From NCBI RefSeq assembly GCF_001077535.1, contig NZ_CP011968.1, positions 1,116,001 to 1,180,000 on the forward strand: DNA of 64,000 bases, given 5' to 3'. This document shows positions 1 through 64,000 of this stretch, piece by piece. Made by a program: the position numbers and the translations under genes. Each line of letters opens with the position of its first letter. Position 1 is the first letter of the stretch. This stretch comes from Clostridioides difficile ATCC 9689 = DSM 1296. Lineage in GTDB: Bacteria; Bacillota; Clostridia; Peptostreptococcales; Peptostreptococcaceae. The notes under the pieces were generated by a model. The model made no database searches and was not told the DNA's origin. It worked only from the letters and a program-made list of their open reading frames with translations.

Positions 1-1
1 T

Positions 2-790
2 ATAGAAGCGAGCCTATATTTAGGAGAAGATGTTTTAAGCTGTATAAAAGAAAAAGCGAAAAGTGAAAAGAGTGAAGTTGGAAAAAATATATTGAATATA
101 TTAGTTGAAAATGCTGAAATAGCTAAAGAAAAAAATATACCAATATGCCAAGATACTGGTATGGCTGTATTTTTTGTTGAAATAGGACAAGAAGTTTTAA
201 TTGAAGGAGACACACTTACTGATGCTATAAATGAGGGAGTAAGACAAGGGTATGAAGAAGGCTACTTAAGAAAATCTGTTGTAAGTCCAATTAACAGAGT
301 AAATACAAAAGATAATACACCTGCTGTTATTCATTATGATATGGTAAAAGGTGATAAAATTAAAATAGAATTTGCAGCTAAGGGATTTGGAAGCGAAAAT
401 ATGAGTAAGATGAAAATGTTAAAGCCATCAGATGGATTGGAAGGAATTAAAAAATTCATAATAGATACAGTTTCAGAAGCTGGACCTAACCCATGCCCTC
501 CTATGGTAATTGGAGTTGGTATAGGTGGGACTGTGGACAAATGTGCTCAAATAGCTAAAAAGGCACTTTTTAGAGAACTAGGTGAATTTAATAAGGACGA
601 AAATATAGCAAAACTTGAAAGTGAACTATTAACAGCTATTAATAAACTTGGTATAGGACCTCAAGGCTTAGGTGGTACTACAACAGCTTTGGGATTAAAC
701 ATAGAGACTTTTCCTACACACATAGCAGGTTTACCTGTTGTTGTAAATATAAACTGCCATGCATCAAGACATAAGAAGGTAGTAATTTAG
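2..790 (+). CDS. Fumarate hydratase class I, alpha subunit (5' truncated by window edge)
   Basis: This is the N-terminal Fe-S catalytic subunit of a two-subunit class I fumarase, which interconverts fumarate and L-malate in the cytoplasm. The reading frame is open from base 2, so the true start lies before the window and the internal TTG at 92 is not the start. Candidate 4Fe-4S cysteine codons sit at 146 (context PICQDTG), 494 (GPNPCPP) and 542. The C-terminal INCHASRHK motif is typical of the family. The beta subunit follows after 12 bp, so the two are co-translated. The related L-tartrate dehydratase (TtdA) has the same architecture, and the choice of fumarate rests on the adjacent malic enzyme. 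Confidence 0.9.
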
Positions 791-802
791 GAGGAAAATA
801 AA

Positions 803-1351
803 ATGATAAAAATAACTACACCTGTAAATGAAATTGATATAGCAAAATTAAATTGTGGAGATACAATTAGTTTGAGTGGTATACTTTATACAGCAAGAGA
901 TGCTGCTCATAAAAGATTGATAGATTGTATAAATAAAGGTGAAGAATTACCATTTGACGTATATGGTCAAGGAATATATTATGTAGGACCTACTCCTACA
1001 AAGCCAGGAGAAGTTATAGGTGCTGCAGGTCCAACGACGAGTTATAGAATGGATGATTTGACTATACCTCTTTTAGAAAGAGGTCTTAGATTGATGATAG
1101 GCAAGGGAAAAAGAAGTGATGAGGTTATAGAAGGTATGCAAAAATACGGAGCAGTTTATCTTGCTGCAATAGGAGGAGCTGGAGCATATATTTCAAATTC
1201 AATAAAATCATGTGAAATTATTGCATATGAAGATTTAGGAGCTGAAGCTATAAGAAAGATTGTAGTAGAAGACCTTAAGCTTACAGTAGCAATAGATAGC
1301 TATGGAAATAATATATATGAGCAAGGTCGAGCAATTTATGAATGTAAATAA
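803..1351 (+). CDS. Fumarate hydratase class I, beta subunit
   Basis: This is the C-terminal subunit of the class I fumarase. At 182 residues it matches the usual free-standing beta subunit. Visible family signatures are the early ARDAAHKR segment (about residues 31-38), YVGPTPTKPGEVIGAAGPTT (about 60-80), which helps form the substrate pocket, and the GGAGAYIS stretch. The start ATG at 803 has an AGGAGG ribosome site about 8 bp upstream (789-796). It follows the alpha subunit by 12 bp and precedes malic enzyme by 65 bp, so the three form a small C4-dicarboxylate operon. A tartrate dehydratase beta subunit cannot be excluded from sequence alone. Confidence 0.9.
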   Translation: MIKITTPVNEIDIAKLNCGDTISLSGILYTARDAAHKRLIDCINKGEELPFDVYGQGIYYVGPTPTKPGEVIGAAGPTTSYRMDDLTIPLLERGLRLMIGKGKRSDEVIEGMQKYGAVYLAAIGGAGAYISNSIKSCEIIAYEDLGAEAIRKIVVEDLKLTVAIDSYGNNIYEQGRAIYECK

Positions 1352-1416
1352 TGTTTAGAAATAAATATGAATATCAAAATTAAAAATAGTTGTGTATATT
1401 TTAAGGAGGAAAATTG

Positions 1417-2598
1417 ATGTCTAAGGATTATGCAAAATTGGCATTAGAAATGCATGAAATCAACAAAGGGAAAGTAAGTGTAGAAAGCAAGGTAGAAGTT
1501 AAAACTAAGGATGATTTATCAACAGCATATACACCAGGGGTTGCTGAACCTTGTTTAAAAATACATGAAAATCAAGATGATGTTTATAGATACACTTCTA
1601 AAGGGAATCTAGTAGCAGTAGTTAGTGATGGAAGTGCTGTACTTGGATTAGGTAACATTGGTGCTGAAGCATCTATACCTGTTATGGAAGGTAAAGCTAT
1701 ATTATTTAAACAATTTGCAGATGTAGACGCTTTTCCAATATGTTTAAAGACTAATGATGTAGATGAGATAGTTAAATCTGTAGAGTTGATGGAGCCTGTA
1801 TTTGGAGGTATAAATTTGGAAGACATATCTTCTCCAAGATGTTTTGAGATAGAAGAGAGATTAAAAAAATCTTTAAGTATACCTGTTTTTCATGATGACC
1901 AACATGGGACAGCAATAATAGTTGCAGCAGCCATAATAAACTCAATAAAGTTAATTGAAAATAAAAAAATAGAAGATTTAGAAATAGTTATAAACGGAGC
2001 AGGAGCTGCTGGTATAGCCATAGCAAAGATACTACTTAATATGAATGTTAAAAATATAATTTTATGTGATAGAAGTGGAGCATTGGAAGCTAGTATAGAA
2101 AATCTAAACTATGTTCAAAAAGAAATGTTAAAAGTAACAAATATAAGAAATGAAAAAGGACCTTTAAAAGATATTATAAAAGGAAAAGATGTATTTATTG
2201 GTGTTTCAGGTCCAGGAGCTGTTACAAAGGAAATGGTTGAAAGTATGTCTGAGAAGCCAATAATATTGGCAATGGCAAATCCTACTCCAGAGATAATGCC
2301 AGAAGAAGCAAAATTAGGTGGAGCATTTATAATGGGAACAGGTCGTTCAGACTTCCCTAATCAAGTCAATAATGTACTGGCTTTTCCTGGAATATTTAGA
2401 GGTGCACTTGATGTTAAGGCTAAAGAGATAAATGAAGAAATGAAGATAGCTGCTGCATATGCAATTGCTAATACAATAAGTGATGAAGAAATATGCCCAG
2501 AGTATATATTACCAGATGTATTTAATAAGAATGTAGTAAAAAATGTTGCTAAGGCAGTTAAAGAAGCAGCGATAAAAACCAAAGTAAATAGAATATAA
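1417..2598 (+). CDS. Malic enzyme (NAD(P)-dependent malate dehydrogenase, decarboxylating)
   Basis: It oxidatively decarboxylates malate to pyruvate and CO2. The 393-residue length matches the short bacterial malic enzymes. Motifs include AYTPGVAEPC near residue 38, LEDISSPRCFEIEERL (about 133-148, metal binding), FHDDQHGTA (about 158-166) and a Rossmann dinucleotide motif INGAGAAGIAIAK (about 190-202). I chose ATG 1417 because AAGGAGGA at 1403-1410 is ideally spaced; an in-frame TTG three bases earlier is less likely. With the fumarase upstream, the operon can turn fumarate into pyruvate via malate. A terminator follows at 2612. Confidence 0.93.
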   Translation: MSKDYAKLALEMHEINKGKVSVESKVEVKTKDDLSTAYTPGVAEPCLKIHENQDDVYRYTSKGNLVAVVSDGSAVLGLGNIGAEASIPVMEGKAILFKQFADVDAFPICLKTNDVDEIVKSVELMEPVFGGINLEDISSPRCFEIEERLKKSLSIPVFHDDQHGTAIIVAAAIINSIKLIENKKIEDLEIVINGAGAAGIAIAKILLNMNVKNIILCDRSGALEASIENLNYVQKEMLKVTNIRNEKGPLKDIIKGKDVFIGVSGPGAVTKEMVESMSEKPIILAMANPTPEIMPEEAKLGGAFIMGTGRSDFPNQVNNVLAFPGIFRGALDVKAKEINEEMKIAAAYAIANTISDEEICPEYILPDVFNKNVVKNVAKAVKEAAIKTKVNRI

Positions 2599-2611
2599 AT
2601 TTTTATATGTT

Positions 2612-2650
2612 CATATATCCTTATCTTATCGGGTATATGGGCATTTTTAT
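2612..2650 (+). terminator. Rho-independent terminator after malic enzyme
   Basis: CATATATCC (2612-2620) pairs with GGGTATATG (2631-2639) around a 10-nt loop, with one G-U pair, followed by a T-rich tract. It ends the fumarase-malic enzyme unit. The rest of the 2651-2814 gap shows nothing I recognise. Confidence 0.7.
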
Positions 2651-2814
2651 TATAGGTTTATACTCATATATCCTTACTTTTATATACATATCTTTATGAT
2701 TAAAGGTGTTAGAAAATGTAGTAAATTTTATACTATCAGACTCTATCTTTATTACTTTAGTAGATACATGGTGGTAAAGGTTTATAGAAAAAAATATAGG
2801 AAGGCAGATTTTTA

Positions 2815-2843
2815 TTGTTGCGTATATATGAGAATGATATAAT
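2815..2843 (+). promoter_or_regulatory. Sigma-A-type promoter of the GNAT gene
   Basis: TTGTTG at 2815-2820 and a perfect TATAAT at 2838-2843 are separated by 17 bp. The start codon of the acetyltransferase lies 47 bp downstream. Confidence 0.65.
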
Positions 2844-2889
2844 ATGAATATTATAAATTAATAAATTTAAATTTATGGAGGTACAAGAG

Positions 2890-3279
2890 ATGATGGAATA
2901 TAAAGTTAATGACCAAGAACTTAATGCTTCAATGTTTATCCCATTCGTCAACAGGATATGGCCAGGAGATTATAATATGGATAAAACACAGACTGCATTA
3001 TCAAAAACTTTGAATATAACTGCTTATGATGATAAAGTGCTTGTAGGATGTCTGCGAGTTCTTTCAGATGGTTATTATTTTGGAACAATTACAGAATTGC
3101 TTGTTCTTCCAGAGTATCAGAAACAAGGCATTGGTAGTAAGCTTTTCCAGCTTGCTAAAGAGAACACCCCAACTATGCTATATTTTGGTGCACAGCCAGG
3201 AGTAGAAGAGTTCTATGAAAAAAATGGGTGCCAAAGAAGTCTGCAATCCTACATAATAAAAAAGAAAGATAGTTATTAA
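2890..3279 (+). CDS. GNAT-family N-acetyltransferase
   Basis: This is a short cytoplasmic acetyl-CoA-dependent N-acetyltransferase of 129 residues. The acetyl-CoA binding motif A is clear: ELLVLPEYQKQGIGSKLF, with the Q-x-x-G-x-G core, at about residues 73-90, followed by the C-terminal strand with MLYFGAQPGVEEFYEKNG. I chose ATG 2890 because GGAGG (2877-2881) lies 8 bp upstream. An ATG at 2875 would put that ribosome site inside the gene. It is monocistronic with its own promoter. The substrate cannot be read from the sequence; similar small GNATs act on amines, amino acids or antibiotics. Confidence 0.85.
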   Translation: MMEYKVNDQELNASMFIPFVNRIWPGDYNMDKTQTALSKTLNITAYDDKVLVGCLRVLSDGYYFGTITELLVLPEYQKQGIGSKLFQLAKENTPTMLYFGAQPGVEEFYEKNGCQRSLQSYIIKKKDSY

Positions 3280-3342
3280 AGTTCCAGCTTTCAATAATCT
3301 TAAAAGTACAATATTTTAGTGGAATCATTTCATTTTTTATTA

Positions 3343-3382
3343 CTAATATGACATAAACATGTCATATTAGCATTGATATACT
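3343..3382 (+). promoter_or_regulatory. Perfect 12-bp inverted repeat overlapping the zinc-ribbon gene promoter
   Basis: CTAATATGACAT (3343-3354) and ATGTCATATTAG (3359-3370) are exact reverse complements around a 4-nt loop. An extended -10 element TGATATACT lies at 3374-3382, so the dyad covers the -35 region. No T-run follows on either strand, which argues for an operator rather than a terminator. The protein bound is unknown. Confidence 0.5.
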
Positions 3383-3428
3383 TTTAATATGGTTAAGAGC
3401 CAAAGAAAAATATAAGGAGTGATTTAAA

Positions 3429-3692
3429 ATGGAAGAAACTAAATTTTGCCAATGCTGTGCAATGCCAATGGGACAAACTGATGAATTATATGGGACAAAT
3501 AAAGATGGAAGTAAAAGTACTGATTATTGTAGTTATTGTTTTAAAGATGGTGAGTTTACAGCTGATATAAGTATGGAAGAGATGATAGAAGTTTGTATCC
3601 CTCATATGCTTCAAAGTAATAAGGATATGACTGAAGATGAAGCAAGAACAATGATGAACAATTTCTTTCCAACATTAAAACGCTGGAAATAA
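3429..3692 (+). CDS. Putative zinc-ribbon domain protein
   Basis: An 87-residue cytoplasmic protein of the putative zinc-ribbon family (the PF12674-like layout). Metal-ligand candidates are the N-terminal FCQCCAMPM cluster (C8, C10, C11), the YCSYCF pair near residue 37-40 and the later VCIPHML Cys/His. The C-terminal half is acidic and helical (DEARTMMNNFF). An AAGGAGTG ribosome site lies at 3414-3421, upstream of ATG 3429. The family is widespread in clostridia and usually has no assigned function, often sitting near small transcription regulators or acetyltransferases as here. It has its own promoter with an adjoining dyad and a strong terminator, so it is a single-gene unit. Confidence 0.75.
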   Translation: MEETKFCQCCAMPMGQTDELYGTNKDGSKSTDYCSYCFKDGEFTADISMEEMIEVCIPHMLQSNKDMTEDEARTMMNNFFPTLKRWK

Positions 3693-3746
3693 TTTTATGC
3701 AAAATTAGTTATATGCAAAACATGAAATATGGTGTTGAGAATAAGG

Positions 3747-3781
3747 GGTGGTGTGCTTTATAGCATACCACCTGTTTTGTT
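3747..3781 (+). terminator. Rho-independent terminator after zinc-ribbon gene
   Basis: A 10-bp GC-containing stem, GGTGGTGTGC (3747-3756) with GCATACCACC (3763-3772), with a 6-nt loop, is followed by TGTTTTGTT. It lies between the convergent zinc-ribbon gene and cvfB. Confidence 0.85.
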
Positions 3782-3820
3782 ACTTGGAGTTCAGTTATTT
3801 TCCTAAATATTTTAAATATA

Positions 3821-4663
3821 CTATTTTAGATAAGTTCCTTCTTCATCTTGATAAATTAATCCTTTTTTCATAAGCACTCCAAGAGCTCGTTTAAAATTTT
3901 TCTTACTTGAATTAAATAATATAGAAATATCTTTAGGGTCAGATTTATCATTAAATCTCATATATCCATCAGAACCTTCTAAATAACTTAAAATCTTATT
4001 TTCTAAAGTATCAAGTTCATCCTTTCTATTTCCTCTAGGAGAAAGACCAAGTTTTCCATCTTCATATATTTTTATGACATGTAAATTTTCAAGAACATCA
4101 CCAGTTTTTAGTTCAGTAAAGTACTCATTATGAAGTATTACACCAGCATATTTATTGTCTACACATATCATTGCAGAATTATTAGTTTGGAATCCATATA
4201 CAACTCCAGTTACAATATCTCCTACATTGTAAGTATGGTCTGTTAATAAGTATGAATCTATATCTGTAGTAGCAGCAATTCTTTTGCTTTTGTCTAAATA
4301 TATATAAAATAAATATTTTTCGTCTCTAAATAGTGGATAAGTCTTAGCTTTAAAAGGAACTAATATGTCTTTAGGAAGTCCCATATCTATAAAAGTACCA
4401 ATGTCTGTATTATCAACTACTTTTAAATGTGCTACATCCCCAACCTTAGCTAAAGGCGGTATTAAAGTTGCAGCAGTTCTGTCATCAGAATCTTTAAATA
4501 TGAAAGCATTTACTTCATCACCTATGTTTATTTCATTTTTTCCGATTAATCTATTATGAAGAAGTATATCGTCTTTTGTGTTATTAGTTTGTCCATCCAA
4601 AAAATATCCAAATTCAGTTTTTCTTTTTACTGTAAGTTTATTAAAATCACCTATGTTTATCAA
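3821..4663 (-). CDS. cvfB: S1-domain RNA-binding protein, CvfB family
   Basis: A 280-residue homologue of conserved virulence factor B, a cytoplasmic RNA-binding protein built from S1-type OB folds and a C-terminal winged helix. S1-like segments are visible as GYFLDGQ...DDILLHN (about 19-38), FIDMGLPKDILVPF (about 90-103) and VYGFQTNNSAMICVDNKYAGVILHNEYF (about 154-181). The winged helix covers about 215-280 (GYMRFNDKSDPKDISILF). The start is a TTG (4663-4661) with a GAGAGGAT ribosome site upstream. No in-frame ATG exists near it, and the N-terminus MINIGDFNKL fits the family. It is convergent with the zinc-ribbon gene and divergent from nagR. In Staphylococcus the homologue affects virulence gene expression; its role here is unknown. 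Confidence 0.85.
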   Translation of the reverse strand: MINIGDFNKLTVKRKTEFGYFLDGQTNNTKDDILLHNRLIGKNEINIGDEVNAFIFKDSDDRTAATLIPPLAKVGDVAHLKVVDNTDIGTFIDMGLPKDILVPFKAKTYPLFRDEKYLFYIYLDKSKRIAATTDIDSYLLTDHTYNVGDIVTGVVYGFQTNNSAMICVDNKYAGVILHNEYFTELKTGDVLENLHVIKIYEDGKLGLSPRGNRKDELDTLENKILSYLEGSDGYMRFNDKSDPKDISILFNSSKKNFKRALGVLMKKGLIYQDEEGTYLK

Positions 4664-4880
4664 ATTAAAATCATCCTCTCATTTTATATTTATAATTTAG
4701 CCATAATATACTTATGTAGTAGTTTGTCACAGTATCTATATTAGTATTAGTGAAATTTACAATAAATAATATAGTTATTTATGTATTTTTCAATTCTCTA
4801 GCTTCTTATATAGTATAAACTCCAATTTCTTTTTTGTCTTTAGGTTTTATTAAAATTTTTACAAAATAAGTTAAAAAGTA

Positions 4881-4938
4881 TTGAAATAAAATTTCTTTTA
4901 AAGTATAATTGGTATATACCAAAATTGGTATATACCAT
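4881..4938 (+). promoter_or_regulatory. nagR promoter with two palindromic operators
   Basis: TTGAAA (4881-4886), a 17-bp spacer and a perfect TATAAT (4904-4909) are followed at once by TTGGTATATACCAA (4909-4922). A second TGGTATATACCA lies at 4926-4937. The two palindromes are centred 16 bp apart. This fits HutC/NagR-type GntR operators, and their position just behind -10 implies repression, with autoregulation of nagR-nagA-nagB. The remainder of 4664-4880 holds no gene I can support. Confidence 0.85.
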
Positions 4939-4957
4939 ATCGAAAAGTGGTGACTAT

Positions 4958-5692
4958 ATGAAAATAGTAAATAAATCTAGTAATATACCATTGCATACTC
5001 AATTAAGTTCAATAATAAGAGAGATGATAGAAACTGGTGAGCTTAAAGAGGGCGATGCAATAATGCCAGAAAGAGAACTTTGCAACATACAAAATGTAAG
5101 TCGTATGACAGTAAATAAAACCATTGTTGGATTAGTTACAGAAGGACTTCTTTATAGGGTACAAGGTAAAGGGACATTCGTTGCAAAGCAAAAAAAGAAG
5201 TATCAGTTTTCAAATGTAAAAGGTTTTACTGATGTTATGAAAGAAAAGGGAGTAAACATAAAAACGGATATATTATCCTTTGAGATGGAACTACCAGATG
5301 ATTTAGTTAAAAGAAAGCTTGGAATAAGTGATAATACTACAAATATATATAAGATTGTCAGACTTAGATATACTGATGGAGAGCCATTTGGATTAGAAAT
5401 AGTATATCTATCAGAAGAAATGTGTAAGGGTCTAACAAAAGGGATATTGGATAATTCTTCATTATATAGGGTTTTAAATGAAAAATATGGCTATAAGATA
5501 CAAAAAGCTGAACAGGTAATGGAGCCAGTAATACTTTCAGATGAAGAAAGTAAGCTTCTTGAAACAGATGAAGGTGCTTTAGCTCTTAAACTTCATAGAA
5601 ATTCCTATAATAGAGAAGGTAGCCCTATAGAATATACCATATCAATATTTAGAACAGATAAATATCAATATGAAATAGTATTGAGTGAGTAG
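4958..5692 (+). CDS. nagR: GntR-family (HutC subfamily) repressor of the nag operon
   Basis: A 244-residue transcription regulator. The N-terminal winged helix-turn-helix is at about residues 10-68 (PLHTQLSSIIREMIETGEL, then MPERELCNIQNVSRMTVNKT). A UTRA effector domain follows at about 85-240. The ATG at 4958 has a GTGGTG ribosome site. An upstream in-frame TTG at 4925 lies inside the operator and is rejected. It is the first gene of nagR-nagA-nagB. NagR regulators of this family respond to glucosamine-6-phosphate or N-acetylglucosamine-6-phosphate, so derepression by amino sugars is the likely control. Two palindromic operators sit in its own promoter. Confidence 0.9.
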   Translation: MKIVNKSSNIPLHTQLSSIIREMIETGELKEGDAIMPERELCNIQNVSRMTVNKTIVGLVTEGLLYRVQGKGTFVAKQKKKYQFSNVKGFTDVMKEKGVNIKTDILSFEMELPDDLVKRKLGISDNTTNIYKIVRLRYTDGEPFGLEIVYLSEEMCKGLTKGILDNSSLYRVLNEKYGYKIQKAEQVMEPVILSDEESKLLETDEGALALKLHRNSYNREGSPIEYTISIFRTDKYQYEIVLSE

Positions 5693-5701
5693 GTGAATAA
5701 T

Positions 5702-6835
5702 ATGAAATGTTTAATTAATGGAAAGATAATATTAAAAAATCAAATCTTAGAAAATAAAGTATTAGTATTTGATGAAAAAATAATTGATATAGCTGATAGT
5801 GTACCAAAAGATTGTGAAGTTATAGATGCTGATGGAAAATATATATCTCCAGGGCTTATTGATATTCATATACATGGAAACATGGGAAAAGATACAATGG
5901 ATTCGACTGATGAATCTATTGAAACAATTTCAAAATCAATTATGAGACATGGAGTAACATCTTTTCTGCCAACTACAATGACTATGGATAAAGAACATGT
6001 TTATGATGCACTTGAAGTTATTAAAAAAGCCCAAAATAGAAAGCTTGAAGGGGCAAAGGTATTAGGAGCACATTTAGAAGGACCTTTTATAAATGAGAAT
6101 TATAAGGGAGCACAAAATGAAAAATTTATAATAAATTCAAAATACGAATTTATAAAAGAATATAAAGATGTTATAAAAGTTATAACTTATGCTCCAGAAA
6201 AAGATATTGATTTTGATTTTACTAGAGAAATAAAAAGATGTACAGATATAGTTTTATCTATTGGTCATAGTAATGCAAATTATGACCAAGCTAAAGAAGC
6301 TATAAATTTAGGAGTAACTAATGTAACTCACATGTTCAATGCAATGACTGGTTTAAACCATAGAGACCCAGGCGTTGTTGGTGCAGCACTTACAACTAAT
6401 GTGTACAGTGAGTTAATAGCAGATACAATCCATATAAATAAAGATTTATTTCAATTTATACTAAATAATAAAGGGAAAGAAAGACTGATTTTAATAACAG
6501 ATTCTATAGAAGCTGGTGGTCTTGAAGATGGCAATTATTCTCTTGGAGGTCAGAAAGTCATAGTTAAGGGTAATGAAGCTAGACTTGAAAATGGAGCATT
6601 AGCTGGAAGTGTGTTGTCTTTAAATAAAATGGTATTTAACTTCTTAGATAATACAAACCTTAAAGTGAATGAAGCAATTAATTTAGCTTCTTTAAATCCA
6701 GCAACATCTTTGGGAATAAATGACAAAAAAGGAAGCTTAGAAATAGGTAAGGATGCAGATATAGCTGTATTTGATGAGAATTTAGATTGTAAAATGACAC
6801 TTTGCTTGGGGGAAGTAGTATATAAAAATATATAG
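5702..6835 (+). CDS. nagA: N-acetylglucosamine-6-phosphate deacetylase
   Basis: It removes acetate from N-acetylglucosamine-6-phosphate to give glucosamine-6-phosphate. It has an amidohydrolase TIM barrel of 377 residues, with the expected signatures: DIHIHGNMGKD near residue 54, AHLEGPFIN (metal-binding Glu) near 120, SIGHSNA near 190, NVTHMFNAM near 209 and the catalytic Asp in ITDSIEAGG near 268. I prefer ATG 5702, spaced 7 bp from the AGGTGA that overlaps the nagR stop, over the GTG at 5693. Coupling to nagR is tight. It feeds its product to NagB downstream. Confidence 0.95.
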   Translation: MKCLINGKIILKNQILENKVLVFDEKIIDIADSVPKDCEVIDADGKYISPGLIDIHIHGNMGKDTMDSTDESIETISKSIMRHGVTSFLPTTMTMDKEHVYDALEVIKKAQNRKLEGAKVLGAHLEGPFINENYKGAQNEKFIINSKYEFIKEYKDVIKVITYAPEKDIDFDFTREIKRCTDIVLSIGHSNANYDQAKEAINLGVTNVTHMFNAMTGLNHRDPGVVGAALTTNVYSELIADTIHINKDLFQFILNNKGKERLILITDSIEAGGLEDGNYSLGGQKVIVKGNEARLENGALAGSVLSLNKMVFNFLDNTNLKVNEAINLASLNPATSLGINDKKGSLEIGKDADIAVFDENLDCKMTLCLGEVVYKNI

Positions 6836-6933
6836 TATACAAAACAAACCTTAAAGACAGTAAAAACAATATAAAAAATAATAAATTAAACTTACATTAG
6901 TAAAAGTAGTAGTTAAAATTTAGGAGGAATAAG

Positions 6934-7683
6934 ATGAGAGTATTAGTGTGTAAAGATTATGATGGAATGAGTAAAAAAGCCGCTGAAATGATAGCAGCTC
7001 AAATAGTTTTAAAACCAAATTCAATACTGGGACTAGCTACAGGAAGTACACCAGTAGGTATGTATAGAGATTTAGTAAAAAAATACAATGATAATATAGT
7101 AGATTTTTCAGATGTGATGAGCTTTAATTTAGATGAATATTATAAGTTACCAATATCTAATGACCAAAGCTATGATTATTTTATGAAAGAGAATCTATTT
7201 AATCATGTAAACATAAAGCCAGAAAATACTCATCTACCAAATGGAATGGCTGATGATATTGAAAAAGAGTGTATGAACTATGAAGCTTCTATAGATGCAG
7301 CTGGTGGTATAGATGTACAAGTACTTGGAATAGGTCGTAATGCTCATATAGGTTTTAATGAACCTGATACTAAATTTGCAAAAAGAACTCATGTAGTTGA
7401 ACTTACAGAGTCTACAATAGAAGCTAATGCAAGATTCTTTAAATCAAGAGAAGATGTTCCTAAAAAAGCTGTAAGTATGGGAATAGGTTCAATATTGAAG
7501 TCTAAGAAAATATTGCTTTTAGCTTCAGGAGAAGAAAAAGCTGATGCAGTATATAATACTGTTTACGGAGATATAACTCCAGAAGTTCCTGGTTCTATAC
7601 TTCAACTTCATAAAGACACTATAGTTATAGTAGATGAAGCAGCAGCAAGTAAACTGAATCCAAAAGATTATAAATTAGTATAA
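6934..7683 (+). CDS. nagB: Glucosamine-6-phosphate deaminase
   Basis: It converts glucosamine-6-phosphate to fructose-6-phosphate and ammonia, completing entry of amino sugars into glycolysis. At 249 residues it is of normal size. Family motifs are LATGSTPVGMYR (about 28-39), FNLDEYYKL (about 65-73, catalytic Asp), GIGRNAHIGFNEP (about 130-142, with the catalytic His) and the downstream SMGIGSIL. AGGAGGAAT precedes the ATG. The 98-bp gap after nagA holds no terminator or promoter I recognise, so it is read with nagA under NagR. A strong terminator follows. Confidence 0.95.
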   Translation: MRVLVCKDYDGMSKKAAEMIAAQIVLKPNSILGLATGSTPVGMYRDLVKKYNDNIVDFSDVMSFNLDEYYKLPISNDQSYDYFMKENLFNHVNIKPENTHLPNGMADDIEKECMNYEASIDAAGGIDVQVLGIGRNAHIGFNEPDTKFAKRTHVVELTESTIEANARFFKSREDVPKKAVSMGIGSILKSKKILLLASGEEKADAVYNTVYGDITPEVPGSILQLHKDTIVIVDEAAASKLNPKDYKLV

Positions 7684-7703
7684 GAATAGAATGTAGTTTA
7701 AGT

Positions 7704-7756
7704 AAAAAATAGCTATCATTGAGTAATCAAATTTATTTAATGATAGCTATTTTTAT
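7704..7756 (+). terminator. Bidirectional terminator after nagB
   Basis: AAAAATAGCTATCATT (7705-7720) is exactly complementary to AATGATAGCTATTTTT (7739-7754), followed by more T. The A-run on the left makes it usable from the opposite strand too, serving nagB and the convergent membrane-protein gene. Confidence 0.9.
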
Positions 7757-7814
7757 TTAAATTTTTTACTTCTTTTTATTTAAATTAGTTATTATTGTTT
7801 AAATTACTTGCTTA

Positions 7815-8234
7815 TTACTTTTTACGAAAACTCGTTATCAAGAAGTATCCAAATAAGATGTTAAAAATTATTATGTTTAGTGGGATTCTATCAAGCATAA
7901 TAAAATTACCTATAATTGGGATATTACCAACTGGAAACATAAAGAAGAATACAGGCATCAGTGATAGTAAAAAAGATGGAAAACAAAGAAGAAGTAATCT
8001 TGGAATATCAATATACCAACTACCATCCTTTTTGTATTCTCTAATCAATAATTCAGTTCCTAGTAATAAACCAATACCACCAGAGGAAATTAAATTAATA
8101 AAAATGTATCTTTTAAAGTCTTGCATATAACCAGTGTAAAATTGAGTATAGAAATCATAATTTAATTTAACGGCTAAAAAATACATAAGCAATAGAATGA
8201 TTAAAAATAAAAGATATCTAAGAGCTTTTTTCAT
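7815..8234 (-). CDS. Small multi-pass membrane protein, unknown function
   Basis: A 139-residue hydrophobic protein with about four membrane segments: residues 5-25 (ALRYLLFLIILLLMYFLAV), 45-65 (FINLISSGGIGLLLGTELL), 80-103 (LLLLCFPSFLLSLMPVFFFMFP) and 110-133. It ends with a positively charged tail (SFRKK). I chose the start at 8234 (MKKALRY) because GGGAGAA lies just upstream on the minus strand. A longer in-frame start at 8297 has no ribosome site. I recognise no family. It is transcribed alone toward nagB and shares its terminator. Confidence 0.6.
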   Translation of the reverse strand: MKKALRYLLFLIILLLMYFLAVKLNYDFYTQFYTGYMQDFKRYIFINLISSGGIGLLLGTELLIREYKKDGSWYIDIPRLLLLCFPSFLLSLMPVFFFMFPVGNIPIIGNFIMLDRIPLNIIIFNILFGYFLITSFRKK

Positions 8235-8614
8235 TTTAAATTCTCCCTTCAGAAATACTTTATTTAGTTTTATTTTGTTGGAATCTGATTTTATCATTTA
8301 GTTTAAGAAATCCATAATATTAGTGAAGAATGAAATAAGTATTATATATGAATAAATATTTTTAGAATTAAGGTGAATTGTAGTGCTTAATATAACTATA
8401 ATATTAATTGTTTGAATATTCAATAAAAAGTTTGAAAAATATCAATTTTGATATAAACTGAATAAATACAGTTGAATATTAAATTATTATTTTATCAAAA
8501 ATATGCAAAGTACTACACCTTCAAATATCACCTAAAGTAATTAAAAGGCAATTAAGGTGAAGTAGTTCAAGTATTTCTAAAATAAGTTTAATAAATTCTA
8601 TAATAATTTATTTT

Positions 8615-8681
8615 TTGCCTTAAAATTGCCTTAAAATCCAAACAATTTTAAAACTAATGTACTATAAAAAGCTGGTATAAT
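8615..8681 (+). promoter_or_regulatory. Tandem 11-bp direct repeats and extended -10 promoter of the two-component operon
   Basis: TTGCCTTAAAA occurs twice back to back (8615-8625 and 8626-8636), one DNA turn apart, as expected for a dimeric OmpR-type response regulator. An extended -10 TGGTATAAT lies at 8673-8681 with no good -35, so activation by a bound regulator is plausible. A reverse-oriented GGCAATTAAGG lies nearby at about 8547-8557. The rest of the 8235-8789 gap is AT-rich and shows no gene. Confidence 0.55.
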
Positions 8682-8789
8682 TTAAATATAGTAAAAAATA
8701 AGATTTATCTTATCTATTGGGATTTAATTATTTAATCAATATATTTATACCATTTAATTTAAATAAAAAGTCTATTAAGGAGTGAGCTT

Positions 8790-9494
8790 ATGAGTAAGTT
8801 AATTTATATAGCAGATGATGAAGATAATATAAGAAATTTGGTAAAGACATTCTTAAAAAATGAAGGTCATGATGTTATGGATTTTAAAACGGGTGATGAA
8901 CTTTTAGAACAATTTAATATAAAGGAGTGTGACTTAGTAATACTAGATATAATGATGCCTGGCTCAAGTGGTTTTGAAGTATGTACAAAACTTCGTGAGA
9001 AAAGTACAGTCCCAATAATCATGCTTACTGCAAGAGATACAGATATAGATTATATTACAGGGATAACCTTAGGTAGTGATGATTATTTTACAAAACCATT
9101 TAGCCCAATGTCTTTGGTTATGAGAGTAAAATCTATATTTAGAAGGATAGAGTTTGAAAAGAAACAAAATTATGATAAATATAGTAACTCGATAGATATG
9201 GAATTAAAATTTGGTGATGTAATAATAAATAAAAAGAATAAAATCGTTACAAGTAAAAATGTAAATATAGACCTTACACCAAATGAATATAACCTATTGA
9301 CTTATTTGTTTGAAAATATAGATAGAGCAGTTTCCAGAGATGAATTATTAAACAAAATATGGGGATACGATATAGAAGTTGAGACAAGGGCTGCTGATGA
9401 TACAGTGAAGAGATTACGTAAAAAAATTTTAAATACAAATATTTTAATAGAAACTGTATGGGGGTTTGGATTTAGGTTGAAGGAGAAAAGTTAA
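8790..9494 (+). CDS. OmpR-family response regulator
   Basis: A 234-residue DNA-binding response regulator. The receiver domain (about 1-120) has the acidic pair D10/D11 (IADDEDN), the phospho-acceptor D53 (LVILDIMMPG), Thr in MLTARD and Lys in YFTKPFSP. The C-terminal winged helix (about 135-232) has the family ending (ETRAADDTVKRLRKKI...TVWGFGFRL). It starts at ATG 8790 with an AAGGAGTGAG ribosome site. It is one base upstream of its histidine kinase, so they are a cognate pair. Tandem repeats upstream suggest autoregulation. The target genes and signal are not evident. Confidence 0.93.
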   Translation: MSKLIYIADDEDNIRNLVKTFLKNEGHDVMDFKTGDELLEQFNIKECDLVILDIMMPGSSGFEVCTKLREKSTVPIIMLTARDTDIDYITGITLGSDDYFTKPFSPMSLVMRVKSIFRRIEFEKKQNYDKYSNSIDMELKFGDVIINKKNKIVTSKNVNIDLTPNEYNLLTYLFENIDRAVSRDELLNKIWGYDIEVETRAADDTVKRLRKKILNTNILIETVWGFGFRLKEKS

Positions 9495-9495
9495 G

Positions 9496-10983
9496 ATGAA
9501 GAATGGAAATGACAAGAATAGAATTGGAAAGATTAAATCCAAATTTAAATTAAAGTTCTCAAAGAAAAATATAAGCATAAAAACTAGGATTTTGTTGAGT
9601 ATACTTTGTTTGATAATTATAGTATTTATGATAATATTAGTATCTTTTAATGTATTTCTTGATACATATATAAAAACAACTGCGAATGAAGAATTGACAA
9701 AGTCTACAGAAATAGTAGAACATATGGATAGTAATTTTAGACCTATTAAGCCACCACAAGATGATGGAAAGCTTCCTCCCAAAGTATTATCTAATTTTAT
9801 GAGAAATGTACAAGATAAAGTTAGGATGGCAGAAACACAATCAGATGCTGATGCTATGGTAGTTGATTCTAAGTATAACCTGATATTTCCAACAAGAGAG
9901 GATGATTTCTTAAAAAATGTTGATGAGATGGAGCTGATTAGGGAGTGTATTCAAAATGAAAAATTAGATTTAAATTCAGATGCAAATACACGGATATCTA
10001 CCAGAAATAAGGATTATTATATTTCAACTGTAAAAATTACTAGTATATATGGTGAACAAGACAAGTATCTTATACTTTTTATAGACATATCAAAAACTCT
10101 AAATCTAGCACAAAAGATAAATATTGTATTAATATCTGTAATGTGTTTTGCTGGAATATTAGCAATATTTACAGCTGTGATTTTATCTGAGAAAATTGCT
10201 AAACCGATAAAAGAGTTGTGTGAGTTTGCAAAAAAAATGGGTCAAGGAGATTTCAAAAGAACCTACTTTGACTTTTCAGATAAAGAATTAGTAGAGCTCT
10301 CAACTGTTATGAATAAGAGTGCTGAGTATCTGGATAAGTATGATAATGAACAAAAAATATTTTTTCAAAATGCATCTCATGAATTAAGGACACCACTTAT
10401 GTCTATTAAAGGTTATGCAGAAGCTATAAAATATAATGTTATAGATAGTAAACATGCAAGTGATATAATTCTTGAAGAAAGTGATAGGTTAAGTGATATG
10501 GTTGAAGATTTATTATACATTTCTAAAATAGATAATATAACTAAAGATTTTGAACTTGTAGAATGTGATTTAAGAGAAGTACTTTCAAATTGTGGAGCTA
10601 GGCAAAATGTAAGAGCTATAAATAAGGGGATAAAATTTATTTATGAATTTGATGAAGAAATGGTTTTATTTGAATGTGATGAAAAAAACATTTCCAAAGC
10701 ATTTATGAATCTTATAGAAAATGCTTTGAGATACGCTAAGAGTGAAATAAAAATAGTGTGTAAGTATAATCAAAAAAATATAGTTGTGATAATAGAAGAT
10801 GATGGAATTGGAATCAAGAAAGAAGATTTACCTCATGTTTTTGAAAGATTCTATAAGGGAGTAGGGGGAAATCATGGAATTGGATTATCAATAGTTAAAT
10901 CTATTGTAAATAAGCATGGTGGGCGTATATACGTAGAAAATGGCAAAAAAGGAGCTAAATTTACTATATTATTTAAATTGTAA
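9496..10983 (+). CDS. Sensor histidine kinase, cognate to the adjacent OmpR regulator
   Basis: A 495-residue membrane kinase. It has a basic N-terminal cytoplasmic tail, TM1 at about 31-55 (RILLSILCLIIIVFMIILVS), an extracellular sensor of about 150 residues including a Pro-rich stretch, TM2 at about 208-232, HAMP (about 235-285) and HisKA. The phospho-acceptor is H295 in NASHELRTPLMS. The ATPase has an N box (NLIENALRYAKS), G1 (EDDGIGIKKEDLPHVFERFYKG) and G2 (GNHGIGLSIVKSIV). All motifs are intact, so it should be active. The long basic leader before TM1 is unusual but not unique. The signal cannot be predicted. Confidence 0.93.
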   Translation: MKNGNDKNRIGKIKSKFKLKFSKKNISIKTRILLSILCLIIIVFMIILVSFNVFLDTYIKTTANEELTKSTEIVEHMDSNFRPIKPPQDDGKLPPKVLSNFMRNVQDKVRMAETQSDADAMVVDSKYNLIFPTREDDFLKNVDEMELIRECIQNEKLDLNSDANTRISTRNKDYYISTVKITSIYGEQDKYLILFIDISKTLNLAQKINIVLISVMCFAGILAIFTAVILSEKIAKPIKELCEFAKKMGQGDFKRTYFDFSDKELVELSTVMNKSAEYLDKYDNEQKIFFQNASHELRTPLMSIKGYAEAIKYNVIDSKHASDIILEESDRLSDMVEDLLYISKIDNITKDFELVECDLREVLSNCGARQNVRAINKGIKFIYEFDEEMVLFECDEKNISKAFMNLIENALRYAKSEIKIVCKYNQKNIVVIIEDDGIGIKKEDLPHVFERFYKGVGGNHGIGLSIVKSIVNKHGGRIYVENGKKGAKFTILFKL

Positions 10984-11187
10984 AAAAATTAGAGAAAATA
11001 TAGAGATGTTTGAAGTTGTTTTTTATATATATCTGTTGTATACTGTTGAAAAAAGAACAATATTAAGCTGACATATATTACGATAGTTGACATTTAAAGT
11101 AAATGCTTAAATATAGATACGAAAGGAAAAGTAAAATCTGAAGTGTATTTAGGTTTAAGTAAGCTTCTTATTTTATAAAAAATATGT

Positions 11188-12801
11188 ATGAAAGAACAGC
11201 TGATTTTTAATATTACAAATTTAGTAACGGTTGTATTTGAAGCTTTTGTCATCCATATGTTTTTATCAGACTTTTTAGGCCAGAAAGAAGGGTATATAAA
11301 AGTTGTAAGATATGCTAAACTGGGTTTTATAATATGTTTAGGATTCTGTAATTTAATAACTTTAAACCCTAAAATCACAATGCCTTTAATTTTCATCCTT
11401 ATTTTTTCAACATCATTTTTATATAAAGGAAATTTAAAGACACGATTGTTTACTACTGTTTTATTAAGTATATTCTTTATACTGTCAGAAATTGTAGTTA
11501 CAAGTATTTTTGTTTTATTTGTAAAAGAAGGCTTTGAAATAATGCTTGAAAATAATAGTATAAGAGTATTGGCGACAATTTTATCTAAAATTGTCTTTTT
11601 GTTGACTTGTAAAATTATTTGTCTATTTAAAAAAGATGTACATTTAGATATGCCCATAAAGTATTGGCTCCCTTTATTTTTAATACCTATATTTAGTTTA
11701 TTTCTGTCTGTTTCTATCTTTGATGTAAGTAAATTTTTTAGTCTTGAAAGTTTAAAATTTCTAAGCTTAATATCTAGTGTTGGTATTTTATATATTAATT
11801 TTATTGTCTTTTATTTATTTAAATTTATTATAGATAAAACTAAACTATCTATGAAATATGAACTACTTGAAAAAGAAATAATTCATAAGGAAGAATTAAG
11901 ACTTAGTAATGAGTGTTATAAAATTATTGTTGAACAGACTGATTCTGTCGTTTTCGAATGGAATATCAAAGAAAATAAATCATTTGTATCGCAGGCTTGG
12001 ACTGAAAAATTTGGATATAACAATGCATGTAAGAATATTTTTAAAGAAATTAAAGATAAAGACTTAGTTCATTCTGAAGATAAAGCTATATTTGAAGGTT
12101 TTCTTGAAAGTATTAAAAAAAAGAATATGCACAATCAAGCAGTATATCGTTTAAAAAAATCTAATGGTGAATATATTTGGTGTAGAACATCAATTACAAG
12201 TATTTATAATGATGAAAATGAACTTTTAAGAGTTGTCGGAGTAATTGTAGATGTAGATAGTGATATAAAAAAATATGAAGAGTTAAGAACTAGAGCAGAA
12301 AGTGACTCATTGACCAATATATACAATAAAGGTACATTTGAAAAATTAGTGGAAGAAACTATAGTTATGAATACAGGTGATAAAAAAGATGCATTATTCA
12401 TTATTGATTTGGATGATTTTAAAGAAATAAATGATAATTTTGGTCATCCATTTGGTGATTTTGTACTAAAAACATTTGCTGATAAGATACAAACTAGTTT
12501 TGGTAGTAAAGACTTAGTCGGAAGAATTGGTGGAGATGAATTTGTTGTATATATGCAAGATTATGTTACAGAAGTAAATTTGCATAAAAAAGCTAAAGAA
12601 TTAAATAGAGTACTTTCGGATAATTACACTGATTTGAGTTTTAGTTTTGATGCTTCTGTCAGTATAGGTATTGCAAGGTATCCTCAAGATGGAACTTCAT
12701 TTTTTGAATTGTTTAAAAATGCAGATAGAGCACTTTATAGCATAAAAGCATCAGGTAAAAATTCATATTGTTTATTTGAAGAAGAACTATATGTACAGTG
12801 A
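11188..12801 (+). CDS. Membrane PAS-GGDEF protein, probable diguanylate cyclase
   Basis: A 537-residue protein with about six membrane helices (1-225), a short coil, a PAS domain (about 245-365, with the PAC-like YRLKKSNGEYIWCRTSI) and a GGDEF domain (about 370-530). The catalytic loop GRIGGDEF is intact at residues 445-452, predicting synthesis of c-di-GMP from GTP. The allosteric I-site position five residues before GGDEF reads GSKD (439-442) instead of RxxD, so product inhibition there is probably lost. ATG 11188 lacks a clear ribosome site, and a stop lies just upstream in frame, so the start is constrained. It stands alone between the two-component pair and a terminator. Confidence 0.9.
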   Translation: MKEQLIFNITNLVTVVFEAFVIHMFLSDFLGQKEGYIKVVRYAKLGFIICLGFCNLITLNPKITMPLIFILIFSTSFLYKGNLKTRLFTTVLLSIFFILSEIVVTSIFVLFVKEGFEIMLENNSIRVLATILSKIVFLLTCKIICLFKKDVHLDMPIKYWLPLFLIPIFSLFLSVSIFDVSKFFSLESLKFLSLISSVGILYINFIVFYLFKFIIDKTKLSMKYELLEKEIIHKEELRLSNECYKIIVEQTDSVVFEWNIKENKSFVSQAWTEKFGYNNACKNIFKEIKDKDLVHSEDKAIFEGFLESIKKKNMHNQAVYRLKKSNGEYIWCRTSITSIYNDENELLRVVGVIVDVDSDIKKYEELRTRAESDSLTNIYNKGTFEKLVEETIVMNTGDKKDALFIIDLDDFKEINDNFGHPFGDFVLKTFADKIQTSFGSKDLVGRIGGDEFVVYMQDYVTEVNLHKKAKELNRVLSDNYTDLSFSFDASVSIGIARYPQDGTSFFELFKNADRALYSIKASGKNSYCLFEEELYVQ

Positions 12802-12922
12802 ATTTGAATTTAGATTTTATGTGAGAGTAAGATTTATATATACTTGTGGCTGTCTGATTTATAAAATATGTTACTTTGTATATTTTTATATGTTTCAGTA
12901 AGGTTAATTAACATGAGCAAAG

Positions 12923-12966
12923 GTGTAAGTAAATTTATATTAGTTTAAGTTTACTTACACTTTTAT
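12923..12966 (+). terminator. Terminator after PAS-GGDEF gene
   Basis: GTGTAAGTAAA (12923-12933) and TTTACTTACAC (12950-12960) form a perfect 11-bp stem followed by TTTTAT. Nothing else recognisable lies between 12802 and 13005. Confidence 0.8.
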
Positions 12967-13005
12967 AAAAATACAAATAATAGATTCATTTACATTCTTA
13001 AATAA

Positions 13006-13147
13006 TTAAAGCTCTTTACCTTCTAAACATGCATAACATATCGTTATAATTCCAGTAAATAAGACTAAAATGCCCATTCCTAAGATTACAATTTCATCAT
13101 CTATTACTCCAAATGTTTTTAAAGTAACTTATTTCGCTTTGTATCAT
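13006..13147 (-). pseudogene. Frameshifted small membrane-protein gene downstream of merR
   Basis: On the minus strand, an ideal AAGGAG ribosome site (13158-13163) directly abuts the merR stop, and ATG follows at 13147. The frame opens MIQSEISYFKN and stops after 16 codons. One base out of register, the reading continues without a stop through VILGMGILVLFTGIITICYA, a typical single membrane helix, to a stop at 13006. Removing one base, for example from the AAAAA run near codon 10, gives a 46-residue one-TM protein. It may be a decayed gene, a homopolymer phase switch or a sequencing error. No homologue is recognised. Confidence 0.45.
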
Positions 13148-13163
13148 AATAATTTGTCTCCTT

Positions 13164-13994
13164 TTACATTTTAACTTCTGCTGAGATTTGAGTTAGATAT
13201 TCATTAGAATCTCGCACACTTATATCATATAGAAGATATTCTTCATAAACAAAATCCCCAATACGTAAATTATTCTGATTAAAAAAATTTAATAACTTTT
13301 CATAAGTCTTGTAAATAGTTTCATAACTCCCTTTATGATAAGCAGTTACATAAAGTCCCTTTGGTTTGATTGATACAGGATATTTCTTGTACTCTTTATT
13401 AACTTTTGTAAATAAATATGAATATGATTCAAAGTCTTTATTAATTATATCTTCACCTTTAATGATTGAGCCAATCGTACCATAATCACTCAATTCATAG
13501 TTGTCCATAAAGTTAATACATTCATATAAAAAATTTTCTTCCTCATCTCCTAAAAACTGTTCTTTATATGTAACAGGTGTTTTGACCAAGTACTCTTCTT
13601 CATGTTCTTTTAAAGTAATAGTATTCGCATCTATATTACAAGCATTTTTAGTGAATGAAATAGTAGATTCCATTAGAGCTTGAATATTATTTAGTTTTTC
13701 AATTTCATTTTTAATATCAATGGTTTTCTTTTCTAAAAGCTCAATTAGTAAATTAGGTGTTCTTTTGTCTATATAAGCTTTAATTTCTTTTAAAGGCATT
13801 TTTACTTCCCTAAGTGAAGAAATTATACCAAAAATGCTAAGTTGATGGTATGAGTAGTATCTATATCCATTTTCTTTCTTTAATTCTGGTGAGAAAAGAC
13901 CTATATCATCATAATGGAAAAGTGTTTTTTTATTGATTCCACAAATCTTTGCAAATTCTCCAGTTGTAAAATAATTTTTTGAAACTTGACTCAT
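13164..13994 (-). CDS. MerR-family regulator with GyrI-like effector domain
   Basis: A 276-residue activator of the BmrR type. The N-terminal MerR winged helix spans about residues 9-75 (FTTGEFAKICGINKKTLFHYDDIGLF, then NGYRYYSYHQL). A dimerisation coiled coil runs over about 80-118, and a C-terminal ligand-binding domain over about 125-275. It is divergently transcribed from an ABC exporter pair 72 bp away. The intergenic dyad lies in a 19-bp spacer promoter, so it very probably senses a toxic or lipophilic compound and switches on the exporter. Its own start (ATG 13994) has AAGGAGGA. It is followed by a frameshifted microprotein gene. Confidence 0.9.
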   Translation of the reverse strand: MSQVSKNYFTTGEFAKICGINKKTLFHYDDIGLFSPELKKENGYRYYSYHQLSIFGIISSLREVKMPLKEIKAYIDKRTPNLLIELLEKKTIDIKNEIEKLNNIQALMESTISFTKNACNIDANTITLKEHEEEYLVKTPVTYKEQFLGDEEENFLYECINFMDNYELSDYGTIGSIIKGEDIINKDFESYSYLFTKVNKEYKKYPVSIKPKGLYVTAYHKGSYETIYKTYEKLLNFFNQNNLRIGDFVYEEYLLYDISVRDSNEYLTQISAEVKM

Positions 13995-14009
13995 AATTAT
14001 AATTCCTCC

Positions 14010-14053
14010 TTGACTATCCTGTTACAGTATAGTTTATCATAGTATTTTGTAAA
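14010..14053 (+). promoter_or_regulatory. MerR-type 19-bp spacer promoter and divergent merR promoter
   Basis: For the exporter, TTGACT (14010-14015) and TATCAT (14035-14040) are 19 bp apart. Inside lies ACTATCCTG-TTA-CAGTATAGT (14013-14033), an inverted repeat with 8 of 9 matches, the hallmark of MerR activation by DNA untwisting. On the minus strand, TTTACA (14053-14048) and TATACT (14031-14026) with a 16-bp spacer form a merR promoter whose -10 lies in the dyad, so merR should also repress itself. Confidence 0.8.
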
Positions 14054-14066
14054 GGAGTGTGATTAT

Positions 14067-15794
14067 ATGAAAAAATTAATTCATTTTTTAAAACCATATA
14101 GAGTTTTAATTGTTGTAGTTTTGATATTTACGTTTTTACAAACACTTGGAACTTTGTATATACCAACACTTACAGCAAATATAGTAAACAATGGTGTAGT
14201 AAAGGGAGATATAGATTATATTGTAAAAACAGGTTTAATGATGATGATAGTAGCTGGTATAACAGCTTTATCAGCTGTGTTAGTTTGTAAAGTATCAGCA
14301 AATCTTTCATCTGGATTTTGTAGAGATATTAGAGAAGCAGTATTTATAAAATCACAAGATTTATCAATAAATGATTTTAATAATATAGGTACAGCATCAA
14401 TGATTACTAGGAGTACTAGTGATATTACTTTAATAGGTCAGTCTGTGTTTATGTTTATTCAATTAGTATTACCAGCACCAATTATAACTGTTTCTGGTCT
14501 ATTCTTAGCATATTCTATAGATAAAGCAATGACAATTATTATTGTTGTAGTAATGTTTTTATTCATGCTTTCAGCATTTTTAGTTGGTAAAAAGCTTATA
14601 AAGTTGTTTAAAATGATGCAAATAAAAATGGACAATATGAATAGGGTGTTACGTGAGGTAGTAACTGGAGTAAGAGTTATAAGAGCTTTTAATAGGAGTC
14701 GTTTTGAAAAAAAGAGATTTGATAGAACTGCAATAGATTATTCTGAAACAGCAATTTCAATAAATAAAATATTTGCAGTACTTATGCCTATTGTAATGTT
14801 AATAATGAATTTAGGTATAGTAAGTATTATTTGGTTTGGTGGGATGAGAGTCAGTAATGGAAATATGGAAATAGGTCATATAATGGCACTTGTTGAATAT
14901 TGTATCTTAATTTTATTCTATTTAATCATGGGAGTAATGGTATTTATGTACATACCTAGAGCAGGTGCATGTGCAGATAGAGTAAATCAGATATTAGATA
15001 TAGAACCTGAAATTGTAGATGGAAATGGTCATAAAGATACTGTCTCAGAGAGAGGACATTTAGTATTTAAAAATGTAACCTTTTCATATGCACAATCAGA
15101 AGAACCTGTGTTAAATAATATAACATTTGAAGCAAAATCTGGAGAAGTAACTGCAATTATAGGAAGCACTGGCTCAGGCAAATCTACTATTGCAAATATA
15201 ATACCACGTTTTTTTGAAATTCAATCTGGAGAAATATCTATAAATGGTCAGGATATTAAGAAGATTCCTCAAAAAGAACTTAGAGATAAGATTGGATTTG
15301 TACCACAAAAAGCTTTTTTATTTAGTGGAACAATAGAAGAAAATATAAGGTATGGAAAAGAAGATGCAAGTATTGAAGAAGTAAAGCATGCTGCAAGTAT
15401 AGCTCAAGCTGATGAATTTATTTCTGATATGGAAGACAAGTATGACTCATTTGTAGCACAAGGTGGAAATAATTTGTCAGGTGGTCAAAAACAGAGAATA
15501 TCCATTGCAAGAGCGTTAGTTAGAAAGCCTGAAGTATATGTCTTTGATGATAGTTTTTCTGCATTAGATTTTAAAACAGATAAAAGACTTAGAAAAGCGT
15601 TGAAAAATGAAATCAAAGATTCATCAGCTATAATTATAGCACAACGTATAAGTACAATCATGGATGCTAATCAGATTATAGTTTTAAATGATGGAAAAAT
15701 TGTAGGTATTGGAAAACATAAAGATTTACTTGAAAATTGTGAAGTTTATAAGCAAATTGCGGATTCACAACTTAGTAAAGAAGAACTTGCATAA
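14067..15794 (+). CDS. Heterodimeric ABC exporter subunit with degenerate catalytic site
   Basis: A 575-residue half-transporter with six membrane helices (about 15-315) and a nucleotide-binding domain (about 335-570). Walker A is GSTGSGKST (about 366-374) and the signature is LSGGQKQR. The catalytic Glu after Walker B is replaced by Asp (D495, VYVFDDSFSALD), and the switch His is Gln (Q526, IIIAQRIS). This makes its own ATP site non-hydrolysing. That asymmetry is known for heterodimeric multidrug exporters such as BmrCD and TM287/288. ATG 14067 has AAAGGAGTG. It pairs with the next gene, 36 bp downstream, under a MerR-type promoter. Confidence 0.9.
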   Translation: MKKLIHFLKPYRVLIVVVLIFTFLQTLGTLYIPTLTANIVNNGVVKGDIDYIVKTGLMMMIVAGITALSAVLVCKVSANLSSGFCRDIREAVFIKSQDLSINDFNNIGTASMITRSTSDITLIGQSVFMFIQLVLPAPIITVSGLFLAYSIDKAMTIIIVVVMFLFMLSAFLVGKKLIKLFKMMQIKMDNMNRVLREVVTGVRVIRAFNRSRFEKKRFDRTAIDYSETAISINKIFAVLMPIVMLIMNLGIVSIIWFGGMRVSNGNMEIGHIMALVEYCILILFYLIMGVMVFMYIPRAGACADRVNQILDIEPEIVDGNGHKDTVSERGHLVFKNVTFSYAQSEEPVLNNITFEAKSGEVTAIIGSTGSGKSTIANIIPRFFEIQSGEISINGQDIKKIPQKELRDKIGFVPQKAFLFSGTIEENIRYGKEDASIEEVKHAASIAQADEFISDMEDKYDSFVAQGGNNLSGGQKQRISIARALVRKPEVYVFDDSFSALDFKTDKRLRKALKNEIKDSSAIIIAQRISTIMDANQIIVLNDGKIVGIGKHKDLLENCEVYKQIADSQLSKEELA

Positions 15795-15830
15795 GATGAA
15801 GAATTAATCTGATATTTGGAGGTGTATGAT

Positions 15831-17693
15831 ATGAGTGAAAAAAGAATAGATGAACAAGATATAGAAGTACTTAGTTTTGAAGATGGCATGTCAGCAGAAA
15901 AAGCTAAGGATGCAAAAAAAACTACTAAGAGATTATTAAAATATATGGCAAAACAAAAGTTTAAAATATTAATTATTTTTATTTCAGTATTGATAAGTTC
16001 AGCGCTTACAGTTTTAGCACCTATGGTTATGGGAAAAGCTATTGACCAACTATTTAATGGAATAAAAACTGCAGTCCAAACAGGTACAAAATTCAGTGTG
16101 AATTTTAGTACTATGGGGGGTATAGTATCAATACTTCTAGGGTTGTACTTAATTAGTGCAGTATTTATATATATTCAACAGTATATTATGTCAGGAGTTG
16201 CACAAAATCTAGTTCTTAGCATGAGAAAAGATTTAAGTGATAAACTCAATAAACTTCCTCTTAAGTACTATGATTCTCATAAAAAGGGGGAAACACTTAG
16301 TATAGTAACAAATGATTTAGAAAAAGTAGCAGATAGTTTACAAGAAGGATTAATGCAACTTATTACAGCAGTAGTTACAGTAGTTGGTTCTATTGTAATG
16401 ATGATAAGTATAAGTGTACCACTTACAATAGTATCAGCTATAACATTACTTGTTTCATTGGGTATTACTGTTGTAATTGCAAGAAAATCACAAGAAAGAT
16501 TCTCTGAAAATCAAAAGGCACTAGGAGAGTTAAATAGCAATATAGAAGAGATATTTACTGGTCAAATAGTGGTTAAAGCATTTAGTAAAGAAAAGGATAC
16601 TATAAGAAACTTTAAAATATTAAATCAAAATCTTTATAATGCAAGTAGAAAAGCACAGTTTTCGTCATATGCAATATCTCCAATTATTAGATTTATAAAC
16701 CTAATTGGCTATGTTATTATAGCAGTTGTAGGTGGGATATTTGCATCAACTGGAGCAATGACTCTTGGTAGTATACAAGCGTTTATTCAATATGTAAATC
16801 AAGCATCAGAGCCTACTACAGAAATATCTTATATTGTAAATATGCTTCAAGCAGCAATAGCATCTGCAGAGAGAGTTTTTACAGTTATGGACGAGGTGGA
16901 AGAGATAAAGGATGAAGAATCTTCAAAGGTTATTAGCATGCCTAAAGGTAAAGTACAATTTGAGCATGTTAAATTTGGATATAGTGATGATTTTATTCTT
17001 ATGAAAGATATTAATATCAATCTAAATGCAGGAGATAAGATTGCAATTGTTGGACCTACAGGAGCTGGAAAGACAACTCTTGTAAATTTACTTATGAGAT
17101 TTTATGAGATACAAGGTGGAAGAATTACTATTGATGGTGTTAATATAAAAGATTTAAAGCGTGGAGAACTTAGAACTATGTTTGGTATGGTTCTTCAAGA
17201 TACATGGCTGTTTAATGGAAGTATAAAAGAAAATATTGCATATAGTAAGTCAGATGCCACAATGGATGAAATTGTAAGAGCAGCAAAATCAGCAAGAGTA
17301 GACCATTTTATAAGGACTTTACCACAAGGGTATGACACTATATTGACTGAGGATGCTTCTAATCTATCTCAAGGTCAAAAGCAACTTCTAACAATTGCCA
17401 GGGCAATACTTTCAGACCCATCAGTATTGATTCTTGATGAAGCAACATCTAGTGTAGATACTAGAACAGAGGTAGAAATTCAAAAGGCAATGAATAACTT
17501 GATGAAGGGAAGAACTAGTTTTGTTATTGCACATAGATTATCAACTATTCGAGATGCTGATTTAATATTAGTAATGAAAGAAGGAACTATTATTGAACAA
17601 GGAAGCCATAAGGAACTTATTGAAAAGAAAGGATTCTATGAAGAACTTTATAACAGTCAATTTACAAGTGAATATGATGAAGATGTTGTATGA
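15831..17693 (+). CDS. Heterodimeric ABC exporter subunit with canonical catalytic residues
   Basis: A 620-residue partner half-transporter. An N-terminal cytoplasmic extension of about 45 residues precedes six membrane helices (about 50-350). The nucleotide-binding domain (about 375-612) has Walker A GPTGAGKTT, Walker B with catalytic E537 (LILDEATSSVD) and switch His (IAHRLS). Its signature is the variant LSQGQKQL. This complements the degenerate upstream partner: one consensus and one degenerate ATP site per dimer. I chose ATG 15831 because GGAGG (15818-15822) is 8 bp upstream; an in-frame TTG at 15816 would overlap it. The likely role is efflux of the MerR effector compound. Confidence 0.9.
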   Translation: MSEKRIDEQDIEVLSFEDGMSAEKAKDAKKTTKRLLKYMAKQKFKILIIFISVLISSALTVLAPMVMGKAIDQLFNGIKTAVQTGTKFSVNFSTMGGIVSILLGLYLISAVFIYIQQYIMSGVAQNLVLSMRKDLSDKLNKLPLKYYDSHKKGETLSIVTNDLEKVADSLQEGLMQLITAVVTVVGSIVMMISISVPLTIVSAITLLVSLGITVVIARKSQERFSENQKALGELNSNIEEIFTGQIVVKAFSKEKDTIRNFKILNQNLYNASRKAQFSSYAISPIIRFINLIGYVIIAVVGGIFASTGAMTLGSIQAFIQYVNQASEPTTEISYIVNMLQAAIASAERVFTVMDEVEEIKDEESSKVISMPKGKVQFEHVKFGYSDDFILMKDININLNAGDKIAIVGPTGAGKTTLVNLLMRFYEIQGGRITIDGVNIKDLKRGELRTMFGMVLQDTWLFNGSIKENIAYSKSDATMDEIVRAAKSARVDHFIRTLPQGYDTILTEDASNLSQGQKQLLTIARAILSDPSVLILDEATSSVDTRTEVEIQKAMNNLMKGRTSFVIAHRLSTIRDADLILVMKEGTIIEQGSHKELIEKKGFYEELYNSQFTSEYDEDVV

Positions 17694-17753
17694 TTATCAA
17701 GTTTTAGGCAACTAAATGATTGATAAATATTAAGTTAAATATAGTAACATGTA

Positions 17754-17802
17754 AGGTTATATGGAATAAGAGTATTTCTCTATTTCATATAACCTTTTTT
17801 AT
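17754..17802 (+). terminator. Terminator after ABC exporter operon
   Basis: AGGTTATATGGAA (17754-17766) pairs with TTTCATATAACCT (about 17783-17795), followed by a T-run. The remaining gap to 18025 is AT-rich; a TATACT at 17966-17971 could be a -10 for the next operon, but no matching -35 is clear. Confidence 0.8.
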
Positions 17803-18025
17803 TTATCAAAATAAGATAAAATTTCCTTTCTAAATTAGATTGAAGAATGTATTTATCAATATAAAAGTAAAATAATCATTATTATTAGTGAAGTAAATAT
17901 TGTTTGCCACATATATGCCATAAAGATGCACTTATTTTACGGAGATTTAACAAAGTAGTGTAAAGTATACTCTAAATATAAAATAAATCAAATAGAGTTA
18001 AATAAATTGAGAGGTGATATAAATA

Positions 18026-18715
18026 GTGAATAAAAAATTGAACTATAGATTTGAAATGAAGCACAAAATAACTGAAGCAGATGTGTTAGCTTTAAAATCA
18101 AGACTCTATCCAATAATGAAGAAAGATGAAAATGCATCTAAAGATGGAAAATATCTTATTAGGAGTTTATATTTTGATACTCCTGAAGATAAAGCACTTT
18201 TGGATAAATTAAATGGCGTTGCAATAAGAGAAAAGTTTAGGATAAGATTTTATAATAATGACTGCTCTTATATAAGGTTAGAGAAAAAAATCAAACATTA
18301 CAACATGACATCAAAGCTATCAACTAATTTAACCAAAAAAGAAGTAATAAATATACTAAATAATGATATTGAATTTCTAAAAGAGTCGACAAATTGTTTA
18401 TTAAGAGAATTTTATTTGAAATTAAAATGTGAAAGATTAGAGGCAAAAAGCATAGTTGATTACAATAGAGAAGCTTTTATTTATCCAGTTGGAAATGTAA
18501 GAGTTACAATCGATAGTGATATTAAAACTTCTGTAAATTCGGTAGATTTATTTAATAAAGATTTGCCAACTGTTTCGGTAATTGATGATAATATGACTGT
18601 ATTGGAGGTTAAATATGATGAATTTATACCAGATTTTATAAAGGATTTAATTCAAATTAATAAGACTACCTCTACAGCAGTTTCAAAGTATGCTTCAAGT
18701 AGATTATATATTTAA
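18026..18715 (+). CDS. VTC-domain (polyphosphate polymerase-like) protein
   Basis: A 229-residue cytoplasmic protein of the VTC family, whose yeast member makes polyphosphate inside a basic tunnel. Matching features are the N-terminal RFEMKHKI, the SLYFDTPED strand, conserved basic residues in REKFRIRFYN and YIRLEKKIK, and the C-terminal MTVLEVKYDEFIPDFI with a metal-binding Glu. The start is GTG 18026 behind GAGGTGATAT. It is the first gene of a VTC-DUF4956-CotH set, a recurrent Firmicute arrangement. Whether this family polymerises phosphate or another nucleotide-derived chain in bacteria is not settled. Confidence 0.82.
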   Translation: MNKKLNYRFEMKHKITEADVLALKSRLYPIMKKDENASKDGKYLIRSLYFDTPEDKALLDKLNGVAIREKFRIRFYNNDCSYIRLEKKIKHYNMTSKLSTNLTKKEVINILNNDIEFLKESTNCLLREFYLKLKCERLEAKSIVDYNREAFIYPVGNVRVTIDSDIKTSVNSVDLFNKDLPTVSVIDDNMTVLEVKYDEFIPDFIKDLIQINKTTSTAVSKYASSRLYI

Positions 18716-18831
18716 GAATAAAGGCTATGATTTATATAAAGATATACATAAATAAGGTTAAAAAACAAATAAGTTAAAAATAAATAAAATAAAAAATAAA
18801 TAAGTTAAAAATAGGAAGGATGATTTTAATT

Positions 18832-19506
18832 ATGACATTTAATGATATTTTTAAATCAAGTTTTATAGAAAACGTATCAGGTTTTTCATTTGTGGACAGT
18901 GCTTTAGCACTAGGTTCAGCTTTTTTAGTAGGTTTATTTATATATATGGTCTATAAAAAGACTTATATGGGAATTATGTATTCTCGACCATTCAATGTGT
19001 CGCTTGTAGCACTTACAATGCTTACAACTTTTGTAATATTGGCAGTTACTTCAAATGTAGTTTTATCCTTAGGTATGGTTGGTGCTTTATCTATAGTAAG
19101 ATTTAGAACAGCAATTAAAGACCCAATGGATTTAGTATTTCTATTTTGGTCATTGGGTTCAGGTATAGTTTTAGGAGCAGGTTTGATTCCCTTAGCTGTC
19201 ATGGGTTCAATAATTATGGGATTGATTCTAATATTCTTTTCAAATAAAACAATATCTGAAACTCCATATATATTGATGGTAAATTGTAATAATGAAGATT
19301 CAGAAGATATAGCAACTGATAAAATTAAAAAAGTATTTACTAAATATCAAATAAAATCAAAAAGTGTTACACCAGAAAAAGGAATAGAATTAGTGTTTGA
19401 AGTAAGAATGAAAGATGGAGAAACAAGTCTTATAAATGACTTGAGTCAAGTAGATGGAGTTACTAATGCAGTTCTTGTAAGTTATAATGGTGACTATGTA
19501 GCATAG
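18832..19506 (+). CDS. DUF4956 membrane protein
   Basis: A 224-residue protein with about four membrane helices in the first 140 residues, including VALTMLTTFVILAV and IVLGAGLIPLAVMGSIIMGL. The conserved family core is SIVRFRTAIKDPMDLVFLFW. A cytoplasmic C-terminal domain with ferredoxin-like predicted strands follows. I prefer ATG 18832 (MTFNDIF), as the AGGAAGGA at 18813-18820 runs into the alternative ATG at 18820. The intergenic stretch before it carries repeated AT-rich AAATAAGTTAAAAATA units of no clear role. The family is nearly always next to VTC-domain and CotH genes, as here, suggesting one membrane-linked system. Confidence 0.8.
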   Translation: MTFNDIFKSSFIENVSGFSFVDSALALGSAFLVGLFIYMVYKKTYMGIMYSRPFNVSLVALTMLTTFVILAVTSNVVLSLGMVGALSIVRFRTAIKDPMDLVFLFWSLGSGIVLGAGLIPLAVMGSIIMGLILIFFSNKTISETPYILMVNCNNEDSEDIATDKIKKVFTKYQIKSKSVTPEKGIELVFEVRMKDGETSLINDLSQVDGVTNAVLVSYNGDYVA

Positions 19507-19522
19507 AGAGGAGTAATCTTTT

Positions 19523-21430
19523 ATGAAAGATAAAAAATTTACCCTTCTTATCTCGATTATGATTATATTTTTATGTGCTGTAGTTGGAGTTTATAGTACA
19601 TCTAGCAACAAAAGTGTTGATTTATATAGTGATGTATATATTGAAAAATATTTTAACAGAGACAAGGTTATGGAAGTTAATATAGAGATAGATGAAAGTG
19701 ACTTGAAGGATATGAATGAAAATGCTATAAAAGAAGAATTTAAGGTTGCAAAAGTAACTGTAGATGGAGATACATATGGAAACGTAGGTATAAGAACTAA
19801 AGGAAATTCAAGTCTTATATCTGTAGCAAATAGTGATAGTGATAGATACAGCTATAAGATTAATTTTGATAAGTATAATACTAGTCAAAGTATGGAAGGG
19901 CTTACTCAATTAAATCTTAATAACTGTTACTCTGACCCATCTTATATGAGAGAGTTTTTAACATATAGTATTTGCGAGGAAATGGGATTAGCGACTCCAG
20001 AATTTGCATATGCTAAAGTCTCTATAAATGGCGAATATCATGGTTTGTATTTGGCAGTAGAAGGATTAAAAGAGTCTTATCTTGAAAATAATTTTGGTAA
20101 TGTAACTGGAGACTTATATAAGTCAGATGAAGGAAGCTCGTTGCAATATAAAGGAGATGACCCAGAAAGTTACTCAAACTTAATCGTTGAAAGTGATAAA
20201 AAGACAGCTGATTGGTCTAAAATCACAAAACTATTAAAATCTTTGGATACAGGTGAAGATATTGAAAAATATCTTGATGTAGATTCTGTCCTTAAAAATA
20301 TAGCAATAAATACAGCTTTATTAAACCTTGATAGCTATCAAGGGAGTTTTGCCCATAACTATTATTTATATGAGCAAGATGGAGTATTTTCTATGTTACC
20401 ATGGGATTTTAATATGTCATTTGGTGGATTTAGTGGTTTTGGTGGAGGTAGTCAATCTATAGCAATTGATGAACCTACGACAGGTAATTTAGAAGACAGA
20501 CCTCTCATATCCTCGTTATTAAAAAATGAGACATACAAAACAAAATACCATAAATATCTGGAAGAGATAGTAACAAAATACCTAGATTCAGACTATTTAG
20601 AGAATATGACAACAAAATTGCATGACATGATAGCATCATATGTAAAAGAAGACCCAACAGCATTTTATACTTATGAAGAATTTGAAAAAAATATAACATC
20701 TTCAATTGAAGATTCTAGTGATAATAAGGGATTTGGTAATAAAGGGTTTGACAACAATAACTCTAATAACAGTGATTCTAATAATAATTCTAATAGTGAA
20801 AATAAGCGCTCTGGAAATCAAAGTGATGAAAAAGAAGTTAATGCTGAATTAACATCAAGCGTAGTCAAAGCTAATACAGATAATGAAACTAAAAATAAAA
20901 CTACAAATGATAGTGAAAGTAAGAATAATACAGATAAAGATAAAAGTGGAAATGATAATAATCAAAAGCTAGAAGGTCCTATGGGTAAAGGAGGTAAGTC
21001 AATACCAGGGGTTTTGGAAGTTGCAGAAGATATGAGTAAAACTATAAAATCTCAATTAAGTGGAGAAACTTCTTCGACAAAGCAAAACTCTGGTGATGAA
21101 AGTTCAAGTGGAATTAAAGGTAGTGAAAAGTTTGATGAGGATATGAGTGGTATGCCAGAACCACCTGAGGGAATGGATGGTAAAATGCCACCAGGAATGG
21201 GTAATATGGATAAGGGAGATATGAATGGTAAAAATGGCAATATGAATATGGATAGAAATCAAGATAATCCAAGAGAAGCTGGAGGTTTTGGCAATAGAGG
21301 AGGAGGCTCTGTGAGTAAAACAACAACATACTTCAAATTAATTTTAGGTGGAGCTTCAATGATAATAATGTCGATTATGTTAGTTGGTGTATCAAGGGTA
21401 AAGAGAAGAAGATTTATAAAGTCAAAATAA
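19523..21430 (+). CDS. CotH kinase-family protein, secreted/membrane-anchored, low-complexity tail
   Basis: A 635-residue protein. It has an N-terminal signal/TM segment (about 7-27) and a CotH kinase domain (about 55-390) with GIRTKGNSS, LYLAVEGLKESYL, GDLYKSDEG and MLPWDFNMSFGG. A long Asn/Ser/Lys-rich low-complexity region (about 400-520) is followed by a Gly/Met/Pro segment (about 540-600), a C-terminal TM (about 605-625) and a basic tail. Bacillus CotH phosphorylates spore-coat proteins. This one is larger and membrane-anchored at its C-terminus, so it may act at the cell envelope. It is the third gene of the VTC-DUF4956-CotH operon, 16 bp after DUF4956. Confidence 0.87.
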   Translation: MKDKKFTLLISIMIIFLCAVVGVYSTSSNKSVDLYSDVYIEKYFNRDKVMEVNIEIDESDLKDMNENAIKEEFKVAKVTVDGDTYGNVGIRTKGNSSLISVANSDSDRYSYKINFDKYNTSQSMEGLTQLNLNNCYSDPSYMREFLTYSICEEMGLATPEFAYAKVSINGEYHGLYLAVEGLKESYLENNFGNVTGDLYKSDEGSSLQYKGDDPESYSNLIVESDKKTADWSKITKLLKSLDTGEDIEKYLDVDSVLKNIAINTALLNLDSYQGSFAHNYYLYEQDGVFSMLPWDFNMSFGGFSGFGGGSQSIAIDEPTTGNLEDRPLISSLLKNETYKTKYHKYLEEIVTKYLDSDYLENMTTKLHDMIASYVKEDPTAFYTYEEFEKNITSSIEDSSDNKGFGNKGFDNNNSNNSDSNNNSNSENKRSGNQSDEKEVNAELTSSVVKANTDNETKNKTTNDSESKNNTDKDKSGNDNNQKLEGPMGKGGKSIPGVLEVAEDMSKTIKSQLSGETSSTKQNSGDESSSGIKGSEKFDEDMSGMPEPPEGMDGKMPPGMGNMDKGDMNGKNGNMNMDRNQDNPREAGGFGNRGGGSVSKTTTYFKLILGGASMIIMSIMLVGVSRVKRRRFIKSK

Positions 21431-21456
21431 GATTAAAATTGAATATAAATAATTTT

Positions 21457-21497
21457 AATACTGTTAAGTCTAAATATTTACTTAGCAGTATTTTTTT
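21457..21497 (+). terminator. Terminator after cotH
   Basis: AATACTGTTAAGT pairs with ACTTAGCAGTATT across a short loop, followed by seven T. Confidence 0.85.
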
Positions 21498-21583
21498 AGA
21501 AAATAATGTATTTGGTTAATAATATAAGGTAATAAATTGATAAAAATTAAATACAGCATATTAATAATACATAATAAAGTAAT

Positions 21584-21629
21584 AAAAAAACTGTTTAAGT
21601 ATAATAACTTATATTTAGACAGTTTTTTT
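21584..21629. terminator. Second, bidirectional-looking terminator hairpin
   Basis: AAAAAAACTGTTTAAGTATA pairs imperfectly with TATATTTAGACAGTTTTTTT, giving an A-run on the left and a T-run on the right. No gene on the minus strand points into it, so it may back up the cotH terminator. The remaining 21630-21882 stretch shows no gene. Confidence 0.65.
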
Positions 21630-21882
21630 CATTTATAAATAATATAAATGAAATTGAAAACATTTGAAGGATAGAAATTGGTTGGATAAATGTATAAATT
21701 ACTTCACCAAAAAATAATGACAAAAATTGTAACTAAGTTGTAATAAAATGGTAGTTATTTAGCATAAAATAATGTATCATAGAAGTATATTATAAAATTA
21801 ATAAAATAAGATTTTTGTAAGAAAACTGCTGGCTTTTGATATTTAGAGTGAGTAGTTAAATTATGTTTAGGAGGGGTAGAAT

Positions 21883-22572
21883 TTGTTGCAAAAAGTATTA
21901 TGGAAATTTTTAAAGCTAGTAGTCGGTTTATTTATATGTTCAGTTGGTATAGTATTGACGATAAATTGTAACCTTGGATTATCTCCCTGGGATGTATTTC
22001 ATCAAGGACTTTCAAATCATATAGGAATAACTATAGGAACTGCTTCTATAATTGTAGGTTCTATAGTAGTTATTGCTGATGTCGTTCTTGGAGAAAATGT
22101 AGGATGGGGAACTGTTTTTAACATGCTACTAATTGGATTTTTTATGGATTTACTTTTATATAGTAATTTAATTCCAGAGGCTGATAGTTTATTTGTAGGA
22201 ATAATTATGTTGATATTAGGATTGGTTCTTTTGTCTGTTGGAATGGTATTTTATATGGGAAGTGGTTTAGGAAGTGGACCTAGAGATGGTTTGATGGTTG
22301 CAATTCAAAAGAAAACAGGAAAATCACTTAAATTAATAAGAGGTACTATAGAAGTTGGAGCATTAATAGTAGGATTTTTATTAGGTGGAAAAGTTGGTAT
22401 AGGAACTATAATAAGTGCATTTGGATTGGGGTATTTCACACAAATGGTATTTGGCTTATTTAAATTAGATTGTAGTAAGATTAAACATAGATTTATAGTA
22501 GATGATATAAAATTTATCAAAGTGTATATGAGTGGTGAGAAAAAGGCTGCTGTTCAAAATATAGTTAAGTAA
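21883..22572 (+). CDS. YczE/YitT-like integral membrane protein
   Basis: A 229-residue protein with about five membrane helices. Its conserved half-repeat motifs are CNLGLSPWDVFHQGLS (about 29-44) and GSGLGSGPRDGLMVAIQKKTG (about 125-145). These paired N/G-x-G-x-x-P-x-D signatures typify the YczE/YyaS/YitT family, whose function is largely unknown. The start is TTG 21883 (or the adjacent TTG 21886) behind a strong AGGAGGG at 21870-21876; no ATG is available in frame nearby. It is a single-gene unit with a terminator behind it. Confidence 0.82.
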   Translation: MLQKVLWKFLKLVVGLFICSVGIVLTINCNLGLSPWDVFHQGLSNHIGITIGTASIIVGSIVVIADVVLGENVGWGTVFNMLLIGFFMDLLLYSNLIPEADSLFVGIIMLILGLVLLSVGMVFYMGSGLGSGPRDGLMVAIQKKTGKSLKLIRGTIEVGALIVGFLLGGKVGIGTIISAFGLGYFTQMVFGLFKLDCSKIKHRFIVDDIKFIKVYMSGEKKAAVQNIVK

Positions 22573-22665
22573 TTTAAGAATAAATTCAACGAAATGTTAA
22601 GTATTTTAAATTAACATTTTGTTTAGATAGATAAATTGAATATTAAAAGAATATTAAAATATGAG

Positions 22666-22710
22666 GATTGCTAGAACACTATAAAATATAGATTTCTAGC
22701 AATTTTTTAT
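22666..22710 (+). terminator. Terminator after YczE-like gene
   Basis: ATTGCTAGAA (22666-22675) and TTCTAGCAAT (22694-22703) form a perfect 10-bp stem followed by a T-run. An upstream AAATGTTAA/TTAACATTT hairpin at about 22592-22620 may add to it. Confidence 0.85.
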
Positions 22711-22894
22711 TTGTTCAATATTTTTTTAGTACTAGAAGTCTTATTCTCTATTTAATGAATGAATTAATTTATAATTAGAGATACTAAACTTTATAGATAT
22801 TAATATAAACACCTTTAAACTGTGTATTTTCCAAAGCCTTTAAAATGCTTGTATTTATTCTAAATAAAAAAATAAAAAAATGTCAAAAAAACTC

Positions 22895-22981
22895 TTGTAT
22901 TATATCCAAATTTTATATATAATTACCTATGTTGTTTAGAAATTTTAAACTCAATGTTTAGTAAACAAAATGTTTAGTAAA
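22895..22981 (+). promoter_or_regulatory. Promoter and direct-repeat operator of the XRE-potABCD operon
   Basis: TTGTAT (22895-22900) and TATAAT (22918-22923) have a 17-bp spacer. In the transcribed leader, AATGTTTAGTAAA occurs twice (22953-22965 and 22969-22981), 16 bp apart. The first copy is part of the palindrome TGTTTA-G-TAAACA. The position downstream of the start point suggests repression by the XRE-cupin protein encoded next. The rest of the 22573-23007 gap holds only the terminator. Confidence 0.7.
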
Positions 22982-23007
22982 ATAAAACAGAAACTAGGAG
23001 GTGCAAC

Positions 23008-23547
23008 ATGGATATAGGTGAAAAGATAAAAAGATTAAGAACAGAAAAACAACTGACCCAGGAAGAGTTAGCTAATAGATGTGAATTGTCAAAGGGATTT
23101 ATTTCTCAATTAGAAAATAACTTAACATCACCATCCATAGCTACCCTTATAGATATACTTGAAATACTAGGTACAAATTTAAGGGAATTTTTTAATGAAA
23201 TAGATGATGAAAGAATCAGTTTTACAAAAGAAGATATGTTTGAAACTGAAGATGAAGATTTAAAATATAAATTAAAGTGGTTAATTCCAAATTCACAAAA
23301 AAATGAAATGGAGCCAATAATAATAACATTGTATCCAGGAGGACAGTATAAAGAAGAAAAGCCACATGAAGGTGAAGAATTTGGATATGTATTAGCAGGT
23401 TCAATATATGTCCATATAGGCGAAAAGAAAAATAAAGTAAAAAAAGGAGAGAGTTTTTACTTTAGACCGAAAGCAAATCACTATATATCAAACGAGGGCA
23501 AAACTACAGCAAAAGTGATTTGGGTAAGTACGCCACCATCATTTTAG
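23008..23547 (+). CDS. XRE-family regulator with cupin domain (PuuR-like)
   Basis: A 179-residue regulator. The N-terminal helix-turn-helix is at about residues 7-62 (IKRLRTEKQLTQEELANRCE, then GFISQLENNLTSPSI). The C-terminal cupin is at about 105-175 (HEGEEFGYVLAGSIYVHIGEKK, then FYFRPKANHYISN). XRE-cupin proteins often control polyamine genes and bind the small molecule in the cupin barrel. Here it is the first gene of an operon with potABCD, 18 bp ahead of potA, so polyamine-responsive repression of the importer is the simplest reading. ATG 23008 has AGGAGGTG. Confidence 0.88.
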   Translation: MDIGEKIKRLRTEKQLTQEELANRCELSKGFISQLENNLTSPSIATLIDILEILGTNLREFFNEIDDERISFTKEDMFETEDEDLKYKLKWLIPNSQKNEMEPIIITLYPGGQYKEEKPHEGEEFGYVLAGSIYVHIGEKKNKVKKGESFYFRPKANHYISNEGKTTAKVIWVSTPPSF

Positions 23548-23565
23548 AATAGAGGTGTTTAATAA

Positions 23566-24609
23566 TTGGTAGAAAATATAATAGAATTAAGGGATATATC
23601 TAAACATTATGAAGAACTTACTGTTTTAGATAATTTCAATTTAGATATAAAGAAAAATGAGTTTCTAACATTACTTGGACCAAGTGGATGTGGAAAAACT
23701 ACAACATTAAAAATAATAGCAGGATTTGAGTATGCTGATGATGGTAAAGTTTTATTTGAAGGTAAGGAGATAAATAATTTGCCACCATATGAAAGACAAG
23801 TAAACACAGTATTTCAAAAATATGCTTTATTTCCACACATGGATGTTTATGAAAATGTAGCTTTTGGATTAAAAATTAAAAAGACTCCAAAAGATGTAAT
23901 AGATGCTAAAGTAAAAGAGGTTTTGAAACTTGTTGCACTAGAAGGTTTTGAAAGACGACAAGTTGAATCATTGAGTGGAGGACAACAACAAAGAATTGCA
24001 ATAGCAAGAGCTCTAGTTAATGAACCAAAGGTATTATTACTAGATGAACCACTTGGAGCACTTGATTTAAAGTTAAGACAAGAGATGCAAATAGAATTAA
24101 AGAGAATCCAAAAAAAATTAGGAATAACATTTGTTTTTGTAACTCATGACCAAGAAGAGGCTCTTACTATGTCAGATACTATTGTTGTAATGTATAAGGG
24201 CAAAATTCAACAAATGGGAACACCACAAGATATATACAATGAACCTAAAAATTCATTTGTAGCTAAGTTTATAGGTGAAAGTAACATATTTGATGGAATT
24301 ATGATAGAAGATTATAAAGTTAATTTCTGTAATAGAGATTTTGAGTGTGTTGATAAAGGATTCGAAAAAAACGAAAATATAGAAGTAGTAATAAGACCAG
24401 AAGATATAAAAATGGTAAAGCCAGAAGAAGGAATGTTAAAGGGGAAAGTTACATCTACAGTGTTTAAAGGAGTGCATTACGAGATAGAATTGAATGAAAA
24501 TGGAAGATTGTGGATACTTCATAATACTAAAAATGCTGAGGTTGGGACTGAACTAGGCATGGATATATATCCAGAAGATATCCATATAATGAGAAAAGAG
24601 AATAACTAA
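23566..24609 (+). CDS. potA: Spermidine/putrescine ABC importer, ATP-binding subunit
   Basis: A 347-residue ATPase energising polyamine uptake. It has Walker [10 protein letters not shown] (about 38-46), the Q loop ([13 protein letters not shown]), signature LSGGQQQR (about 138-145), Walker [12 protein letters not shown] and a switch His (FVTHDQEEA). The C-terminal TOBE-type regulatory domain is at about 270-345 ([10 protein letters not shown]). The start is TTG 23566 behind GAGGTG (23552-23557). It is followed after one base by potB. The order potA-B-C-D with an XRE-cupin regulator matches known polyamine loci. Confidence 0.95.
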
Positions 24610-24610
24610 G

Positions 24611-25447
24611 ATGAAAAGAAAATCTTTTTTAGCATATCCATATGTAGTTTGGAGTGCGATATTTGTAATAATTCCTTTAATATTAGTAGTATTTTTTAGT
24701 TTTACAAAAGAATCAGGTGGAGGTTATGCCTTTACACTTGAGAATTATAAAGAAGTAATTGACCCTATATATATGAAAGTTTTTGGGCGTTCTATTCTTT
24801 TAGCAGGAGGAGCTACATTAATATGCCTTATAGTTGGTTATCCAGTGGCATATATAATTTCAAAGGCTCGTGTAAGTAGAAGAGGTTCATTAATATTATT
24901 GTTTATTCTTCCTATGTGGATGAACTTTCTTTTAAGAACATATGCATGGGTTGCTATATTAGGAAAAAATGGACTTTTAAATACATTTTTAGGTTGGTTT
25001 GGAATACAACCATTAGCAATTTTGTATACTAATTTTGCCATACTTTTAGGTATGGTGTATAACTTTTTACCATTTATGGTTCTTCCAATATATACAGCAC
25101 TATCAAAGATGGATAATGATTTGATAAACGCTGCTCATGACTTGGGTGCAAATAATATGACAGTTTTTAGAAAAATTATATTTCCTTTGAGTTTGCCAGG
25201 TGTAATGTCTGGAATAACTATGGTATTTATGCCAGCAGTCACTACTTTTGCAATATCAAGACTGTTAGGTGGAGGTAAAATAATGCTGGTTGGAGATTTG
25301 ATTGAACAACAGTTTACAGTTGTTGGAGATTGGAACTTTGGTTCAGCTATATCGATATTTATGATGATAGTAATATTAATATCTATGTCTATAATGTCAA
25401 AATTTGGAGATGAATCTGACAAAGAAGGCGGTGGGTTACTATTTTAA
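24611..25447 (+). CDS. potB: Spermidine/putrescine ABC importer, permease subunit
   Basis: A 278-residue membrane permease with six helices. The first is at about 8-30 (YVVWSAIFVIIPLILVVFF). The cytoplasmic EAA loop that contacts PotA is at about 173-195 (INAAHDLGANNMTVFRKIIFP). It forms the channel with PotC. The start ATG 24611 is one base after the potA stop, so translation is coupled. Its stop overlaps the inferred start of potC. Confidence 0.94.
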   Translation: MKRKSFLAYPYVVWSAIFVIIPLILVVFFSFTKESGGGYAFTLENYKEVIDPIYMKVFGRSILLAGGATLICLIVGYPVAYIISKARVSRRGSLILLFILPMWMNFLLRTYAWVAILGKNGLLNTFLGWFGIQPLAILYTNFAILLGMVYNFLPFMVLPIYTALSKMDNDLINAAHDLGANNMTVFRKIIFPLSLPGVMSGITMVFMPAVTTFAISRLLGGGKIMLVGDLIEQQFTVVGDWNFGSAISIFMMIVILISMSIMSKFGDESDKEGGGLLF

Positions 25448-26226
25448 AATTAAAGAAAATAACTTCTAATATATATTTAGCATTAGTATTCTTATTTTTG
25501 TATGCACCCATATTTGCTTTGGTACTATTTTCTTTCAATGATTCAAAATCAATGGCAAGATGGAATGGATTTACATGGAAGTGGTATGGTCAATTACTTC
25601 AAAATGAGAGTATAATGAGTGCTTTATATTATACTATTGTAATAGCTATATTAGCATCTGTAATATCTACAATAGTAGGAACTATAAGTGCTATAGGAAT
25701 ACATAAGATGAGAGGTAAGAGTAAGAAATTAATACTAAATGTAAACTATCTTCCTATTTTAAATACAGAGATAGTTACAGCAGTAGCTCTTATGAGTCTG
25801 TTTGTATTTGTAAAAATGGAATTTGGATTTACAACAATGCTATTGGCACACATAATGTTTTGTTTGCCATACGTTATACTTTCAGTTTTGCCAAAAATGA
25901 AGCAATTACCTGATAATATAGAAGATGCAGCTATGGACTTGGGAGCAACACCTATATACGCTCTTAGAAAAGTAATTTTACCACAAATAAAACCAGGTAT
26001 AGTTTCTGGATTTTTAATTGCATTTACTATGTCAATAGATGACTTTATAATAAGTTTCTTTAATGCTGGAAATGGTGTAAGCAATCTTTCTATAGAAATC
26101 TATGGAATGGCTAGAAGAGGTATAAAACCTGAAATAAATGCATTATCAACAATAATGTTTGCAGTGGTTCTAGGTTTACTTTTACTAGCTAATAAAAAAG
26201 AATCTATAGTAAGGGGGATTAAATAA
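25441..26226 (+). CDS. potC: Spermidine/putrescine ABC importer, permease subunit, apparent ATT start
   Basis: A 261-residue permease partner of PotB. It has six helices and the EAA loop IEDAAMDLGATPIYALRKVILP. The first membrane helix (NIYLALVFLFLYAPIFALVLF) needs sequence upstream of the only conventional in-frame start, TTG 25498, which lies in mid-helix and lacks a ribosome site. Between the upstream stop at 25417 and that TTG there is no ATG, GTG or TTG. ATT 25441 overlaps the potB stop and follows GGCGGTGGG, so I infer ATT initiation by coupling. The N-terminus is therefore uncertain. It overlaps potD by one base. Confidence 0.88.
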   Translation: MLKLKKITSNIYLALVFLFLYAPIFALVLFSFNDSKSMARWNGFTWKWYGQLLQNESIMSALYYTIVIAILASVISTIVGTISAIGIHKMRGKSKKLILNVNYLPILNTEIVTAVALMSLFVFVKMEFGFTTMLLAHIMFCLPYVILSVLPKMKQLPDNIEDAAMDLGATPIYALRKVILPQIKPGIVSGFLIAFTMSIDDFIISFFNAGNGVSNLSIEIYGMARRGIKPEINALSTIMFAVVLGLLLLANKKESIVRGIK

Positions 26227-27278
26227 TGATTAAGTTTAAAAAAGCAATATCCCTTATAGCTGTAGGTATGATGATAGTTACTTTATTTACAGGATGTAAT
26301 AAAGCAACTGATTCTACAAAAGTTTTAAATGTATATAATGTTGGAGATTATATAGATGAGTCTCTTATAGATAAGTTTGAAAAAGAAACAGGAATAGATG
26401 TTCAATATTCAACTTATGATACTAATGAAATGATGTATCAAAAAGTAAAGAGTGGTAGTACACACTATGATTTAGTATTTCCTTCAGACTATATGGTAGA
26501 GAAAATGAAAAATGAAGGTCTTTTGGAAAAATTAGATTTTAAGAATATACCTAATATGAAATATTTAGATAAGAGTTTTTTAAATCCTGTATACGACAAA
26601 ACTAATGAATATAGTGTTGCATATATGTGGGGAACTCTTGGAATATTGTACAATAAGAAAGAAGTTAAAGACCCTATGGATAGCTGGAATATACTTTGGA
26701 ATCCAAAGTATAAGGGAAATATAATGATGTTTGACTCTGTTAGAGATACTATAGGGATAACTCTTAAAAAATTAGGATATAGCATGAATAGTGTAAATCC
26801 AAAAGAAATAAATGAAGCTAAAAATCTTTTAATGAAACAAAAGGATTTAGTATTGGCTTATGTAAATGATGAGGGTAAGGATAGATTACTTGGTGGAGAA
26901 GTGGCAATGGGTATGCTGTATTCTGGAGATGCAGTTACACTAATGGAGCAAAATCCTGACCTTGATTATGCTATACCTAAAGAGGGAACTAATAAATGGG
27001 TAGATGCTATGTGTGTACCTACAACAGCACAAAATAAGAAAGAAGCTGAGCTGTTTATAAACTTTTTATTAGACCCAGAGAATGCAAAAGTAAATGCTGA
27101 GTACATTGGGTATTCAACACCTAATACAGGAGCACTAAAATTATTAGACCCAGAAATAACTCAGAATCCTGTTGCATATCCATCTAAAGAAGTACTTGAT
27201 AAATGTGAAACTTTTGAAGATATTGGTGAAAATATAAAATTATATGACAAGGCTTGGATAGAGTTAAAATCAAAATAG
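26226..27278 (+). CDS. potD: Spermidine/putrescine-binding lipoprotein
   Basis: A 350-residue substrate-binding protein of the polyamine importer. An N-terminal signal with lipobox LFTGC (Cys at about residue 23) predicts lipid anchoring on the outer face of the membrane. The mature part is a PotD/PotF-type periplasmic-binding fold: LNVYNVGDYIDESLIDKF at the start, the YDLVFPSDYMVEKM segment, and Trp and Asp residues in VAYMWGTLGILYNKK typical of the polyamine pocket. It starts ATG 26226 in a TAATG overlap with potC. A terminator follows at 27318. Confidence 0.95.
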   Translation: MIKFKKAISLIAVGMMIVTLFTGCNKATDSTKVLNVYNVGDYIDESLIDKFEKETGIDVQYSTYDTNEMMYQKVKSGSTHYDLVFPSDYMVEKMKNEGLLEKLDFKNIPNMKYLDKSFLNPVYDKTNEYSVAYMWGTLGILYNKKEVKDPMDSWNILWNPKYKGNIMMFDSVRDTIGITLKKLGYSMNSVNPKEINEAKNLLMKQKDLVLAYVNDEGKDRLLGGEVAMGMLYSGDAVTLMEQNPDLDYAIPKEGTNKWVDAMCVPTTAQNKKEAELFINFLLDPENAKVNAEYIGYSTPNTGALKLLDPEITQNPVAYPSKEVLDKCETFEDIGENIKLYDKAWIELKSK

Positions 27279-27317
27279 GGTCTTGTTGGTTTAAGTAAAT
27301 TTACTTAATAAATACTT

Positions 27318-27378
27318 AATAAAACTGTTCTTTTTTAGAAAATTTATTTTCTAATTATTGAACAGTTTTATTTTTTGT
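27318..27378 (+). terminator. Terminator after potD
   Basis: AATAAAACTGTTC (27318-27330) and GAACAGTTTTATT (27360-27372) are exact complements, followed by TTTTT. It separates the pot operon from the exopolysaccharide cluster. A TATAAT at 27435-27440 is a possible -10 for that cluster. Confidence 0.88.
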
Positions 27379-27507
27379 TTAAGTTATATTCATATGCAAT
27401 TTAAATAGTTTATTAATAAATGAAAACTTATTTGTATAATGACTTTAATAATAATTAGAAAAACTGGGCAACTTAATAGAATAATTGGAGGTGTAAATTT
27501 ATAAAAA

Positions 27508-28356
27508 ATGAATAGGATAAATAAAAAAATAGATTTATTAATATTGGCTTTGCTCGTTTTTATATTTTTAATTGTTGGAATAGTAATACTATCGATTAGG
27601 ACAGAAAATAAATTGAATGTGTTCATAATGTTAGCAATAATTTTTTTTATAATAATGTTAACTTATTTATCAAATTCAGTAGTGGGGTTGATAACAAGTT
27701 CAATAATTATATTTATGTATACATCCTATATTTTATATAACAATATTACTCACAATATGGATGTTGAATTTATATCATATATGTGGATAATAGCAACACC
27801 AGTATCTTCAATTATAATGGGTAATCTGAACAAAAGCATAAATGAATTGCAAAATACAAATAAAAAACTATCTGAACAGTATAAGGAATTAGTGACTATT
27901 GATAGTGAAACTGGACTTAGAAATTTAAAGATTTTTTATAATGATGTAAATATGGAGATAAGTAAATCTATTAGACATAATACTGATTTTTCTCTTATGA
28001 TAGTAAAATTACCATACTACGGAAACCTACAGACTATATTTGGTGAAAACAAAACTAATAAAATAGTAAAATATATTGGTTCAAATATTATAGAATGTAC
28101 AAGAAATGAAGATATAATTTATAGTTTACAAAAAGATATGATAGGGATACTAATGCCAAATACATCTTTGGAAGGTTCAAAAGTTGTTAAAGACAGAATA
28201 AAGAAAAGGATAAAAGAATTAAACTTAGATTTAAACAATAGGGGAAAATATGTAAATATAGATGTCAAAATTGCATTTTTACAATATAAGAGTAGTTTTG
28301 GAGATAGTATAAATTTTAAGAATATAGTTGAAGAGGAACTTCAATATGATGTTTAA
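27508..28356 (+). CDS. Membrane protein with degenerate GGDEF domain, predicted c-di-GMP receptor (PssE/PelD-like)
   Basis: A 282-residue protein with four membrane helices (about 10-30, 35-55, 57-78, 85-106), a short coiled linker (NKSINELQNTNKKLSEQYKEL) and a GGDEF fold (about 125-275). The catalytic GGDEF is replaced by QKDMI (208-212), so no cyclase activity is expected. The I-site R199-N-E-D202 is retained at exactly five residues before it, which is how c-di-GMP effectors such as PelD and Listeria PssE bind the nucleotide. It opens the exopolysaccharide operon. The GGAGGTG is 14 bp from ATG 27508, rather far; no other start fits because of an upstream stop. It overlaps the next gene by 11 bp. 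Confidence 0.82.
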   Translation: MNRINKKIDLLILALLVFIFLIVGIVILSIRTENKLNVFIMLAIIFFIIMLTYLSNSVVGLITSSIIIFMYTSYILYNNITHNMDVEFISYMWIIATPVSSIIMGNLNKSINELQNTNKKLSEQYKELVTIDSETGLRNLKIFYNDVNMEISKSIRHNTDFSLMIVKLPYYGNLQTIFGENKTNKIVKYIGSNIIECTRNEDIIYSLQKDMIGILMPNTSLEGSKVVKDRIKKRIKELNLDLNNRGKYVNIDVKIAFLQYKSSFGDSINFKNIVEEELQYDV

Positions 28357-30010
28357 AATATTTAATAAAAGTCTATTAAAATTAGTAGTTGTATTATCAA
28401 TAGTACTGACAATATCAAATTTTAGCTTATCTTCATACGCATCAGAAATTACTTCCAGCACAGATAAGGTATTAATCATATATGATTCTAAGAAAGAAAC
28501 AGCTTATAATAGAGATATTTTAAATATTATGAGGACTCTATTGGGAAGATTTAGTTCAGATATAGAGCTATTAAAATTGAGTAACTATGATGGTGAGATA
28601 AATAAAAATTATTACAGTCATATATTTATTTTAGGAATCAATGAAAACTCATATAATAATGATAAAAACACTAAAAACTTGATTAGTTCCTTAAATTCAT
28701 ATAAAGGAACTATATGTTGGTTAGGATATGGTATAGAAAATCTTTTGGAACATAAAAAATACAATTTAGACTATGTAGGAAAAACAAACAATATAGTTAG
28801 TGTAAATTATAGAGGTAAATCATATAACTTGGATGAACATTATGTTTTTAACATTGTAGAATCAAAAGATACAAGTAATAAAGTAATAGGAAGTATTAAT
28901 GATACCTTAAATAAGTATCCATATATAATAAATGATAAAAATCTTTTTTATGTATCAAAATTAGATTTAGATGGAGTTTTATTTTATATATTTTGCGATT
29001 CACTTAATGATATTTTTAACATTAAGACGTTTGATAAAGGACGTATATTTGTAAGAATAGAAGATGTACATGCTTTTAGAGAACCAAAAAATCTTGTAGA
29101 GATAGCGGATTATTTAAGTAGTAAGAATATACCATTTACGATTGCATTAATACCAGCATATGTAAATCCTAAAAATCATAAAGTAATAACTTTATCAGAA
29201 AGCCCTGAAATTGTCAAAGCAATAAAATATATGCAAGATAAAGGTGGAACTGTGATATTGCATGGATATACTCATCAATACAAGAAAGAAGAAGTTTCTG
29301 GAGAAGGGTATGAATTTTGGGATGGTAAAAAAGATGAACCCTTAAAAGAAAATATGAAGATATTTGTCAAAGATAGAGTTTTGAATGGTCTTAGAGTATG
29401 TATAGAGAATGGAATTTATCCTCTTGCATTTGAAGCGCCACATTATGCAATGGAATCAGAGGGATATAAAGAATTAAAAAAATATTTTTCTACTTATATG
29501 GGGCAACATCAAAATAATGATAAAAAATTTAGCACAAATACATATCCTTATATTATTAGGGATACAGAGGAGTTTAATATATTTATACCCGAAAATTTAG
29601 GATATATAGACCCAGAAGATAAGTTTACTTTTCAAAATATAAAAGAAAATTTAGATAAATTATCTATTGTAAGAGGTTTTAGTGGAGGGTTCTTCTTTCA
29701 TTCATATTTAAACATAGAGTATCTAAAAAACACAATAGAATATTTAGAAAAACAGAATATAGAATTTATGAATTTAAGAGATTTTAATAATTGGGTAAAA
29801 GTTGATGAAATACAAATAAGAAATAATGGAGATGAAATTATAGTCAACTATGATAAGGATTTAGATGAAATAACTAAAAGTGATACTAGATTTAAATCCA
29901 TATCCAATATTAGTAAAATTTTAATATTCATAGTATCTATAAGTGTTTTAATATTTGTGATTATATTTATATATTTTAAGAGAATAGATAAAAAGAAATT
30001 TTTAAAATAA
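28346..30010 (+). CDS. DUF2334 polysaccharide deacetylase-like protein, secreted and membrane-anchored
   Basis: A 554-residue extracytoplasmic protein. The signal/TM segment is at about 10-33, an unassigned N-terminal domain at about 38-230, and a DUF2334 NodB-like deacetylase at about 238-480. Metal/catalytic candidates are Asp in FVRIEDVHAF and the HGYTHQY His pair. A C-terminal TM (about 522-542) with a basic tail closes it. ATG 28346 is 8 bp from AGAGGAA, inside the end of the preceding gene. The probable role is removal of N-acetyl groups from a nascent exopolysaccharide. It corresponds in type to PssB of Listeria and to the deacetylase half of PelA. Confidence 0.8.
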   Translation: MMFKIFNKSLLKLVVVLSIVLTISNFSLSSYASEITSSTDKVLIIYDSKKETAYNRDILNIMRTLLGRFSSDIELLKLSNYDGEINKNYYSHIFILGINENSYNNDKNTKNLISSLNSYKGTICWLGYGIENLLEHKKYNLDYVGKTNNIVSVNYRGKSYNLDEHYVFNIVESKDTSNKVIGSINDTLNKYPYIINDKNLFYVSKLDLDGVLFYIFCDSLNDIFNIKTFDKGRIFVRIEDVHAFREPKNLVEIADYLSSKNIPFTIALIPAYVNPKNHKVITLSESPEIVKAIKYMQDKGGTVILHGYTHQYKKEEVSGEGYEFWDGKKDEPLKENMKIFVKDRVLNGLRVCIENGIYPLAFEAPHYAMESEGYKELKKYFSTYMGQHQNNDKKFSTNTYPYIIRDTEEFNIFIPENLGYIDPEDKFTFQNIKENLDKLSIVRGFSGGFFFHSYLNIEYLKNTIEYLEKQNIEFMNLRDFNNWVKVDEIQIRNNGDEIIVNYDKDLDEITKSDTRFKSISNISKILIFIVSISVLIFVIIFIYFKRIDKKKFLK

Positions 30011-30058
30011 ATGATTTTATATTAGAATCAATATTTTAAAATATTTTAGGAGAAATTT

Positions 30059-31315
30059 ATGAGAGATTTAAATGTATCAGAGTATTTGTTCATATTTAGT
30101 CTGTTTAGTATATGGTCTTTATTGCTTATAAATATTATTTTAGCTATGGGTGGATATATATTTTATTTTAAAAACTTTGATAAAGAAATAAAAGAAATTG
30201 ATGAATATCCTATGATATCAATACTTGTTCCTGCTCATAATGAAGCTAAAGTGATAGGTAGAACTGTGGAGTCTTTGCTATTACTCAATTATCCTAAGAG
30301 TAAGATGGAACTTATTGTTATAAATGACAATTCTTCTGATAATAGTAAAGAAATTTTAGAAAATATAAAGGATAGGTACAACAATTATAATTTCACTATA
30401 ATAAATACAGATAGTTTAACAGGTGGAAAAGGAAAGTCTAATGCATTAAATATTGGATATACGATTTCAAAAGGAGATTTTATAGCTGTTTATGATGCAG
30501 ATAACACACCAGATAAAAATGCACTTAGATATTTAGTACAAACTATAGTAATGAATGATGAATTAGGTGCTGTTATTGGGAAATTTAGGACTCGAAATAA
30601 AAATAAAAACCTATTAACCAAATTTATAAACATAGAAACATTAAGCTTTCAATGGATGTCACAAGCTGGTAGATGGCAACTTTTTAATCTATGTACAATA
30701 CCAGGAACTAACTTTATATTGAGGAGAAGTATCATAGAAGAAATTGGAGGATGGGATAGTAAAGCAATTGCAGAAGATACAGAAATAAGTTTTAGGATAT
30801 ATAAATTGGGATACAAGATAAAGCTTGTACCACAATCTATAACATGGGAACAAGAGCCAGAAACTGTTAAGGTGTGGATAAAGCAACGTACTAGATGGGC
30901 AAAAGGGAATATATATGTATTAATGAAATATATAAAAAATATATTTAAACAGGGAAGAAATAAGATTGTGTTTGATATAGCTTACTTTTTTTCTGTATAT
31001 TTTCTATTTTTAACATCTGTAATTATATCCGATATTTTATTTGTTTTAAGTATATCTAAACTAGTAGAAATTTCTATTCCAATTAACTTTTTTCTAATAT
31101 GGATACTATCTTATCTTTTATTTATTATAGAAGTGAGTATAAGCCTTACTATAGAAAAAGGTGAAGCAACAATTGAAAATATATTCATAGTTGCAATAAT
31201 GTATTTTACATACTCTCAACTATGGCTGTTTGTAGCTATAAAAGGAATGATAGAGTATCTAAAAGATATAATTTTTAAAAGAGAGGTTAAATGGTATAAA
31301 ACAGAAAGATTTTGA
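30059..31315 (+). CDS. Processive family 2 glycosyltransferase (exopolysaccharide synthase)
   Basis: A 418-residue membrane synthase. It has one N-terminal TM (about 10-33), a GT-A catalytic domain (about 50-300) and three or more C-terminal helices (about 310-335, 345-365, 375-400). All processive GT2 signatures are present: VINDNSSD, D146-A-D148, the catalytic-base Asp in AEDTE (D240) and the Q276-R-T-R-W280 acceptor motif. Cellulose, PNAG and Listeria PssC synthases share this design. AGGAG precedes ATG 30059. The BcsB-like partner follows after 22 bp. The sugar polymerised is not readable, though the nearby UDP-GlcNAc 2-epimerase points to ManNAc. Confidence 0.88.
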   Translation: MRDLNVSEYLFIFSLFSIWSLLLINIILAMGGYIFYFKNFDKEIKEIDEYPMISILVPAHNEAKVIGRTVESLLLLNYPKSKMELIVINDNSSDNSKEILENIKDRYNNYNFTIINTDSLTGGKGKSNALNIGYTISKGDFIAVYDADNTPDKNALRYLVQTIVMNDELGAVIGKFRTRNKNKNLLTKFINIETLSFQWMSQAGRWQLFNLCTIPGTNFILRRSIIEEIGGWDSKAIAEDTEISFRIYKLGYKIKLVPQSITWEQEPETVKVWIKQRTRWAKGNIYVLMKYIKNIFKQGRNKIVFDIAYFFSVYFLFLTSVIISDILFVLSISKLVEISIPINFFLIWILSYLLFIIEVSISLTIEKGEATIENIFIVAIMYFTYSQLWLFVAIKGMIEYLKDIIFKREVKWYKTERF

Positions 31316-31337
31316 TTCATGTACAGGAGGAATTAAC

Positions 31338-33419
31338 ATGAAAAAATTTATTATATCAATTATATCTTTAGTATTGTTTTTTTCAAATATATCACTTATA
31401 TACAAAGTAAATTCTGATGAGACTAAAGTTAAAAATTATAAGTTTGAAAGAGATATAACTATTGATGGTGTTATAGGAAGTAATAGTACTTTTTTTGAAG
31501 TAAATAAAAATTGGGATATTGAAGAAGTTTTATTGCATCTTAATTTTAGTAAGAGCCAAATATTAAATGGAGATGTTTCAAGTTTAACTGTATTGATAAA
31601 TAATGTACCAATAAAATCTATTAAATTAAATGCTAAGACAAATTATAAAAATACATTAGAAGTATTAGTTCCAAAAGATTATATAATTCAAGGATATAAT
31701 GAAATAAAAATAAAAACATACAAAACAATATCTGATAAAATTTGCCAAGATGATTCCAATACTGGGAACTGGATGGTTATTCACAAAGAATCATATATAT
31801 CAATTAGATATAAGCAGAAAAAGGTGGAAAACTCAATAAATGAATATCCGTATCCATATGCAGAAATTGAAAATAATCATAAATTAGATACAACTATAGT
31901 AGTACCAGATAATATGACTAGAGGAGAGACTACAGCAGTGTTTAATTTGGCATCAGCATTTGGAAAAATAACAAAAAATGATGATTTAAAGTTAGATGTT
32001 AAATTATATTCAGAAATGAAAAATTGGTCAGATGATAATATTATATATATTGGTAAACCTGAAAATACAGCAGAAGAAATTTTGGATATTTTAAGTATAA
32101 AGGAACAAACCCTATTATCTTCAAACTGTATAATCAAGCAAGTAGATTCACCATACAATAAGAATAAGAAGATGATGGTGGTAATTGGTAGTAATGAAGA
32201 TGATTTAATAAAGGCATCAAATTTATTAATAGAAAATAGACTTTCTAACCAAGTTTTATCATCATCAGTACTTGTAAACAAAGAGACTAATATAAAAATT
32301 AATAGGGAACAAAAATTAAATTTAGGTCATTTAACATTAAAAGACTTAGGATATTCTGACTTTTTGTTGGAAGGAGCATTTAATCAACAAGCTTTGTTTG
32401 ATGTCAAAATACCAACGGGTAAGGTATTAGATGATGGTTCAAAGATTATCTTAAATTTAAGATATTCTGACAATTTAGATTTTGAAAAATCTTTAGTTAC
32501 AGTGTCTATAAATGATGTTATTGTGGGAAGTAAAAAATTGGATAGGTCACATTCTAATAATGATAAGTTAGAATTAAAAATACCTAAAGATATAGATAAT
32601 AAAAACTATTATCAAGTTAAATTGACATTTAATTTGAGTATAAAAAATTCGAATTGTGTTACTAGAGAGAGTAATAATCCTTGGGCATATGTATCAAATA
32701 ATTCTTATTTGGCGTTATCTACGAAAGAAAATGAAACCTTATCTTTTGAAAATTATCCGTATCCATTTGTTAGAGATGATGAATTTAATGATTTAACTGT
32801 GATAATGCCAGATTATTCAGGGTCACAAGCTATGACCTGGATGTTTAGATTAGGTGTTACTTTAGGTGCGAATATAAATTCACATAATGGAAATATAAAT
32901 GTAATTAGAGGAAAAGAATTTAGTGACAAGTATAAGGATACTAATATTGTAGTTTTTGGAGTGCCACATAATAATTCTGTTATAAAGATGTTAAATAATA
33001 ATTTAAATATAAAGTTCGATAAAAATTACTCCAATTTTATATCAAATGATAAGATAAGCTTTATTGATGATTATGGAAAAAATATTTCTACCATTCAATT
33101 AATAAAATCACCATATAATAATCAAAAAAATATCATGGTAATTAGTTCAATGAATGAAAAAAACTTATATTTAGGAATGGATTATTTGTTGAATAAAAGT
33201 AAAGTTAATGATTTAAAAGGAGATACATTGATAATTGATGAATACGGAGAGGTAGAAGATTTAGCTTATAATTTAAAATCTAAGAAAGAAGTAAAAGATT
33301 CAAGTTGGAATATGAGTATAAATAAGACAACTAAAGTATTTTTAATGATTTCTTTTATTACTATAATTGTAGTCATGATATTATCAATGCTATATATAAA
33401 AAAATATAAAAGAAGATAA
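31338..33419 (+). CDS. BcsB-like exopolysaccharide secretion subunit
   Basis: A 693-residue extracytoplasmic protein. It has an N-terminal signal (about 3-25), two repeated BcsB-type jelly-roll/flavodoxin-like modules (about 35-310 and 330-650) and a C-terminal TM (about 665-687) with a KKYKRR tail. The duplication is visible as paired ENYPYPF/NEYPYPY motifs and paired TVVxP segments (TTIVVPDNMTRGE, LTVIMPDYSGSQ). BcsB guides the nascent glucan out of the cellulose synthase; PssD is the Listeria counterpart. AGGAGG lies 9 bp before ATG 31338. It sits directly behind the GT2 synthase, as bcsB does behind bcsA. Confidence 0.83.
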   Translation: MKKFIISIISLVLFFSNISLIYKVNSDETKVKNYKFERDITIDGVIGSNSTFFEVNKNWDIEEVLLHLNFSKSQILNGDVSSLTVLINNVPIKSIKLNAKTNYKNTLEVLVPKDYIIQGYNEIKIKTYKTISDKICQDDSNTGNWMVIHKESYISIRYKQKKVENSINEYPYPYAEIENNHKLDTTIVVPDNMTRGETTAVFNLASAFGKITKNDDLKLDVKLYSEMKNWSDDNIIYIGKPENTAEEILDILSIKEQTLLSSNCIIKQVDSPYNKNKKMMVVIGSNEDDLIKASNLLIENRLSNQVLSSSVLVNKETNIKINREQKLNLGHLTLKDLGYSDFLLEGAFNQQALFDVKIPTGKVLDDGSKIILNLRYSDNLDFEKSLVTVSINDVIVGSKKLDRSHSNNDKLELKIPKDIDNKNYYQVKLTFNLSIKNSNCVTRESNNPWAYVSNNSYLALSTKENETLSFENYPYPFVRDDEFNDLTVIMPDYSGSQAMTWMFRLGVTLGANINSHNGNINVIRGKEFSDKYKDTNIVVFGVPHNNSVIKMLNNNLNIKFDKNYSNFISNDKISFIDDYGKNISTIQLIKSPYNNQKNIMVISSMNEKNLYLGMDYLLNKSKVNDLKGDTLIIDEYGEVEDLAYNLKSKKEVKDSSWNMSINKTTKVFLMISFITIIVVMILSMLYIKKYKRR

Positions 33420-33467
33420 TATGATAAATTTATTATTTTAAAAGAGGTATATAATTTGAGGAAATAT

Positions 33468-34541
33468 ATGAATAAATTTAAATTAAAAAGAAGTATTTTA
33501 ATCTCATTAATAATCTTAATTTTTATATTTATAGTTTACTTTGTAAGTATTGAGTTAAAAGATAGGAGTCTAGTAAATAATCAATATAAAGGTAAGATTA
33601 AATCGGCCAATTTATCTGTAGATTATGAAATAAATCAAGTTATGAAGGATATAGATAAATTGGGATTGAATACAGTAAATGTACCTATAATTATAAATGT
33701 AGAGTCCATTAATTCTGATATTATGTCAATAGATAATAATAGTAAAGAAAAGGCAATTAAGTTAATAAAAAAATTAAATAAAAAAGGTATTTCAACAATA
33801 TTAGAGGCATATCCATGGATTGAAAATGGAAAATTGTATGAGACTGACTGGAACCCTATAAATAAAAAAAGATTTTTTTATACTTGGCAAAATGCCATAT
33901 TAAATGAACTTATAATTGATGTAGCAAATCCACTGGATGTAAATGTTTTAAATATTGGTTCTAATTTTGTACATTTGGAAGAATATCAACAAAATTGGGG
34001 TGAAATAATAGATTTTGTACAATCCAAATTTGACGGTCTTGTAACGTACAGAACTAATTGGTGGTATACAAAAAAAGATGATTTAAGTAGTAAGTTGTTT
34101 TATGAACAAAAGTTGAACAATAATTTTTTTGATAAGTTAGATTTTATATCTATAGCAGCATATTTTGAGTTAAGTAATAAACCTGTTAATACAGTGGATG
34201 AATTAATTTCTGCCTTACACTCATCTACTGTAAACAATAGAGGACAAAATATAAAACAAGAAATATATAACCTTTATAAAGCTCATAGAAAACCTATATT
34301 TTTTGGAGAATTAGGTTTTTCAAATAGAGAAAGTGCAAGTTCTCAGCCGTGGAATCATACTCCTTCAAAAGCTGTAAATGGCGAAGAACAAGCAAGGTGT
34401 TTTGAGGCATATAAGAAAGTTTTTGAAAATGAAGACTGGATAAATGGTTTTTCTGTGTTTTGTGTAGGTAAAATAGATGACGAAAAAAATTTTTACCCAT
34501 CAAAAGAGAGTATAAAAGTTATTAAGTCTTGGTATGAATAA
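33468..34541 (+). CDS. GH113-like glycoside hydrolase, membrane-anchored
   Basis: A 357-residue protein with an N-terminal TM anchor (about 10-28) and an extracellular TIM barrel. The stretch GELGFSNRESASSQPWNH (E281) matches the nucleophile region of clan GH-A family GH113 (endo-mannanase type). The expected acid/base position on strand 4 reads NIGSNF (162-167), with Asn166 where family members carry Glu, so activity may be altered or lost. ATG 33468 follows GAGG by 6 bp; TTG 33456 with AGAGGT is an alternative. In the cluster it could trim the polymer, as PssZ or BcsZ do, or bind it. Confidence 0.68.
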   Translation: MNKFKLKRSILISLIILIFIFIVYFVSIELKDRSLVNNQYKGKIKSANLSVDYEINQVMKDIDKLGLNTVNVPIIINVESINSDIMSIDNNSKEKAIKLIKKLNKKGISTILEAYPWIENGKLYETDWNPINKKRFFYTWQNAILNELIIDVANPLDVNVLNIGSNFVHLEEYQQNWGEIIDFVQSKFDGLVTYRTNWWYTKKDDLSSKLFYEQKLNNNFFDKLDFISIAAYFELSNKPVNTVDELISALHSSTVNNRGQNIKQEIYNLYKAHRKPIFFGELGFSNRESASSQPWNHTPSKAVNGEEQARCFEAYKKVFENEDWINGFSVFCVGKIDDEKNFYPSKESIKVIKSWYE

Positions 34542-34594
34542 TTTTGAAAGTGTAGAATTTATATAGATTAAATAGATGATTAGGAGAGATATAA

Positions 34595-35719
34595 ATGAAT
34601 GACATCAAGGTTATGACTGTATTTGGAACTAGACCTGAAGCTATCAAAGTAGCACCTTTAATAAAGGAACTTGAAAAAAGAGAGAATATAAAAAGTATTG
34701 TTTGCGTTACAGCTCAACATAGAGAAATGCTTGACCAAGTTATAGAAACCTTTAATATAAATGTAGACTATGATTTGGATATAATGGAAAAAGGACAAAG
34801 CCTGAATGATATAACATGTAAGATTTTAAATAAACTTCCGTTGATTTTAAACAAGGAAAATCCAAATATAATATTGGTACATGGAGATACAACCACAACT
34901 CTAGCTACAAGTTTGACTGCATTTTATAATAAAACTCTTGTTGGTCATATAGAAGCTGGGCTTAGAACCTATGATAAATATTCTCCTTTTCCAGAGGAGT
35001 TAAATAGACAACTTACAGGTATTATTGCTGATATGCACTTTGCTCCTACTAATTTGGCTAGAAAAAACTTGATTTCTGAAGGAAAACCTAATAATAATAT
35101 ATTTGTAACTGGTAATACTGCTATTGATGCTTTAAAGATGACAATAAAAGAAAACTATAATCATCCTATAATTGATGAGATTGGTAACGATAGGATGATT
35201 TTGTTAACCTCTCACAGAAGAGAAAATTTGGGTAAACCTATGAAAAATATATTCAGAGCTATAAAGCGAATAGTAGATGACTTTGAAGATGTACAGATAG
35301 TATATCCCATACATTTAAATCCTAAAATACGAACTATAGCTGATGAGATATTTGGAAAATTTCCTGAAAAAATTCATATTATAGAGCCTTTAGATGTAGC
35401 TGATTTTCATAACTTTTTAAATAAATCTTATATGATAATGACTGATAGTGGAGGAATACAGGAAGAAGCTCCATCATTAGGTAAGCCAGTTCTTGTGTTG
35501 CGTGATAAAACAGAAAGAACAGAAGGAATTGAAGCAAAGACACTTAAATTAGTAGGTACTAATGAAGATAGAATATATAATTCAGTGAGCGATTTATTAA
35601 TAAATAAAGATAACTATGTTCAGATGAGTAAAGCATCTAATCCATATGGAGATGGAAATGCAAGCAAATATATAGTGGATATAATAATTAAAAAATTTAA
35701 TTGCAAATATTTAAATTAG
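34595..35719 (+). CDS. UDP-N-acetylglucosamine 2-epimerase (non-hydrolysing)
   Basis: A 374-residue cytoplasmic enzyme interconverting UDP-GlcNAc and UDP-ManNAc (the WecB/MnaA family). Signatures are FGTRPEAIKVAPL (about 9-21), EAGLRTYDKYSPFPEELNR (about 117-135), LLTSHRRENLG (about 204-214) and the UDP-binding DSGGIQEEAPSLGKPVLVLR (about 287-306). AGGAGAG precedes ATG 34595. Located at the end of the exopolysaccharide genes, it would supply ManNAc units to the GT2 synthase. It could also feed teichoic-acid or other wall-polymer linkage synthesis, so its dedication to this cluster is an inference from position. Confidence 0.92.
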   Translation: MNDIKVMTVFGTRPEAIKVAPLIKELEKRENIKSIVCVTAQHREMLDQVIETFNINVDYDLDIMEKGQSLNDITCKILNKLPLILNKENPNIILVHGDTTTTLATSLTAFYNKTLVGHIEAGLRTYDKYSPFPEELNRQLTGIIADMHFAPTNLARKNLISEGKPNNNIFVTGNTAIDALKMTIKENYNHPIIDEIGNDRMILLTSHRRENLGKPMKNIFRAIKRIVDDFEDVQIVYPIHLNPKIRTIADEIFGKFPEKIHIIEPLDVADFHNFLNKSYMIMTDSGGIQEEAPSLGKPVLVLRDKTERTEGIEAKTLKLVGTNEDRIYNSVSDLLINKDNYVQMSKASNPYGDGNASKYIVDIIIKKFNCKYLN

Positions 35720-35796
35720 ATAAGGCCTAAAACATTAACTAATTGATATAAGATTTATGATAATATTAAGGAATACAATTTTTAAGGGGGAGTAAT

Positions 35797-36771
35797 ATGG
35801 CTAGAAAATTAATAAAAAATTTGGGTAAAAGTAAAAGTGTAAAGAGAGTGAAACTTTTATTTAAGAAGATTTTTATTACTGTATTCATAGTAGCAAGTAT
35901 AGTTGCTATTTTTAATATAACGAAATATTTTGAGGAATTATACAAAGTAAGGGATTTAAAAAGTACTAAAATTGAATACTATATGGATGTGGCTGATGAA
36001 GCAGGAGATGGAAAGGTCCAATTAAGTTGGAAGGCCTTACTTGCTATAGACATGGTAATACATGATGAAGATTTAAGTAATATAAAAAAGAAAGACACAT
36101 TGGATATAGGGGAAAAGTTTATAGTAGAAGATAAAAATGGTAAAGGCGAAAAGGTGTATAAGGTAAAAAAGTTTAATAAGGTATTAAGCGAATTGAAATT
36201 TGACTCTTCTCAAAAAAGTAGAGCAAGAAAATACATGAAAGATTTAGAATACACATACCTTGGAAATAAACAATTAGATAGTAGTGATGAAAAAATTAAA
36301 TTTATAAAGAAGTTAGAAGACTCAGCTATAAGAGAATATATTGATTATGGAATATTGCCCTCTATAACAATTGGACAAGCTATATTAGAATCTGGTTGGG
36401 GAAATTCTAAACTTACAAAACAGAGTAATAATTTATTTGGTATAAAAGCAGATAAAGCATGGAAAGGAAAAAGTGTAGAAATTTCAACTTCAGAGCATTA
36501 TAATGAAAAAATTGTAGCTAGTTTTAGGTCGTATAATTCATTACAAGATTCTGTCAAAGATCACAGTTTATTTTTAATTAATAATAAAAGATATAGAAAA
36601 CATGGGTTGTTTGAGGCAAAAGATTATATTAGTCAAGCTCAAGCATTAGAAAATGCAGGATATAGTACAGCAGAAGATAAAAAAGGAAATCGTATATATG
36701 CAGAGCTATTAATAGATGTTATTAGGAGTTATAATTTGCAATTGATAGATAATAAAGTTGAGACAAAATAA
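35797..36771 (+). CDS. GH73-type N-acetylglucosaminidase, membrane-anchored
   Basis: A 324-residue peptidoglycan hydrolase. It has a basic N-terminus and a TM anchor at about 27-47. A central helical domain (about 55-160, starting DVADEAGDGKVQLSWKALLAIDMV) is followed by the glucosaminidase domain at about 175-318. The catalytic Glu lies in QAILESGWGNSKLTKQSNNL, and the family-typical YNSLQDSVKDHSLFL and GYSTAEDKKGNRIY follow. It should cleave the GlcNAc-MurNAc bond outside the cell. GGGGGAG precedes ATG 35797, 77 bp after the epimerase. It may help open the wall for polymer export or simply be a housekeeping autolysin. Confidence 0.87.
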   Translation: MARKLIKNLGKSKSVKRVKLLFKKIFITVFIVASIVAIFNITKYFEELYKVRDLKSTKIEYYMDVADEAGDGKVQLSWKALLAIDMVIHDEDLSNIKKKDTLDIGEKFIVEDKNGKGEKVYKVKKFNKVLSELKFDSSQKSRARKYMKDLEYTYLGNKQLDSSDEKIKFIKKLEDSAIREYIDYGILPSITIGQAILESGWGNSKLTKQSNNLFGIKADKAWKGKSVEISTSEHYNEKIVASFRSYNSLQDSVKDHSLFLINNKRYRKHGLFEAKDYISQAQALENAGYSTAEDKKGNRIYAELLIDVIRSYNLQLIDNKVETK

Positions 36772-36857
36772 TTGTTAACTTTATATGAGGAGATAACAAG
36801 ATAAGATTTTTTTCTACAAAAAGAATAGAAAAATTGTAAAAAAAACTAAAAAAATGT

Positions 36858-36940
36858 ATTGACTTGTTATTTAAAAGGTGATATTATTATTACTGTACTC
36901 GAAAGAGAACAAAATGAACTTTGAAAATTAAACAGTAGGT
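36858..36940 (+). promoter_or_regulatory. rRNA operon promoter and boxA-like leader
   Basis: TTGACT (36858-36863) and TATTAT (36881-36886) have a 17-bp spacer behind an A-rich UP-like tract. The leader carries GAACTTTGAAAATTAAACAG at about 36917-36936, the Firmicute boxA antitermination signal. A related ACTTTGAAAACTG recurs in the 16S-23S spacer at 38682-38694. Confidence 0.85.
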
Positions 36941-37012
36941 TAATTTATAAACAAGAAACAAACCATAAAGCCAGATATTTTGATAACAATAGTATCTGAG
37001 CCTGATAAACTT

Positions 37013-38525
<1,513 letters not shown>

Positions 38526-38572
38526 TTACCTACTGTTTAATTTTGAGGGTTCGTTTTTACGAATACTCAAAA

Positions 38573-38694
38573 TTAGCACTTTTAGCAACAGAATAAACTG
38601 AACGCATGTGAAGTTTGTTTGTTGGCGCTGTGCGTTAGCACTTTAAGCAACGGGATTTATCCGTTGGCGCTGTGCGTTAGCACTTTGAAAACTG
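38573..38694 (+). repeat. 16S-23S spacer direct repeats (ribotyping-type)
   Basis: The spacer (38517-38800) has no tRNA gene. GTTGGCGCTGTGCGTTAGCACTTT occurs exactly twice (24 bp; 38621-38644 and 38663-38686). A partial copy TTAGCACTTTTAGCAAC lies at 38573. A boxA-like ACTTTGAAAACTG follows. Repeat number and interval differ between rRNA operons in C. difficile, and this is the basis of PCR ribotyping. Confidence 0.85.
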
Positions 38695-38800
38695 CATATA
38701 TATATTTAGTGATATGACATCTAATTTGTAATATATAAAGCTGATAACTTTTTAAAATTATCGAAGTTGATAGCTTCTAATCTATCAAACCTTTTTAACT

Positions 38801-41699
<2,899 letters not shown>

Positions 41700-41790
41700 A
41701 TTTATTTGATGTTCATTCATTAGGATATATATGTAGTTTTTAGAGTGCTAACTCTAAAAAATTAGTTTTACTAATTTATAAAAATTTAAT

Positions 41791-41864
41791 GCGGGTGTAG
41801 CTCAATGGTAGAGTTCTGGCCTTCCAAGCCAGCTGTGAGGGTTCGATCCCCTTCACCCGCTCCA
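41791..41864 (+). tRNA. tRNA-Gly (anticodon TCC)
   Basis: A cloverleaf of 74 nt with the CCA end encoded. The acceptor GCGGGTG/CACCCGC, anticodon stem CTGGC/GCCAG and loop CTTCCAA give anticodon TCC; the T arm holds GGTTCGATCCC. It lies between 23S and 5S within the rRNA transcription unit. Confidence 0.95.
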
Positions 41865-41872
41865 AAAGATTA

Positions 41873-41989
<117 letters not shown>

Positions 41990-42074
41990 AATCTTTTTTT
42001 GTTGTATTAAATTTAATAAACCTACAATTATTATATGTTTTTATTTGTCTTTTATAGATTTTTTTGGCAATAAA

Positions 42075-42083
42075 TGATATAGT
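42075..42083 (+). promoter_or_regulatory. Candidate extended -10 promoter of the first cwp gene
   Basis: TGATATAGT lies inside CAATAAATGATATAGT, which is conserved at the same relative position before the second copy. It would give an AT-rich leader of about 170 nt in which I recognise no riboswitch. A TTGATA at about 42196 is an alternative -35 nearer the gene. Nothing else is seen in 42000-42262. Confidence 0.4.
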
Positions 42084-42262
42084 GAAGATAATTAAATATA
42101 TTCAATATATTTAATTTTTTTATTTTTTGTTTTTATAATTTTTTTAGAAGTTTATTTTTTATGTACTTATTTATAATTTTGGGTAAAAACACTTTGATAT
42201 ATTTTCAAAAGATAAAAGATTAAAAAACAAGGTAGAAATTTATGTTAAGTAAGGAGATTAAT

Positions 42263-44281
42263 ATGAGAAGAAATACAAAATTATTAACAACAGGAATTCT
42301 TTCAATGGCAATCGTCACACCTACAATGGCATTTGCTACTGAATCTAATGCTATGGAAAATAACGCTGATTTAAATATAAACTTAGAGAAAAAAAGTATC
42401 GTTTTAGGTAGTACCTCAAAAGTCAGTGTTAAGTTTAAAGAAAAACCAGATGCAGATAGCATTACATTAAAGTATAAATGCTATGATATGCCATTGGATA
42501 CAACTTTAAATTATAATCAATCAACTGAGTCATATGAAGGAACTATCAATTATAATAAAGACCCAGAATATCTAAATGTTTGGGAACTACAAGGGATAAC
42601 AATAAACAGCAAAAATAATCCTAAAACTTTAAACAAACAAGAACTAGAAAAGATGGGATTAAATTTAAAAGACTATAATGTAACGCAGGAATGTATAATT
42701 GAAGATATAACTTCTAGAAAAGATGTAAATAAATATTTAAGAAAAACTTCTGCACCTATTACAGAACTTACAGGAAGTGATAGATACGAAACAGCAGTTA
42801 AAATAAGTAAAGAAGGCTGGAAAAATGGTTCAGATAAGGTAGTTATAATAAATGGAGATGTAAGTATAGATGGCATTATATCAACTCCACTAGCAACTAC
42901 ATATAATGCGCCAATACTTTTGGTTGAAAAAAACAATGTACCTAATAGTGTAAAATCAGAATTAAAGCGTTTAAATCCTAGAGATGTAATTATAATTGGA
43001 GATGAGAATGCTATTTCTAAAACTACTGCTAATCAAATTAAATCGACTGTAAATGCTAGTCAAACACGTCTAAAGGGCTCTAATAGATATGAGACATCTT
43101 TATTGATAGCAAAGGAAATAGATAAAAATCATGATGTGGAAAAAGTATACATAACAAATGCTAATGGCGGAGAAGTGGATGCACTTACTATAGCAGCAAA
43201 AGCAGGTCAAGACAAGCAACCAATTATATTAACTGATAAAAATAGTATTACAGACAACACATATAAATGGTTAAAGAGTGAGGATTTACAAAATGCTTAT
43301 TTTATAGGTGGTCCTCAAATGATATCAACAAATGTTATAAATAAGGTAAATGATATAACTAAAGATAATGTTACTAATAATAGAGTATATGGAGCAGATA
43401 GACACGAAACAAATGCAAACGTAATAAAAAAATTCTATACAGATGATGAGTTAGAGGCTGTTTTAGTAGCTAAATCAGATGTACTTGTTGATGCTTTAGC
43501 AGCAGGTCCATTGGCTGCCAACTTAAAATCTCCAATACTTATAACACCAAAGACGTATGTATCTGCATACCATAAAGATAATTTAGAAGCTAAATCAGCT
43601 AATAAAGTATATAAAATAGGAGGAGGATTGACTTCTAAGGTAATGAACTCTATAGCATCATCATTATCTAAACACAATACAACTCCAACAGAACCAGGAA
43701 ATAGTGGGGGTAAGACAGTTATGATTGACCCAGGACATGGTGGTTCGGACACTGGAACAACAGGTAAACCATTAGGGGGTATTAAAGAAAAAGACTATAC
43801 ATTAAATACTTCACTTGCGACAACTGAATATTTACGTTCAAAGGGATTCAATGTAATAATGACAAGAGACACAGATAAGACTTTATCTCTTGGAAATAGA
43901 ACTGCTTTATCTAACTCTTTGAGACCAGATTTATTTACGAGTATACACTATAATGCATCTGATACAACTGGGAATGGTGTAGAAGTATTTTATAAGCTTA
44001 AAGATAAAGATGGAGGGACTACTAAAACTGTAGCTACAAATATATTAAATAGAATCTTAGAGAAATTTAATCTAAAAAATAGAGGTGCAAAAACAAGAAC
44101 ACTATCAACTGACCCTACAAAAGATTATTTATATGTTTTAAGAAATAATGATATGCCAGCTGTACTTGTAGAATGTGCATTTTTGGATAATGAGAAAGAT
44201 ATGAGTTTACTTAATACATCAAATAAAGTAAAAGAAATGGGTACACAAATAGGTAAAGGCATAGAAGATTCATTAAAATAG
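42263..44281 (+). CDS. cwp16: Cell-wall protein: three CWB2 repeats plus N-acetylmuramoyl-L-alanine amidase (Cwp16-type)
   Basis: A 672-residue secreted protein. The signal peptide ends at AFA-TES (about residue 25). An N-terminal domain of about 140 residues precedes three CWB2 modules (about 170-470; recurring GSDRYETA, GSNRYETS and GADRHETN motifs). These anchor Cwp proteins to the anionic wall polymer PSII. A Ser/Thr/Pro linker leads to an Amidase_3 domain (about 482-672) with zinc ligands in DPGHGGSD, the Glu of IKEKDYTLN and SIHYNAS, and catalytic Glu in VLVECAFLDN. ATG 42263 follows AAGGAG by 6 bp. It is nearly identical to the next gene. The symbol rests on recognising the Cwp16-Cwp17 pair. 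Confidence 0.9.
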   Translation: MRRNTKLLTTGILSMAIVTPTMAFATESNAMENNADLNINLEKKSIVLGSTSKVSVKFKEKPDADSITLKYKCYDMPLDTTLNYNQSTESYEGTINYNKDPEYLNVWELQGITINSKNNPKTLNKQELEKMGLNLKDYNVTQECIIEDITSRKDVNKYLRKTSAPITELTGSDRYETAVKISKEGWKNGSDKVVIINGDVSIDGIISTPLATTYNAPILLVEKNNVPNSVKSELKRLNPRDVIIIGDENAISKTTANQIKSTVNASQTRLKGSNRYETSLLIAKEIDKNHDVEKVYITNANGGEVDALTIAAKAGQDKQPIILTDKNSITDNTYKWLKSEDLQNAYFIGGPQMISTNVINKVNDITKDNVTNNRVYGADRHETNANVIKKFYTDDELEAVLVAKSDVLVDALAAGPLAANLKSPILITPKTYVSAYHKDNLEAKSANKVYKIGGGLTSKVMNSIASSLSKHNTTPTEPGNSGGKTVMIDPGHGGSDTGTTGKPLGGIKEKDYTLNTSLATTEYLRSKGFNVIMTRDTDKTLSLGNRTALSNSLRPDLFTSIHYNASDTTGNGVEVFYKLKDKDGGTTKTVATNILNRILEKFNLKNRGAKTRTLSTDPTKDYLYVLRNNDMPAVLVECAFLDNEKDMSLLNTSNKVKEMGTQIGKGIEDSLK

Positions 44282-44379
44282 TCTACAATGAGAGCATAGA
44301 AAAATTTAAAATAAATTAATCTGCAATTTTAAATTTAAACTAAAGCTATAAGATAAGAATGTAATTATAATAGTAATAA

Positions 44380-44436
44380 AGACTGTATATACATTGTGCA
44401 TATAAGTGCGAAATGAGGTATATACAGTCTTTTTAT
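44380..44436 (+). terminator. Terminator after first cwp copy
   Basis: AGACTGTATATAC (44380-44392) pairs with GTATATACAGTCT (44418-44430), followed by TTTT. The same stem sequence recurs after the second copy. Confidence 0.88.
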
Positions 44437-44527
44437 GATTAATTGTAAAAGGATTTATATTATATGAAGAATTTACATATCTTAAGGCTACAGTTAATTG
44501 TCAAGAGTTGGAGTATTCATTTGTAAT

Positions 44528-44577
44528 ACACAATAAAAGCTTAATTACTATATTTTATTGTGTGTTTGTGTGTTTTT
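44528..44577 (+). terminator. Additional inverted repeat between the cwp copies
   Basis: ACACAATAAAA (44528-44538) and TTTTATTGTGT (44553-44563) form a perfect 11-bp stem, with a T-rich stretch soon after. It is unique to the junction between the duplicated units, so it may be a second terminator or a relic of the join. The remaining 44282-44785 sequence is duplicated leader. Confidence 0.5.
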
Positions 44578-44599
44578 TGTGGATTTTTATGTCAATAAA

Positions 44600-44608
44600 T
44601 GATATAGT
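44600..44608 (+). promoter_or_regulatory. Candidate extended -10 promoter of the second cwp gene
   Basis: TGATATAGT lies in the same CAATAAATGATATAGT context as before the first copy. A TTGACA at 44718-44723 is a competing closer -35 with no strong -10 behind it. Confidence 0.4.
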
Positions 44609-44785
44609 ATAGATAATTAAATGTATTAAATATATTTAATTTTTTTATTTTTTGAGTTTTATAAGTTTATTTTTATATATTACTTATATATTATTTATAT
44701 TTTGGGTTAGATACACTTTGACATATTTTCAAAAGTTAAAAGATTAAAAATAAAGTAGAAATTTATGTTAAGTAAGGAGATTAAT

Positions 44786-46798
44786 ATGAGAAGAAATACA
44801 AAATTATTAACAACAGGGATTCTTTCAATGGCAATCGTCGCACCTACAATGGCATTTGCTACTGAATCTAATGCTATGGAAAATAACGCTGATTTAAATA
44901 TAAACTTAGAGAAAAAAAGTATCGTTTTAGGTAGCAAATCAAAAGTTAGTGTCAAATTTAAAGAAAAACCAGATGCAGATAGCATTACATTAAAGTATAA
45001 ATGCTATGACATGCCATTGAATACAACTCTAAATTACAATCAATCAACTGGGGCATATGAAGGAACTATCAATTATAACCAAGACCCAGAATATCTAAAT
45101 GTTTGGGAACTACAAGGGATAACAATAAACAGCAAAAATAATCATAAAACTTTAAACAGACAAGACCTAGAAAAGCTGGGATTAAATTTAAAAGACTATA
45201 ATGTAACACAGGAATGTATAATTGAAGATATAACTTCTAGAAAAGATGTAAATAAATATTTGAGAAAAACTTCTTCACCTATTACAGAACTTACAGGAAG
45301 TGATAGATATGAAACAGCAGTTAAAATAAGTAAAGAGGGCTGGAAAAATGGTTCAGATAAGGTAGTTATAATAAATGGGGATGTAAGTATAGATGGCATT
45401 ATATCAACTCCACTGGCAACCACATATAATGCACCAATACTTTTGGTTGAAAAAAACAATGTACCTAATAGTGTAAAATCAGAATTAAAGCGCCTAAACC
45501 CTAAAGATATAATTATAATTGGAGATGAGAATGCTATTTCTAAAACTACTGCTAATCAAATTAAATCAACTGTAAATGCTAGTCAAACACGTTTAAATGG
45601 TTCTAATAGATATGAGACATCTTTATTGATAGCAAAGGAAATAGATAAAAATCATGATGTGGAAAAAGTATACATAACAAATGCTAATGGCGGAGAAGTG
45701 GATGCACTTACTATAGCAGCAAAAGCAGGTCAAGACAAGCAACCAATTATATTAACTGATAAAGATAGTATTACAGACAATACATATAAATGGTTAAAGA
45801 GTGAGGATTTACAAAATGCTTATTTTATAGGTGGTCCTCAAATGATATCAACAAATGTTATAAATAAGGTAAATGGAATAACTAAAGATAGTGTTACTAA
45901 TAATAGAGTATACGGAGCAGATAGACACGAAACAAATGCAAACGTAATAAAAAAATTCTATACAGATGATGAGTTAGAGGCTGTTTTAGTAGCTAAATCA
46001 GATGTACTTGTTGATGCTTTAGCAGCAGGTCCATTGGCTGCGAACTTAAAATCTCCAATACTTATAACACCAAAGACGTATGTATCTGCATACCATAAAG
46101 ATAATTTAGAAGCTAAATCAGCTAATAAGGTATACAAAATAGGAGGAGGATTGACTTCTAAGGTAATGAGCTCTATAGCATCATCATTATCTAAACACAA
46201 TACGACTCCAACAGAACCAGGAAATAGTGGGGGCAAGACAGTTATGATTGACCCAGGGCATGGTGGTTCAGCACCTGGAAATTCATCTGGAGGAATGATT
46301 GAAAAAGATTACAATTTAAATACTTCACTTGCAACAACTGAATATTTACGTTCAAAGGGATTCAATGTAATAATGACAAGAGACACAGATAAGACTTTAT
46401 CTCTTGGAAATAGAACTGCTCTATCTAATTCATTGAAACCAGATTTATTTACAAGTATACATTATAATGGCTCAACTAATAAACAAGGTCATGGTGTAGA
46501 AGTATTTTATAAGCTTAAAGATAAAAATGGAGGGACTACTAAAACTGTAGCTACCAATATATTAAATAGAATTTTAGAGAAATTTAAACTTACAAATAGA
46601 GGTATAAAAACAAGAGTACTTCCTAGTGATTCTACAAAAGATTATTTATACGTTTTAAGAAGTAATGATATGCCAGCTGTACTTGTAGAATGTGCATTTT
46701 TGGATAATGAAAATGATATGAGTTTAATAAACTCATCTGCAAAAGTAAAAGAAATGGGTACACAAATAGGTAAAGGAATAGAAGATTCATTAAAATAA
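44786..46798 (+). CDS. cwp17: Cell-wall protein: three CWB2 repeats plus N-acetylmuramoyl-L-alanine amidase (Cwp17-type)
   Basis: A 670-residue near-copy of the preceding gene, with the same signal peptide, N-terminal domain, three CWB2 modules and Amidase_3 domain. Differences are few up to about residue 480 and cluster in the amidase. The loop after the first zinc ligand reads GGSAPGNSSGGMIEKDY instead of GGSDTGTTGKPLGGIKEKDY. A stretch near residue 570 reads NGSTNKQGHGVEVF instead of NASDTTGNGVEVF, and the tail has SSAKVKEM. Catalytic residues are kept, so both should be active. ATG 44786 follows AAGGAG. The amidase differences suggest selection or gene conversion limited to the wall-binding part. 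Confidence 0.9.
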   Translation: MRRNTKLLTTGILSMAIVAPTMAFATESNAMENNADLNINLEKKSIVLGSKSKVSVKFKEKPDADSITLKYKCYDMPLNTTLNYNQSTGAYEGTINYNQDPEYLNVWELQGITINSKNNHKTLNRQDLEKLGLNLKDYNVTQECIIEDITSRKDVNKYLRKTSSPITELTGSDRYETAVKISKEGWKNGSDKVVIINGDVSIDGIISTPLATTYNAPILLVEKNNVPNSVKSELKRLNPKDIIIIGDENAISKTTANQIKSTVNASQTRLNGSNRYETSLLIAKEIDKNHDVEKVYITNANGGEVDALTIAAKAGQDKQPIILTDKDSITDNTYKWLKSEDLQNAYFIGGPQMISTNVINKVNGITKDSVTNNRVYGADRHETNANVIKKFYTDDELEAVLVAKSDVLVDALAAGPLAANLKSPILITPKTYVSAYHKDNLEAKSANKVYKIGGGLTSKVMSSIASSLSKHNTTPTEPGNSGGKTVMIDPGHGGSAPGNSSGGMIEKDYNLNTSLATTEYLRSKGFNVIMTRDTDKTLSLGNRTALSNSLKPDLFTSIHYNGSTNKQGHGVEVFYKLKDKNGGTTKTVATNILNRILEKFKLTNRGIKTRVLPSDSTKDYLYVLRSNDMPAVLVECAFLDNENDMSLINSSAKVKEMGTQIGKGIEDSLK

Positions 46799-46890
46799 AT
46801 GGAAATAAAAATATTTAAAAACTTAATGTAAATTTATAGTTGTAAATTTATACTAAAGTCAAAAAATGAAATATAAGTGTATCAATAGTA

Positions 46891-46943
46891 AGACTGTATG
46901 TACATTTGCACATGTGAATGCAAGTATATATACAGTCTTTTTT
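46891..46943 (+). terminator. Terminator after second cwp copy
   Basis: AGACTGTATGTAC (46891-46903) pairs with GTATATATACAGTCT, followed by a long T-run. It shares the AGACTGTAT...TACAGTCT arms of the first copy's terminator. Confidence 0.88.
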
Positions 46944-46990
46944 TGTAGTTAAATGCAATAATTTGATTGTGTTTTGTAAAATACACAATA

Positions 46991-46999
46991 TGATATAAT
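46991..46999 (+). promoter_or_regulatory. Extended -10 promoter of the DNA-repair block
   Basis: TGATATAAT (46991-46999) is a strong extended -10 element, 41 bp before the first gene. It follows an ATTGTGTTTT...ACACAAT inverted repeat at about 46965-46990 that could serve as an operator. Confidence 0.6.
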
Positions 47000-47039
47000 T
47001 AGATAATATACACTTAATTTAATTGAGGAAGGTGATTAT

Positions 47040-48953
47040 ATGGAATATTTATTTGAAAAAAGTAGTTTAAAAGAATATGGAAATGAAGCTTTAGATAAAT
47101 ATAGAGAATTATTAGATAAAACTGGTAATAATTCAAGGTGTATTCTTTTGTTAGTACCAAACAATAACACAAAGATACGATATGAAAGGGCTCTAAGATT
47201 AAATTATAGTGAAGAACTGAAAATAACAACATATATAAGTTTTGTGAAGAAAGAATTAGTTAAATACTGGCCACTAATAATAGAAAAATGTGATGAAATA
47301 AGTACAAAGGTTGTATCTCCAACATTTATATCAAATAGTTTAAGTGAATATTTAATAGTGCAAAAAGTTAAGGAAAAAAGGATACAAGAAGGATATTTTG
47401 GAGATATTACAGGAACCAATAAATCCATAGCAAATAGTATAATGACTAACATAAATAAGTCTGCATTTAATTTAATTGATTTTGATTTTATTGGAGAAAA
47501 AATATATTCATCAAAGAAAAATAAAGATAGTATATATAGATTTTCATACACTCAAATGGATGAAATTATATCATATTATATAAATTCCTTACTATCAAAT
47601 TCAATTTTAGATAATGCATTAAGCATATATTTATACAATCAATACCTACTTAATGATGATTTTTATTTAAAAAACTTATTTACAGAAGTGAGATATATAA
47701 TTGTGGATAGCCTTGAAAGCTCAAGTAATGCAGAAGTTGATTTTATAACAGAAGCATTGGATAATACATTACAAAGTTATATATATTTTGATTATAGTAG
47801 GGATTATTCTGTATTTAATAATGTGGATATAGACTATATAAATGAGAAAATAATATCAAAAATTAAGCCTAAAGAAGAAAATATTAAAAAGAAGGAGATT
47901 AGAATAGAAGATTTATACTTATTACCTGCAAATATAGAATTAAATCAATCAAGTCAATTATATAATGAAATGTTAGATTTAATAAGTGAAAAAGTTATAT
48001 CTCTTATAGAAGAAGATGTATCTCCAAGAGATATAGCAATTATATCTCCTATAAACAATAGTATATTGGAGCATCAAATTAGAGATTCTTTGATAGAAAA
48101 AAATATAGATGTTTTTAGTACTAAGAAGGATAAAAAAGCTGTGGATTATCCATATGGGAATGCATTGGTAGTGGCTACATGTATATTCTATGGATATTTA
48201 GATTTTATAAAAGATGATGAATACTTAAGCTTTTTAGAAACTCTTTTAGAAATAAATAGGATAAAAGCATTTAAGATTTTTAATGAAACAAGACATTTAA
48301 GTATTGATAATATAGATGAACATAGTCAGTATCGTGATATTTTACAGTATATTGAAGAAAAAAAGAAGAGTGATATAAAAATACATGAATTTTTAACTCA
48401 ATTTTACATAGATAAAATGTTAAATTTAAAAGAAGGTAAAAAGAATGTTGGGTTATGTAAAAAGATAATAGCTGAAAGTGAGTCTTTTAGTGAAAGTTTA
48501 AGTCTACTTGGGATGAAAAAAGAAAAGATATTTATAGAAGCTTTAAAAAGTACAATAAACGATTATTACTCTGTTGTCGATATAGAAGAGTTGAAATCCA
48601 AAGACAAAATAGTAATAACTACTCCTTATTCATATATATCATCAAATATAGATAGAAGTATACAAATATGGGTAGATATAGGAAGTAATGCTTGGAATAT
48701 GAAAATAGAAAAAGATATAAGTAATTTAATTGTACTTAGAAAATCTTTTGAAGAAAAAAAGATTTATACAAATGAAATGGAAGAATATTATAAAAAATAT
48801 TATCTATACAATACAGTATATAATTTGTTATTAAATGCAAAGAAAATCTATGCATTTAAAAGTGAATATGCGATTAATGGTTATATCCAAGAGAGTATAT
48901 TGTATAGTATACTTTTAAAAATCTCACATAAAGGAGATAAAAATTATGATTAA
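47040..48953 (+). CDS. Motor-dead AddB/UvrD-like protein, first gene of a split AddAB-like set
   Basis: A 637-residue cytoplasmic protein that aligns by pattern with the helicase-fold part of AddB but has lost its ATPase motifs. The early strand ILLLVPNNNTKIRYERAL parallels IILLVPEQYTFEAENRV of the AddB encoded downstream, but no Walker A precedes it. The Walker B-like spot reads YIIVDSLESSS. The domain-2 segment DVSPRDIAIISPINNSILEHQI parallels VRYRDITIATRDLNRYDFLVHSI. The motif VI region lacks its arginine finger (LLLNAKKIYAF). A structural or DNA-scanning subunit is likely. GAGGAAGGTG precedes ATG 47040. It overlaps the helicase gene by 8 bp. Confidence 0.7.
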   Translation: MEYLFEKSSLKEYGNEALDKYRELLDKTGNNSRCILLLVPNNNTKIRYERALRLNYSEELKITTYISFVKKELVKYWPLIIEKCDEISTKVVSPTFISNSLSEYLIVQKVKEKRIQEGYFGDITGTNKSIANSIMTNINKSAFNLIDFDFIGEKIYSSKKNKDSIYRFSYTQMDEIISYYINSLLSNSILDNALSIYLYNQYLLNDDFYLKNLFTEVRYIIVDSLESSSNAEVDFITEALDNTLQSYIYFDYSRDYSVFNNVDIDYINEKIISKIKPKEENIKKKEIRIEDLYLLPANIELNQSSQLYNEMLDLISEKVISLIEEDVSPRDIAIISPINNSILEHQIRDSLIEKNIDVFSTKKDKKAVDYPYGNALVVATCIFYGYLDFIKDDEYLSFLETLLEINRIKAFKIFNETRHLSIDNIDEHSQYRDILQYIEEKKKSDIKIHEFLTQFYIDKMLNLKEGKKNVGLCKKIIAESESFSESLSLLGMKKEKIFIEALKSTINDYYSVVDIEELKSKDKIVITTPYSYISSNIDRSIQIWVDIGSNAWNMKIEKDISNLIVLRKSFEEKKIYTNEMEEYYKKYYLYNTVYNLLLNAKKIYAFKSEYAINGYIQESILYSILLKISHKGDKNYD

Positions 48954-51165
48954 TATAAATTATAGAGAAGACCAGATACCAATAATAAATTACGATAATG
49001 GTACTATGGCAGTACCAGCAGTACCAGGTGCTGGAAAAACATTTATAATAACAAATTTAGTAGCTAAACTATTACTTGAACAGAAACATAAGGGTGGTAA
49101 AATATTAATTCTTACATATATGAATAGTGCTGTAAATAATTTTAAAGGTAGAATAAGAAAGATTCTTGAAGAGAATAAAATAGATGATACTAATTCGTAT
49201 GAAGTAATGACTATACACAGTTTGGCTGTAAAAATAATAAAGGAAAAGCCAGAAGTTGTAATGTTAAGTGAGGATTTTAATATAGCTGATGATTTGCAAA
49301 AAAGTATTATATTAAATGAATGTATAAGTAGATTTAGATTTGAAGGTGGAGAAAGAGCTTTTAGATGGTTTTTAAAGGAGCAAAAAGATGAACGCTGGAA
49401 AGAAATAACTCTTGAAGCCTGGGAAAGAGGTTTTTTTGAATTTGCAGGAAATGCAATAAGTGAACTTAAGTATAAGGGAATTTCTCCAGATAAACTTGAA
49501 GAAATATTGTCAAGAGGACACAAAGGAATGCTTAAAATTATTTTACCAATATATAAATTGTATGATAGAAAATTAAAGCAAAATGGATTGCTAGATTATG
49601 ATGATATATTAATTTTAGCAGAAAAAACTTTAAGCTTAGACGAAGGGCTTAGAAAGAAGTTTCAAACTAGATACAAATATATATTTGAAGATGAGTGTCA
49701 GGACTCAAATGAAATTCAAGGTAATATAATAAAAATTATATCTAGCGAAAATAAAAACCTAGTTAGAGTTGGAGATATAAATCAGAGTATAACAGGAACA
49801 TTTTCATCATCAGACCCTAAATTTTTTAAAGAATTTATAAATAGTGCAGATTTCTGTTATAGGATGGATATGTCAAATCGAAGTTCAAAAGATATACTTG
49901 ATTTAGCAAACACTCTTGTCAAGTATGTTACAAAGGAATTTAGACAGAAAGAATGTAGACATGCTCTTGAAGATATGCAAATAAAAACTGTGCCAAATGG
50001 AATGGGATATAAAGAAAATCCTAATCCAGAACATTATAATATAAATGTAAAGTGGTATGAGAGTTGGAAAATTGAAATAGAGCAAACTGCTAGATACGTT
50101 AAGGGTATAAAAAATAAATATCCAGATAAAAGTATAGGTATATTGGTTCCATTTAATGAACAAGTGACACAAGTTGCTAAAGAACTTAGAGAGAATAATC
50201 TAACCTTTGAAGAATTAGGACCAAATTCTTTGAATAAAAGGAAGGTTATAAACAATATAGCATATATTATTGATTTTATGTTACATTGTGATGATGTAGA
50301 AAAGTTAATAGTTGTACTTAATAAAGTTTTTATAGATACTGATAATGAAGAAGAAATAAAGTATTTTTTAGAAGAATTAAAAAACTATTCTACCGAAGAA
50401 ATTATTTATAATTTTGAATTTAGTAAGTTAGATAATGATTTAATAGAATTTAAAGAAGAAAGTGATATATACTTAAGTTTTAAAAGAGGAATAGATATTA
50501 TAAAACAGATATTAGAATATCCAATAATAAGGTTAGACCTCTTAGTTTTGTTTATTGGGAAAAAACTTAATTTAGAAAAAGAAGATAAAGCTGTACTGGA
50601 TTATATATCTTTTTATATAAAGTATCTAGTATCAGAAAATATAAATATGGATTTAGAAGATGTATATAATTTATTGTTTGATGTAAAGAACAGGGTGTTT
50701 AATCATATAATAGATGTGGTATATGAGATAAATGGATATGAACCAGAGCCCGGTAGTATAACACTATGTAACTATCATAAATCAAAGGGGATGGAATGGG
50801 ATTGTGTGTTTTTACTAGGTCTTGTTGAATATAATTTCCCTGACAATATTAATCAAAAGTTTCAGAGTGATAAATGGTATCTAAAAGAAAAATATAAAAA
50901 CCCTATGGCAATTATTAAATCAGAAGTTGAAGCTATATTAAAAGGAAGTATTTCAACAGATTATGCTCATAAAACGAAGATTGATTCTATAAATGAAAAG
51001 ATTAGACTTTTATATGTAGGGATTACTAGAGCAAAGGAAATGTTAGTACTTTCAGGAAGTGCTTATAGAGATGAAAGTGATATAGGGAATAAGAGAAAAG
51101 AGCAAAAACCATGTATATATTTAAGCAGACTTAATCAACATATTATTGAAAAAAGGTCAAATTAA
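48946..51165 (+). CDS. UvrD/PcrA-like superfamily 1A DNA helicase without nuclease domain
   Basis: A 739-residue helicase with all SF1A motifs: Q motif (REDQIPII, Q10), Walker A PGAGKTF (K31), motif Ia NSAVNNFKGRI, motif II YIFEDECQDSNE, motif III VRVGDINQSITGTF, motif IV RMDMSNRSS, motif V CNYHKSKGMEWDCVFLLG and motif VI LLYVGITRAKEML. It should translocate 3' to 5' on DNA. It ends after motif VI with no nuclease, unlike AddA. ATG 48946 has AAAGGAGA inside the end of the previous gene, so the two are coupled. A partner nuclease is encoded next. A free-standing Rep/PcrA role is the alternative. Confidence 0.88.
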   Translation: MININYREDQIPIINYDNGTMAVPAVPGAGKTFIITNLVAKLLLEQKHKGGKILILTYMNSAVNNFKGRIRKILEENKIDDTNSYEVMTIHSLAVKIIKEKPEVVMLSEDFNIADDLQKSIILNECISRFRFEGGERAFRWFLKEQKDERWKEITLEAWERGFFEFAGNAISELKYKGISPDKLEEILSRGHKGMLKIILPIYKLYDRKLKQNGLLDYDDILILAEKTLSLDEGLRKKFQTRYKYIFEDECQDSNEIQGNIIKIISSENKNLVRVGDINQSITGTFSSSDPKFFKEFINSADFCYRMDMSNRSSKDILDLANTLVKYVTKEFRQKECRHALEDMQIKTVPNGMGYKENPNPEHYNINVKWYESWKIEIEQTARYVKGIKNKYPDKSIGILVPFNEQVTQVAKELRENNLTFEELGPNSLNKRKVINNIAYIIDFMLHCDDVEKLIVVLNKVFIDTDNEEEIKYFLEELKNYSTEEIIYNFEFSKLDNDLIEFKEESDIYLSFKRGIDIIKQILEYPIIRLDLLVLFIGKKLNLEKEDKAVLDYISFYIKYLVSENINMDLEDVYNLLFDVKNRVFNHIIDVVYEINGYEPEPGSITLCNYHKSKGMEWDCVFLLGLVEYNFPDNINQKFQSDKWYLKEKYKNPMAIIKSEVEAILKGSISTDYAHKTKIDSINEKIRLLYVGITRAKEMLVLSGSAYRDESDIGNKRKEQKPCIYLSRLNQHIIEKRSN

Positions 51166-51273
51166 TATATAATAAGTTATTAAAAGATTGCTTGAAATAT
51201 ATCTAAAAGGGGATAAAACAATATGTACAGTAAGTAACTACTAAAAAATAAAGTTAAGAGAGAAGTGATATGA

Positions 51274-52104
51274 GTGAACGATAAATTAAAATATTTTTCT
51301 TATAGTCAAAATTCAATTAACACATATAAATCATGTCCATTGAAATTTAAATATAAATATATTGATAGAATAAATTGGAAAAATGATGATGTTGGTAGTA
51401 GAGAGTATTATGAAACTTTAAAAACAGGAAGAGATTTTCATTTGATTTGTGAAAGATATTTTAGCAATATACCTCTTGGAATCTATTTTAATGAGGATGA
51501 TAAAAATAGTAAAAAGTTTTTAAAGTGGATGGAAAATATAAAAAAAGTTGTTCCTATTGAAAAAGGAAAAACGTATTTGCCAGAATATGAAGTAAGGATG
51601 ACATTAAATGGGGATATAATACAGGCAAAGTATGATTTAGTTGTAATTGGAAATAACAATATAGAAATATGGGATTGGAAAACCGAGTCTAAAAAGATTG
51701 ACTATAAACACGTAGAAAATAGAATACAAACTATTGTTTATATGTTTTTAGCAAAAGAAGTAATACCTAAAGTTTTAAAAATGGACATAAATGTTAAAGA
51801 TATAAATATGAGATATTATCAACCTGAATTTGATGACTTACCAATTACCATTTTATATGATGAAGAAAAACATGAAGCAAATAGAAATAAAATTCAAAAT
51901 TATATAAGTATGATAAAAAACACTAATTATGAAGAACATACATACGAAGACAATCTATACAATGATATAGAAAAGGTATATAATAAAGAAGAACGTATGT
52001 GCTATAGAAATAAAAAGCATTGCAAGTATTGTGAATTTAATAAGTTATGTAATGGCAAAGAAATAGATTATAGTATTTTGGAGGCGGAAATTTATGGGAC
52101 TTAG
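51274..52104 (+). CDS. Stand-alone Fe-S PD-(D/E)XK nuclease (RecB/Cas4-like)
   Basis: A 276-residue nuclease matching the C-terminal domain of AddB as a separate chain. An N-terminal SYSQNSINTYKSCPLKFKY motif holds C21. The catalytic core shows Asp in KYDLVV, D-W-K in IEIWDWKTE and QTIVY (motif QxxxY). The C-terminal cysteines C250, C253 and C259 (C-x2-C-x5-C) complete a 4Fe-4S site with the same spacing as C1115, C1118 and C1124 of the AddB next door. The start is GTG 51274 behind AGAGAAGTGAT. It lies 108 bp after the helicase and overlaps addB by 11 bp, coupling the two sets. Confidence 0.83.
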   Translation: MNDKLKYFSYSQNSINTYKSCPLKFKYKYIDRINWKNDDVGSREYYETLKTGRDFHLICERYFSNIPLGIYFNEDDKNSKKFLKWMENIKKVVPIEKGKTYLPEYEVRMTLNGDIIQAKYDLVVIGNNNIEIWDWKTESKKIDYKHVENRIQTIVYMFLAKEVIPKVLKMDINVKDINMRYYQPEFDDLPITILYDEEKHEANRNKIQNYISMIKNTNYEEHTYEDNLYNDIEKVYNKEERMCYRNKKHCKYCEFNKLCNGKEIDYSILEAEIYGT

Positions 52105-55100
52105 GTTTGTATTAGGTAGAAGTGGAAGTGGAAAATCCACCTATATACTAGATGAAATTAAAAAAGAAGCTCAAAAAAATGAAACGACATCAATTATACT
52201 TTTAGTTCCAGAACAGTACACATTTGAGGCTGAAAATAGAGTAAGTAAGCTATTCTTAGGAAAAGAAAAAGATAAGTATCTAAGAGTTAGGGTACTTAGC
52301 TTTAAGACACTAAGTAATATAGTTTTTTCTCAAGTAGGAGGATTGACAGATGTAAATATAAATTCTAGTGGAAAAGCAATGATGGTATATAGAGCTATTG
52401 AAGATGTAAGTGAAGAATTAAATGTGTTTTCAAAATCAAAATCGCAGTCTGGTTTTGTAAGTTCAATTACAGATATGATATCAGAAATGAAACAATACAA
52501 TATAAGCCCTGAAATGTTAGAAAATATATCTGGAGAATTGGATAATGAAACTTTAAGTTTAAAATTAAAAGATATAAGTAAAATATATAATTCTTTTGAA
52601 GGGAAATTGCATGAAAATTATGTAGATGCTCAAGATATGTTAACTTCATTGGCAAGTAAAATTGAATTAAGCAGTTATTTAGATGGAGCTTGTGTTTATA
52701 TAGATGAATTTACAGGTTTTACACCAAATCAGTACAATGTCATAAAGAGTATATTAAATAAGTCTAAAAGTGTTAATATCTCTTTGACTGTAGATGATAT
52801 CAACTATATTGGGTACAGTAAATCTGATATGTTTTCTAGAACGAAATTTACTTATTCAAAATTGACTCAATTGTGCAACGAAGAAGGCATAAAAATATTG
52901 CCACAAGTAAATTTAAACACAGGTGTTATAAAAAGATTTGAAAAAGTTAAGGAATTACAGCACTTAGAAAGATTTTATAATGCTTATCCATATAAAATAT
53001 ATTCAAATCCAACTGAAAATATAAAGATAAAAGAGTTTAACAATTTATATTCAGAGGTGGAAGAGATAGCCAGAGAAATTGTACATTTAGTTAGAGATAA
53101 GAATGTCAGATATAGAGATATAACCATTGCTACAAGAGATTTAAATAGATATGATTTTTTAGTACACTCTATATTTAATGAATATAATATACCAAACTTT
53201 ATAGATAAGAAGAGAGAGGCAAAAAGTAATCCAATAGTTATTTTAATTATTTCAACTTTAGAAATGAAGAATAGACGATATGGGTATGAAACTATGTTTA
53301 GGTATTTAAAAAGTGGACTTATAGGAATTGATAATGATGATATAAATTTACTAGAAAATTATGTGTTGGCTAATGGGATTAAAGGTAAAAAATGGTTTGA
53401 TGAAAAATGGGATTATAGAATAACTCAAAGTCTTTCAGGTCAAGAAAGTGAATTTGAACTGGAATTAAAAGAGAAAATAAATGAAATAAAAAATAGAGTA
53501 TTAGAGCCTATAGTAATTTTACAAGAAAAATTAAGAGGAAAAAATAGAGTAAAAGAAATCTGTAGATATATATATGAATTTTTATTAGATATAAATATGC
53601 CAGAAACTATAGAAAGTTTAATAGTAAATTTTAAGGATAAAGGGGAACTTGATGTTGCAAATCAATACTCACAAGTTTGGGACATAGTAGTGGACATATT
53701 AGACCAAATGGTGGAACTTATGGGTGATGAAATAATTTCTTTAGAAAAATTTATAAAATTAATAACCTTAGGTTTTGATGAATATGAATTAGGACTGGTT
53801 CCTCCTAGTATAGACCAGGTACTTGTAAGTAGTGTGGATAGAATGAAAAATCCAGACACGAAATATTTATACCTAGTTGGAACTACTGATGGTGTGTTTC
53901 CGCTGATTACAAAGGATAGTGGAATATTGAGTGATAATGATAGGGAAAGTCTTGGAAACAAAGGAATCGAAGTTGATATTGATAGTAAGACTAGGAGTTT
54001 TGAAGAACAGTTTCTTGTATATAAAGCTCTTACTTCGACATCTAAGAATTTAACCATAACATATCCAATATCAGACCATGAAGGTAAAACGCTTAGACCA
54101 TCAATAATTATATCAAGACTTAAGAAGATATTTCCAAATATAGAAAATAAAAGTTATTTAGTGGAAGAAAATAAAAGCACTGATAAAGATATACTTAAAA
54201 AAATAACGGTTAAATCCCCTACATTTAATGAACTTATAAACATAATAAAAAATTATGACAGTGATGGTTACAATACAGAAGAGATTAATAGTATTTGGTT
54301 AGATATATATAGGTACTATTTAAAAGATGAAGTCTATAGTTCTATAACAAAAAAAGTTATAAAAGGTCTTAGTTATACTAATCAAGTTCATAAGATTGAA
54401 GAGAAAAAAATAAGGTCATTGTATAAAAGTAATTCTCTTAGCATATCTAGGCTTGAAAAATATGCTGAATGTCCATTTGCTTATTTTATACAATATGGTC
54501 TAAAAGCAAAAAAGCGTAAAGAGTATTCATTTACACCACCAGATTTAGGAACTTTTATTCATAATATTTTAGATAGGTTTTCAAAAGAACTTTTACAAGA
54601 TAATTTAACTTGGAGAGATATTGATGAAAAATATATAGAATTAAAGATAGGTATAATAGTTGATGAAATAATTTTAAAGATACCAGGATATATATTAAAT
54701 AGTTCTGAGAGGTATAAATACCTTGCATATAGATTAAAGAATATGTTGACAACTGCTATAACTATAATTAGTCAGCAAATAAAACAAGGTTCATTTGAAC
54801 CAATAGATTATGAAGTTAAATTTGGCAACAATGGAAAATATCCACCTATAAAAATGGTGTTAGAAAATGGACAAGAAGTAAGTTTAATTGGACAAATAGA
54901 TAGAGTTGATGAATTTGAAGAAGGAGAAAATAAATATATAAGAATAATAGATTATAAGTCAGGCAATAAGTCCATAAGTCTAACAGAAATATATTATGGT
55001 CTACAATTACAATTACTTGTGTATTTAGATGCAATCCTTGAAAGTGCAAAGGATGAAGATATAAATATAAATCCAGCTGCAATACTATATTGTAGAATAA

Positions 55101-55561
55101 ATAATCCAATAGCAAAATTTAATGAAGATAAAGATGATGAAGAAATACAAGAAGCAATATTAAAAGAACTTAGAATGAAGGGGCTTGTAGTAAAAGACTC
55201 TCACATAGTTAAAGAGATGGATAAATCATTAATAGATGGAGAAAGGAAAAACTCTTTAGTAATACCAGTAGGTCTTACTAAGGATGGAAATGTAGGTAAA
55301 AGTACTTCAGCAATAAGCTATGAGGATTTCAAACTGCTTAGAAAATATGTAAGGCATGCTATAAAGGATTTATGTGAAGAAATGTTAAGTGGAGAAATAC
55401 GTATAGCTCCATATAAACATAAAGATGGAACATCATGTGACTTTTGTGATTACTCTGCTATATGTCAGTTTGATTCAACTATAAAAGATAACAAGTATAA
55501 AAATTTAAATAATAAGAGTAATGAAGAGATAATAAAAATGATGAAAGGAGATGTTAATTAG
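52094..55561 (+). CDS. addB: ATP-dependent helicase/nuclease subunit B
   Basis: A 1155-residue subunit of the AddAB enzyme, which resects double-strand breaks up to Chi and prepares 3' ends for RecA. The N-terminal Walker A is GRSGSGKST (K14). The central helicase-like region lacks a full motor set, as usual for AddB. The C-terminal nuclease has GQIDRVDEF and IIDYKSG, and a 4Fe-4S staple from C793 (YAECPFAYF), C1115, C1118 and C1124. Length is normal. ATG 52094 has GGAGGCGG inside the preceding nuclease gene. Its stop shares a base with the addA start. Confidence 0.96.
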   Translation: MGLRFVLGRSGSGKSTYILDEIKKEAQKNETTSIILLVPEQYTFEAENRVSKLFLGKEKDKYLRVRVLSFKTLSNIVFSQVGGLTDVNINSSGKAMMVYRAIEDVSEELNVFSKSKSQSGFVSSITDMISEMKQYNISPEMLENISGELDNETLSLKLKDISKIYNSFEGKLHENYVDAQDMLTSLASKIELSSYLDGACVYIDEFTGFTPNQYNVIKSILNKSKSVNISLTVDDINYIGYSKSDMFSRTKFTYSKLTQLCNEEGIKILPQVNLNTGVIKRFEKVKELQHLERFYNAYPYKIYSNPTENIKIKEFNNLYSEVEEIAREIVHLVRDKNVRYRDITIATRDLNRYDFLVHSIFNEYNIPNFIDKKREAKSNPIVILIISTLEMKNRRYGYETMFRYLKSGLIGIDNDDINLLENYVLANGIKGKKWFDEKWDYRITQSLSGQESEFELELKEKINEIKNRVLEPIVILQEKLRGKNRVKEICRYIYEFLLDINMPETIESLIVNFKDKGELDVANQYSQVWDIVVDILDQMVELMGDEIISLEKFIKLITLGFDEYELGLVPPSIDQVLVSSVDRMKNPDTKYLYLVGTTDGVFPLITKDSGILSDNDRESLGNKGIEVDIDSKTRSFEEQFLVYKALTSTSKNLTITYPISDHEGKTLRPSIIISRLKKIFPNIENKSYLVEENKSTDKDILKKITVKSPTFNELINIIKNYDSDGYNTEEINSIWLDIYRYYLKDEVYSSITKKVIKGLSYTNQVHKIEEKKIRSLYKSNSLSISRLEKYAECPFAYFIQYGLKAKKRKEYSFTPPDLGTFIHNILDRFSKELLQDNLTWRDIDEKYIELKIGIIVDEIILKIPGYILNSSERYKYLAYRLKNMLTTAITIISQQIKQGSFEPIDYEVKFGNNGKYPPIKMVLENGQEVSLIGQIDRVDEFEEGENKYIRIIDYKSGNKSISLTEIYYGLQLQLLVYLDAILESAKDEDININPAAILYCRINNPIAKFNEDKDDEEIQEAILKELRMKGLVVKDSHIVKEMDKSLIDGERKNSLVIPVGLTKDGNVGKSTSAISYEDFKLLRKYVRHAIKDLCEEMLSGEIRIAPYKHKDGTSCDFCDYSAICQFDSTIKDNKYKNLNNKSNEEIIKMMKGDVN

Positions 55562-58500
55562 TGAGTTCTCCTAAATGGACAAAAGAGCAATTAGAAGTTA
55601 TAGAAAGTAGAGAATGCAATTTATTGGTTGCTGCTGCTGCTGGTTCAGGAAAAACAGCCGTGCTAGTTGAGCGTATAATTCAAATGATAACAAGTAGAGA
55701 AAATCCAATTGATATAGATAAGTTATTAGTTGTTACATTTACTAATGCTGCTGCGTCAGAAATGAGAGAGAGGATAGGGGATGCTATAGGAAAAGCCTTA
55801 GATGAAAACCCAGAAAATAAACATTTACAAAACCAACTTGTTTTATTAAATAAATCTAGTATTACAACAATACACTCATTCTGTTTGGATGTTATAAAAT
55901 CAAACTTTCATAGAATAAACTTAGACCCTAATTTCAGAATAGGAGACCAAACTGAATGTGCTATTTTGAAACAAGAAGCAATAGAGGAAGTATTTGAAGA
56001 TTTATATGAAGAAAGAGATGAGGGGTTTTTAAATTTAGTTGAAAGTTATGCAGAAAGAGGAGGAGATAAAGAAGTACAAGATATTATCTTGGGAATATAT
56101 TCATTTGCAATGGCTTCTCCTGAACCTAAAAAATGGTTGATTGACTCAGCAGAACGATTTAATATTGATGAAAATTTTGATTTTTCACAGTCTATTTGGG
56201 CTAGAGCTATATTAGACACTGTAAAAATAGAGATTAATGGTCTTTGTCTAAATATGGAAAGGGCATTAAAAGAAGTGGAATCAATAGAAGAATTAGAAAC
56301 TTTTGCAGAAAAGTTATCTGTTGAATATAAAAAAATTGCTGACATTTCACAAGCATGTAATAAATCTTGGGATGAGGCATATAAAAAGATGGCAAGTATG
56401 TCCTTTGAAAATTATGTAAAAGGAGTAAAAAGAATTTCAAAAGATGCTCCTTCGTATATAAAAGAATCAAAAGAAAAGGCAAAAACTATAAGAGATAAGA
56501 CTAAGAAGTCTTTAGAAAGTATAGTAAGTGCTACATTCAATAAAGATAATGATTCTATTAGAGAAGAAATAAAATATCTTTATAACATAGTTAAACCAAT
56601 ATCTAGTGTTGTACTGAGATTTGAAGAGGAATATAGCAATAAGAAAAGAGAAAAAGGAATAATAGATTTTAACGATATAGAGCATTTTGCATTAAATATA
56701 CTTACAGATGTAGATGAAAAAGGTAATATTGTACCTTCTGATATAGCAGTTGGATATAGAAACAAGTTTTATGAAATATTTATAGATGAATATCAGGATA
56801 GTAATCTAGTGCAGGAAGTACTGCTTAAAGCTGTTGCAAATACAGAAACTCCAAATAGATTTATGGTTGGTGATGTAAAACAGAGTATATATAGATTTAG
56901 ACAAGCAAAGCCAGAATTATTTTTGCAAAAATATAATAACTATAATGATAAAAAGGGAAGTTCCCATAGAAAAATAATGCTTTACAAAAATTTTAGAAGT
57001 AGAGAAGAAGTTGTAGATGCTGTAAATTATATATTTGAAAATATAATGAATGAGAATATAGGAGAAATTGAATATACAGAAAAAGAAAGACTAAATTTAG
57101 GTGCAAATTTTAATGTGGATACAGACGAGAAATCTATTATTGGTGGAGCAACGGAGATACACCTAATACAAAAAGATAATAAACTTGATGATGATATTAT
57201 AAATGATAAAGACGATAGAATTAATAACAAAGAAGATGAAATAGAGGAAGAAGAAAAATTAGATAATATACAACTTGAGGCTAGAATGGTTGGAAACATC
57301 ATCAAAGATTTAATGAAAGTCAATGAAGATGGAAAAATTCAAAAGGTCTATGATAAGGGAATAGATGGATATAGACCTGTGGAATTTAGAGATATAGTTA
57401 TTCTTTTAAGAGCTACATCTGCATGGGCTCCAGTGTTTGCAGATGAATTGATGAATATGGATATACCAACATATGCTGATGTTGGAGTGGGGTATTTTGA
57501 TACGATTGAAATAAAAACAATATTGTCATTACTTCAAATAATAGATAATCCAATGCAAGATATACCTCTTATATCTGTATTAAAATCACCTATATTTGGA
57601 TTTACACCAGAGGATTTGATTGATATTAGAGTTCAGAGTAAAGATAAAATTTTTTATGAGGTTTTAAAAAGTACAGCAGAGTATGATGGATTTACAGATT
57701 CTCAAAATGAAAATGAGTCTGAGTTTATACCAAGTGAAGAGTGCATAAACAAAAGTAAAGATTTTTTAATTAAGCTAAAGGAATTTAAAGAAAAGTCAAT
57801 GTACATGAGTACAGATGAATTTATATGGTACTTGTACACAAGGACTGGATACTATGCCTATGTTGGAGCATTGCCAGGTGGAAGTCAAAGACAAGCTAAT
57901 TTAAAAGTATTGTTTGAGAGAGCAAAACAATTTGAAGAAACCAGTCTTAAAGGAATATTCAACTTTGTAAATTTTATAGAGAAATTAAAAAAATCTAGTT
58001 CTGATATGGGAAGTGCAAAAACACTTGGTGAGAATGCAAATGTTGTTAGAATAATGAGTATTCATAAAAGTAAAGGTCTAGAATTTCCAGTAGTCATATG
58101 CTCTGCAATGGGTAAAAATTTCAATACTCAAGATTTTAAAAAGAGTATTTTATATCATCATAATTTAGGGTATGGACCTCAATTTGTAGACTATGAGAGA
58201 AGGATTTCTTTTCCAAGTATAGCCAAAGAAGCATTAAAAAGCAAAATAAATATAGAAAATTTATCAGAAGAGATGAGAGTTTTATATGTTGCATTTACAA
58301 GAGCTAAAGAAAAATTGATTATAACTGGTTCTACTAGAAATATACAAGATAGTATAAAGAGATGGTCAAATGGAATTGAAAGTTTAGATACAATATCACA
58401 ATACGAGATATTAAAAGGTAAAAATTTTTTAGATTGGATAATGCCTTGTGTATTAAGACATAGGGATTTATCTAATCTACTAGAAGAAGTAGGATTAGAC

Positions 58501-59388
58501 GCAGTTTTTAATGTTGAACATAATTCAAAATGGTATGGAAAGTTGTGGAATAAGAATGATATTTTAGTGGAAAAGAAGAGTGATGAAGAAAAAGAAAGTA
58601 TTGAAGAAATTCTTGAAAAAATAGATGTAGATAATCCTGACAGTGATTATTACAGTGAAATAGAAGAAAAATTAAACTATATATATCCATATGAATTTAG
58701 TACAAGAAAACCTGCTACTATATCTGTTACAGAAATAAAAAAGATACAAAATAATTATGAAGAAGAGTTAATAAATACTATATTTGAACAAAAAGTAATA
58801 TTAAAAAAGCCTCTATTTATTCAAAATGAAGAAGAAAGAGAAAAAATAAGTGGAACAGAAAGAGGTACAATAGTCCATTTAGTTATGGAGGTTTTAGACT
58901 TAAAAAATGTAAGTAGTGTAAATGATATAAAATCACAAATAAGAGGTTTTGTTTCAAAAGGTATAATAACAGAAAAACAAGCTAGTATAGTAAATCCATA
59001 TAAAATATATAAATTTTTTGCCTCTAACATAGGAAAAAGAATGTTGAATGCTGAAATTATAAATAGAGAAAAATCAATTTATGCACAAGTAAATATGAAA
59101 GACATATATATTTATGAAAAGCTTATAAACAATGACGATAAAAAACTTTATGATAATGAAAGTGTCATGTTAAGAGGTATAGTTGATGCTTATTTTGAAG
59201 AAGATAATCAAATAGTTTTGGTGGATTATAAAACAGATTTTGTAAATGAGGAAAATATAAATCAAATAATAGAGAAATATAAAAAACAGTTGGATTTATA
59301 TGCAGATATTATTGAAACTTTAACTGGTAAGTCAGTAAAAGAGAAATGTATATATTTATTTGGAGTTGATGAAGCTGTTTGTTATTAG
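55561..59388 (+). CDS. addA: ATP-dependent helicase/nuclease subunit A
   Basis: A 1275-residue motor and nuclease subunit of AddAB. SF1A motifs are AAAGSGKTAVLVERI (about 26-40), DFNDIEHFAL, FIDEYQDSN (motif II), VGDVKQSIYRFRQA (III), IMSIHKSKGLEFPVV (V) and VLYVAFTRAKEKL (VI). The C-terminal RecB-type nuclease has GIVDAYFEED and VLVDYKTDF. An acidic low-complexity insertion (DDDIINDKDD, then EEEEKLD) lies near residue 540-565. The start is GTG 55561, whose first base is the last base of the addB stop, behind AAAGGAG. It forms a complex with AddB. Confidence 0.96.
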   Translation: MSSPKWTKEQLEVIESRECNLLVAAAAGSGKTAVLVERIIQMITSRENPIDIDKLLVVTFTNAAASEMRERIGDAIGKALDENPENKHLQNQLVLLNKSSITTIHSFCLDVIKSNFHRINLDPNFRIGDQTECAILKQEAIEEVFEDLYEERDEGFLNLVESYAERGGDKEVQDIILGIYSFAMASPEPKKWLIDSAERFNIDENFDFSQSIWARAILDTVKIEINGLCLNMERALKEVESIEELETFAEKLSVEYKKIADISQACNKSWDEAYKKMASMSFENYVKGVKRISKDAPSYIKESKEKAKTIRDKTKKSLESIVSATFNKDNDSIREEIKYLYNIVKPISSVVLRFEEEYSNKKREKGIIDFNDIEHFALNILTDVDEKGNIVPSDIAVGYRNKFYEIFIDEYQDSNLVQEVLLKAVANTETPNRFMVGDVKQSIYRFRQAKPELFLQKYNNYNDKKGSSHRKIMLYKNFRSREEVVDAVNYIFENIMNENIGEIEYTEKERLNLGANFNVDTDEKSIIGGATEIHLIQKDNKLDDDIINDKDDRINNKEDEIEEEEKLDNIQLEARMVGNIIKDLMKVNEDGKIQKVYDKGIDGYRPVEFRDIVILLRATSAWAPVFADELMNMDIPTYADVGVGYFDTIEIKTILSLLQIIDNPMQDIPLISVLKSPIFGFTPEDLIDIRVQSKDKIFYEVLKSTAEYDGFTDSQNENESEFIPSEECINKSKDFLIKLKEFKEKSMYMSTDEFIWYLYTRTGYYAYVGALPGGSQRQANLKVLFERAKQFEETSLKGIFNFVNFIEKLKKSSSDMGSAKTLGENANVVRIMSIHKSKGLEFPVVICSAMGKNFNTQDFKKSILYHHNLGYGPQFVDYERRISFPSIAKEALKSKINIENLSEEMRVLYVAFTRAKEKLIITGSTRNIQDSIKRWSNGIESLDTISQYEILKGKNFLDWIMPCVLRHRDLSNLLEEVGLDAVFNVEHNSKWYGKLWNKNDILVEKKSDEEKESIEEILEKIDVDNPDSDYYSEIEEKLNYIYPYEFSTRKPATISVTEIKKIQNNYEEELINTIFEQKVILKKPLFIQNEEEREKISGTERGTIVHLVMEVLDLKNVSSVNDIKSQIRGFVSKGIITEKQASIVNPYKIYKFFASNIGKRMLNAEIINREKSIYAQVNMKDIYIYEKLINNDDKKLYDNESVMLRGIVDAYFEEDNQIVLVDYKTDFVNEENINQIIEKYKKQLDLYADIIETLTGKSVKEKCIYLFGVDEAVCY

Positions 59389-59433
59389 TTTTTATATATA
59401 AATTAAACCTAAAAGATAGAGGAAGGGGAAAAA

Positions 59434-60645
59434 ATGAGATTTATTCATACATCAGATTGGCATCTAGGGAAGTCCCTAGAAGGCCATTCTAGAATTGAGG
59501 AACAAGCAAAGTTTTGTGAGGAATTTATAAAAATAGTAGAATCAAATGAAATAGATATGGTTATAATTGCTGGAGATGTATATGATACTTCTAATCCACC
59601 AGCACAAGCAGAAAAACTATTTTATCAGACTGTATCAAGACTTGCCAATAATGGTCAGAGGTGTGTATTAATAATTTCAGGAAATCATGATAATCCAGAG
59701 AGACTCTCTGCAATAACACCTCTAGCACATGAACAGGGGATACTTATATATGGTTATCCATTAAGTGCTACGATAGAAGCTAAGTATAAAGGGTTTGAAA
59801 TAACATATGCAACTCAGGGATGTACAAAACTGAATATAAATGGAGAAAATATTGTGGTTGCTACATTACCTTATCCAAGTGAAAAAAGATTAAATGAAGT
59901 TTTTTCAAGTGAAGATGAGTTTGAGAAACAAAAAAATTATTCTGAAAAGGTAGGAGATATATTTAGAAGTTTAGAAGAAAATTTTAGAAGTGATACTATA
60001 AATATAGCCGTATCACATATATTTGTAATAGGTGGAGAGAGTACTGAATCAGAAAGACCTATACAATTAGGTGGAAGTTTTTTAGTTGAAAGAAAAGATT
60101 TGCCAGAAAAGGCTCAATATACTGCACTAGGTCATTTACATAAACAACAAAAAGCTTCCGAACGTTTAAATGCGTACTATTCTGGTTCTCCACTTCAATA
60201 TAGCAAGGATGAAAGAGCGTATACCAAAGGGGCATACATAGTGGATATAAAAGCTGGTGAAAAACCAATAATTGAAGATGTATATTTTAATAATTACAAA
60301 CCTATAGAAGTATTTAAATGTAATGGAATAGAAGAAGCACTAGATATATGTGAGCAAAATCAAGATAGAGAGATTTGGTCATATTTTGAAATAAATACTG
60401 ATGAGATAATATCACAGAATGAAATTAAAAAAATGAAGGAACTATTAAAAGACATAATAGAAATAAAACCAATAATAACATCTTGTTATGAACAAGAAAG
60501 TGTAGATATAAAAGAAAAGTCTATGGCAGAGTTGTTTAGAGAGTTCTATTCTTTTAGTAAAGGTGTAGAGCCAAAAGGAGAACTTATGGATTTATTTCTA
60601 GATATAATAAGTGAAGAAGGTGAATCAGCAGATGAGACCAATTAG
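59434..60645 (+). CDS. sbcD: Exonuclease SbcD (Mre11-like)
   Basis: A 403-residue nuclease subunit of SbcCD, which opens hairpins and protein-blocked DNA ends. Calcineurin-type phosphoesterase motifs are in order: HTSDWHLGKS (about 5-14), AGDVYDTSNP (about 47-56), ISGNHDNPERL (about 84-94), AVSHIFVIGG and ALGHLHKQQ. These supply the two-manganese site. A C-terminal capping domain follows. AGGAAGGGG precedes ATG 59434. It ends overlapping sbcC by 14 bp, so the subunits are co-translated. It lies 45 bp after addA, extending the repair operon. Confidence 0.95.
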   Translation: MRFIHTSDWHLGKSLEGHSRIEEQAKFCEEFIKIVESNEIDMVIIAGDVYDTSNPPAQAEKLFYQTVSRLANNGQRCVLIISGNHDNPERLSAITPLAHEQGILIYGYPLSATIEAKYKGFEITYATQGCTKLNINGENIVVATLPYPSEKRLNEVFSSEDEFEKQKNYSEKVGDIFRSLEENFRSDTINIAVSHIFVIGGESTESERPIQLGGSFLVERKDLPEKAQYTALGHLHKQQKASERLNAYYSGSPLQYSKDERAYTKGAYIVDIKAGEKPIIEDVYFNNYKPIEVFKCNGIEEALDICEQNQDREIWSYFEINTDEIISQNEIKKMKELLKDIIEIKPIITSCYEQESVDIKEKSMAELFREFYSFSKGVEPKGELMDLFLDIISEEGESADETN

Positions 60646-63600
60646 ATTAGAACTTACAGGGCTTAATAGCTATATTGATAAACAAGTTATAGACTTTGAA
60701 AAATTAATTGAAAGAGGTTTGTTTGGGATATTTGGAACTACTGGAAGTGGAAAATCTACAATATTAGATGCAATAACTATTGCTATGTATGGAAATATAT
60801 CCAGAAATACAAAAGAATATATAAACAGTGTGTGCGATAAGGCAATTATATCATATGAGTTTGAGATAGGAAGCAAAAACACTAGAAGAAGATACATTGT
60901 AGATAGAACCATTGCTAGAAGCAAAACAGGAACAAAGACCTCTAATGCTAGATTAATAGAAGTATTGAATGACAATACCCAAAATGTTTTAGCTGATAAA
61001 GTTGTGGAAGTAAATGAAAAAGTAGCACAGGTTGTAGGATTAACGGCAAATGATTTTACTAGGTCAGTAGTTTTACCACAAGACAAATTTAATGAGTTTC
61101 TAAGATTATCACGTGCAGATAGAAGAGACATGTTAGAGAGAATTTTTAATCTTGAGAAATATGGAAGAAGTCTTGGAGAAAAAGTGAAAAAGAGAAAAAA
61201 TATACAGTTACAAAATTTAAAAGATTTGAAATCAAAATTAAGTCAATATGATGGAATTACAGAGGAAGTATATAACAATATAAACCAAGAATTAATAGAG
61301 TTAAAAAATTTGGAAAAAGATAAGAATAATGCTTTAGACCTAGCTCAAAAATCTTATGAAGAAAGTAAAACAGTATATGAAGAACAATTAAAGTTAGAAA
61401 AAAATGAACTTAGAAAAAATGAGCTTGATTTAAAAAATAGTGAGATAAAAGAAAAGATTGCTCTTGTAGAAAATGATAGTAACGCTAAAAAGGTAGACCC
61501 ATACATAAGTTCAGTTCAAAATCTAGAAAAAAAGATAGATGAAGATAGCTTCGCAGTAAGTAATTTAGAAAAGAAATTAGCAATATTAAATCAGGAGCTT
61601 GAAGTTACAAAAAATAGATATGAAAAAATAAACAAAATTAAGAATGAAGAAGTCCCTAAATTGAGTGAAGAAAAAATAAGATTGCAACAAGCAATAAAAT
61701 TAGAAGAAGAGTTAGTTTTATTAGATAGAGAGTTAAAAGAGCTAAAAGAAAGTGGAATTAATTTAAATAAGACTAAAGTTGAATTAGAAAAAGTAAAGCA
61801 GGTGTCAGAGTCCAGAAAAGATGCAGTTACTAAATCTATAAAAGAAGTTGAAGGAAAGATTGATAAAGTAAATATAAGTGCAGAATTAAAACAAAAAATA
61901 TTTCTAGCATATGAATACGAGAAAGATTACAACAACGTATTGGAAGAAAAAAATCAAAAGCTAAATAAACTAGAAGAAATACTCAAAGAGACAGAAAATA
62001 TAAATTTAAAAGTTAGATATATTGATAAAGATAAGAATGATGTAAATCGTAATTTAGAAAATTTATCACTTCACTTGGATGTTCTTCTTAAAAAATGTCC
62101 TGGTAAGAGTGCTGATTTACTTTTAAAATCTGAATATGTTACTGAATTAAGAAATAAAGCAAATAATACTAAAGAAAATGAAATTAAGAAAAGCAGTATA
62201 CAAGATGAATTAAAGATAATACTTGAAAGTAAGTTTAATACTGAAAGGGAAGTAAATTTACTAAATGAAAAACTTGAAAATAATAGAAAGAACAGAGATG
62301 ACCTAGAAAAAGAATTAGAAGAACTAAAGTATTTAAATTTAGCCTCTGAACTTAGACGTGAATTAAAAGAAAATATGCCTTGTCCAGTTTGTGGGTCAAA
62401 ACATCATGAAAATCATAATATAACTAAATATGATGAAAATATATCTTTTGTCAAAGAAAAACTGGAGAAATTAGAAAAAGAAAAAATAAGTATAAGAAAC
62501 AATATAGAGGAATTAAATGCTAAAGTAAGTGGGTATTTATCTATAGAAAAAATGAAGACTAAAGAACTTGAAGATGTAAAAGGAAAACTAGGGGGGATTC
62601 CATCTAGTCAATTATTAAAAAAACTTGATGAAGAACAAAGAAAACTTGCATTGTTAAAATCTAATATTCAGGAGTGGGAGAAAGAAAAAGAGAGTACTGA
62701 AAATAAAGTAACATTAGCGAAAGAAGAAAAAAATAAAATTGAAAAAGAAGAATTAAAAATAAGAGAGAGTCTGAATAATTATAAGAAATTAACAAGAGAT
62801 TTAAACATAGAAATAGAAGGTTTAGAAAATAAATGTAAAAAACTTAAACAGGAATACCTAGGATTAAAGACGATTACTAAAGTCTCTAATCTATTGTCAA
62901 AAGTAAAAGAAATAAGGGAGAATGAAAAAGAATTAGAATTACTAAGTACTGGGCATTCAAATTTATTAAAAAATAGAGACTCACTAGATATTAAAATAAG
63001 AGAAAATGAGAGTAAACTACATGAAATAGAGATAGAATTAATAAAGGCTAGAGAATTATATGTAGAAAAGAAATTGAGTAGGGATAATAAGTATAAAGAA
63101 GTTATTAGCATAACTAAAGGTGATTTAGCTAAAAATCTTTTACATAATGTTGAAGAAAATATATGTAAGATATTAGAACAAGAAGAATCAAGCAAGAAAA
63201 AATTGGAAGAGCAAAGATTAGAATATGAAAAAAACATTGCTGAAAAGCACAATATAGATGGTAGACTTAAAACTGCTAAGGAACAATATAAAGACCAAAA
63301 ATCAACACTAAATAAACTATTAGCAGAAAATAAATTTGAAAGTATATATGCAGTAAAAAGAGCTTTATTAGATACTGATGCAGTAAAAAAATTGATTGAA
63401 GAAATACTAGAGCATGAAGAAGAACAAAAGTTATTATCATTTAAAATAAAATCATCAAAAGAAAAATTAAATGGAAGAAGCATAAAGAAGGAGTACTTTG
63501 AACAATTAAAAGATGAAATTTATAATTTGAAAGTAGAAATAGGAAATATATCCAAAGATATTGGAGCTAATCAAAATCAGTTAATAACATTAAAAGACTC

Positions 63601-64000
63601 TTTAGATAAGATAAATGATTTTAATAAACAACTTAAGGTAGTTGAACACAATGTGGACTTATTGGAAGAATTAGATAAATGTGTACAAGGAAATAAATTT
63701 GTAGAATATGTTTCTACAAACCAATTAAAATATATAGCGTTGGAAGCATCAAAACGATTGGATGGAATAACAAAAGGAAGATATGCACTTGAAATTGACT
63801 CAACACTAAACTTTGTAATGAGAGATAACTTTAATGGAGGAGAAAGAAGAAGCATTGATACTCTATCTGGTGGAGAGACATTCTTGACATCTCTATCATT
63901 AGCACTTGCTCTTTCATCTCAAATACAATTAAAGGGAAGTGCACCATTAGAATTTTTCTTTTTAGATGAAGGTTTTGGTTCATTAGATAGTGAACTTTTA
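60632..64000 (+). CDS. sbcC: Exonuclease SbcC (Rad50-like ATPase), cut by window end
   Basis: The first 1123 codons of the SMC-like ATPase partner of SbcD. Walker A is GTTGSGKST (about 37-45), followed by the PQDKFNEFL Q-loop region. Long coiled coils (about 180-1000) are interrupted by the zinc hook CPVC at 584-587 that joins two molecules. The C-terminal ATPase lobe has the signature LSGGET (from about 1078) and Walker B FFFLDEGFGSLD; the frame is open to the last base. ATG 60632 lies inside the end of sbcD in another frame. Only a short C-terminus should be missing. Confidence 0.95.
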   Translation, partial: MRPIRLELTGLNSYIDKQVIDFEKLIERGLFGIFGTTGSGKSTILDAITIAMYGNISRNTKEYINSVCDKAIISYEFEIGSKNTRRRYIVDRTIARSKTGTKTSNARLIEVLNDNTQNVLADKVVEVNEKVAQVVGLTANDFTRSVVLPQDKFNEFLRLSRADRRDMLERIFNLEKYGRSLGEKVKKRKNIQLQNLKDLKSKLSQYDGITEEVYNNINQELIELKNLEKDKNNALDLAQKSYEESKTVYEEQLKLEKNELRKNELDLKNSEIKEKIALVENDSNAKKVDPYISSVQNLEKKIDEDSFAVSNLEKKLAILNQELEVTKNRYEKINKIKNEEVPKLSEEKIRLQQAIKLEEELVLLDRELKELKESGINLNKTKVELEKVKQVSESRKDAVTKSIKEVEGKIDKVNISAELKQKIFLAYEYEKDYNNVLEEKNQKLNKLEEILKETENINLKVRYIDKDKNDVNRNLENLSLHLDVLLKKCPGKSADLLLKSEYVTELRNKANNTKENEIKKSSIQDELKIILESKFNTEREVNLLNEKLENNRKNRDDLEKELEELKYLNLASELRRELKENMPCPVCGSKHHENHNITKYDENISFVKEKLEKLEKEKISIRNNIEELNAKVSGYLSIEKMKTKELEDVKGKLGGIPSSQLLKKLDEEQRKLALLKSNIQEWEKEKESTENKVTLAKEEKNKIEKEELKIRESLNNYKKLTRDLNIEIEGLENKCKKLKQEYLGLKTITKVSNLLSKVKEIRENEKELELLSTGHSNLLKNRDSLDIKIRENESKLHEIEIELIKARELYVEKKLSRDNKYKEVISITKGDLAKNLLHNVEENICKILEQEESSKKKLEEQRLEYEKNIAEKHNIDGRLKTAKEQYKDQKSTLNKLLAENKFESIYAVKRALLDTDAVKKLIEEILEHEEEQKLLSFKIKSSKEKLNGRSIKKEYFEQLKDEIYNLKVEIGNISKDIGANQNQLITLKDSLDKINDFNKQLKVVEHNVDLLEELDKCVQGNKFVEYVSTNQLKYIALEASKRLDGITKGRYALEIDSTLNFVMRDNFNGGERRSIDTLSGGETFLTSLSLALALSSQIQLKGSAPLEFFFLDEGFGSLDSELL

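Follow-up and report, generated by a model that had tools for sequence, protein, structure and literature searches.

Resection of double-strand breaks in bacteria is usually ascribed to RecBCD, AddAB or AdnAB. In RecBCD the nuclease is carried by RecB, RecD is a second motor, and RecC also carries an inactive nuclease domain. Inactivated SF1 helicase domains occur in both AddB and RecC and have been proposed to recognise single-strand Chi; a 3' overhang is left when the nuclease of AddB degrades the 5'-terminated strand (PMC4824097, excerpts). Deletion of addAB in Clostridioides difficile renders cells sensitive to UV and metronidazole and leaves them SOS-proficient, with a doubling time of about 45 versus 40 min, and another exonuclease, perhaps RecJ, has been proposed to make single strand in these mutants (PMC6344619, excerpts). 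A UvrD gene together with a Cas4-like gene was noted in 2017 in several bacteria, chiefly Clostridiales, as a predicted operon with a possible repair function (PMC5704561, excerpts).

We analysed a stretch of 64,000 nucleotides from C. difficile ATCC 9689 = DSM 1296 (hereafter, the window), in which three genes (gene 1, gene 2 and gene 3; together, the trio) are followed on the + strand by addB, addA, an sbcD-like gene and an sbcC-like gene (Table 1). The trio is a conserved unit that likely serves as a further machine to trim broken DNA ends and is not itself a member of AddAB. An earlier note on this DNA had supposed the genes to be co-expressed with addAB through overlaps of 8 and 11 bp; both overlaps are exact, but they do not tie all the genes together, as a 108-bp gap lies between genes 2 and 3. 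The promoter-like site at this gap carries no evidence on its own, given that the pattern occurred at 90 sites versus 101.8 in shuffled sequences. Upstream, the terminator-like stem sits between an amidase gene and the trio. Judging from translations, 42242-46798 is occupied by a pair of nearly identical genes that encode cell-wall repeats together with an amidase part. The SOS-control pattern GAACNNNNGTTY occurs three times in the window, a number also reached in 36 of 100 shuffles, and never near the trio. Downstream, homologues of the sbcD-like gene also adjoin addA in six other loci (L037, L042, L043 and L046-L048).

Table 1 Features of the trio and its surroundings in the window.
Feature	Position	Strand	Description
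Terminator-like stem and T run	46890-46944	+	10 bp, long loop; spotted by eye, not reported by the scan
Gene 1	47040-48953	+	637 aa; predicted SF1A pseudo-helicase, no Walker A
Gene 1/gene 2 overlap	48946-48953	+	8 bp
Gene 2	48946-51165	+	739 aa; predicted SF1A (UvrD/PcrA-like) helicase, motifs intact, no nuclease domain
Promoter-like site at gene 2/gene 3 gap	51146-51173	+	11-of-12 consensus match only
Gene 2/gene 3 gap	51166-51273	+	108 bp
Gene 3	51274-52104	+	276 aa, GTG start; predicted stand-alone PD-(D/E)XK nuclease, four-cysteine AddB-type Fe-S pattern
Gene 3/addB overlap	52094-52104	+	11 bp
addB	52094-55561	+	TIGR02773 1280.7 bits; ADDB_N (PF21445) 312.3 bits
addA	55561-59388	+	TIGR02785 1252.3 bits
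sbcD-like gene	59434-60645	+	Named from sequence and position
sbcC-like gene	60611-64000	+	Named by the authors; extends beyond window end

Gene 1 had no match in Pfam, PADLOC or PHROGs, and its matches in NCBIfam (E = 0.043 and 0.049) and among PDB sequences (best E = 0.22) were at chance level only. Its predicted structure (pLDDT 85.8, pTM 0.84) was that of an SF1A (UvrD/Rep/AddB-like) helicase over the whole length, and not an unrelated fold. In the motif alignment, Walker A is absent, DS replaces the DE of Walker B, and the motif VI arginine is missing, so that model and alignment agree with the suggestion of an AddB-like helicase fold stripped of these three elements. In kind, gene 1 is RecC/AddB-like, a stand-alone pseudo-helicase. 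By descent it is another matter: profile comparison (hhalign) placed gene 1 nearest to gene 2 (98.3%, E = 1.9e-14, 580 columns), with a weak match to AddB (39.9%, E = 3e-4), and with a narrower alignment (A2) the matches of genes 1 and 3 to AddB were weaker still (1.1%). On these profiles gene 1 is a diverged sister of gene 2, and the description of the trio as a split AddAB has to be corrected as a statement of descent; the module also occurs in genomes in which the searches found no AddAB, and beyond the family (Peptostreptococcaceae) it is accompanied by a RecJ paralogue instead. Among named proteins, the closest homologues of genes 1 and 3 come from C. difficile and Clostridioides sp., and the 4.15-Mb genome has one gene 1, with a second, weak match (8.5e-9) in a 765-aa frame elsewhere. 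The Walker-less gene 1 is under purifying selection (dN/dS of 0.115, 0.143 and 0.157 against three congeners; gene 2, 0.075-0.093 over a 501-codon part, also against congeners).

Gene 2 has the UvrD N- and C-domains and no nuclease domain in Pfam, and its Walker A, DE and motif VI arginine were intact in all 56 aligned rows, as expected from its reading as a full SF1A helicase without a nuclease. Gene 3 matched PDDEXK_1 (Pfam) and is a predicted Fe-S nuclease, with Cys21 and C250-x2-C253-x5-C259. The same spacing is found in the AddB of the window (C793, C1115-x2-C1118-x5-C1124), which upholds the proposal of a lone PD-(D/E)XK nuclease with the cysteine pattern of the AddB staple. The first cysteine, His, Asp, D-x-K and QxxxY were present in 56 of 56 rows and C-x2-C-x5-C in 55 of 55, the remaining protein (L094) ending before the motif. 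Judged by these residues, the active sites of genes 2 and 3 are intact. As a whole, gene 3 matched AddB profiles weakly (24.3%, E = 8e-4); against PDB sequences its profile found the Anabaena-type nucleases 9iac/9iab (4.9e-8), and AddB was absent among the six matches listed at E ≤ 1. Among the 46 PADLOC families matching gene 2, the GajB models matched best (1.8e-53), and gene 3 weakly matched Aga_Cas4-like_Nuc (1.7e-6). A joint model of genes 2 and 3 was made from a Halanaerobium locus (L102), with the intervening TAA read through and 40 single-gene rows. Both parts were predicted to fold well (pLDDT 90.0), and the pTM of 0.73 over 1007 residues does not fix their relative placement. The model aligned through helicase and nuclease to AddA (819 residues, rmsd 26.8) and to AddB (822 residues, rmsd 23.0).

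The trio was found together well beyond the window. A search of 398 genomes of the phylum with the gene 1 profile matched 53 at E ≤ 0.001, of which 28 (that of the window and 27 others) were at E < 1e-15. A separate run with the gene 3 profile gave 29 genomes at E ≤ 1e-10: all of those 28, here at E < 1e-50, plus G214 at 1.6e-12. The other 25 gene 1 matches (E 2e-7 to 9e-4), which lie nearly all at model positions 149-348 and in longer frames, are probably other SF1 helicases and were left uncounted. Gene 2 lies between, adjoining gene 3 in all 25 loci with flanks (25 of the 27 non-window loci were fetched); gene 1 of L099, missed by ORF picking, was placed there by profile search, and that of L100 is broken into frames. 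The long gene 2 frames of these two loci looked like fusions, a possibility we rejected: the lengths of the gene 1 frames differ from those of gene 2, and none of the 50 listed proteins (longest 763 aa) is long enough for a fusion of the trio. Distances in the three gene trees agree, which indicates co-inheritance of the trio rather than contact between its products, and inheritance looks vertical. The genes are not scattered among relatives.

Within the family, gene 1 was detected in 50 of the 60 genomes, spread over 19 of the 23 genera; ADDB_N was above cut-off in 52, and 42 genomes have both. In 41 of these 42, gene 1 and addB are on the same strand and 2.8-4.3 kb apart; in the exception (G032) they are on different contigs. 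Eight family genomes with gene 1 lack a real AddB (G006, G027, G015, G035, G047, G056, G022 and G038); the weak AddB match of G006 is located in gene 2. Conversely, gene 1 went undetected in ten addB-carrying family genomes, so that the trio is dispensable there. In one of the ten (G014) the trio was probably cut off by the contig end, where a weak match of a kind that elsewhere falls in gene 2 lies just before addB. The supposition of a second end-processing set is supported as far as a separate conserved unit, genomically tied to AddAB, is concerned.

Few trio genomes outside the family show a full AddB match, and we therefore considered whether the trio replaces AddAB. Among the 35 trio genomes without adjacent addAB, AddA was found at E ≤ 1e-40 in 11 (above cut-off in two), and 9 of the remaining 24 have a strongly matching UvrD-domain frame of at least 900 aa; a 1097-aa frame that is gene 2 itself (G438) and weak long-frame matches (G035, G149 and G411) were excluded. 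Neither was found in 15, including all eight AddB-less family genomes, and 4 of the 15 are less than 90% complete. With an AddA or a long AddA/RecB-like frame in 20 of 35, replacement does not hold generally: in many lineages the module is found alongside AddAB-type enzymes, and it is a substitute for AddAB only in part.

Outside the family, the trio has a different neighbour. A recJ gene follows it in 36 of 39 loci with room, i.e., behind gene 3 by BLAST in 21 of 23 phylum loci (not L081 and L099; no room is left in L087 and L094, where the contig ends) and in 15 of 16 additional named loci (not L125; L111 and L112 end early, and seven named loci are copies of phylum loci). All six proteins tested from this position contain DHH, DHHA1 and RecJ_OB. 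The spacing between gene 3 and recJ is 304-686 bp in several Halanaerobium-type loci, and 751 bp in L100, where recJ is in two frames. A second RecJ is encoded in 17 of 20 tested RecJ-linked genomes (G243, G167 and G268 show one), whereas ten tested family genomes have a single RecJ, and no recJ follows the trio in 14 family loci, including six fetched without addAB. The named holders, a partial list from a scan with two short peptide patterns, are Halanaerobium, Natroniella, Fuchsiella, Halonatronum, Halanaerobacter, Halothermothrix and Desulfotomaculum-type bacteria, with further holders among Bacillota MAGs and one Chloroflexi MAG. One cyanobacterial gene 1-like protein (P0290) also appears among the 50 listed proteins mentioned above.

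The explanation we favour, at a probability of roughly 0.55, is that the trio forms one DNA-end resection complex with a single motor, a single nuclease and gene 1 as a stand-alone pseudo-helicase scaffold. By analogy with AddB and RecC, gene 2 would load on a broken end and unwind it, an activity predicted from its motifs; gene 1, its catalytic residues gone, would hold or guide one of the separated strands and might scan it for a signal, much as AddB and RecC do for Chi; and gene 3, whose active site and cysteine pattern resemble those of the AddB nuclease, would remove the 5'-ended strand, a polarity taken from the analogy only. This would yield the 3' single strand required by RecA. In the presumably older form of the module, a dedicated RecJ, a 5'-3' single-strand exonuclease, would help. 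The Peptostreptococcaceae module has no such RecJ and is mostly linked to addAB-sbcDC, and in Clostridioides the nearby AddAB and SbcCD may complete the process in its place.

Gap repair usually employs RecJ as its nuclease, and the link of the trio to RecJ agrees with gap or fork repair as well as with end resection. The trio could then be a helicase-nuclease of the Dna2/Bad or RecQ-RecJ type, acting on single-strand gaps, flaps or stalled forks instead of double-strand ends. The presence of an AddA or long AddA/RecB-like frame besides the trio in the 20 genomes counted above speaks for this, and the pairing of one motor with one Fe-S nuclease is reminiscent of Bad, a DNA2-like enzyme of bacteria (PMC7430649, excerpts). 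Yet a pseudo-helicase is typical of end-resection complexes such as RecC and AddB, the trio is linked to addAB in 41 of the 42 family genomes that have both, and the UvrD-type gene 2 is expected to move 3'-5', whereas Bad moves 5'-3' (PMC7430649, excerpts). We regard this explanation as rather unlikely, if the most serious competitor of end resection.

Inspection of gene 1 across loci revealed a further association with addAB. Walker A (GxxxxGK[ST]) is kept in 46 of 47 examined gene 1 proteins not adjoining addAB, the other (L094) having Arg for Lys, and is absent in all 20 examined rows beside addAB (8 scored by script and 12 by eye from the alignment). The 47 rows cover six of the eight AddB-less family genomes, with G035 and G047 outside. 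In an unrooted gene 1 tree of 67 rows (the short L045 omitted), a single branch divides the two Walker A states with 100/100 support, and the state changed once in all 200 bootstrap trees; some branches of this tree are long. Walker A loss is thus confined to one clade. Walker B and motif VI are altered far more widely, with DE kept in one of 55 aligned proteins (L089; DD, DN, DS or DA in the others) and TRA(K/R) in none of the 55. The aligned motifs point to a two-step decay, of Walker B and motif VI widely and of Walker A only beside addAB. The series of lineages in which Walker A is first kept and then lost offers a natural case of a helicase becoming a scaffold.

The coincidence of this loss with the addAB link, as if ATP binding were needless there, could mean that the trio serves AddAB as an accessory in the linked clade, binding or regulating it, for instance by handing over ends or modifying its stop signal, and the close linkage to addB, overlapping in some genomes, would agree with this. 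However, the catalytic residues of genes 2 and 3 are all kept in that clade, and the unit occurs elsewhere without adjacent addAB as well as in the family genomes that have no real AddB, which makes an accessory role improbable. A Gabija-like or Cas4-like anti-phage system, an idea to which the GajB and Cas4-like PADLOC matches, an Mrr-type gene among 14 tested neighbours (L097) and the occurrence of UvrD-Cas4 fusions in defence contexts (PMC5704561, excerpts) might lend some colour, is very improbable, as the other 13 neighbours are ordinary metabolic, signalling, surface or uncharacterised genes, co-inheritance is stable and apparently vertical, no defence system was matched as a whole, and matches to as many as 46 PADLOC families are expected of any UvrD-type helicase.

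Returning to end resection, the trio bears on the puzzle of SOS induction and near-normal growth in C. difficile addAB mutants. The 7.25 kb deleted in the published mutant is about as long as addB and addA together (7295 bp in the window), leaving the trio presumably intact; no mention of the trio was found in that article, whose text does not contain the words "upstream", "operon" or "UvrD" (PMC6344619). The trio is a candidate for the activity that keeps these mutants SOS-proficient. In the text of a second study, addA, addB, recA and sbcC are absent, and the essential uncharacterised helicase CDR20291_1171 in it, at 593 aa, is not gene 2 (PMC12548448, excerpts). Taken further, the trio could be a three-chain, fourth kind of break-processing enzyme besides RecBCD, AddAB and AdnAB, having a free pseudo-helicase that reads the strand and originally its own RecJ. 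In the Clostridioides family it would have become coupled to AddAB, lost the ATP-binding loop and come to provide a second resection route that keeps AddAB-less cells SOS-competent. We offer this fuller account tentatively, holding it a little less probable than its opposite. A conserved extra helicase-nuclease set beside addAB would alter the reading of repair in Clostridia and Halanaerobiales.

No description of a function for the trio was found in the open-access full-text literature, in keeping with the earlier note; that statement needs amending for the UvrD and Cas4-like operon of 2017 (PMC5704561, excerpts). In that pair, as in the trio, a pfam12705 nuclease gene lies beside an unfused UvrD gene in Clostridia, and it may be gene 2-gene 3 or a relative; no third pseudo-helicase gene and no RecJ or addAB neighbour is named in the excerpts, and the figure legend gives other neighbours (PMC5704561, excerpts). 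Bad shares with the trio a helicase and an Fe-S nuclease with four cysteines, but is a single enzyme with a 5'-3' motor and no separate pseudo-helicase (PMC7430649, excerpts). Gabija differs in that only gene 2 resembles one of its components, GajB, and gene 2 is constantly flanked by genes for a pseudo-helicase and a PD-(D/E)XK nuclease, not for the ATPase-TOPRIM protein GajA. For Cas4 of CRISPR adaptation, gene 3 scored 9.3 bits with TIGR00372 against a cut-off of 65, and it lies between a helicase gene and addB. The trio is like RecBCD in having three subunits and a separate dead-helicase chain (RecC in RecBCD), but none of its chains appears to fit the RecB/RecC/RecD division, and gene 1 (637 aa) has no nuclease domain. 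AddAB (RexAB, of the Bacillus subtilis type), adjacent in the genome, has in common with the trio an inactive and an active SF1A helicase, an AddB-type nuclease and the four-cysteine spacing. The trio is distinguished by its three chains and by a single nuclease that is fused to neither helicase chain; contrary to the view that every AddAB part is present, the C-terminal nuclease of AddA has no counterpart in it. Gene 1 is moreover matched by neither ADDB_N nor TIGR02773 and stands nearer to gene 2, and the trio is also found in genomes without a detected AddAB and, outside the family, next to RecJ.

The spacing between gene 2, the UvrD/PcrA-like helicase, and gene 3, the PD-(D/E)XK nuclease, is 108 bp in the window, as compared with -35 to 52 bp in the 14 other Peptostreptococcaceae loci measured. 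A near-consensus promoter-like site, recognized by consensus match only, precedes this gap. The two tandem genes upstream of the trio are near-identical in sequence, and we take them to be Cwp16/Cwp17-like.

Coordinates of features within and upstream of the trio
Feature	Window position	Length
Tandem gene, cell-wall-repeat part + amidase part	42242-44281	
Tandem gene, cell-wall-repeat part + amidase part	44765-46798	
Gene 2-gene 3 gap	51166-51273	108 bp

At loci L079-L128 (Halanaerobiales, Desulfotomaculum-type and other Clostridia), the gene directly after gene 3 usually encodes a second RecJ paralogue, which looks like an unstudied resection gene. The most distant of the named trio holders found, a Chloroflexi MAG (locus L125), has the trio with Walker A, and recJ is absent behind it. 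Six trio genomes (G140, G422, G286, G236, G334 and G401), placed as Halanaerobiales by their position in a 67-row tree, contain a UvrD-domain frame of 1034-1082 aa. These frames were not reached by the AddA model at E 1e-40, and are perhaps divergent AddA/RecB.

A module related to the trio may occur in cyanobacteria. The cyanobacterial protein P0290, annotated as 'recombinase family', is a homologue of gene 1, the SF1A pseudo-helicase (E 9.1e-35), with the GKT loop present, and gene 3 is resembled by solved Anabaena-type nucleases with C-x2-C-x5-C (PDB 9iac/9iab).
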